DNA of 33,213 nt from Eubacteriales bacterium. Its GTDB lineage: Bacteria; Bacillota; Clostridia; Saccharofermentanales; UBA5734. The stretch's first letter is position 1. The number at the start of each line of letters is the position of its first letter. The stretch spans positions 11,448-44,660 of the forward strand of contig JAQVJP010000008.1 in assembly GCA_028695145.1 (NCBI GenBank), in the 5' to 3' direction. The notes under the pieces were generated by a model. That model had not been told where the DNA came from. It saw nothing but the letters and a program-made list of their open reading frames with translations, and did not search any database. Made by a program: the position numbers and the translations under genes. Positions 1 to 33,213 of the stretch are shown here, piece by piece.

Positions 1-2409
1 AAACTTGAAAAATTCAAAGACAGTAATTATCTGAGTCTTGAAATAGCCTGTGGCTGTAAAATGCAACAAATTACACCATCACGCAACGTCTTCTTGGTAG
101 ACGATGTCTTCTATCTTCCTCCACGCGAGCATATTAGCCTGATAGAACCACTCCTAACAGTATATCAAGCTCCGGGATTACAGCAGATATTACTAACGCC
201 GTCCGAAGCAGGAGATTTACTTGGACAAGTAATGCCACTCATCGAGACCTTTTGCGCAATGGAGATAAGCGAAGAAATCAAAAACAGAATTATCAGCGAT
301 CCTCTAACAATAACTGCGGCACTTGATCTTGGGGCACAAGGAATTCGTGCCGACGTCGCTTATCAATATGGTTCAGTAGCAATCTCCCCCTGCAAGCCGG
401 AAACCGCGGCGGTGGATCAATTGGTCATCCGTGATTATGAGCAGGAACATTATTTTGAAGATGCTTTGAAGCAAATGGGTTTTCAACCACGTGGTTCGCT
501 GATGCTGCTTGACAACAATCAACAAATCTTCGAGTATCTTGACCACGGCAGAACTAAGCTGCGCACCAGAGCTATAGTCAGTGAGAGCAGCGAGCTTGAG
601 AAAATACAGGTTCATCAACCGCCGAGAATCAGATTTGATCTCAACTTGGAAGCCGACAGCAGTTCATTGCAGCTGATAGCTGATTGGGGCGATCTTGAGC
701 AGAGTGAACTTGCTGATTACCATCAGGCATTGGTGGATGGCAGAACCTGGTATCAAAGCCGCAAAGGTCATTTCCGCAAGGTAAGCCTAAACGAGCGCAA
801 GTCTCTGATAGAAGTTTATAGATTATTTGAGTCCTGGGACATAGTAGATCGCAGCTATGAGGAAAAACAGCTGATTCTTCCTCATTACCGGGCGATGGCG
901 CTATCAGCGATCACAAGTCAGATTCTGCGCATAGACGAAACTGTCCATGATATGGTAGCTCATTTATCTGACCCTGCAAGATTAAGCTTCCGCTTGCCCT
1001 CCGGCATCAAAACCACACTCAGGCCATATCAGCGCCATGGTTTCCAATGGCTCTGCACACTGCACACATATCGACTTGGCGGCATCCTGGCCGATGATAT
1101 GGGGCTTGGCAAGACACTTCAGACTATTGCTTTTGTCACCTGGCTCAGTCGCCGTACTCGCAGACCGACATTGATTATCGCACCAACAAGTTTGACTTAT
1201 AACTGGCTCAGTGAATTTAATCGTTTCGTACCTGATCTGCCGGTGATGATCCTTGACGGCAGCAGACAGCAACGATCGCAGCGGATCAGCGAGCTTAATA
1301 AGTATGCCTGCATTATTACTTCCTATGCCCTCATGCGCAGAGATATAGATGACCTCAGTGAAATCCAGTTTGCCAGCTGTTTTCTTGACGAAGCGCAGAA
1401 CATTAAAAATCCTGATACTCTGAACGCACGCTCGGTTAAACAGATTAAATGTGACTGCTCGTTCGCGTTAACCGGAACACCAGTTGAAAACAGTCTGACT
1501 GAGCTCTGGTCCATATTTGACTTCATCATGCCAGGTTATCTGCTCAGCCACAGACATTTTCAGAACAACTATGAAATACCGATACAGCAGGAGCAGAACA
1601 ATGAGCTGCTTGAGCAGCTGCACGAACTAATTAAACCATTTATTCTCCGCCGTATGAAAAAAGACGTGCTCAAAGAACTTCCTGACAAGATCGAAACATC
1701 TGCCATCAGTGATATGACACTGCAGCAACGCAAAATCTACGAGAGCTTCCTGCGTCAAGCCGGCCGCGATCTCGAGAATGAACTTGAAGGCAACGGATAT
1801 AGTCACAGCCATATATTTATTCTGGCACTACTGACCAGGCTCAGACAAATCTGCTGTCATCCTTCCCTCTTCATCAGCGACTATGAAGGTGGCAGCGGAA
1901 AACTTGAACTTCTCAGTGACCTGCTTGAAGAGAGTATCAGTTCCGGACATCGTGTTCTTGTATTCTCGCAATTTACAAACATGCTCGACATTATTTCGCG
2001 ACACTGGACGCAGGCGGGGCATGAGAAGCCATTTTATATTGATGGCCAGGTCGCGGCGGAAGAGCGGCTGCGTCTGGTTGAACGTTTTAATGGCGGAGAA
2101 AACAATCTCTTCCTGATTTCACTTCGTGCCGGTGGTACAGGTTTAAATCTTACCGGCGCCGATACAGTAATTCATTATGATCCCTGGTGGAACCCGGCTG
2201 TAGAAGACCAAGCCACAGATAGAGCTTATCGTATCGGACAGGAGAATGTCGTTCAGGTTATTAAACTATACGCAAGAGATTCAATCGAGGAACGCATCAT
2301 GAAATTACAACAGCAGAAAAAGAATTTGATGGACGCAGTCATCAAGCCTGGACAGAATTTGTTATCCAAAATGTCGATCGAAGAAGTTAAATCGCTCTTT
2401 GATATTTGA
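1..2409 (+). CDS. SNF2-family DEAD/DEAH-type helicase, 5' end outside window
   Basis: This is the C-terminal 802 residues of a SWI2/SNF2-type ATPase, a DNA-translocating motor of superfamily 2. Counting from the first codon in the window, motif I (DMGLGKT) is at about 366-372, the Walker B box DEAQ at about 463-466, motif III (LTGTP) at about 490-494, and the C-terminal lobe ends in the motif VI sequence RAYRIGQ at about 741-747. All key residues are intact. An ATG lies at position 61, but the same frame is open from base 1 with no stop, and the ATG has no ribosome binding site. Bacterial members of this group are usually around 1000 residues or more, with an SNF2-associated region and often a SWIM zinc finger before the motor. 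The first 300 residues here fit the associated region, so the true start very likely lies to the left. Its cellular job is unknown; a link to motility is not suggested. Confidence 0.93.
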   Translation, partial: KLEKFKDSNYLSLEIACGCKMQQITPSRNVFLVDDVFYLPPREHISLIEPLLTVYQAPGLQQILLTPSEAGDLLGQVMPLIETFCAMEISEEIKNRIISDPLTITAALDLGAQGIRADVAYQYGSVAISPCKPETAAVDQLVIRDYEQEHYFEDALKQMGFQPRGSLMLLDNNQQIFEYLDHGRTKLRTRAIVSESSELEKIQVHQPPRIRFDLNLEADSSSLQLIADWGDLEQSELADYHQALVDGRTWYQSRKGHFRKVSLNERKSLIEVYRLFESWDIVDRSYEEKQLILPHYRAMALSAITSQILRIDETVHDMVAHLSDPARLSFRLPSGIKTTLRPYQRHGFQWLCTLHTYRLGGILADDMGLGKTLQTIAFVTWLSRRTRRPTLIIAPTSLTYNWLSEFNRFVPDLPVMILDGSRQQRSQRISELNKYACIITSYALMRRDIDDLSEIQFASCFLDEAQNIKNPDTLNARSVKQIKCDCSFALTGTPVENSLTELWSIFDFIMPGYLLSHRHFQNNYEIPIQQEQNNELLEQLHELIKPFILRRMKKDVLKELPDKIETSAISDMTLQQRKIYESFLRQAGRDLENELEGNGYSHSHIFILALLTRLRQICCHPSLFISDYEGGSGKLELLSDLLEESISSGHRVLVFSQFTNMLDIISRHWTQAGHEKPFYIDGQVAAEERLRLVERFNGGENNLFLISLRAGGTGLNLTGADTVIHYDPWWNPAVEDQATDRAYRIGQENVVQVIKLYARDSIEERIMKLQQQKKNLMDAVIKPGQNLLSKMSIEEVKSLFDI

Positions 2410-2487
2410 TTAGTGCACGGACACGCAGGCATCATCACACCTTACTTGTGCATATTGCATAAGTATACACTTTTCACATTGTAATAA

Positions 2488-2516
2488 TTGTGATATTGTA
2501 AACTTGCTGTTAACAT
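2488..2516 (+). promoter_or_regulatory. Candidate sigma-A promoter for the small downstream gene
   Basis: TTGTGA at 2488-2493 and TAACAT at 2511-2516 are separated by 17 bases, a fair match (4 of 6 in each box) to the vegetative consensus. Transcription would start near 2523, only a few bases before the ATG at 2531, which favours the later start at 2588. The match is weak and the surrounding DNA is AT-rich, so chance is possible. Confidence 0.3.
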
Positions 2517-2587
2517 TTTAAACAGATACAATGGATTTGCATATTGTTTCGCGTCAGGAAATCAGGCATCTTTTATGGAGGTACGCC

Positions 2588-2830
2588 ATGAAAACAGACA
2601 ACGTGAACGTAGAATCATTTGTCCGAGTTCTTAAGGACTGCAAGGGGAAGATTCACCTCATTTCAGATGAGGGTGATTATCTGATAGTAGACAGCTATTT
2701 GTCAGCAGTTGTCGGATTTCAGAAAATAATGCATCTTATACCCGGAAACAAATTGAAAATCCACTGCGAGCATGATGAAGACCGAGAGAAAATTAACAGT
2801 TTTCTGCAATTGTCCCAAATGCCCTGCTGA
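2588..2830 (+). CDS. Small protein of unknown function (80 aa)
   Basis: I do not recognise this gene with certainty. It encodes an 80-residue, mixed-charge soluble protein with no signal peptide or membrane segment. An upstream in-frame ATG at 2531 would add 19 residues, but the ATG at 2588 is preceded by a GGAGG at 2577-2581 with seven bases between, so this start is chosen. The central stretch GKIHLISDEGDYLIVDSYLS followed by a short basic region and a C-terminal DEDREKI segment recalls short clostridial proteins with an HPr-like alpha/beta layout, but the phospho-histidine motif of true HPr is absent. It stands alone between the helicase gene and a bidirectional terminator, in the same direction as the helicase. 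Confidence 0.6.
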   Translation: MKTDNVNVESFVRVLKDCKGKIHLISDEGDYLIVDSYLSAVVGFQKIMHLIPGNKLKIHCEHDEDREKINSFLQLSQMPC

Positions 2831-2885
2831 TCATCCACCAGATTTCACAGACCTGATTTTCCCACCAGAATACGCGTTTTATTAG

Positions 2886-2918
2886 AAGACCACGAAGCTT
2901 GCTGCTCCGTGGTCTTTT
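2886..2918. terminator. Bidirectional rho-independent terminator between convergent genes
   Basis: A 13-base stem (2886-2898 with 2904-2916, one mismatch) closes a five-base loop and is followed on the plus strand by TTTT at 2915-2918. It lies between the end of the small plus-strand gene and the end of the minus-strand sulfhydrylase gene, so it probably stops transcription from both sides. The U-tract is clearer on the plus strand; on the minus strand the stem is followed only by a mixed AT-rich run. Confidence 0.85.
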
Positions 2919-2954
2919 GCCGGTTTCTTATCCTTATAAATGATAGACTGAATT

Positions 2955-4235
2955 TTATCTGATCGCTGCAAAAGCCTGCTCCAGATCAGCAATAATATCA
3001 TTGATATGTTCAATGCCAACGGAGAAACGCAACAGATCAGGAGATATGCCAGCTTCCGCAAGCTGCTGATCATTTAACTGGCGATGTGTGGTACTGGCAG
3101 GATGTAAGACACAGGTTCTGGCGTCGGCTACATGAATCACGATCTTCGCGAGTTTAAGTGCCTCCATAAACTGAGCAGCCTTGTCTCTGCCGCCCTTAAC
3201 ACCGAAGGATATTACACCACAGGTTCCTCCGGGCATATACTTCTGTGCCAGCTCATAACCCTCGTGGCTCTTAAGTCCCGGGTAATTAACCCATTCTATC
3301 AACTCATGTTGTTCAAGATACTCAGCGACAGCCTGAGCGTTGCTGCAATGACGTTCCATGCGCAGGAAGAGAGTCTCAAGTCCGAGATTCAGCAAGAAGG
3401 CGTTATTGGGACTAATAACAGCACCAATATCACGCATCAGATGAGTACGCGCTTTGACAATATAAGCAGCTTCACCAAATTGTTCCGTATAAATTATGCC
3501 ATGGTAAGACTCATCAGGTTCAGTTAACTCAGGAAATTTACCGTTTTTCCAATTGAAATTGCCGCTGTCGACAATAACACCACCCACAGCAGTAGCGTGT
3601 CCATCCATATATTTTGTTGTCGAATGAACAACTATATCAGCGCCAAATTCAAAAGGACGACAATTGACCGGAGTCGGAAAAGTATTATCCACAATCAACG
3701 GTACATTATGCGCGTGAGCGACTCGGGCAAACTTCTCGATATCAAGTACTACCAAGGTTGGATTGGCAAGAGTTTCGGCAAAAACCAATCTGGTATTATC
3801 TCGAAAAGCTGCTGACAACTCTTCTTCACTCGCCTTCGGATCGACAAAGGTAAAATCAATACCCATCTCACGCATGGTTTTATGAAAAAGATTATAAGTA
3901 CCGCCATAAATCGAAGCTGAGCTGATAACATGATCGCCGCTGCGGCAGATGTTCAGCACAGAAATCATCGACGCGGCCTGTCCGGCTGAAGTCAGCAGGG
4001 CACCAATACCGCCTTCAAGAGCGGCAATTTTGCGTTCAACAGCACCGGATGTCGGATTACTCAATCTTGTATAAAAATCTCCGGCTACCTCAAGATCAAA
4101 CAGCTTCCCCATTGTATCGGCACTGTCATAGGTGAAGGTTGTGCTCTGATATATCGGAACTACTCGCGGATCACCATTACCCGGTTCGTAGCCACTCTGC
4201 AGGCAACGTGTATTAATATGATATTCTTGACTCAT
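2955..4235 (-). CDS. metY: O-acetylhomoserine sulfhydrylase (PLP-dependent Cys/Met metabolism enzyme)
   Basis: This 426-residue protein belongs to the Cys/Met metabolism PLP enzyme family. By length and sequence it is an O-acetyl-L-homoserine aminocarboxypropyltransferase, which makes homocysteine from O-acetylhomoserine and sulfide (or methionine from methanethiol) in the cytoplasm. The PLP Schiff-base lysine is K208 in VHSTTKYMDGH, the cofactor-nitrogen aspartate is D183 in VDNTFPTP, and the substrate-loop YxR is at 56-58 (FYTRLSNPT). Length is normal for the family. The start codon overlaps the stop of the upstream LTA-synthase-like gene by one base (TAATG), and the AGGAGG binding site lies inside that gene's last codons, so translation is probably coupled. 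No SAM or T-box riboswitch is visible ahead of the pair. A cystathionine gamma-synthase/lyase role is less likely given the length. Confidence 0.92.
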   Translation of the reverse strand: MSQEYHINTRCLQSGYEPGNGDPRVVPIYQSTTFTYDSADTMGKLFDLEVAGDFYTRLSNPTSGAVERKIAALEGGIGALLTSAGQAASMISVLNICRSGDHVISSASIYGGTYNLFHKTMREMGIDFTFVDPKASEEELSAAFRDNTRLVFAETLANPTLVVLDIEKFARVAHAHNVPLIVDNTFPTPVNCRPFEFGADIVVHSTTKYMDGHATAVGGVIVDSGNFNWKNGKFPELTEPDESYHGIIYTEQFGEAAYIVKARTHLMRDIGAVISPNNAFLLNLGLETLFLRMERHCSNAQAVAEYLEQHELIEWVNYPGLKSHEGYELAQKYMPGGTCGVISFGVKGGRDKAAQFMEALKLAKIVIHVADARTCVLHPASTTHRQLNDQQLAEAGISPDLLRFSVGIEHINDIIADLEQAFAAIR

Positions 4236-6802
4236 TATTCTTCAGCCTCCTTCTTAGCGATGATATTATCATACTCATATCGCCAATATCTATCAAGCAA
4301 TCTGGTCAAAGAAGATGGTACTTCTTCACGATTGAATCGTCTGCCGGACTCAAGAATTATCAGACGGTTATTCATCGCTGTAATATCATCCTGCAGACTG
4401 CCAAGCATATTGAAATATGGCGAAACAGCTGAGCCGCTGAGCTCAAGAACAGAAGATGCCAGAAAATTAGGACTGGTCAGTTCTTTTTTATAGTCAGCTA
4501 CTGACACATCAAGCTGTTCCTGCAAATTATAATTTGTCCAGATAAAATAGGGTGTTTCGTACATTTTTTGAGTCTCTGACGGGCTGAGGTCCGTGATCGG
4601 TTTCTCAAACATGGACTCATAGAAACTATTAAAGACATTATTATTACCCGGCAGATGATCACCGAAAAAAACAAGCATAACCGGTTCATCAAGTTTATTC
4701 AAATATGTATAGAGCTCGCGCAAGGCGTCATCCGATTCACGCAGAATGCTAAGATAGAGCTCAACAGCTTCAACATCAATCATACCCGGCATTTTTATAT
4801 TATATTTAAGATCAGCCAGGATGTCCTCCTCGCCATAATAAGGAAAATGATTTTGCATGGTTACAGTAAAAATGAACTGTCTTTCACCAGGTTCATTGTT
4901 CTCAAGCGCATTTTTTATCTGGTCAAAAGCCGCACGGTCACCTTTGAACTGTCTGACTTCCCCACCCTCCGGGAAATCCTCAAGAGCAATAAACTCATCG
5001 AAGCCGATGTTAGGATAAACCTTATGTCTGTCCCAAAAAGCACGGTTATAAGGATGTATAGCCAAAGTGCTGTAACCCTGCTGTTTGTAAATCTCAGCCA
5101 TGCTATGTGTTGGTCGGTCAAAATAAGATGTATACGGCATAATACCATCGTTCATGAAGAGCATGCTGCTGCCGGTAAGAAACTCAAACTCAGTATTACA
5201 GGTTCCACCGCCAAAAACCGATACAAGCAGATTCCCGCTTAGTGTCTGCGGCTGATTGCGCAGCCAATCGAAGAATGGCATAACTGGCTCAGATGTTTCA
5301 ATGTCCTTGATATTGTTAAAGTCAGCATACGATTCACTCATTATTGCAATTACATGTGGTTTAGTTGCTGAAACGGTATCGCTGACAGCGTCATCCGGCA
5401 AATCATAAACGGCCTGATTGACAAGTCTTGATTCCTCCGGAGGGGTGATTACAAGGTGGTGCACACTCTGGAAGAAGGGAATAGTAAAACCATTCTGCTT
5501 ATAATTCATCATATTATTCCAGGGATAACGTTGGACCTCAAACAACTTGTCAAGACGGTCAGGACTAAGTACAAATACATTCATGTAAACGGCAAAAGCA
5601 ACCACAGGGCCTACTATCATGAATACACGCAGACGCCGTCCCCGTTCCTTCTTCTGCATATCGATGAAGAGAATCGCGTAAATTAGAAGCACCAGCCAGC
5701 CCAGAAGAAAACGACTGCTGGCAACAAACTGCAAATCGTTAACCGTCTGTGCCGCTTCTGTCAGAACTCTGAGATCTCCCGCGACAAAAGGGTCTCCACG
5801 GAAAAATAGTTTGGTATGATTACCAATTGCCAAAGAAGCAAACAGAGCAAGATTAAGATAGATACCGATTCTGCAGCGACCTGTTATTCCGACCAAAATC
5901 AATTCAATCAACAAGATAATCAAATAAGTCAGCCAAAAAACCGGCATCTGCAGCCAGAGATCATGATTAAGTGAGTTAAACAATTCAATTAACATCAGAA
6001 GCAAGGCCGGAGCAAGCAGCAGCGGAATCGGAGAATACGTGGTCATGAAACTGCCAAGCTTCCTCGTTGGCACAAACAAAAGCAGTAATATGACCGCCAT
6101 TAATAACAGAGCCAAGCGAAAAGTTGCCCAATCAAAATTGACATAACTAAGCGTCATTGTCAGAGCAAGCCCACGTCTTAAACCATTTATCTGCAGGGGA
6201 CGAAGGCTTGAACTATTGGTGTGAATGTATAGCGACTGTTCTTCAGGCAATTCGAGGACAGTCAGTACAAGCTCAAATTCTTGATCTTGGCTGTCTTTTC
6301 CCAAATTCAGCGGAAGCTCTGTCTGAATATATTGATTGATATCATTTCCATCAATGTCAAGACTGTAAACAGGTTCTATCTCCGTATTACCTGCAGCAAC
6401 AGACTCATCATCCTGCACAGCAAAAAATTCCAGTTTCAGTCTGGCCTCTTCCGGATTTTGCCATTCTCTGTTCATGTCAAAAGACAAGTAAAATGAGCTA
6501 AGTCCTTCATTTGAAGGTACGAAACTCTGTTTTAGAACATCATCGGTTTTAAGACGATAAGGCAAGTAATCAATGGAACCATCAATATTCTGCTTTTCAG
6601 TCTCGTAAAAAGACGGCCAGGCCATCCAGGTTGTAATAGTCATGGCCGCCAGGCACACAATTACCAATAAAACGCGCAAACGTTCAGGAGTGAAAAACGC
6701 CCGGAACTTGTGCCAATTATTGCGAAATCGACCTAAATTATCGCTTTTGATTTCATTGCTTATCTTATGTTTATTTTTATCTTTACTTCTGTCTCGCGGC
6801 AT
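4235..6802 (-). CDS. LTA-synthase-family membrane phosphoglycerol transferase (sulfatase fold)
   Basis: This 855-residue membrane enzyme has a C-terminal alkaline-phosphatase/sulfatase domain (about 480-790). Catalytic and metal-binding elements visible are SESY with E490, the nucleophile-type Thr at 534 in GGGTCNTEFEFLTG, GDHLPG with D715/H716, and MQNHFPYY with H652. Family members transfer glycerol-phosphate from phosphatidylglycerol outside the membrane to build lipoteichoic acid or related polymers; the exact polymer cannot be read from the sequence. The N-terminus is basic and cytoplasmic, followed by a membrane segment at about 41-62, an extracytoplasmic region at about 63-215, and about six more hydrophobic segments between 227 and 412. 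This is longer than classical LtaS (about 650 residues with five segments). The start uses GAGGG about 12 bases upstream. In the 105 bases before it I see only AT-rich DNA and no confident promoter. It is co-transcribed with the sulfhydrylase gene. Confidence 0.88.
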   Translation of the reverse strand: MPRDRSKDKNKHKISNEIKSDNLGRFRNNWHKFRAFFTPERLRVLLVIVCLAAMTITTWMAWPSFYETEKQNIDGSIDYLPYRLKTDDVLKQSFVPSNEGLSSFYLSFDMNREWQNPEEARLKLEFFAVQDDESVAAGNTEIEPVYSLDIDGNDINQYIQTELPLNLGKDSQDQEFELVLTVLELPEEQSLYIHTNSSSLRPLQINGLRRGLALTMTLSYVNFDWATFRLALLLMAVILLLLFVPTRKLGSFMTTYSPIPLLLAPALLLMLIELFNSLNHDLWLQMPVFWLTYLIILLIELILVGITGRCRIGIYLNLALFASLAIGNHTKLFFRGDPFVAGDLRVLTEAAQTVNDLQFVASSRFLLGWLVLLIYAILFIDMQKKERGRRLRVFMIVGPVVAFAVYMNVFVLSPDRLDKLFEVQRYPWNNMMNYKQNGFTIPFFQSVHHLVITPPEESRLVNQAVYDLPDDAVSDTVSATKPHVIAIMSESYADFNNIKDIETSEPVMPFFDWLRNQPQTLSGNLLVSVFGGGTCNTEFEFLTGSSMLFMNDGIMPYTSYFDRPTHSMAEIYKQQGYSTLAIHPYNRAFWDRHKVYPNIGFDEFIALEDFPEGGEVRQFKGDRAAFDQIKNALENNEPGERQFIFTVTMQNHFPYYGEEDILADLKYNIKMPGMIDVEAVELYLSILRESDDALRELYTYLNKLDEPVMLVFFGDHLPGNNNVFNSFYESMFEKPITDLSPSETQKMYETPYFIWTNYNLQEQLDVSVADYKKELTSPNFLASSVLELSGSAVSPYFNMLGSLQDDITAMNNRLIILESGRRFNREEVPSSLTRLLDRYWRYEYDNIIAKKEAEE

Positions 6803-6907
6803 GACTGTCTATCCCTCACAAATTGATCTGAACACAATACAGAGCAATTTTAGCACCAGCTCAAGAGATTATCCAGCATAAAAAATACGGCCTTACAGAA
6901 GTATGAC

Positions 6908-8677
6908 TCAATTATTCAAATAATCAAAACTCTGATCGAGAAGTTGCAAAGCCTGTTGTTCCGGCACAGGTCTGCTGATGAGATAACCCTGTACGTACTG
7001 GCAGCTGCTTTCTGAGAGATAATGATACTGTGGCTTAGTCTCAACGCCTTCAACTACAACATCGAGGCCAATTTCACGTGCCAAAGATACAATAGCCTGT
7101 ACTATTCTGCGATCCGTAACATTTTCAACAATCTCATCAATAAATGACTTATCTATTTTCACGACATTAATCGGCAGTTTCTTCAAATATGTCAGTGACG
7201 AATAGCCCGTCCCGAAATCATCAAGATATATTAACAGACCATAATTCTGCAGATAGGCCAATTTCTGGCTGCTCTGTTCAAAAGAATCAAGTAGACAACT
7301 CTCAGTAATTTCCAAAGCTACGCTGCCGCGTTTAAGCTGATAATGATCAAACAAAGCAGTTACTTCCTCAACAAAATAACTCTGCTGCAGCTGCATCGCG
7401 GAAATATTACAGGATACACATAAACCAAGATGAGAAATACTCGCCGCAAAAGCAAATACCTCATTTAATACCCATTGGCCTATTTCAATTATCAGGCCAC
7501 TCTCTTCAGCCACCGGGATAAATTTGACAGGAGAAACCTGTCCATAAACCGGGCTGTTCCATCTCAGCAGAGCTTCAAACCCCTTGATAGCGCCGGTCGT
7601 AACATCAAACTGCGGCTGATAATGCAAATGAAACTCGTGGTTTCTGATCGCGTCTCTGAGATGCTTATCCATATTAACCTTCTCCCGCATCTGACTGGCC
7701 ATGTCATTATTGAAGAAGCTAAAAGCGTTCTTACCAGCTTCTTTTGCCTGATACATAGCCAGTTCTGCATGCTTCATAAGCAGCTCAATATTATCACCGT
7801 CCTGCGGATAAACCGCAATCCCCGCACTAACGGTAATATAAAATGAATTACCGGCAAAAGTAAACGGTTCAGCGAATAACTGTACGATAGACTCCGCAAG
7901 CCCGTCGACAAATTCAAGAGAATTACCGGTAGACTGAAGCAGAACAAACTCATCGCCGCCGGTCCGTGCAAGCCAGGTATCCGGTCCCGTCAGCAGCTTA
8001 AGTCTTCTTGTTACTTCCAGCAGCAAGCTGTCGCCAACAGCATGACTGTGATGATCATTTATATATTTGAAATTATCAACATCAATGAAAATCAGAGCCC
8101 GGTATTTCGAATCTGGAACTCTACGTCTGGCATTATCAAGCATTTCATGCATAACATAAGTTCGGTTTGGCAGACCGGTTAAACTATCAAAATATGCTAA
8201 CTGTCTAATTTCCTCTTCATAGAGTTTTCTCTCGGTAATATCAGTAAGGGAACCGGCTCTGCGGATTATCTTCCCTTCACTATCATATACATTTTTCCCA
8301 CGAATCAGAAACCACTTATACTCACCGGAGCGCATCATAAGTCGCTGTTCATTGCAAAAAGCGCCCTCAGACTGCGGACAGCTCTCATGAAACATACCGC
8401 CATCAGTACCACTATCGCGATCATCCGGATGTATCAACTTAAGTAAATCCGCACTGCATAGATCATACTCATCTTTACTATATCCAAGCATTTCATACAG
8501 ACGATCAGAAACGAAGAACTTGTACTCTACGAGATCCCAATCCCAGAGAGCGTCCTGTGCGGCATCCGCCAGCAACAGATAACGTTCCACCATTTGTCTG
8601 GTTTCTTCCCTTGACTGCCTGAGAGCTACATGACTCTCGCGCAGCGCCTGTTCAATCTGTGTGAAATCTGAATCCAT
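6908..8677 (-). CDS. PAS-GGDEF-EAL cyclic-di-GMP signalling protein
   Basis: This 589-residue cytoplasmic protein has a PAS/PAC sensor module (about 30-150), a GGDEF domain (about 155-320) and an EAL domain (about 335-585). The GGDEF motif is intact at 240-244, so diguanylate cyclase activity is possible. The canonical RxxD inhibitory site just before it is not present. The EAL motif is intact (E368 in FEALLRW), as are the DDFGTGYSS loop near 486-494, the KIDKSFI segment near 508-514 and VVEGVET near 541-547, so phosphodiesterase activity is also expected. Which activity dominates cannot be told. There are no membrane segments; the first 30 residues look like a short coiled coil. Its start lies four bases after the cheB stop, with AGGAGA overlapping the end of cheB, so it is the last gene of the chemotaxis operon. 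Confidence 0.95.
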   Translation of the reverse strand: MDSDFTQIEQALRESHVALRQSREETRQMVERYLLLADAAQDALWDWDLVEYKFFVSDRLYEMLGYSKDEYDLCSADLLKLIHPDDRDSGTDGGMFHESCPQSEGAFCNEQRLMMRSGEYKWFLIRGKNVYDSEGKIIRRAGSLTDITERKLYEEEIRQLAYFDSLTGLPNRTYVMHEMLDNARRRVPDSKYRALIFIDVDNFKYINDHHSHAVGDSLLLEVTRRLKLLTGPDTWLARTGGDEFVLLQSTGNSLEFVDGLAESIVQLFAEPFTFAGNSFYITVSAGIAVYPQDGDNIELLMKHAELAMYQAKEAGKNAFSFFNNDMASQMREKVNMDKHLRDAIRNHEFHLHYQPQFDVTTGAIKGFEALLRWNSPVYGQVSPVKFIPVAEESGLIIEIGQWVLNEVFAFAASISHLGLCVSCNISAMQLQQSYFVEEVTALFDHYQLKRGSVALEITESCLLDSFEQSSQKLAYLQNYGLLIYLDDFGTGYSSLTYLKKLPINVVKIDKSFIDEIVENVTDRRIVQAIVSLAREIGLDVVVEGVETKPQYHYLSESSCQYVQGYLISRPVPEQQALQLLDQSFDYLNN

Positions 8678-8681
8678 TCAA

Positions 8682-9773
8682 TTATCTCCTGGTTTGTTTA
8701 ATGATCTCCTCAGCAATTGCGGAAATCGGCAATTGTTTATCTACAGCACCAAGGTCATAAGCAACCTTAGGCATACCATAGACAACACATGATTGTTCAT
8801 TCTGTCCAATGGTTTTCGCTCCCTGCTGATGCATTGCCAGCAGACCCTTCGCTCCATCAGCGCCCATACCTGTCAGAATAACGCCAAGCGAAGAGCGCCC
8901 GGCACTGGCCGCGACTGAATCAAATAAAACATCAACAGAAGGACAATGGCCACTGACACGTTCACCTTTCTGTGAACGAATATAAAAACTGCCATCAGTT
9001 GATTTCATCAGCCGCATATGAAAATCACCGGCAGCGATTATAACTCTTCCGGGAATAACCTTATCATGATCTTCTGCTTCTTTTACCTCAAGAGCACAAG
9101 ACTGATTTAATCTCTGAGCATACATCTGTGTGAATACAGGCGGCATATGCTGTACAACAACAATTCCGGGCATATCAACAGGCAGCGCCTTGATTATCTC
9201 ATAGAGTGCCTCCGTTCCACCTGTAGATGCTCCCATGGCAATAACTTTTACAGCTGATCCGGAAGCTGAAGAAGCAGCTGAAACCATGTTGCTTCTATTT
9301 GTGACAGGTGTACCAACATCAGCAGCCTTATTAGATCCACCGGCATTCATACGGGCAGCGGCACGACCGGCACGACGGTTTGCGGTAGACGATATTTTAA
9401 TTTTTATTTTCAGATCATTGATAAATATCCCGTAGCCCATACCCATTTTGGCATCTGGTTTAGCGACAAAATCGACAGCACCGGCGCTCAAGGCATCAAA
9501 CACAATATTATTAGCGGAACTGACCACAACAACAGGAATATCAAACTGCGGCATGACCTTCTTGAGAAAATCAATACCATTCATACCTGGCATCTCAACA
9601 TCAAGCGTAATAACATCCGGATTGGTTCGCTCAATAACATGTATCGCGGCGTCTGCGTCGGGCGCTTCGCCTACAACCTCAAGATCAGGATCCTGTCCCA
9701 GATGTGTACGCATAGCCTGGCGAAAAAAAGCAGAATCGTCTATGACCATGACTCTAATTTTATTTTTAAGCAT
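8682..9773 (-). CDS. cheB: Chemotaxis response regulator and protein-glutamate methylesterase CheB
   Basis: The 363-residue protein has an N-terminal receiver domain (about 5-122) with phospho-acceptor D58 in TLDVEMPG, an Ala/Ser/Gly-rich linker (about 130-173), and a C-terminal methylesterase domain (about 175-360). The catalytic triad is visible as S183 in GASTGG, H209 in VVQHMP and D306 in LTGMGADG. CheB removes methyl groups from, or deamidates, chemoreceptor glutamates/glutamines to reset adaptation after phosphorylation by CheA. The gene starts 12 bases after cheR with a strong AAGGAG site that follows the cheR stop. The pairing with cheR, cheA and an MCP gene supports a complete methylation adaptation loop. 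Confidence 0.97.
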   Translation of the reverse strand: MLKNKIRVMVIDDSAFFRQAMRTHLGQDPDLEVVGEAPDADAAIHVIERTNPDVITLDVEMPGMNGIDFLKKVMPQFDIPVVVVSSANNIVFDALSAGAVDFVAKPDAKMGMGYGIFINDLKIKIKISSTANRRAGRAAARMNAGGSNKAADVGTPVTNRSNMVSAASSASGSAVKVIAMGASTGGTEALYEIIKALPVDMPGIVVVQHMPPVFTQMYAQRLNQSCALEVKEAEDHDKVIPGRVIIAAGDFHMRLMKSTDGSFYIRSQKGERVSGHCPSVDVLFDSVAASAGRSSLGVILTGMGADGAKGLLAMHQQGAKTIGQNEQSCVVYGMPKVAYDLGAVDKQLPISAIAEEIIKQTRR

Positions 9774-9785
9774 TTAAGTTTCTCC

Positions 9786-10607
9786 TTACATCAGTTGTGG
9801 TTTGCGATAAATCGAAGGGCTTATATATTCGAAGCCCTGCAGATTTCTGCCCAGAGTCTCTGAATGACTGATGAAGAAATAGCCACCCGGCTCTAGAGCA
9901 TCAAAATACTTTTTAACCAATATCTGACGCGTCGGTTCGTCGAAATATATCATAACATTCCGGCAGAAGATAAAATGAAACTTTTTCTTAAACGGAAAAG
10001 GGTTCATAAGGTTGAAGCTACGGAATAAAATCATGTCTTTTATCTGATGTGTGATCTGAAACTGACCGTTTTCGTCAGGCTTGTGGAAGTAGCGTCGCAA
10101 CCATTCCTGAGGAATATCAGCGACCTGATCTGCTTCATAGATACCGCTTGATGCCTTCAACAGAATTTTATTTGAGATATCGGTCGCCAAGAGCTGAACA
10201 TTCCAACTGTTTCGATCAATCCCCAGAGCATCCGAAAAAGTCATCGCCAGTGTATATGGTTCCTCACCAGATGAGCAGCCAGCACTCCAACCGCGTATAT
10301 CCTTAGATTTAAGCCAGGTTTTAAGATCTGGCAGCATACGCTGGCGAACGAAGTCGAAGTGATCCTTTTCTCTGAGAAAAAAAGTATGGTTAGTTGTAAT
10401 ACGTTCCACAAACTGGCGATGCATTTCACCAGTTTTATCCTGATTCAGAGCATCCAGATACTCGCTATAATTACTATAGCCACGCTGCTGGACCACCATG
10501 CTTAGACGTCCTTCGAGCAGGACTTTTTTTTCCTTGCCCATATGGATGCCTACTTTTTCCTTAATATACTTGACTAATCTGTCAAATTCACCAGGACTCA
10601 ACTGCAT
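9786..10607 (-). CDS. cheR: Chemotaxis protein methyltransferase CheR
   Basis: This 273-residue enzyme transfers methyl groups from S-adenosylmethionine to glutamates on chemoreceptors. The N-terminal helical domain covers about 1-75, and the SAM-binding Rossmann domain about 77-270, with the signature GCSSGEEPYT at 110-119 and FCRNVMIYF at 214-222. The length is typical for a CheR without a TPR extension. It lies 30 bases downstream of the chemoreceptor gene, which is its likely substrate, and directly upstream of cheB. The start ATG follows GAGAGG about 12 bases upstream and an AGG directly adjacent, so spacing is not ideal, but no better start fits the conserved N-terminus. Confidence 0.97.
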   Translation of the reverse strand: MQLSPGEFDRLVKYIKEKVGIHMGKEKKVLLEGRLSMVVQQRGYSNYSEYLDALNQDKTGEMHRQFVERITTNHTFFLREKDHFDFVRQRMLPDLKTWLKSKDIRGWSAGCSSGEEPYTLAMTFSDALGIDRNSWNVQLLATDISNKILLKASSGIYEADQVADIPQEWLRRYFHKPDENGQFQITHQIKDMILFRSFNLMNPFPFKKKFHFIFCRNVMIYFDEPTRQILVKKYFDALEPGGYFFISHSETLGRNLQGFEYISPSIYRKPQLM

Positions 10608-10637
10608 ACCTGATCAATCCTCTCACTAATTCATTCT

Positions 10638-13586
10638 TTAAAACAATACTTCAATATCATCATCTGATAAATCAGACTCGGATAGCTCCTGAATTGGTGT
10701 AATTTCTTGAGATTCAGGATCAGCCACACTCATGTCAGCAGAAGCTTCTTCGGTATTTTCCATTTCCTCTGATTCGGCTTCTTCGACAACTGTCAAATCA
10801 TTGTAATAAACAGCATCCCCATTGTCAGAAACATCATCTGTATTTACAGTATCCTCTTCAGTATCCGCTGTTATATCTACTTCAGTCCTTTTGTTCATTT
10901 CATAGCTATTACCGTAACCGGCTTCTGCGGCAGCAAGACGGAACTGGCTCAGTGCCTCATTCAGAGTTCTGGCCTGATTCATCAGAGCTTCACTGGCCGC
11001 GGCACTCTCTTCAGAAGTAGCACTATTATTCTGAACGACTCTTGACACCTGGTCAATTCCGCTCATGATCTGACTAAGACCACTTGCCTGTTCATTGGAA
11101 GCAGTAGCTATGTCATTAACCAGCTGAGATGTTTCTTCAATACTACCAACTATTTGTGTAAGAGCTTTAGCGGTTTCGTCGGCAATCTTATTACCTGCTT
11201 TGACCTTGGATAAAGTACTTTCAATATATGAGGTTGTTTCTTTTGCCGCGTTCGCACTTCTCATAGCAAGATTACGTACTTCTTCAGCAACAACAGCGAA
11301 ACCACGTCCGTGCTGACCAGCTCTGGCAGCTTCTACTGCAGCGTTTAACGCCAGAATATTTGTCTGGAAGGCGATATCATCAATTACTTTGATTATTTTA
11401 CCAATATTAGATGAAGCGGCATCGATATCCTTCATAGCCAGCTGCATCTGTTCCATCTGTCCATTACCCTGTTCCGCGGCGTTTTTGGCCTGAAGAGCTA
11501 ATTCGCTTGCGTTTCTGGCATGGCTGGCGTTTGACTTGGTCGCGCTTGTAACCTCTGTGATAGAAGCTGACAATTCCTCAACCGAGCTGGCCTGTTCCGT
11601 CGCACCCTGTGACAATGTCATACTGCCATGTGAAATTTGAGTTGATCCGGCAGCTACCTCATCAGCAGTCTTAGCTATATCACTGAGAATCGCGCTCATC
11701 GATTCAACGGTTCTATTTATCGCCTGACTGATTTCCTGATATTCGCCTTCATAGCCGCCCTGCATGCTCATGGTCAGGTCACCATCGGCCATAGCTGACA
11801 GCACCTGTTTTATCTCCTGCAGCGGAGCGGAAATTGCCCTGAGAGCTCCGTTAAGGTTCTCAACAACATCAGCATAAGCACCTTTATATTCAGAGGAATC
11901 AGCTTGATAATCAAGATTACCTGTCTGTGCGGCATCCGCAACAGAACTTGCGGCTTCACCAAGTTTCTGAACAGATTCCATCATGCTGACTATCGAAGGC
12001 AGTAGTTTATTATTTTCATCAGCTGCTTCAAGTTTCTCATAGAGATTTGGCAACGATGAGAAATCACCTTCAGCGACTGCTATACAAGAATTCTGCACAT
12101 ATGTGAAGACTTTACGAACCATATTTATCTGATGAGCAAGATCCTTAAAAGCTCCTTTATACTCACCGGTCATGCCAACCGTGACATCACTGAAGGAAAT
12201 CCTTCTAAGTACCTCGCCAGCCTCAGTAAGAGGTACAGTCATGGTATCAAGGGTGTTATTTACACCTTGAATAATGTCACGATAAGCACCTTCAAATTTA
12301 GCTACATTACCACGCTTCTCAAGATTACCTTCCGCGGCTTCAGCAGTCAGTTCATTTGTTTCTTTTACAAGAGCGTCAAGTCGGTTAACAACACGCAGCA
12401 CACTGCGGCTGAGCTCGTCCTTATCTGAACGTTCCTCTATTGCGACCCTGAGGTTGCCTGCCGCTATCTGCTTCATAGCTTTGGTTTTTTCACGCAGGCT
12501 GTCAATTATGCTCTGTGTCGCTCTGGCAAGACTACCGAGCTCATCTTCTCTTGATTTAAGATGATCGGCAACATCACGCTCCGTATTACCAAGTCCAAGA
12601 TCGGTGATATCATGAGATACCACTTCAATTGGATTACTGACATTTTTAGCTATTACATATGACAAAATGATGCTTAAGGCAACGAAGACAGCGGCCAGAA
12701 TCATGGCAATGATGCCAAGCGTAGTAACACTGCCAAACAGCTCGTTCTTAGGAGCAACTATAGCCAGCGCCCATCCAGTGGTGGTGATTGGACGATATGA
12801 GGCCGAGTAGGTGACTCCATTGAAACTATACTCTTCACTACCGGTTTGCTGTTGAATCATCTTCTTTTCCATCTCGATCATTTCAGCAGAAGCATGTTCA
12901 TTCGGACCGGTTTCGATATTATTATGACTATTTGTAACGAGATCCTGCTTAAGATGGCCGATAGTATCACCTGTTGAACTAAGAAGATAAGCATAACCAG
13001 TCTCACCAACACTGATATCAGATACTATAACGCTCAACTCTGAAGCCGGTCTGGCAGCCCCAAGCACGCCAACTACATCACCAGTATTATCCTTAATCGG
13101 CACAACGAAGAATACATTGAGTTGATTATTGGCACGGCTGATCAGCGGATCAGAAACAACATTTTTCCCAAGCATCGCCTGTTGGAAATAATCACGATCA
13201 GCTATATTGATTCTTGTCCCATCGGATGTGAAACCGGCACCATCGGCGTCTGCGACATAAGCGTAGAGATGCCCGCTATGTGAAGCAAAATCATTTATCA
13301 GCTTGCGGATACGCCCCCAATTGGCAACGAGATCTCTAAACTGATCGTTGGAAGTCACAGCTTCAAGCCCGGACCAATAACCTGTTATTCTCTCTTCAAT
13401 GATCCTTCTGGTCTGCTGGGTCTGCGAAGTCATTGAATTGTCAATCTGTTCGATCATGGCATTTCTGGCCAGCAAATAACTGACAGCGGTAAGGCTCAGA
13501 CAGCTAAACGCAACCAGAAGCGCGATCATGGACATTAGTCTACCTTTGATACTCTTAAACTTGATCAGATTACTCAGACGCGACAT
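10638..13586 (-). CDS. Methyl-accepting chemotaxis protein with poly-HAMP linker and acidic tail
   Basis: This 982-residue chemoreceptor starts at 13586, where GGGAGGGG lies eight bases ahead of ATG; a longer in-frame reading to 13694 has no such site. The order is a membrane segment (about 16-40), an extracellular Cache-type sensor (about 45-280, with DRDYFQQA and [10 protein letters not shown] features), a second membrane segment (about 285-312), a HAMP domain, further HAMP-like repeats (about 371-385, 414-490, 551-630) and a signalling hairpin (about 640-880). The tip, around [20 protein letters not shown], is conserved. The last 80 or so residues are strongly acidic and end in EVLF; the NWETF-type CheR tether is not present. 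The ligand is unknown; Cache domains bind small molecules. A 191-base gap separates it from cheW, in which I see no confident promoter. It sits inside the che operon. Confidence 0.95.
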
Positions 13587-13777
13587 GTTGTTACCCCTCC
13601 CGAATTTCGCAATTCTTTCAAAATCAAATTTCCCGTCAAATATGATTACAGCGTGTTTCCCTCTGATGATGTTTCCAAATTCTGATCTAAACAACTCAAA
13701 AAAGGAAATACACCCGGAACGACACGCCGCTTTAATAAATGTCGTATCAAAATACCATAATATTCAAATGAACAGCA

Positions 13778-14269
13778 TCAGCTATCAAGCAAAGCTCCAT
13801 ACTCTTCTTTTGTCAGTATACGGTCACAGTCAATCAGAAGTTTTATATCTTCCCCAACCTTGCCAATACCGTTTATGAACCTATTACTAAAGCCGGTTCT
13901 ACCATCAGGTGGCAGCTCAATATTATTGCCGTCTATATTAAGAACTTCAGAAACCTGATCAACAATTAGTCCAACAGATACTTCCCTGATATCAACTACT
14001 ATGATACAGGTTCTATCATGATACTCCTGAAGAGGTTTCTTGAAGCGGGCACGCATATCAAGAACAGGAATAATCTTGCCGCGCAGATTAATAATACCTC
14101 GTAGATATGACGGCATATCAGGCACTTCAGTAATCGATTGCATACCAATGATCTCAGTTACATATCTTATCTCAATACCATATGTTTCATCTCCGAGCTG
14201 AAATGTGAGGTACTTACCTTGCATACTATCTTCATCCATCAGTCTTTCCATTGTTCTATCTTCATGCAT
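13778..14269 (-). CDS. cheW: Chemotaxis coupling protein CheW
   Basis: The 163-residue protein is a single CheW-like SH3-type domain (about 17-155) that bridges chemoreceptors and the kinase CheA. Family hallmarks seen are YLTFQLGDETYGIEI near the N-terminus, the EVPDMPSYLRGIINLRGKII block, and the GLIVDQVSEVL segment. The first 15 residues are an extra hydrophilic leader; an internal ATG at residue 11 or 16 could also serve, but the ATG at 14269 is nine bases from a strong AAGGAGG that is made by the end of cheA. Only two bases separate it from the cheA stop, so translation is probably coupled. Confidence 0.96.
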   Translation of the reverse strand: MHEDRTMERLMDEDSMQGKYLTFQLGDETYGIEIRYVTEIIGMQSITEVPDMPSYLRGIINLRGKIIPVLDMRARFKKPLQEYHDRTCIIVVDIREVSVGLIVDQVSEVLNIDGNNIELPPDGRTGFSNRFINGIGKVGEDIKLLIDCDRILTKEEYGALLDS

Positions 14270-14271
14270 GA

Positions 14272-16596
14272 TTACTTGCCTCCTTCTCTACGTTGACGCT
14301 CAACAAGACCGTTAATATCCAATATCAGGCTGATCGTGCCGTCACCAAGAATAGTACATCCCGTGACACCCTCAATATGACCAAGATATATCGGAACCGG
14401 TTTAACAACAACCTGATGCTCGCCAACCAGCTGATCAGCGAAGATACAGACATTACGGCTCTCATGCTCAACGACCAGTAATATACCCTCAGCCAGATCA
14501 GTAACTGCATCCTTAATATCAAAAGTCCGATGCAATCTTATTACTTCATGACTCTTGCCACGAATCATAATCAACTCATTGCCATCTGAATCCATAATCA
14601 ACTTTTCGTCACGGACGCGGAACGCTTCACGAATCAACGTAATAGGAATTGTATAACGTTTATTGCTGACGGTAATCTCCATACCATCAATTATAGCCAG
14701 TGTCAGAGGAATCTTGATCTGGAAAGCTGTACCCTTACCTGGTTCACTGTCAATTGACAGCTTACCACCTATTTTTTCAAGATTTTTAGTGACGACATCC
14801 ATACCTACGCCGCGTCCGGAATACTCAGTTACTTCTTCTTTTGTCGAGAATCCAGGCATCAGAACGTAATTCCAGACTTCACGATCAGTGAGATCCTTAC
14901 CATCATTATCAATCAATCCGTTCTCTCGTGCTTTCTTAATGATGCTATCACGGTTCATACCACGACCATCATCACGAACGGTCAGCCATACATCGCCGCC
15001 CTCAGTACGAGCTTCAAGGAAAATAGTGCCAACCTCAGGTTTACCAACCTGAGCTCTAACTTCAGCCGGTTCCAGGCCATGATCAAGCGAATTACGGATT
15101 AAATGCATCAACGGATCAGAGATAGAATCAATAACGTTCTTATCTACCTCGGTTTCTTCACCGCTTATTTTCAGAATAACCTGTTTGTTAAGTTTTCGGC
15201 TCATATCACGCACAATTCGCTGCATACTCTGAAATGTCCCACCTATTGGTACCATTCGAATAGACATAACAATATCCTGAAGCTCGGAAGTAATCTTCTT
15301 GAGCTGATTTGCAGCTTTTTCGAATCCTTTGAGATTCTCAGTCAGCTTAGCAATTTCAGGGTGATTGATAACCATCATTTCCGAGATAACAAGCTCACCA
15401 ACAACATTCATTAACATATCAAGCTTATTAACATTGACACTGATAAAATTCTGTTTAGCAAGACTGCGGACGCCAGCTACCTTCTGATCAGTACCATTTG
15501 TCGCTACGGAGCCACCATTGGCAGAACCTGAAGCTGCTGCGGACAAATCAACGGCAGGAACTTCCTGTCCCATGAGTTTTCTGGTTTCATCATCTATCTC
15601 AGAATCGCCAATCATGTCACGCTCTGCAGCGGTCAATTTTCGCATTTGTTCATCCAAGACAGATGAGTTGACACCATTGCCTTGAGAATCAACTCTAAGA
15701 GGCTGCCTGACAACAGGCTCATATACTTCAACATTCTTAACATAGAGAACATTGGATTCAAGATATTGCAACAATTCCTGTGGTGACATACGCGTATCAA
15801 GCCAGGCTGTAAAACCATTGTCATGAACAAAAGGAGTTGCGACATCATCAGCGTCAAGATCGGCCGGTTCCTGACTGAGAATTCTTGCGACTTCTTCCAG
15901 TCTTGTAACCGCGGTAAAAGCACGCAAATTCTCCATCTGGCAATTCTCATCGAAGTTCATCCAGACCTGATAGTCATAATCCTGAGCATTCTCAGCCACA
16001 CTATCATCAGCATCAGGGATGCCGCGTGCATGACTCATCTGAACGTTAGTATTTGAAAATACCGGAGCCGCAGTCGAAGCCGCTGGCGACTTATCTTCCG
16101 ATGAGTTTGTCAAACCGGCGCTAACAGATTCACTATTATTGACAGTTGAACTATTACCTGCAGCAGTTAAGTCAGCAGGGGCACCAGCTTCACTGCTATG
16201 TAATTCTTTTAAATAAGCTTCGATACCATCAACGACATCACTGGCATCCATCGCAGCCGGTTCACCAGCTTCAATACGCTCGATTTCAACCTTCATCTCA
16301 TCAAGTACAGCCAGAACAATATCGCTCAGCCTCATGAAATCAAGTTCAGGATCCTTGTCGCGGATAAAGAAAAAGAGATCTTCCACCTTATGTGCTGTTT
16401 TCGACAGCATGCCATATTCCATCATGGCAGATGAGCCCTTGATGGTATGCATAACCCGGAATATCTCATTGATCGCTTCTTCATCGAATTGACGTCTGGC
16501 TTCACAATCCACCAGAATCAATTCGGCCTTTTCCAGAAGGCTGTTACTCTCATAGAGAAATGCTTCCAGTAAAGGATCAGTATTCATATTTGCCAT
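14272..16596 (-). CDS. cheA: Chemotaxis sensor histidine kinase CheA
   Basis: The 774-residue kinase phosphorylates CheY and CheB in response to receptor state. Domains in order are P1 histidine phosphotransfer (about 5-130, phosphorylated H50 in HTIKGSSAMM), a Ser/Ala-rich linker (about 135-200), a ferredoxin-like P2 response-regulator docking domain (about 205-295), P3 dimerisation (about 383-445), P4 kinase with N-box RNSLDHGLE at 501-509, DDGRGMN at 542-548 and GRGVGMDVV at 594-602, and a P5 CheW-like domain (about 632-768). All catalytic motifs are intact and the length is normal. It starts 12 bases after cheY with AGGTG as the binding site; an alternative ATG three codons later cannot be excluded. 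It is followed two bases later by cheW. Confidence 0.98.
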   Translation of the reverse strand: MANMNTDPLLEAFLYESNSLLEKAELILVDCEARRQFDEEAINEIFRVMHTIKGSSAMMEYGMLSKTAHKVEDLFFFIRDKDPELDFMRLSDIVLAVLDEMKVEIERIEAGEPAAMDASDVVDGIEAYLKELHSSEAGAPADLTAAGNSSTVNNSESVSAGLTNSSEDKSPAASTAAPVFSNTNVQMSHARGIPDADDSVAENAQDYDYQVWMNFDENCQMENLRAFTAVTRLEEVARILSQEPADLDADDVATPFVHDNGFTAWLDTRMSPQELLQYLESNVLYVKNVEVYEPVVRQPLRVDSQGNGVNSSVLDEQMRKLTAAERDMIGDSEIDDETRKLMGQEVPAVDLSAAASGSANGGSVATNGTDQKVAGVRSLAKQNFISVNVNKLDMLMNVVGELVISEMMVINHPEIAKLTENLKGFEKAANQLKKITSELQDIVMSIRMVPIGGTFQSMQRIVRDMSRKLNKQVILKISGEETEVDKNVIDSISDPLMHLIRNSLDHGLEPAEVRAQVGKPEVGTIFLEARTEGGDVWLTVRDDGRGMNRDSIIKKARENGLIDNDGKDLTDREVWNYVLMPGFSTKEEVTEYSGRGVGMDVVTKNLEKIGGKLSIDSEPGKGTAFQIKIPLTLAIIDGMEITVSNKRYTIPITLIREAFRVRDEKLIMDSDGNELIMIRGKSHEVIRLHRTFDIKDAVTDLAEGILLVVEHESRNVCIFADQLVGEHQVVVKPVPIYLGHIEGVTGCTILGDGTISLILDINGLVERQRREGGK

Positions 16597-16608
16597 GATA
16601 ACACCTGC

Positions 16609-16962
16609 TTACAGTTTTGCCAGAGCGGCTATGACGGTTTCTTCCTTAAACGGTTTAACAATGAAGCCCTTAGCTCCAGACATAACAGCTTCCTTAACCA
16701 TTCCCTGCTGACCCATCGCGGTCATCATGACAATTTTAGCGTCGCTGTTTATCTGCATGATTGCTTTTAAAGCGGCAAGACCATCCATCTCTGGCATTGT
16801 AATATCCATAGTTACTATGTCAGGTTTTAGCTCATTGTATTTTACAACCGCTACCTTGCCATTTTCAGCTTCCCCAATCACGGAGTAACCGTTCTTCTCC
16901 AACATGTTTTTGATGGTAACACGCATAAACGCGGCATCATCTACGACCAAAACAGTTTTCAT
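16609..16962 (-). CDS. cheY: Chemotaxis response regulator CheY
   Basis: This 117-residue stand-alone receiver domain carries the acidic pocket D8/D9, the phospho-acceptor D53 in TMDITMPEMDG, the switch threonine in MMTA (T81) and the conserved lysine in VKPF (K103). Phosphorylated CheY binds the flagellar switch to change rotation. The start at 16962 is chosen because a GGGGG lies seven bases upstream; an ATG two codons earlier would be only one base from that site. It is the first gene of the chemotaxis operon, downstream of a candidate sigma-28 promoter. Its sequence resembles the short CheY of Firmicutes and Thermotoga more than the enterobacterial form. Confidence 0.96.
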   Translation of the reverse strand: MKTVLVVDDAAFMRVTIKNMLEKNGYSVIGEAENGKVAVVKYNELKPDIVTMDITMPEMDGLAALKAIMQINSDAKIVMMTAMGQQGMVKEAVMSGAKGFIVKPFKEETVIAALAKL

Positions 16963-17016
16963 GTTCATGCCCCCATAATAAATTCTTAGCACTGACCTTC
17001 AACCGGTCATATTATG

Positions 17017-17043
17017 CTATCGTCGATAACCTGCAATAACTTA
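17017..17043 (-). promoter_or_regulatory. Candidate sigma-28 promoter of the chemotaxis operon
   Basis: On the minus strand the sequence reads TAAG, 15 bases, then GACGATAG, against the sigma-28/sigma-D consensus TAAA-N15-GCCGATAT (3 of 4 and 6 of 8). It lies about 55 bases upstream of the cheY start. A sigma-A-like TTGCAG-N16-TAATAT overlaps it (17009-17036), so the operon may respond to both sigma factors. Confidence 0.65.
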
Positions 17044-17045
17044 AC

Positions 17046-17101
17046 AAAAAAAATAAATAAAAATGCCTCAGCCAAAATATTCATATTTCAGCCTCAGCAT
17101 T
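17046..17101 (-). terminator. Imperfect hairpin with long U-tract after the fliD operon
   Basis: On the minus strand an outer five-base stem (AATGC with GCATT), a wobble-rich middle and an inner AAATAT-GA-ATATTT stem form a hairpin at 17062-17101. It is followed by a run of 17 T and A bases, mostly T (17046-17063). It lies just past the stop of the YaaR-family gene, the right place to end the fliD-fliS-fliT-yaaR transcript before the cheY promoter. Confidence 0.65.
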
Positions 17102-17134
17102 ATCTCATAACGGCCGACTTCTTTCCAGTCGATA

Positions 17135-17590
17135 TCACAAAAAAACATCAAGAATCAAGCCGCGAATAGTATCAATTCGCTCAAGGATATCCAGCTGATC
17201 TTTTTGTTCACTGACAAGTTGTCGGGCAATCTCATCAATTTCTCTGTCAATTGTTTTAACTGTCGCAAACAGCTTATTTCTGCTGCGTGCGCTAAATGAA
17301 CTCTCCGTGTCAAAAGAAAAACCATTATCAACAGCCTCATGGAAAAATTCTGTGATCAGATTACGATACTTATAGAGCTCATTTATATCCATGCGTTCAG
17401 CCAGTTTGCTACCCTGACCAAAAATGCGATCCTGCAGATCGCTCATATATTCCTGCCAGGTATCCTGGCTGTGTTCCTTAACCTGACGGGAGAACACTTC
17501 ATTTTGCTGTGAACCGCGACGGTGCTTCTCAGCAGTCGGCTGAATAGCTGTGTCACTCGTCACACTGGCGATGGCATCAATTCTGGCCAC
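17135..17590 (-). CDS. YaaR-family (DUF327) protein, GTG start
   Basis: The 151-residue protein matches the YaaR/DUF327 family, whose function is unknown. The diagnostic part is the C-terminal two thirds: YKYRNLITEFFHEAVDNG, then a run with RSRNKLFATVKTIDREIDEI and a KDQLDILERIDTIRGLILD ending. It is a soluble, helical protein. The frame is open for a further 89 codons upstream, but that part lies across the preceding gene and is not family-like. A GTG at 17590 preceded by a G-rich GGGGGGGA site gives the length usual for the family (about 146 in Bacillus subtilis) and is chosen; an ATG six codons earlier has a poor site. It is the last gene of the fliD operon, 43 bases after the FliT-like gene. 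Confidence 0.83.
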   Translation of the reverse strand: MARIDAIASVTSDTAIQPTAEKHRRGSQQNEVFSRQVKEHSQDTWQEYMSDLQDRIFGQGSKLAERMDINELYKYRNLITEFFHEAVDNGFSFDTESSFSARSRNKLFATVKTIDREIDEIARQLVSEQKDQLDILERIDTIRGLILDVFL

Positions 17591-17633
17591 AGTTAATCCC
17601 CCCCACATCTTATCAATAACTTTATCAACAGTC

Positions 17634-18086
17634 TCAACCCTTACGATCAATAAACAAACTACCACTGTCATGAACGCTCTCACGTTCGTACGTTTGCACA
17701 ACCCGCTGATTTCTAACTTCTCTAAGCATAGCCTTATATTGCTCATTACGAAGAGTCGCGTTTTCTCTATTGACCGCGTCTTTTTGCTGAATATCAGACA
17801 AGAGCTGCTGTCTGCGGTCAAGTGCCGGTACAAGTTCCTCAGGAGCCCTCTGGTCAAGATCCAATTCCATAGCTATCTTGATTTTTCTAACCTGACGGTT
17901 CAAAACGTCAATTCGATCCATAAGTTCCTGGCGTCTATCAAGCAGTTCAGTAAACTTATCAGTATCATCCTGCTCAAGAGCTTCTGTCATCGCTTCAGTC
18001 AGACCCAGCATTTTATCCAGATCAATATTCATCTGATCAACTAACTTCTGCATTTCAAGCAGCTGATCATGCATTTCAGCATACAT
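17634..18086 (-). CDS. fliT: FliT-like flagellar chaperone (probable FliD partner)
   Basis: The 150-residue, all-helical, highly charged protein has the layout of FliT-type flagellar export chaperones: a long helical hairpin with LLDRRQELMDRIDVLNRQV in the middle and a C-terminal tail ending SGSLFIDRKG. FliT holds the cap protein FliD before export, and fliD lies two genes upstream, which supports the call. The start at 18086 follows GGAGGTGAG by seven bases; a TTG six codons earlier is possible but sits within that site. It begins 20 bases after fliS. FliT sequences are poorly conserved, so the name rests on shape and position. Confidence 0.72.
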   Translation of the reverse strand: MYAEMHDQLLEMQKLVDQMNIDLDKMLGLTEAMTEALEQDDTDKFTELLDRRQELMDRIDVLNRQVRKIKIAMELDLDQRAPEELVPALDRRQQLLSDIQQKDAVNRENATLRNEQYKAMLREVRNQRVVQTYERESVHDSGSLFIDRKG

Positions 18087-18106
18087 ACTGGGTCTCACCT
18101 CCAAAT

Positions 18107-18505
18107 TCAGATACTTGCGGTACCACCACCGCCGGTTTTCTGCTGTTTAATCATTTGCTCCCAAGTATCCCTGAGTTCACCAAGCATATTCTCAACATTA
18201 TCAAGCCGTTTAGTATCGAGATCAATATTCGCGGTTATCAATTCATTCAAAAAATAATCATAAAGAGCATACAATGAATCAGATATTTCATAATCAAAAT
18301 TAAGTGTTGCCATAAGCTCAGATACTATACTTTGTGCCTTCATCAAAGATGAATTTTTCTGTTCAAGAAGCTTCTCTTCTATTGCCAGACGAGCCAGGCG
18401 AACCTGTTTCAAACAGCCATCATATAACATCAGTACAAGCTCTCCTGGTCCTGCGGTCAAAACACTCTGATCACGATACTGATTAAACGCCTGATTAGTA
18501 TACAT
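18107..18505 (-). CDS. fliS: Flagellin export chaperone FliS
   Basis: The 132-residue protein matches FliS, which binds the disordered C-terminus of flagellin in the cytoplasm and prevents early polymerisation. The diagnostic parts are the N-terminal NQYRDQSVLTAGPGELVLML with YDGCLKQ, and the helix SDSLYALYDYFLNELITANI. The C-terminus is a short Gly-rich tail (KTGGGGTAS). The start follows a clear AAGGAG site about nine bases upstream. In Bacillus subtilis FliS also binds FliW, whose gene lies about 3.3 kb upstream here. Confidence 0.96.
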   Translation of the reverse strand: MYTNQAFNQYRDQSVLTAGPGELVLMLYDGCLKQVRLARLAIEEKLLEQKNSSLMKAQSIVSELMATLNFDYEISDSLYALYDYFLNELITANIDLDTKRLDNVENMLGELRDTWEQMIKQQKTGGGGTASI

Positions 18506-18549
18506 TCAACGACACTCCTTAGTTATAAGCCTATTTCAATTATTCAGTA

Positions 18550-20067
18550 TTAAAAGGAAGCAATCTGCTGAGTCAGCCAGCTGCTCTGAGAATTAAGACT
18601 ACCCAAAGCGGTTTCCATCGCCGAGAATTTGCGCCAATACGATTCTTCTTTAGCGTACATATCATCCTGAAGCTTTAGAATTTTCTCAGCTACTTTGCCA
18701 ATATCCTGTTCAACCTTTAGCGAACTATAACTCGATACATAATCACTCATCGAGAGAGAAATCCTCTCCATAAAGCCCGAATTAGCTCGTTTAATTACCG
18801 CATCTTCAGAAGTCGAATCCTGCGCGAAAACAGCGGCTACATCATCTGGATTATTCTGAAGGGCTTCACGCAGTTTATCTTCATCAATAACTAATTTACC
18901 TTTATCTGCCCAACTGCCGGTTTTAATACCAATATCAAATAAACTCTTACCTACACCTTCAACTTTTTCATAAATGGCACTGCGCATATCGGATAACAAA
19001 CCGCTTATCTGACGATCATTACGCATCAGGCCGCTCTTGGCCATCTCTTCCCATTTCTCGATCTCTGACTCTGTCATCTCTTCTTTTTGCTCATCAGTCA
19101 GTGGTTCATAATCATACTGTATTTTCTCGTTAATTTTTTCATTAAGCGAATCAACAAGTTTATTATAATCTTCAACAAAAGTTTTGATTTTATCGACAAC
19201 ACTATTTACATCCTGACTTATGCCAAAGGATATAGGCTGATCTGTTGTTGTTTTCAAGTTAAAGGTAATACCATCGAGAGTAAATATGTTACTTTCCTGT
19301 TCAATAGTATAACCATCTACGCTCAAAATAGCGTTCTTACCAACCTCAACTGAGGTTGTATCAATTTTAAAGGCACTGGCATCAACACTATTATTAGCAA
19401 AAGCGTTACCACTCAAATTTTCAACATTTAAAGCAGAAGCAGTTCCTGTAATTTTTGATTCAATTTTAAAACCGCCGCTGATCGCGCTATAGGTCATATT
19501 AACACCAGCATCGCTATTACTAACCGTCCGCAACATATTATCCAAGGTAGATGTTTTATCAAAGGTAAAAGTCTGATCATTAATCTTAAAAGATATCTGA
19601 TCATTGACATCAAAAGCCAGAGCTGTATCAAGCTGCATCGAAATCGTTTCCAGAGTATCTGATCGATTGAGATTTTCTGTGCTGACACGGGATGCGCTGT
19701 TAACCTGCGCTGAACTTGCTAATTGTGTAATGCTTTTGATAATATGCGAACCCACAGATGCAGAACTGTTTGCTGATATCGAAACAGCGCTGCTGTCACT
19801 CATATCAACACTGTGAACTTTGAAAGCACTCTCAACATTCAAATTTTTATTTGACAAAACACTGGCATAACTATAGCGCAAATCATTGATTTGCTTATTG
19901 ATATCCTGCCGCATATCTCTGGACCACTCCAGTTTGGTTTTTTGGCGCAACACCTGATCTACACGTAATTGCTCAATTTTCATCAAACTCTTGACCATAG
20001 AATCTGTGTCCAGACCGGAGGAAATACCACTAATTCTCAACATAGAGCTCATATTATTAACTGTCAT
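18550..20067 (-). CDS. fliD: Flagellar filament cap protein FliD (HAP2)
   Basis: The 505-residue protein is the pentameric cap that folds exported flagellin at the filament tip. FliD_N is at about 5-105 (LRISGISSGLDTDSMVKSLM), the central hook-type IN-like repeats lie at about 160-290, and FliD_C at about 240-490. The C-terminal end is helical, with a terminal segment SLNSQSSWLTQQIASF typical of HAP2. The start at 20067 follows AAGGAGA by nine bases; an in-frame TTG-type extension to 20118 lacks a binding site and the family N-terminus. It leads an operon with fliS, the FliT-like gene and yaaR, and has its own promoter region containing both sigma-28-like and sigma-A-like elements. Flagellin lies immediately upstream, behind a strong terminator. 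Confidence 0.96.
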   Translation of the reverse strand: MTVNNMSSMLRISGISSGLDTDSMVKSLMKIEQLRVDQVLRQKTKLEWSRDMRQDINKQINDLRYSYASVLSNKNLNVESAFKVHSVDMSDSSAVSISANSSASVGSHIIKSITQLASSAQVNSASRVSTENLNRSDTLETISMQLDTALAFDVNDQISFKINDQTFTFDKTSTLDNMLRTVSNSDAGVNMTYSAISGGFKIESKITGTASALNVENLSGNAFANNSVDASAFKIDTTSVEVGKNAILSVDGYTIEQESNIFTLDGITFNLKTTTDQPISFGISQDVNSVVDKIKTFVEDYNKLVDSLNEKINEKIQYDYEPLTDEQKEEMTESEIEKWEEMAKSGLMRNDRQISGLLSDMRSAIYEKVEGVGKSLFDIGIKTGSWADKGKLVIDEDKLREALQNNPDDVAAVFAQDSTSEDAVIKRANSGFMERISLSMSDYVSSYSSLKVEQDIGKVAEKILKLQDDMYAKEESYWRKFSAMETALGSLNSQSSWLTQQIASF

Positions 20068-20132
20068 CTCTATCACTCTCCTTATTTGACTTTCCGGAAT
20101 TCCCAGAAAACGAAACACATGTACGATTACCG

Positions 20133-20141
20133 ATTATATCA
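20133..20141 (-). promoter_or_regulatory. Extended -10 element ahead of fliD
   Basis: TGATATAAT on the minus strand is a perfect extended -10 (TG-N-TATAAT) about 65 bases before the fliD start. No good -35 hexamer lies 16-18 bases upstream, which extended -10 promoters can tolerate. A second sigma-A-like pair, TTGACT-N17-TAATAG, lies a little upstream (20159-20187) and overlaps the sigma-28-like element. Confidence 0.45.
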
Positions 20142-20167
20142 TTTTTATTTCAATCGCTCTATTACTA

Positions 20168-20194
20168 TTATCGTTAATAATAGTCAATACTTTA
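20168..20194 (-). promoter_or_regulatory. Candidate sigma-28 promoter of fliD
   Basis: The minus strand reads TAAA, 15 bases, AACGATAA: a full match to the -35 core and six of eight at the -10 of the sigma-28 consensus. It lies about 100 bases upstream of fliD and just downstream of the flagellin terminator. Confidence 0.7.
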
Positions 20195-20198
20195 GGAA

Positions 20199-20234
20199 AA
20201 ACAAAAAAGAGTCAGGACTTTTATGTCCTGACTC
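20199..20234 (-). terminator. Strong rho-independent terminator of the flagellin gene
   Basis: A perfect ten-base stem GAGTCAGGAC / GTCCTGACTC (20225-20234 with 20209-20218) closes a six-base loop and is followed on the minus strand by TTTTTTGTTT. It lies about 30 bases past the flagellin stop and makes flagellin a single-gene transcript. Confidence 0.95.
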
Positions 20235-20265
20235 AATTCAGCAATGAACTATTATAAAGAGTATT

Positions 20266-21363
20266 TTATCTCAGAAGCTGAAGGACACCCTGAGGAGCCT
20301 GATTAGCCTGAGCCAGCATAGCCTGAGCTGCTTGCTGGAGGATATTGTTCTTTGTGAATTCCATCATTTCCTTAGCCATGTCTACGTCACGGATTCGAGA
20401 TTCAGAAGCTTGGAGGTTCTCAGAAGAAGTATCTAAGTTCTTGATGGTGTGCTCTAATCTGTTTTGAAAAGCACCCAATTCTGATCTTTGGGTGGATACA
20501 GTATTAATTGCTGTATTCACAGCATCTACGGCAGCTTTAGCATTTGTGTTATTGTCCACATTTAGGCTACCTACACCCAATGTTGCCGCATCCATAGCAT
20601 CAATTGAAATAGTCAAACTTTCTTCTCCAGTAGTGTTTGCACCGATTTGAAGATTGACGGAACCTGTAGCATTCACATCGAAAGTATTATCAGCTGCTAC
20701 ATCTGCTAACTCCGAGTTTACAGTTAAGCTAATCCCAAATTGTCCAAAATTAACCTGTTTTGTTTCTAAACCAGTCGGAGCTGAACCAACATCAACCATG
20801 ACCGAATCAGTTCCATCACTAACAGTGATTTCGGTATCATTAGCAACAGTTATTGTATATGATCCAGCATCAGCACCTTGTAAGTTAATATCTGCAATAC
20901 CCGCTGCTACAAGACCTGTTCCTACGTTAGTAACTGAAGTTGCTAAATCTCCATTTAGAAGATTCTTTTCATTAAACTGTGTCGTCTCAGCGATTCTAGT
21001 AATTTCTGCCGATAGAGATTTCAACTCTTCGTTGATTGCTGATCTGTCTACCGTCTCATTAGTATCATTTGCCCCTTGAACTGCTAATTCTCTCATTCTC
21101 TGGAGTATTGAGTGAGTTTCGTTCAAAGCACCTTCAGCAGTTTGAATCAACGATATCCCGTCCTGCGCATTTCTTGAAGCTTGATTCAGACCACGGATCT
21201 GACCACGCATTTTCTCAGAAATAGCCAAACCAGCAGCATCAGCAGCAGCACCATTGATTCTGTACCCAGATGACAGTTTGCTCATTGATTTAGCACCAGC
21301 AGCGTTGCTAAGTCCCAATTGTCTGTGTGTGTTCATTGCCATCAAATTGTTGTTAATTCTCAT
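20266..21363 (-). CDS. hag: Flagellin
   Basis: The 365-residue flagellin forms the filament. The N-terminal D0/D1 region (about 1-140, MRINNNLMAMNTHRQLG start, LSSGYRINGAADAA-like core with an extra Ala) and the C-terminal D1/D0 region (about 280-365, with TIKNLDTSSENLQASESRIR and the QAPQGVLQLLR end) are both conserved. Between them lies a Thr/Val/Asp-rich, beta-type insert at about 145-270, longer than in the minimal Bacillus subtilis flagellin. There is no signal peptide, as expected for type III export. The start has AAGGAGG seven bases ahead. Nine of the first ten alanine codons are GCT, unlike the GCC/GCG-rich neighbours. The leader holds a CsrA-type hairpin, and the promoter is sigma-28-like. 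Only one flagellin gene is in the window. Confidence 0.98.
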   Translation of the reverse strand: MRINNNLMAMNTHRQLGLSNAAGAKSMSKLSSGYRINGAAADAAGLAISEKMRGQIRGLNQASRNAQDGISLIQTAEGALNETHSILQRMRELAVQGANDTNETVDRSAINEELKSLSAEITRIAETTQFNEKNLLNGDLATSVTNVGTGLVAAGIADINLQGADAGSYTITVANDTEITVSDGTDSVMVDVGSAPTGLETKQVNFGQFGISLTVNSELADVAADNTFDVNATGSVNLQIGANTTGEESLTISIDAMDAATLGVGSLNVDNNTNAKAAVDAVNTAINTVSTQRSELGAFQNRLEHTIKNLDTSSENLQASESRIRDVDMAKEMMEFTKNNILQQAAQAMLAQANQAPQGVLQLLR

Positions 21364-21370
21364 TGTATTT

Positions 21371-21407
21371 TCCTCCTTGAGTGTTTGTCTTGGGCATCCA
21401 TACCCAA
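21371..21407 (-). promoter_or_regulatory. Candidate CsrA-binding region in the flagellin leader
   Basis: On the minus strand a six-base-pair stem (TTGGGT with GCCCAA, one G-T wobble, 21402-21407 with 21390-21395) presents ATGGAT as its loop, so a GGA sits in a hexaloop. Twelve bases after the stem comes AAGGAGGA (21371-21378), the Shine-Dalgarno, which holds a second GGA. Known CsrA sites have GGA in a hairpin loop plus a site at the Shine-Dalgarno, as in Bacillus subtilis hag. The csrA and fliW genes lie just upstream. Confidence 0.72.
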
Positions 21408-21475
21408 AAAAATAATTATTGTAAGGTTATTTGATCGCTTGGCGCCGAGCAATCATAATTACCTCGCTGATTATA

Positions 21476-21502
21476 ATATCGACCATAATGTCAGAAGCTT
21501 TA
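21476..21502 (-). promoter_or_regulatory. Sigma-28 promoter of flagellin
   Basis: The minus strand reads TAAA, 15 bases, GTCGATAT: a full -35 core match and seven of eight at -10. It is the best sigma-28 match in the window and lies about 110 bases upstream of the flagellin start, leaving a leader of about 105 bases that includes the hairpin described at 21390-21407. Confidence 0.88.
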
Positions 21503-21583
21503 GAACTTTTTTCAATATTTCTAAAATATTTTTTTATCCTGCATATATGATAATATTTGTATCGTTAGTTACACTTGAGTCTT

Positions 21584-21838
21584 TCATATGTCTGTCTCAT
21601 TTTTATTAGATTTTTGATTGCCCTGCTGAGCTATATGACGAAGTAACGAAGCGTTAGACTGCACAGCCTCCTTGTTTGTTTGCCTTACTTCTTCAAGTAT
21701 CTCTGCACGCATTATTCGCAAACTCTTCGGGGCATCTATACCAACTCGCACTCGATCACCATCAATATCAACTATAGTTATTTTTACATCATCGCCCAAC
21801 ATAATGGTCTGGTTTTTTTGTCTTGTCAGTACCAGCAT
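21584..21838 (-). CDS. csrA: Translational regulator CsrA
   Basis: The 84-residue protein begins MLVLTRQKNQTIMLGDDVKI, the conserved CsrA N-terminus, with the RVGIDAPKSLRIMRAEI block that forms the second RNA-binding face. CsrA dimers bind GGA motifs in mRNA leaders and block translation. The start at 21838 is chosen because it gives the canonical N-terminus and puts AGGAGG nine bases upstream; an ATG three codons earlier sits directly on that site. It begins one base after the fliW stop (TGAGATG), so the two are probably coupled. The C-terminal tail (about 60-84) is a little longer than the enterobacterial form, as in other Firmicutes, where it helps FliW binding. Flagellin, the likely target, is the next gene. 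Confidence 0.97.
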   Translation of the reverse strand: MLVLTRQKNQTIMLGDDVKITIVDIDGDRVRVGIDAPKSLRIMRAEILEEVRQTNKEAVQSNASLLRHIAQQGNQKSNKNETDI

Positions 21839-21839
21839 C

Positions 21840-22289
21840 TCAGCCATCCTCCTCGCTCTTCTTGAGCAGAACCTCAAACACAGGCTGTCTGATCTGATAG
21901 TCATCACCTTCAGCGAGCACTTGACAACCCTTGCCTGCGACACTGTTTATCAATATGGGCGCGGCCAAATTGGCTGTCATCAAACTCAATTCTTCAGGTA
22001 TACGAGCTACTGCCAACACCAATAGATCCTCCTCTTTATCAAGAGAGATGTCATTGAAGACCTCATCATCTATAGTCGGAGAATATGCTGGATCAACATC
22101 AAATGGACTTATTACAGGCAACGCAATATCTTCCTCTAACGCCTGCAGCCAAAGAATCGGTTTTGTTTGTTCAATTATTACCAGAAGAAATTCTCGCAGA
22201 TTTTCGAAACCTGGCAAACCTGATTCAAACTTGATTATCTTATCTTGTTCAACTGTAATTTCTCCGAAGAGCTTGGTGTTAAGCTGCAT
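21840..22289 (-). CDS. fliW: Flagellar assembly factor FliW (CsrA antagonist)
   Basis: The 149-residue protein matches FliW: MQLNTKLFGEITVEQDKIIK at the start, FESGLPGFENLREFLLV, the PFDVDPAYSP motif and LTANLAAPILIN. FliW binds CsrA allosterically and relieves repression of flagellin; free flagellin binds FliW in turn, giving a homeostatic loop. The start at 22289 has GGAG eight bases ahead; an open reading frame continues 44 codons upstream but overlaps the preceding gene and is not family-like. It is 46 bases downstream of the DUF6470 gene and one base upstream of csrA. Confidence 0.97.
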   Translation of the reverse strand: MQLNTKLFGEITVEQDKIIKFESGLPGFENLREFLLVIIEQTKPILWLQALEEDIALPVISPFDVDPAYSPTIDDEVFNDISLDKEEDLLVLAVARIPEELSLMTANLAAPILINSVAGKGCQVLAEGDDYQIRQPVFEVLLKKSEEDG

Positions 22290-22335
22290 ATCGTTTTCTC
22301 CAATTTCCGCCGTTTCAACGACATGATATTTCTGT

Positions 22336-22950
22336 TCAGACAGTTCGATCCAGTTTATTAACGCGTTTTGGCACTTGAGGCTCAAAACGTGGCTTCTCCT
22401 GTGGCTTAAACTTAATATCAATACTCGGGTACTGCACCATATTTATTTCAACTCTACCCGGCTCATATTGCATATCAAGCATTTTATCCATAATCCATTC
22501 AAGTGAGAATTCATGGGCAGTCCACTCAATTTCCATCTGCCCTGGCTCCCAATTGATCTGAGCCGGTGGCAGAGCTTTGACCGTCAGCTGCACTGGCGCG
22601 CGTGCTCGGTCAGCTATTATCTGGCTGATCGTACTGTGGCGCTGGTAAATCGCAGCCATACGGTTGCCTTCTTCAGCGATCCGGCCAATTGCTTCAAGAC
22701 CTATTTGAAAACTCTGATCTGCGACTTCAGCGGTCCTTTGAAATATGGACATGCGGTCAAGCAGAGCGTTTCTCTGAGACCGGTCTATCTGCATAGTCGG
22801 TAGTCTATGGTGTATCCGCATTTCGGGCGGCTTATTTCTGATTCTAAACTGTGGCCTTCCTACTCGCTGAATATTCAATTTTGCCGGTATCGTCCTGATT
22901 TCCATGACTGGACGCTGCCGGGTAATCTCCAACTGCTGCACGGTGCTCAT
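22336..22950 (-). CDS. DUF6470 family flagellar-locus protein (YviE-like)
   Basis: The 204-residue protein matches the DUF6470/YviE type found between flgL and fliW in many Firmicutes; its function is not established. It opens with short repeated segments rich in MEI/IRxxP patterns (MEIRTIPAKLNIQR, PEMRIHHRLPTMQIDRS), followed by a helical stretch (about 65-110) and more beta-type repeats with INWEPGQMEIEW and an EPGRVEINMVQYPSIDIKF ending. There is no signal peptide or membrane segment. The start is placed at 22950, five bases after AGGG. Its position between flgL and fliW matches the Bacillus subtilis order flgL-yviE-fliW-csrA-hag. Confidence 0.85.
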   Translation of the reverse strand: MSTVQQLEITRQRPVMEIRTIPAKLNIQRVGRPQFRIRNKPPEMRIHHRLPTMQIDRSQRNALLDRMSIFQRTAEVADQSFQIGLEAIGRIAEEGNRMAAIYQRHSTISQIIADRARAPVQLTVKALPPAQINWEPGQMEIEWTAHEFSLEWIMDKMLDMQYEPGRVEINMVQYPSIDIKFKPQEKPRFEPQVPKRVNKLDRTV

Positions 22951-22979
22951 CCATCCCTATGCTATATTTATTATGTCAA

Positions 22980-23906
22980 TTAACGCAGGAAATCTACCAA
23001 CGATGGTACTATTACTTTACTACCGATAGATAATGCCGCGTTATAAACAGCTTCCGACATCTTGAAATGCATAATAACTTCACTTGTATCAATATCCTCA
23101 ATATTGCCACGAACGCCCTCGTAATTTATAGCGTCCTTGCCATACCTGTTGCTGATAAGCTCAAGTCTGTTGGTTCTTCCACCGAGCTCGGCAGTCATCG
23201 CCAGAATCTCATTCTGTTTGTCCTGGAATTTAGTTGCCATGCCGCTGATTTCTTCACTGCTGCCATCATTTTCCAAGAGGTCGATCATTTCATCAAACAA
23301 ATTCATTATATTTTTTTCGCCGGTCCCAGCCACTTCATGTCCGGGAAAAGTAACCGGCATCTCAAGACCTCTTCCCACCTCGAAGCTCAAATGCTGAAGT
23401 GGCAAAGTATTAGGGTCAGTTGTTATAAGATTGATATTATTGTAAGTCACATCACCATTGCCATCCATGACAAACGGCGCTGTATTAGTATTATAACCAC
23501 CGAAGAGATATTTGCTGCCATACGTAGAATTCAAGGTTTGAAAAACATGCTCCTTAAGTTGCTTAACATCAGCACTAATTGCTGTTTTCTCACCATCAGT
23601 CAATACACCATTAGCAGCCTGGATCGCACGTTCATAGGCAGATTTAATCGTTTCGTTGATATCCATAATCGCTGTTTCAACATGAGTAACCCAGGTCTGA
23701 GCATCATCTACATTGCGCTGAAACTGATCAAGATCCCGAATTTTAGCGCGGATATCAATTGAAGTAACAACACTTACCGGGTCATCCGAAATCTTCGTGA
23801 TTTTTCGATTGCTTGACAGCTGACTGTTATACATATTCATGGTTTTCATATTTCTATTGAGATTACTCAGAAAATTACTGATCATGATCCCGTTAGTTAC
23901 GCGCAT
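22980..23906 (-). CDS. flgL: Flagellar hook-filament junction protein FlgL (HAP3)
   Basis: The 308-residue protein resembles a flagellin at both ends: MRVTNGIMISNFLSNLNRNM at the N-terminus with SDDPVSVVTSIDIRAKI, and a C-terminal helical segment ending SKVIVPSLVDFLR. It forms the second junction ring between hook and filament, after FlgK. Length is usual for Firmicutes. The start follows GAGAGGTG by six bases and lies 18 bases after the flgK stop. FlgN, encoded two genes upstream, is the likely export chaperone. Confidence 0.96.
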   Translation of the reverse strand: MRVTNGIMISNFLSNLNRNMKTMNMYNSQLSSNRKITKISDDPVSVVTSIDIRAKIRDLDQFQRNVDDAQTWVTHVETAIMDINETIKSAYERAIQAANGVLTDGEKTAISADVKQLKEHVFQTLNSTYGSKYLFGGYNTNTAPFVMDGNGDVTYNNINLITTDPNTLPLQHLSFEVGRGLEMPVTFPGHEVAGTGEKNIMNLFDEMIDLLENDGSSEEISGMATKFQDKQNEILAMTAELGGRTNRLELISNRYGKDAINYEGVRGNIEDIDTSEVIMHFKMSEAVYNAALSIGSKVIVPSLVDFLR

Positions 23907-23924
23907 ATTATCACCTCTCGTTTA

Positions 23925-25436
23925 TCAGCGGCCGACAAGCCCCGTTTTATTTATAAGCACATCAAGCATTTCATCTATAGCTGTTACAGCTCTGGCGGCA
24001 GCTGAATAGCTATGCTGATACTTGATCATATTAGTCATTTCTTCGTCCAGAGATACACCTGACAGAGACATACGCTGTGTATCAACACTGCTTTGCATAA
24101 CTTCCTGACTCTCTTGCATTTTGTTTGTATGAGAGATCTCGACAGCCATGAAACCAATTAAACTCTTCATGAAACTGTTGAAACTGCCGATTCCATTGCC
24201 TATATCATTTCGGTCAAACATAGCAATCATATCTTTGGCATTTTCATTATTACCCTGCTCATACATATTGGCTTCAATTTCCGCGCCTGATGCCGCTATT
24301 TTATACACATCTTCTTTTATCATGTTGTCTACAGCAAAATTAGCGGCAGTAATATTGGCATAATCGCCGCCTGGTATATCGAAGAAACTTACACCTGTTT
24401 CTGAGGCGCTGCCAATTGGCATTGTCCAGCCCTGTTGATGAACCGCGTTAAATTCACTAGCCAGATTTCTGGCAAAATGATTAAGTTGATCAACTACCCA
24501 GGGAATACCCATGTTGTCACTGGTATTGCCATCGCGCAGATCAAGCAGACTCTTAAGCGAACCACCTGCCATATCGACAGCAGTACCTGCAGCAGCACCA
24601 TCAGCCCATTGAACTTCAAACATATCTGTCGGCAAACCAGTAGGCGGATTTGGCAGAGGGGATATCGGAGTGCTTACAGCCTGCAGCTTGTTTACACCGG
24701 CATGATCAACCAGCATCTGCCCTCCGATGGAAATCTGCAGCTGATTATCACTGTTGGTTGTATAACTTATATCAACTATTCCGGACAACTCATCCAGATA
24801 GACATTTCTCTTATCATGTAGATCATTAGCCTTCTGGCCGCTTAATTCATAACGCGCTATCTGTACGTTCAGATCGGCTATCGACTGAGCGAGATCATTA
24901 ATTTGATTAGTTTTAACTTCAACTTGTACATTAAGTTCACTCTGTTTGGAGTTAAGTTGCTGAAAATAATGATTAAAAGTCTCAGTCATCTTAAGCGCGT
25001 TTTGCAACATATTAGTTCTGTATTCTTTGTTAACAGGATCTTTGCTAACTTCCTGAATACTATCTGTAAAGTCTGTAATAGCAGCAGTAATACCTGTTTC
25101 GCTAAGTTCATCGAATAATGATTCAACATAAGCCAAACCGTCCGCACGCTCATTCCAGTAATTAAGTTGAGTGTTTTCTCTTCTGAACTGGCGATCCAGA
25201 AAACCACTGCGCACTTGTTCTACAGTTATTATTTTAGCCCCGGCGCCAACATTACCGGCAGCACTTAAACCAAAACGATATGTTCCGGCACCAGGTTCAA
25301 TCGCGCTTATAGCAAGCCGTTGTCGTGTATATCCGGTTGTATTGGCATTCGCAATATTATGCCCGGTAACATCAATCGCTTTTTGACTGACGCTCATGCC
25401 TTTTCTTGCAATTTCCAATCCATAAAAAGTACTCAT
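23925..25436 (-). CDS. flgK: Flagellar hook-filament junction protein FlgK (HAP1)
   Basis: The 503-residue protein starts MSTFYGLEIARKGMSVSQKA followed by the rod/hook signature GHNIANANTTGYTRQ, and ends with the conserved YQHSYSAAARAVTAIDEMLD and a short INKTGLVGR tail. It forms the first junction ring on the hook. The middle region (about 160-400) is a variable domain. The start is six bases after the flgN stop and has only a weak binding site (GATGTGAT), so translation may depend on coupling to flgN. Confidence 0.96.
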   Translation of the reverse strand: MSTFYGLEIARKGMSVSQKAIDVTGHNIANANTTGYTRQRLAISAIEPGAGTYRFGLSAAGNVGAGAKIITVEQVRSGFLDRQFRRENTQLNYWNERADGLAYVESLFDELSETGITAAITDFTDSIQEVSKDPVNKEYRTNMLQNALKMTETFNHYFQQLNSKQSELNVQVEVKTNQINDLAQSIADLNVQIARYELSGQKANDLHDKRNVYLDELSGIVDISYTTNSDNQLQISIGGQMLVDHAGVNKLQAVSTPISPLPNPPTGLPTDMFEVQWADGAAAGTAVDMAGGSLKSLLDLRDGNTSDNMGIPWVVDQLNHFARNLASEFNAVHQQGWTMPIGSASETGVSFFDIPGGDYANITAANFAVDNMIKEDVYKIAASGAEIEANMYEQGNNENAKDMIAMFDRNDIGNGIGSFNSFMKSLIGFMAVEISHTNKMQESQEVMQSSVDTQRMSLSGVSLDEEMTNMIKYQHSYSAAARAVTAIDEMLDVLINKTGLVGR

Positions 25437-25442
25437 AATAAA

Positions 25443-25943
25443 TCACATCGTTTCATCAAATAGATTTGCCGCCTGAGACTTTTTTGCGTCCAGGCTGCCA
25501 TCTGCGGAATAGGCCGTCGTTTCTCTGGTTTGGGTCGCTGTATCAAAAAGAAAGTCAATATAACTCAAATGCACCTCAATTAACTTGGCATTTACTTGAT
25601 TTTGCCGATCAAGATTTAATAACAATTCACGCAAATCTCTCTGAATTTTTCGCAAAGAATCAGCCGTATCAGCCGATAGAGATTCAGGCCATTTTGAAAC
25701 AGTTACATTTTCCGGTAGAATATTGAATACACCTGAAATTTCTTTAATAAGATTATTCCGATCATTTTCTGCCTCAGAAACCAGTTCAAGAAGACGCTCT
25801 TCTTCAGAAACAATTCTATCAAGCTGTTCCGTGTCGCCATCAACTATGGCCTTGCGTTTGGAATCAGAATAATCAAGAAGCTGCTTATAAACAGCTTCTT
25901 CCTTAACAAGTAAACTCAGCAATCGGTCAGCGTAAATACTCAT
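25443..25943 (-). CDS. flgN: FlgN-family flagellar export chaperone
   Basis: The 166-residue, helical and acidic protein fits FlgN, the chaperone for FlgK and FlgL. It shows the pattern LLVKEEAVYKQLLDYSDSKR, an acidic middle helix (LDRIVSEEERLLELVSEAE) and a helical C-terminal half with NLDRQNQVNAKLIEVHLSYI, followed by a disordered tail. The gene sits between flgM and flgK, as in Bacillus subtilis, 15 bases after flgM. The binding site (AGCAGG) is moderate. Sequence conservation is low in this family, so position adds much to the call. Confidence 0.88.
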   Translation of the reverse strand: MSIYADRLLSLLVKEEAVYKQLLDYSDSKRKAIVDGDTEQLDRIVSEEERLLELVSEAENDRNNLIKEISGVFNILPENVTVSKWPESLSADTADSLRKIQRDLRELLLNLDRQNQVNAKLIEVHLSYIDFLFDTATQTRETTAYSADGSLDAKKSQAANLFDETM

Positions 25944-25958
25944 ATCAGGTTAACCTGC

Positions 25959-26252
25959 TCAAACAATAACGTCGAGACCGACTTGCTCAACCATGCGCTG
26001 GCTGATAACCTCAGCGTTTGGTCTATACTGGCCAGTTCTAAGCTGCTCTCTAATGGCGTTAACCTTCTCTGCGTTAAATTCATCAGACTGTTGAGCTTCC
26101 TTGAGCATATTAGCGTATTCAATTCCCTGTTTTGACAATTCAACTCTATCAGATTGCGTAGACAATCTTGAATCTGAACTCTGAGCCTGATGACGCGAAT
26201 TATTCTCATAACGCTTAATCGCGCTGGCACTAATATTAGGATCTATTCTCAT
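25959..26252 (-). CDS. flgM: Anti-sigma-28 factor FlgM
   Basis: The 97-residue protein has an N-terminal polar, disordered half (MRIDPNISASAIKRYENNSR) and a C-terminal helical half with VELSKQGIEYANMLK and the sigma-binding part EKVNAIREQLRTGQY followed by EVISQRMVEQV. FlgM binds sigma-28 (encoded here as fliA) until the hook is complete and FlgM is exported. The start has a strong AGGAGG seven bases ahead. A sigma-28-like promoter lies about 70 bases upstream, which would give the negative feedback known in other bacteria. A second open frame in the same stretch (25940-26230) is a shadow. Confidence 0.94.
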   Translation of the reverse strand: MRIDPNISASAIKRYENNSRHQAQSSDSRLSTQSDRVELSKQGIEYANMLKEAQQSDEFNAEKVNAIREQLRTGQYRPNAEVISQRMVEQVGLDVIV

Positions 26253-26319
26253 GACAATTCCTCCTCGTCAGAAACATTTAATTGATTTCCAACTAACATT
26301 TCATACGTTGCTGATAATT

Positions 26320-26346
26320 ATATCGAACAGATTCTCAATTTCTTGA
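26320..26346 (-). promoter_or_regulatory. Candidate sigma-28 promoter of the flgM operon
   Basis: The minus strand reads TCAA, 15 bases, TTCGATAT: three of four at -35 and six of eight at -10. It overlaps the end of the yvyF-like gene and lies about 70 bases upstream of flgM. Confidence 0.6.
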
Positions 26347-26787
26347 GTGCATTCTTTCATTAAAATCTCGCTTATCGTCTTTAATTCTATTCTTTTGCGT
26401 TCTATCAAACTTTTTTTCTCTGTTTGTGGCAGCAATTGCATCACCTGCAATCGATTTTTGAGCCTGTCTGAGTTCACTACTAAGTTGTGCCTGACAACTG
26501 TCGCAATAGCGCCCAGTATTTATTGACGTACCACATCTCTCACAGCTTAAGCCGCCAGCTGAACTGTCAAGTTCAAGTCTGCCTTCACGCAGAAGCTGCA
26601 AAATTGTACGGTCATTAACTTCTGTAGCATCAGAGATTTCCTTGATACCTGCATGAGGATTCTCATATATATAATCACGTACTACGCGATATTCCCGGTC
26701 AATCTCATCTATACATCGCGGACAATATGGACTTGCGACATAATTGAAGAGTTTTCTGCATCTGCGGCATTGACGTACATTGTTCAT
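26335..26787 (-). CDS. YvyF-like flagellar operon protein with two zinc-ribbon motifs
   Basis: The 150-residue protein matches the Firmicute flagellar operon protein of the YvyF type, encoded directly upstream of flgM. It carries two Cys4 clusters, C7/C10/C22/C25 and C82/C85/C95/C98, flanking a small helix-turn-helix-like segment (about 44-66, AGIKEISDATEVNDRTILQL). The C-terminal 45 residues are basic and likely disordered. A regulatory role is plausible; the molecular target is not known to me. The start has CGAGGT eight bases ahead and lies 31 bases after the flhP stop. Confidence 0.87.
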   Translation of the reverse strand: MNNVRQCRRCRKLFNYVASPYCPRCIDEIDREYRVVRDYIYENPHAGIKEISDATEVNDRTILQLLREGRLELDSSAGGLSCERCGTSINTGRYCDSCQAQLSSELRQAQKSIAGDAIAATNREKKFDRTQKNRIKDDKRDFNERMHSRN

Positions 26788-26818
26788 GATTTCTTACCTC
26801 GTATGATTATATTGTTTT

Positions 26819-27580
26819 TTAGCGGCGAATCTCATTAGCTGTCGCTTTCATATCGTCAGTTGTTGTAATAGCGCGGCTAAGAAGTGAATACGCACGTTGC
26901 GCCTCAATTAACTGCGTCATTTCCTCAGCCAGATCAACATTTGACCCCTCAACCGCACCCTGTCTAATCTGATAATCAGCGGCCAAAGCAGCCTCTCCAG
27001 AAGCGTCACTCTCTGCCCAGGTTCTGCTGCCGGCCGCAGACAAACCCTGCGGATTTACAAAATCAAACAATCCAAGATTCGCGATATTTTGACCATTATT
27101 TGTAATATCACCGGCACTGCCTATCGTAAGGTTATTAAGCGGTTCAGCTGATATAATCTGCTGCAGGTTCTGGTCAAGCACATAACGGCCATTACCGTCT
27201 ACAAGAAAATGCTGCCCGTTCTCTTCACTTGTCTGGAAGGCTCCATCGCGAGTATACAACACCTGACCATCGGCATCCTGAACAGCGAAGAAAGCCATAC
27301 CACTGATAGCCGCGTCAAGATTTCTACCTGTTTCCATCAACGGGCCCTGCATCAAGCTGGTTGTAGTCGCGCCTGTCAGCACACCGGTACCTCGCAATAA
27401 GTTCTCTTCACTTTGTGGTTCAGCCGGATTACGCATAGCCTGATACATAGTATCTTCAAAATCGACGCGCTTACGCTTGAATCCCTGAGTATTCACATTG
27501 GCAATATTATCTGCCAATGTGTCAATTTTGTTTTGTTGAGCTACCATGCCGGCAGCGGCTGTATATAAGGATTGTGACAT
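26819..27580 (-). CDS. flhP: Flagellar rod/hook-basal-body protein, FlgG family (FlhP-like)
   Basis: The 253-residue protein shows the rod-protein N-terminus SLYTAAAGMVAQQNKIDTLADNIANVNTQGFKRKRVDF and the matching C-terminus VEGSNVDLAEEMTQLIEAQR with SLLSRAITTTDDM. Such proteins polymerise into the distal rod through their paired terminal helices. In Bacillus subtilis two paralogues, FlhO and FlhP, fill the FlgF/FlgG roles. This gene is the second of the pair and most like FlgG, so FlhP is used. A full-length FlgG alignment would be about 260 residues. It starts 17 bases after flhO. Confidence 0.9.
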   Translation of the reverse strand: MSQSLYTAAAGMVAQQNKIDTLADNIANVNTQGFKRKRVDFEDTMYQAMRNPAEPQSEENLLRGTGVLTGATTTSLMQGPLMETGRNLDAAISGMAFFAVQDADGQVLYTRDGAFQTSEENGQHFLVDGNGRYVLDQNLQQIISAEPLNNLTIGSAGDITNNGQNIANLGLFDFVNPQGLSAAGSRTWAESDASGEAALAADYQIRQGAVEGSNVDLAEEMTQLIEAQRAYSLLSRAITTTDDMKATANEIRR

Positions 27581-27597
27581 ATCTATTTACCTCCGGC

Positions 27598-28350
27598 TCA
27601 AACTCGGCCAAGATCATTGACAGTTTTGCCAAGTTTCTCATCCATAATCTTGATCATACGCTGATTAATTTCATAACTTCGCTGAATTTCTATCATATTT
27701 ACCATCTGATTTGAGAGATCTACGTTTGACATCTCAATAAAACCTTGTCTGACCTGAGCTTGTTCTGCAGGTTGTACAACACCCTCCTGAAGGCTGTAGA
27801 GGTTACCGCCTTGTTTGCGCATTGTAGTTGTATCTTCAACAGTTACGAGCTGCAAACGATCAATTAACTGTCCATTTGCCTGAACATTTCCATTAAGATC
27901 AACGGCAAAATCGGTGCTGCCGACATTGATTTCCCCTTGCTCACCCAACACTCTGTCACCTGCAGCCGTAGTCAGGAAGCCATCCGCGTCAACCTGGAAG
28001 TTCCCAGCTCTCGTATAGCGTTCACCGTCTGCTGTATTAACAGTAAAAAAAGCATTTCCAAGCAACGCGAGATCAGTATTGCTCTTGGTTTCCTGCAAGG
28101 AACCAACATTAAAATTTGTAATGACTTCGTCAATATGAATACCAGTATTAAGAGGACCAACATCAGCTGTTCGTTGTACGATTGACGGATCATTCATTCG
28201 TTCAATCATCAGATCATCAAAAGATCTCGATAAAAGATTATCCTGCTTATAACCTACAGTTGTCGCGTTTGCCAGATTGTTGATAACAACATCCATTCTT
28301 TTCTCTTGAGTCAACATTCCGGTGGTCGCTGTGTATAAACCTCTGATCAT
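27598..28350 (-). CDS. flhO: Flagellar rod/hook-basal-body protein, FlgF/FlgG family (FlhO-like)
   Basis: The 250-residue protein has the rod signature MIRGLYTATTGMLTQEKRMD with INNLANATTVGYKQ, and a C-terminal MSNVDLSNQMVNMIEIQRSY block. It is a paralogue of the next gene, and the pair is the FlhO/FlhP set of distal rod proteins. N-terminal MIRGLYTATTGM is closer to FlgF/FlhO. The start has GAGAGGATG about six bases ahead. It lies 48 bases after fliA, across a small hairpin. Confidence 0.88.
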   Translation of the reverse strand: MIRGLYTATTGMLTQEKRMDVVINNLANATTVGYKQDNLLSRSFDDLMIERMNDPSIVQRTADVGPLNTGIHIDEVITNFNVGSLQETKSNTDLALLGNAFFTVNTADGERYTRAGNFQVDADGFLTTAAGDRVLGEQGEINVGSTDFAVDLNGNVQANGQLIDRLQLVTVEDTTTMRKQGGNLYSLQEGVVQPAEQAQVRQGFIEMSNVDLSNQMVNMIEIQRSYEINQRMIKIMDEKLGKTVNDLGRV

Positions 28351-28371
28351 CGTATCATCCTCTCATTAATT

Positions 28372-28395
28372 GCTGCGCTATTTGATAATAGCAGC
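28372..28395 (-). other. Small hairpin between fliA and flhO
   Basis: On the minus strand, GCTG and CTATT pair with AATAG and CAGC, with a two-base CG bulge and a four-base loop. No U-tract follows, so it is not a terminator; it could be an RNA-stability or processing element or mere chance. Confidence 0.3.
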
Positions 28396-28398
28396 TTC

Positions 28399-29133
28399 TT
28401 AATTATATGGCAGTACCTTTTTCATCATGCTTCTTAGTTTAACAATAATACTTGAATGAATCTGTGATATTCTTGACTCCGTCAAATCAAGCACAGCACC
28501 TATCTCTTTAAGTGTGAGCTCATCGTTATAGTATAGATTCAGAATTATCTGTTCCCTTTCAGATAACTGCTTGATAGACTCTGCCAGAATTTGTTTGAAC
28601 TCTCTTGACTCGAGTTCACGATCAAATGTTGGATCTGTTTTAAACTGATACTCATCCGTAACAGCATCTGTAAGCAGTTCATCAAGGTGCAGCACACTGA
28701 GGAAATGAGCTTCACCAAATATTGATTGCAGATCATCGAGCGGCATCTGCAAATAGTCAGCGATTTCCTGATCGGCAGGAGCACGGCCTAATTGCTGAGC
28801 AAGATCATCCGCCGATTGCTCAACCTGCTTGATACGGGTTCTGACGTGCACGGGAGCCCAATCCTGTTGTCTCATATAATCTATGACCGCGCCGCGGATC
28901 CTAATCTGCGAATATGTCTCGAATTTCACTTCGCGCTCAGGGTCGAATTTATCTATAGCATCAATCAATCCAAGCACGCCACAGCTGATTAGATCATCAT
29001 AATCATGATACGTTCTACTGGCAGGGAACAATCTGCCGACAACACGCTTAACCAGCGAGATGTAATGCATTATCAGCTCATTTCTTGCTTCCTGGTCACC
29101 ATTTTGTTTATATGCTCTCCAGAGTTCATCCAT
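28399..29133 (-). CDS. fliA: Flagellar RNA polymerase sigma factor FliA (sigma-28/sigma-D)
   Basis: The 244-residue sigma factor has region 2 at about 20-95 (YDDLISCGVLGLIDAIDKFDP, then YSQIRIRGAVIDYMRQQDW), region 3 at about 100-150 and region 4 at about 185-238 with the helix-turn-helix LTLKEIGAVLDLTESRISQI. These are hallmarks of the FliA/WhiG group, which reads TAAA-N15-CGAT-type promoters, and four such candidates exist in this window. The start overlaps the flhA stop by eight bases (ATGGATGA), so the sigma factor is probably made in step with the export gate. FlgM, encoded about 2.9 kb downstream, should inhibit it. Confidence 0.97.
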   Translation of the reverse strand: MDELWRAYKQNGDQEARNELIMHYISLVKRVVGRLFPASRTYHDYDDLISCGVLGLIDAIDKFDPEREVKFETYSQIRIRGAVIDYMRQQDWAPVHVRTRIKQVEQSADDLAQQLGRAPADQEIADYLQMPLDDLQSIFGEAHFLSVLHLDELLTDAVTDEYQFKTDPTFDRELESREFKQILAESIKQLSEREQIILNLYYNDELTLKEIGAVLDLTESRISQIHSSIIVKLRSMMKKVLPYN

Positions 29134-31171
29134 TGCTTATGCTCACCATCCCCTCCGCATGTATTTCGATGGCTGCGTCTATTTCATTATATGACAAAAC
29201 AGCCAGTTCCGGGGACATCTGCTCGACCATTTTCTTAAAATGTGGCCTGACAGCCGGTGAAGTAAGCACAACCGGATTTATACCGACCGACATCATACGT
29301 TCAAGCGCTGAGCGTAAGTTGTGTAGGAGCTTCTGAATCTGATCCGGTGAAAGCGCGACAAAAGAGCCCTGCTCTGTTTGTCTTAGCCTTTCGATTATCA
29401 GTTGTTCCAGCTGAGGGTCAAGTGTTATAACCCTCGCTATGCCATCCCCAACAAAACGTTTACTAATAGTTCTCTTTAGTCTTTGTCGGCAATATTCTAT
29501 GAGCATGTCGGGATTACGTGTAGCACCCGAATAGTCTGATAATGTTTCAAGAATTGTACCCATATCTCTGATCGATACACCTTCTCTTAGCAAGCCCGAC
29601 AGCACCTTTTGCACCTCACCAAGCGTGAAGAGTTTGGGAATAACTTCATCTACCAGCGCCGGCTGTGACTGTTTGAGATTGTCCACCAGGGTTTGAACCT
29701 GCTGACGATCGAGCAGCTCATTAGCATGGCGCTTCAGTAATTCTGATAGATGTGTGGCCAGAACCGACGGTGGATCAACAATTGTATAGCCGGCAAGCTC
29801 TGCCTTCTCTCGTTCAGAACGTGAAATCCATAATGCCGGCAAACCAAACGCAGGTTCCACAGTCTCAATGCCTTTTATCGGCAAGCGGCTCTCTTCCGCG
29901 TTCATAGCCAGATAATGATCAGCCATAATTTCACCGCGCGCTATTTCCTCGCCGCGAATTCGTACGACATACTCATTAGTTTTTAGTAGAACATTATCAC
30001 GCAGACGTATGCCTGGAATGATAAGACCAAGATCCATAGCACATTGGCGCCTGATCATTACTACTCGATCTGACAGATCTCCCCCCTGATTGGCGTCAGC
30101 CAGCGGTATCAATCCATAGCCGAACTCAAGTTCGATCGGGTCAACGCCCAGAAGTGAAACAACATTTTCCGGTTTTCGGCTCTCACGCGCGATTTCCTCA
30201 ACCGCGGTATCAGCAGCAGGAACGGCCTGTGCGTTGAGAATATTACGTCTGATAATCGTCGCCAGCACAACCATAAATATTCCGATCATCCAAATCGGCA
30301 GTTTAGGCAGTCCGGGAATCAGACTAAGTGCTGTGATTATGACACCGGCGGCGTAGAGCACAGTCGGCTGGCTAAACAGCTGGCTTGAGATTTCAGCGCC
30401 AAGATTATCTTCAGACGCGGCTCTGGTAACAATAATACCTGTAGCTGTTGAGATCATAAGAGCAGGTATCTGACTGACCAAGCCATCACCAACTGTAGCC
30501 AATGTATATTTGGCTATTACTTCGTCAATTGCCAGATCTGAAGTCATCATGCCGATGACAATACCACCAACAATGTTAATAATCGTAACAAGAATCGAAA
30601 CAATAGCGTCGCCTTTTACAAATTTACTGGCACCGTCCATAGCGCCGTAAAAATCAGCTTCCCGCTGAATCTTCGAGCGGCGGACTTTTGCCTGTTGTTC
30701 ATCAATAAGGCCGGAATTTAGGTCAGCATCGATTGCCATCTGTTTACCAGGCATAGCATCGAGAGTAAAACGAGCCGCTACTTCAGCTACTCGCTCAGAA
30801 CCCTTGGTAATAACCAGAAACTGAATAATAATGATGATAGCGAATATGATAACACCGACAACAATATTACCGCCGATTACAAAACCACCAAAAGTCTTAA
30901 TAACCGCTCCGGCTTCACCATTATTGCCAAGTATAAGTCTGGTTGATGATATGTTCAGAGACAGCCTGAACAATGTAAGTATCAACAACAGCGGTGGGAA
31001 AACAGAGAAATCAAGCGCTTCCTTGGTAAACAGCGACAGGAGCAGAACTGTAACAGCCAGAGAAATATTGACAACCAGCAGGAAGTCAAGAAATACAGGG
31101 CTGAGAGGAACGATAATTAATATGATAACAACGAATACAACTCCGGCTATCAGAATGTCGGCAAATTTCAT
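29126..31171 (-). CDS. flhA: Flagellar type III export gate protein FlhA
   Basis: The 681-residue protein has about eight membrane segments in its N-terminal half (about 5-310) and a cytoplasmic docking domain in the C-terminal half (about 340-681). The conserved FHIPEP loop is seen as MPGKQMAIDADLNSGL at about 140-155, followed by READFYGAMDGASKFVKGDAI. FlhA forms the nonameric ring that docks chaperone-substrate complexes and uses proton-motive force. Its start overlaps the flhB stop by one base (TGATG), and its end overlaps fliA. The length is usual. Confidence 0.98.
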   Translation of the reverse strand: MKFADILIAGVVFVVIILIIVPLSPVFLDFLLVVNISLAVTVLLLSLFTKEALDFSVFPPLLLILTLFRLSLNISSTRLILGNNGEAGAVIKTFGGFVIGGNIVVGVIIFAIIIIIQFLVITKGSERVAEVAARFTLDAMPGKQMAIDADLNSGLIDEQQAKVRRSKIQREADFYGAMDGASKFVKGDAIVSILVTIINIVGGIVIGMMTSDLAIDEVIAKYTLATVGDGLVSQIPALMISTATGIIVTRAASEDNLGAEISSQLFSQPTVLYAAGVIITALSLIPGLPKLPIWMIGIFMVVLATIIRRNILNAQAVPAADTAVEEIARESRKPENVVSLLGVDPIELEFGYGLIPLADANQGGDLSDRVVMIRRQCAMDLGLIIPGIRLRDNVLLKTNEYVVRIRGEEIARGEIMADHYLAMNAEESRLPIKGIETVEPAFGLPALWISRSEREKAELAGYTIVDPPSVLATHLSELLKRHANELLDRQQVQTLVDNLKQSQPALVDEVIPKLFTLGEVQKVLSGLLREGVSIRDMGTILETLSDYSGATRNPDMLIEYCRQRLKRTISKRFVGDGIARVITLDPQLEQLIIERLRQTEQGSFVALSPDQIQKLLHNLRSALERMMSVGINPVVLTSPAVRPHFKKMVEQMSPELAVLSYNEIDAAIEIHAEGMVSISNG

Positions 31172-32244
31172 CAGCTCTGTCCTCCTTTCACCTTGGCTAC
31201 ATAGACCAATATTTCGGCCACTGCCTGATACAAGTCAAGCGGTATCTGTTGACCTATTTTACATTGTTTGTATAGAGCCTGTGCAAGCGGTCTGTTCTCA
31301 ACTGTTATGATTCCATGCTCCGCTGCACGTTCTTTTATCTTCTGAGCCACATAGTTCTTGCCTTTTGCCAGAATCACGGGCGCGCTGTCCTTACTGTTAT
31401 CGTAGCGCAGCGCTATAGCATAGTGTGTCGGATTGGTGATAATTACGTCTGCCTGGGCGACATCCGACATCATACGCAGCATACCCATTTGACGTTGTAT
31501 CTGACGAATTCTCCCTTTTACCTGCGGATTACCTTCGGTTAATTTGTACTCGTCTTTGACCTCCTGTTTCGTCATCTTGAGATCTTTCTCAAATTTCCAC
31601 CATTGGTAGAGATAATCAAACAGAGCCAACACAATCAACACGGCACAGGCGCGAAAAGCCAGATTAAACAGCATTTCGCTTATCATGGCCAGGGCAACAG
31701 GCAAACGATAACCCATCAGCGACGGCAGACGCCGCAAATCATTATAGATGATATCCCAGGTCATTGCCAGGATAATACCTATTTTACCAAGCGACTTGAT
31801 GAGCTCCACTATAGCTCTACTTGAGAACATGCGCTTGGCGCCCGAGATCGGGTTAATCTTCTCAGGTTTGATCTTCAGTGTCTTGGTGGTAAACAAAAAA
31901 CCTGTCTGTAAGAGATTGACAACTACACCCGCGAGCATGGTAAAAGCAAGCAGCGGCGAAATTATCAGCGCGACATCCAGCAGCAGGCGTTGGAAAAACT
32001 GCATAGCGGACAAGACAGTCAGTGTCTCATTACCAATATCCGCACCGGGCAGGAACTCATAGAATACATCCATTATACCGTGCCCCATGTTACCTATAAG
32101 GAGTTTAAAAACGAACACCGTACTTATCAGCAGCAGCGCGACGCTCATATCCTGGCTGCGCAGGACATTCCCCTGCTCACGTTCGTCACGCCGCTTCTTA
32201 GGTGTCGCCTTCTCAGTTTTTTCTCCACCGCCACCACCTGGCAT
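31171..32244 (-). CDS. flhB: Flagellar export switch protein FlhB
   Basis: The 357-residue protein has four membrane segments (about 35-55, 88-112, 150-168, 188-215) and a cytoplasmic domain (about 218-357). The autocleavage site NPTH is at 271-274, in IITNPTHYAIAL; cleavage between N and P switches export from rod/hook to filament substrates. The N-terminus (EKTEKATPKKRRDEREQG) is the family's amphipathic signature, preceded here by a short Gly run. It starts four bases after fliR, with GGGGGG in the end of fliR as the binding site. Confidence 0.98.
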   Translation of the reverse strand: MPGGGGGEKTEKATPKKRRDEREQGNVLRSQDMSVALLLISTVFVFKLLIGNMGHGIMDVFYEFLPGADIGNETLTVLSAMQFFQRLLLDVALIISPLLAFTMLAGVVVNLLQTGFLFTTKTLKIKPEKINPISGAKRMFSSRAIVELIKSLGKIGIILAMTWDIIYNDLRRLPSLMGYRLPVALAMISEMLFNLAFRACAVLIVLALFDYLYQWWKFEKDLKMTKQEVKDEYKLTEGNPQVKGRIRQIQRQMGMLRMMSDVAQADVIITNPTHYAIALRYDNSKDSAPVILAKGKNYVAQKIKERAAEHGIITVENRPLAQALYKQCKIGQQIPLDLYQAVAEILVYVAKVKGGQS

Positions 32245-32248
32245 TTGT

Positions 32249-33064
32249 TTATCCCCCCAATCCGGCGATCATATTCTCAGTTGCCTGGAACATTTCATTA
32301 AACACATTGTCCAGAAAATTCAGGTAGAATGGCTGCATCGCAAACAGCACTACCAGTCCAATTATTATTTTCAGGGGTATACCAACCATATATGCGTGAA
32401 AATTAGGTACAGCACGCATCAGCACACCCATAGTTACCTCACTGACAAGTGCAGAGGCAATTATCGGCAGAGCAAGCGTCACAGCCAGCATAACCATAAG
32501 AAAAAAAGCCTCCATAGCCACAGTTGGCAGCACAGGATTAAGTCGAACTTCACCAACAGGTATCCGCTCATAAGTCAACCCAAGAATTCTGATCAGCTTA
32601 AGATGTCCATCAAGTGTAAAAAAATAAACAGTCATGACTATATTAAGAAGCATGCCGGAATAAGTTGTCTGCGTACCCATCGACGGATCAAAAACAGCAC
32701 CCATACCTATGCCAAGCTGAATATCAATTACCTGCCCGGCTATAGCCGGCAAAGCGAAAAACACTATAGTAATATAGCCGATGATAAGTCCGACCAAAAC
32801 CTCACCCATTACCAATAGAACATACGTAATTGATGGTTCTGAAGTAAATATCTCTGCCGGTGGATATAACTGAATAAACATGACAGACAAAATGAGAGCA
32901 AGGCCCAATCTGAATCTCACCGGAAGATTGCGGCGGCCAAAAATTGGTGAAAGCACGAAAAAACCAGATGATCTTACCAGTACCAGCAAATAATAAGGCC
33001 AATACTGCAAATTTAATTGCGGAAAGCTGTTTATCGCTGTCATTACCTTCAAAACAGTATCCAT
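32249..33064 (-). CDS. fliR: Flagellar export gate protein FliR
   Basis: The 271-residue hydrophobic protein fits FliR, part of the FliPQR core of the export gate. Visible features are the N-terminal YLLVLVRSSGFFVLSPIFGRRNLPVRFRLGLAL block, several membrane segments, the IDIQLGIGMGAVFDPSMGTQ loop, and a C-terminal PNFHAYMVGIPLKIIIGLVVL segment. It starts eight bases after the fliQ stop, with a GAGGAG site that overlaps that stop. Confidence 0.96.
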   Translation of the reverse strand: MDTVLKVMTAINSFPQLNLQYWPYYLLVLVRSSGFFVLSPIFGRRNLPVRFRLGLALILSVMFIQLYPPAEIFTSEPSITYVLLVMGEVLVGLIIGYITIVFFALPAIAGQVIDIQLGIGMGAVFDPSMGTQTTYSGMLLNIVMTVYFFTLDGHLKLIRILGLTYERIPVGEVRLNPVLPTVAMEAFFLMVMLAVTLALPIIASALVSEVTMGVLMRAVPNFHAYMVGIPLKIIIGLVVLFAMQPFYLNFLDNVFNEMFQATENMIAGLGG

Positions 33065-33072
33065 TACACTCC

Positions 33073-33213
33073 TCAGGACATCAAGGTTGGCAAGCTCTCA
33101 AACAGCTTGATCGTAAACTCAATCAGTGTTGTCAGCATCCAGCTGCCAAAAATAACAAGAGCAAGCAATACCGCCAGAATTTTGGGCACAAATACCAATG
33201 TTTGTTCGTTAAT
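33073..33213 (-). CDS. fliQ: Flagellar export gate protein FliQ, C-terminal part (cut by window edge)
   Basis: The last 46 codons of a small membrane protein run into the right edge. They read INEQTLVFVPKILAVLLALV, then an aromatic turn GSWML and the end LFESLPTLMS, which match the second half of FliQ (normally about 89 residues): the second membrane segment and the conserved INEQTL start of that half. FliQ is part of the FliPQR pore. The order fliQ-fliR-flhB-flhA supports the call. Confidence 0.92.
   Translation of the reverse strand: MNEQTLVFVPKILAVLLALVIFGSWMLTTLIEFTIKLFESLPTLMS

Follow-up and report, generated by a model that had tools for sequence, protein, structure and literature searches.

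The flagellar gene cluster analysed here carries neither flhF nor flhG between flhA and fliA, the site that these genes usually occupy being intact and closed, and no copy of either was found elsewhere in the host assembly. We consider it probable that this lineage has genuinely lost the FlhF/FlhG switch and that the organism would set the number of its flagella through FliA/FlgM and FliW/CsrA and place them free of FlhF and FlhG. The absence is not peculiar to the host: both genes are missing from seven of the eight flagellated members of its family and from 18 of the 155 flagellated genomes surveyed in the class.

The flhA-fliA junction and the host genome

The window, by which we mean the whole stretch of 33,213 nucleotides, comes from contig C43 of the host metagenome-assembled genome (MAG) G000 (2.77 Mb in 223 contigs; 98.68% complete, 2.36% contamination), and its last base is the contig end, shortly past fliR. 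The preliminary description had reported an eight-base overlap of flhA and fliA that leaves no room for flhF or flhG, and this is exact: on the minus strand the two genes share the 8 nt ATGGATGA, which hold the start codon of fliA (ATG) and the stop codon of flhA (TGA). G001, another MAG of the host genus, carries the identical overlap (locus L087, flhA 1094-3139 and fliA 3132-3866), so the join did not arise by faulty assembly. In the flhA-flhF-flhG-fliA kind of operon flhF lies directly 3′ of flhA; in the host it does not.

Table 1. Features of the window, listed in their order along the minus strand
Feature	Position	Strand	Basis or remark
fliR	32249..33064	-	Pfam Bac_export_1
flhB	31171..32244	-	Pfam Bac_export_2, E 1.5e-129
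flhA, export gate, 681 aa	29126..31171	-	Pfam FHIPEP, E 1.2e-270
Overlap of flhA stop and fliA start, site where flhF/flhG would lie	29126..29133	-	ATGGATGA; same in G001
fliA, sigma-28-type factor, 244 aa	28399..29133	-	Pfam sigma-70 r2/r3/r4
FlgF/FlgG-type rod gene, copy 1	27598..28350	-	Pfam Flg_bbr_C + Flg_bb_rod
FlgF/FlgG-type rod gene, copy 2	26819..27580	-	Pfam Flg_bbr_C + Flg_bb_rod
YvyF-like flagellar-region protein	26335..26787	-	TIGR03826, E 4.8e-31, below curated cut-off
flgM, anti-sigma-28; candidate for number control	25959..26252	-	Pfam FlgM
flgN	25443..25943	-	Pfam FlgN
flgK	23925..25436	-	Pfam FlgK_D1
flgL	22980..23906	-	TIGR02550, above cut-off
fliW; listed ORF exceeds FliW domain	21840..22421	-	Pfam FliW, E 5.5e-34
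csrA; domain at ORF residues 36-87	21584..21943	-	Pfam CsrA, E 4.6e-22
Flagellin	20266..21363	-	NCBIfam flagellin models, below cut-offs
fliD	18550..20118	-	NCBIfam FliD models, below cut-offs
fliS	18107..18505	-	TIGR00208, above cut-off
cheY, cheA, cheW, chemoreceptor gene, cheR, cheB	8682..16992	-	

Between the entries of Table 1, a DUF6470 gene follows flgL, and a weak FlgN-like ORF and a DUF327 ORF separate fliS from cheY. The csrA gene, whose true start is probably downstream of the listed one, lies immediately 3′ of fliW (the pair spanning 21584-22421), between flgL/DUF6470 and flagellin. A second host contig, C48, carries a FliG gene, and the ORFs beside it look, from gene order and N-termini without a family scan, like fliF, fliH, fliI, fliJ, fliK, flgD, flgE, motA and motB. 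As far as the contigs allow, the genes for the flagellum are otherwise complete across the window cluster and C48.

The preliminary description had also raised the possibility that flhF and flhG had moved elsewhere. The FlhF model TIGR03499 gave four matches in the G000 assembly, none above cut-off, two of them on contig C218 (model positions 112-286 and 113-286) and two short. We rejected the cut-off (174) as a sole criterion, the FlhF of the family member G017 scoring 130 bits; the FlhF call rests instead on N-terminal coverage and on a profile, A1, made from 26 FlhF sequences of named loci, and a second profile, A2, was made from 23 FlhG sequences. In G000, A1 (391 positions) matched just two proteins, both on C218 and both in the GTPase half alone (positions 107-388 and 109-388; frames of 466 and 304 aa); their length, order and neighbours lead us to read them as Ffh and FtsY. 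In other genomes of this search, complete FlhF proteins were matched from position 1, at 326-456 bits. The best A2 match in G000 was a partial, ParA-like one of 60 bits on C219; in genomes that possess a true FlhG, that protein scored 302-414 bits. Since TIGR03499, A1 and A2 found no copy of either gene anywhere in the assembly, relocation is unsupported and, as far as that assembly allows, excluded.

Gene order in the host family and across the class

Flagellated members of the host family were found among 98 genomes through PF00771, which gave full matches in eight (G000, G001, G002, G004, G011, G016, G017 and G020). In all but G017, fliA is the next gene after flhA, the two overlapping by 8 or 4 bases or standing 11 to 146 bases apart, and FlgF/FlgG-type genes lie 3′ of fliA wherever the contig extends far enough; the comparison with close relatives that the preliminary description had proposed thus bears out the adjacency in seven of eight genomes. 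A2 found no FlhG-level match in any of the eight, the best being one of 96 bits to a 433-aa frame in G016. All are fragmented MAGs, and the family-wide absence therefore rests on agreement among genomes.

In G017 (59% complete), a 600-aa FlhF-like ORF lies between flhA and fliA and overlaps each by 4 bases. Relative to the FlhF consensus, DTYR is replaced by DYQR and DTAG by DTPG, and the GxxGVGKT loop is kept. A second G017 contig repeats flhF-fliA in related form, and the pair (L096:7778-9580 and L102:2-1183) would represent two strains or two copies. Because of the low completeness and the two flhF-fliA contigs, which make strain mixing possible, the absence of FlhG from G017 is weak. Two MAGs labelled Oscillospiraceae carry the genes in different combinations: the genome of locus L007 encodes FlhF and FlhG, and that of L006 encodes FlhF (L006:9209-11115) without FlhG.

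Two readings would make the absence in the host an apparent one. That the window derives from a MAG leaves room for an assembly chimera or a deletion artefact at the flhA-fliA join, but the overlap shared with G001 and the direct adjacency in G002, G016, G004, G011 and G020 reduce its probability to almost nothing. The genes might instead lie in unassembled gaps, the assembly being in 223 contigs and the flagellar contig ending just past fliR, or might have diverged too far for detection, FlhF being capable of strong divergence here, as in G017. We regard this as quite improbable, given the completeness of the assembly, the intact and closed site, the concurrence of seven of the eight family members and the fact that profile A1 still caught the divergent G017 protein, N-terminal part included.

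The class survey was an even draw of 393 genomes, with a completeness of at least 90% requested, of which 155 had FlhA above the cut-off; G361, with a weak FlhA match, was left out. At thresholds set after the score gaps had been seen (E ≤ 1e-50 for FlhF, E ≤ 1e-60 for FlhG), with four (FlhF) or six (FlhG) first-look candidates scored per genome, 132 of the 155 encode both proteins, 18 neither, five FlhF only and none FlhG only (five against zero, p 0.06 before allowing for kinship). The 18 genomes with neither come from ten families and include Acetobacterium-like complete chromosomes. The flhA region was fetched for 16 of them, G000 and G002 being already known, and in all 16 flhA is followed by fliA and then by a FlgF/FlgG-type gene, the contig of G133 ending within the first rod gene. 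The host cluster is of this flhA-fliA-flgF-flgG kind.

Among 80 named FlhA loci, flhF follows flhA in 59, flhA and fliA are adjacent in 17, with the gene order of the host cluster, and four are unreadable; the genomes of three of the latter (L018, L045 and L068) have both genes on other contigs and that of L076 has neither. Profile searches found FlhF and FlhG in none of the genomes of the 17 loci with adjacent flhA and fliA. For most named loci with flhF, the scoring as having both genes rests on the locus and not on a genome search, and it was assumed for L055, whose contig ends in flhF. The premise of the preliminary description, that most Firmicute operons hold flhF and flhG between flhA and the sigma factor gene, stands as regards the presence of both genes in 132 of 155 flagellates and the position of flhF in 59 of 80 loci; fliA, however, is often distant from flhG, with che genes frequently intervening.

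Several genomes in the survey depart from these patterns. FlhF without FlhG was seen in G149, G159, G272, G314 and G316, and G186 encodes FlhF and FlhG and has no FlhA match. Second FlhG-like proteins occur on other contigs in G129 (C100), G186 (C51), G406 (C59), G420 (C89) and G473 (C221), at 314-324 bits and in frames of 384-424 aa; four of these five genomes belong to family f9.

Trees of the flagellar genes

Our trees describe flagellar genes, not species. In FlhA trees of 88 and 81 rows the host family groups with L006 and L007 (support 90 in the 81-row tree), and in a tree of FlhB, FlhA and FliA together it does so at 98/97, apart from a large clade without FlhF and FlhG. That clade, which comprises 28 rows of the 81-row FlhA tree and includes Acetobacterium, Sedimentibacter and Enterocloster, does not contain the host family; since the family groups with L006 and L007, its likeness to the large clade looks convergent. 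Further separate rows without the two genes are G133/G165 and, beside G374, which has both, G494 with G431/G495. Because such rows are scattered in the FlhA tree, loss probably happened several times. The 81-row tree left out L051, L068, L071, L075, L076, L080, L081 and L083 (long branch, outside the phylum, or contig end after flhA), and 19 rows with both FlhF and FlhG were also removed, thinning crowding; the FlhF tree left out L071, L075, L080 and L083.

All five flagellated genomes of genus group g95 in the class draw resemble the host in having flhA and fliA adjacent and no FlhF or FlhG. We assign g95 to the Acetobacterium type because an Acetobacterium locus falls among its members in the FlhA tree, and since this type lies in a separate clade from the host, at least one loss was independent.

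Within the host family, the three-gene tree places G017 inside the genomes without flhF, and holding these seven in one clade cost 24 log-likelihood units (p-AU 0.0065, an optimistic value because the constrained group was named after the FlhA tree had been seen). This test rejects the idea that the absence of flhF arose only once; the family probably lost the gene on more than one occasion, and did so after losing flhG. The FlhF tree unites the G017 protein with those of L006 and L007 (support 98/91), its branch measuring 2.95 changes per column, and we read this protein as a FlhF that appears to have been kept vertically and to be eroding; alternatively, G017 could have regained flhF by transfer.

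If the cluster had been acquired from a lineage already devoid of flhF and flhG, no loss in the host family would need to be invoked. Such a lineage exists in the 28-row Clostridia clade, with the same flhA-fliA-flgF-flgG order, but the three-gene tree sets the family with the flhF-bearing L006 and L007 and apart from that clade, and G017 keeps a flhF of the L006/L007 kind; we find acquisition highly improbable. We judge it unlikely that FlhF and FlhG were replaced by some protein not yet recognised, such as a ParA/Soj-type ATPase or a landmark peculiar to the host. ParA-like ATPases do occur in G000 (60 bits, C219), and Soj-like genes lie in or near flagellar regions lacking FlhF and FlhG in other Clostridia (L022, L062, L069 and L072). 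The flagellar cluster of the window, however, contains no ParA/Soj-type or similar gene, and the genomes of the host family share no additional gene between flhA and fliA.

Flagellar number and placement

Other spatial factors were sought in the same genomes. MinD (TIGR01968) was above cut-off in none of the eight flagellated family members, so that MinD-based control of flagellar number, as reported for E. coli, lacks its MinD here. Of the other genomes, those of L040 and L050 passed the cut-off and those of L006 and L007 did not; MinD was therefore probably gone before the host family arose. DivIVA/GpsB (PF05103, E ≤ 0.001) was likewise matched in none of the eight, a weaker negative than that for MinD because DivIVA-type proteins are short and variable, and was matched in the L006, L007 and L050 genomes. 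Among the 18 class genomes without FlhF and FlhG, MinD is above cut-off in seven, a near match occurs in two, and nine have none at that level. We place no weight on a link between loss of MinD and loss of FlhF/FlhG: nine of the 18 genomes, compared with none of eight comparators, had no match at MinD level (Fisher p 0.023), but five of these nine come from a single genus group, and the comparator set was small and of our own choosing.

Under the preferred reading, a real loss, the ancestral order in the host family would have been flhA-flhF-flhG-(pilZ)-fliA. The flhG gene would have been lost first; flhF would next have evolved fast, as the G017 protein suggests, and vanished in several branches, leaving flhA and fliA to abut and the flagellum itself retained. 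FlgM, FliW and CsrA have known roles elsewhere, and by analogy those of the window are likely brakes on filament number, which would probably be governed by FliA/FlgM and FliW/CsrA. Basal bodies would be inserted without a cue from FlhF/FlhG, MinD or DivIVA/GpsB. Because no known placement cue remains without these proteins, unguided or shape-set insertion seems most likely, and a scattered or shape-dependent arrangement of flagella would be the expected outcome. A bolder proposal, which we advance tentatively and with more doubt than belief, is that the entire set of proteins known to Firmicutes for distinguishing cell pole from cell middle (FlhF, FlhG, MinD and DivIVA/GpsB) was shed together, that flagella are placed without a protein landmark of known type or by an undescribed one, and that a path on which FlhG goes before FlhF was repeated in several branches of the Clostridia.

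Loss of FlhF and FlhG is a known kind of loss, here in a new setting; a literature search, with most subscription papers outside its reach, returned no report of their absence in Clostridia. The flagellar cluster of Bacillus subtilis has FliA/FlgM and FliW/CsrA, and the host cluster, also Gram-positive, has them too; the FlhF/FlhG/GpsB pattern control of B. subtilis differs from the host, in which FlhF, FlhG and DivIVA/GpsB are undetected. Caulobacter positions its flagella by polar determinants of its own, and none are known for the host. Like the host, Caulobacter crescentus is a flagellate without FlhF and FlhG (PMC12826062 and PMC7064773). The peritrichous enterics E. coli and Salmonella resemble the host in combining a complete flagellar system with the absence of both proteins; according to a recent review (PMC12826062), they are said to have gained a betaproteobacterial flagellar cluster by transfer, and MinD can replace FlhG in E. 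coli. For the enterics, then, a transfer is reported and E. coli keeps MinD, whereas in the host the genes appear to have been lost step by step in vertical descent, with neither MinD nor DivIVA/GpsB detected. Among peritrichous bacteria, B. subtilis is described as the exception in having FlhF and FlhG (PMC7064773).

Whether flagellation without FlhF and FlhG is regulated or random is a question raised by that review (PMC12826062). Lineages that lack FlhF, FlhG and MinD together offer a clean test, and the same gap in Acetobacterium-like genomes means that the question could be addressed in organisms that can be grown. Acetobacterium is described as having one or two subterminal flagella, and if it truly places them so, it would be a striking case of placement without FlhF and FlhG. 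For A. woodii, one paper mentions that cells occasionally bear a single subterminal protrusion, which may be a flagellum (PMC11282840). The persistence of FlhF without FlhG bears on the statement of the review that the two genes consistently occur as a pair (PMC12826062).

Finally, Soj/ParA-like ATPases lie within or just after flagellar regions lacking FlhF and FlhG in other Clostridia (L022:9094-9888, L062:14783-15562, L069:12411-13211 and L072:15735-16067). The blastp label "flhG" on these ParA matches was set aside, and we read them as Soj/ParA-like proteins that are possible stand-ins for FlhG.
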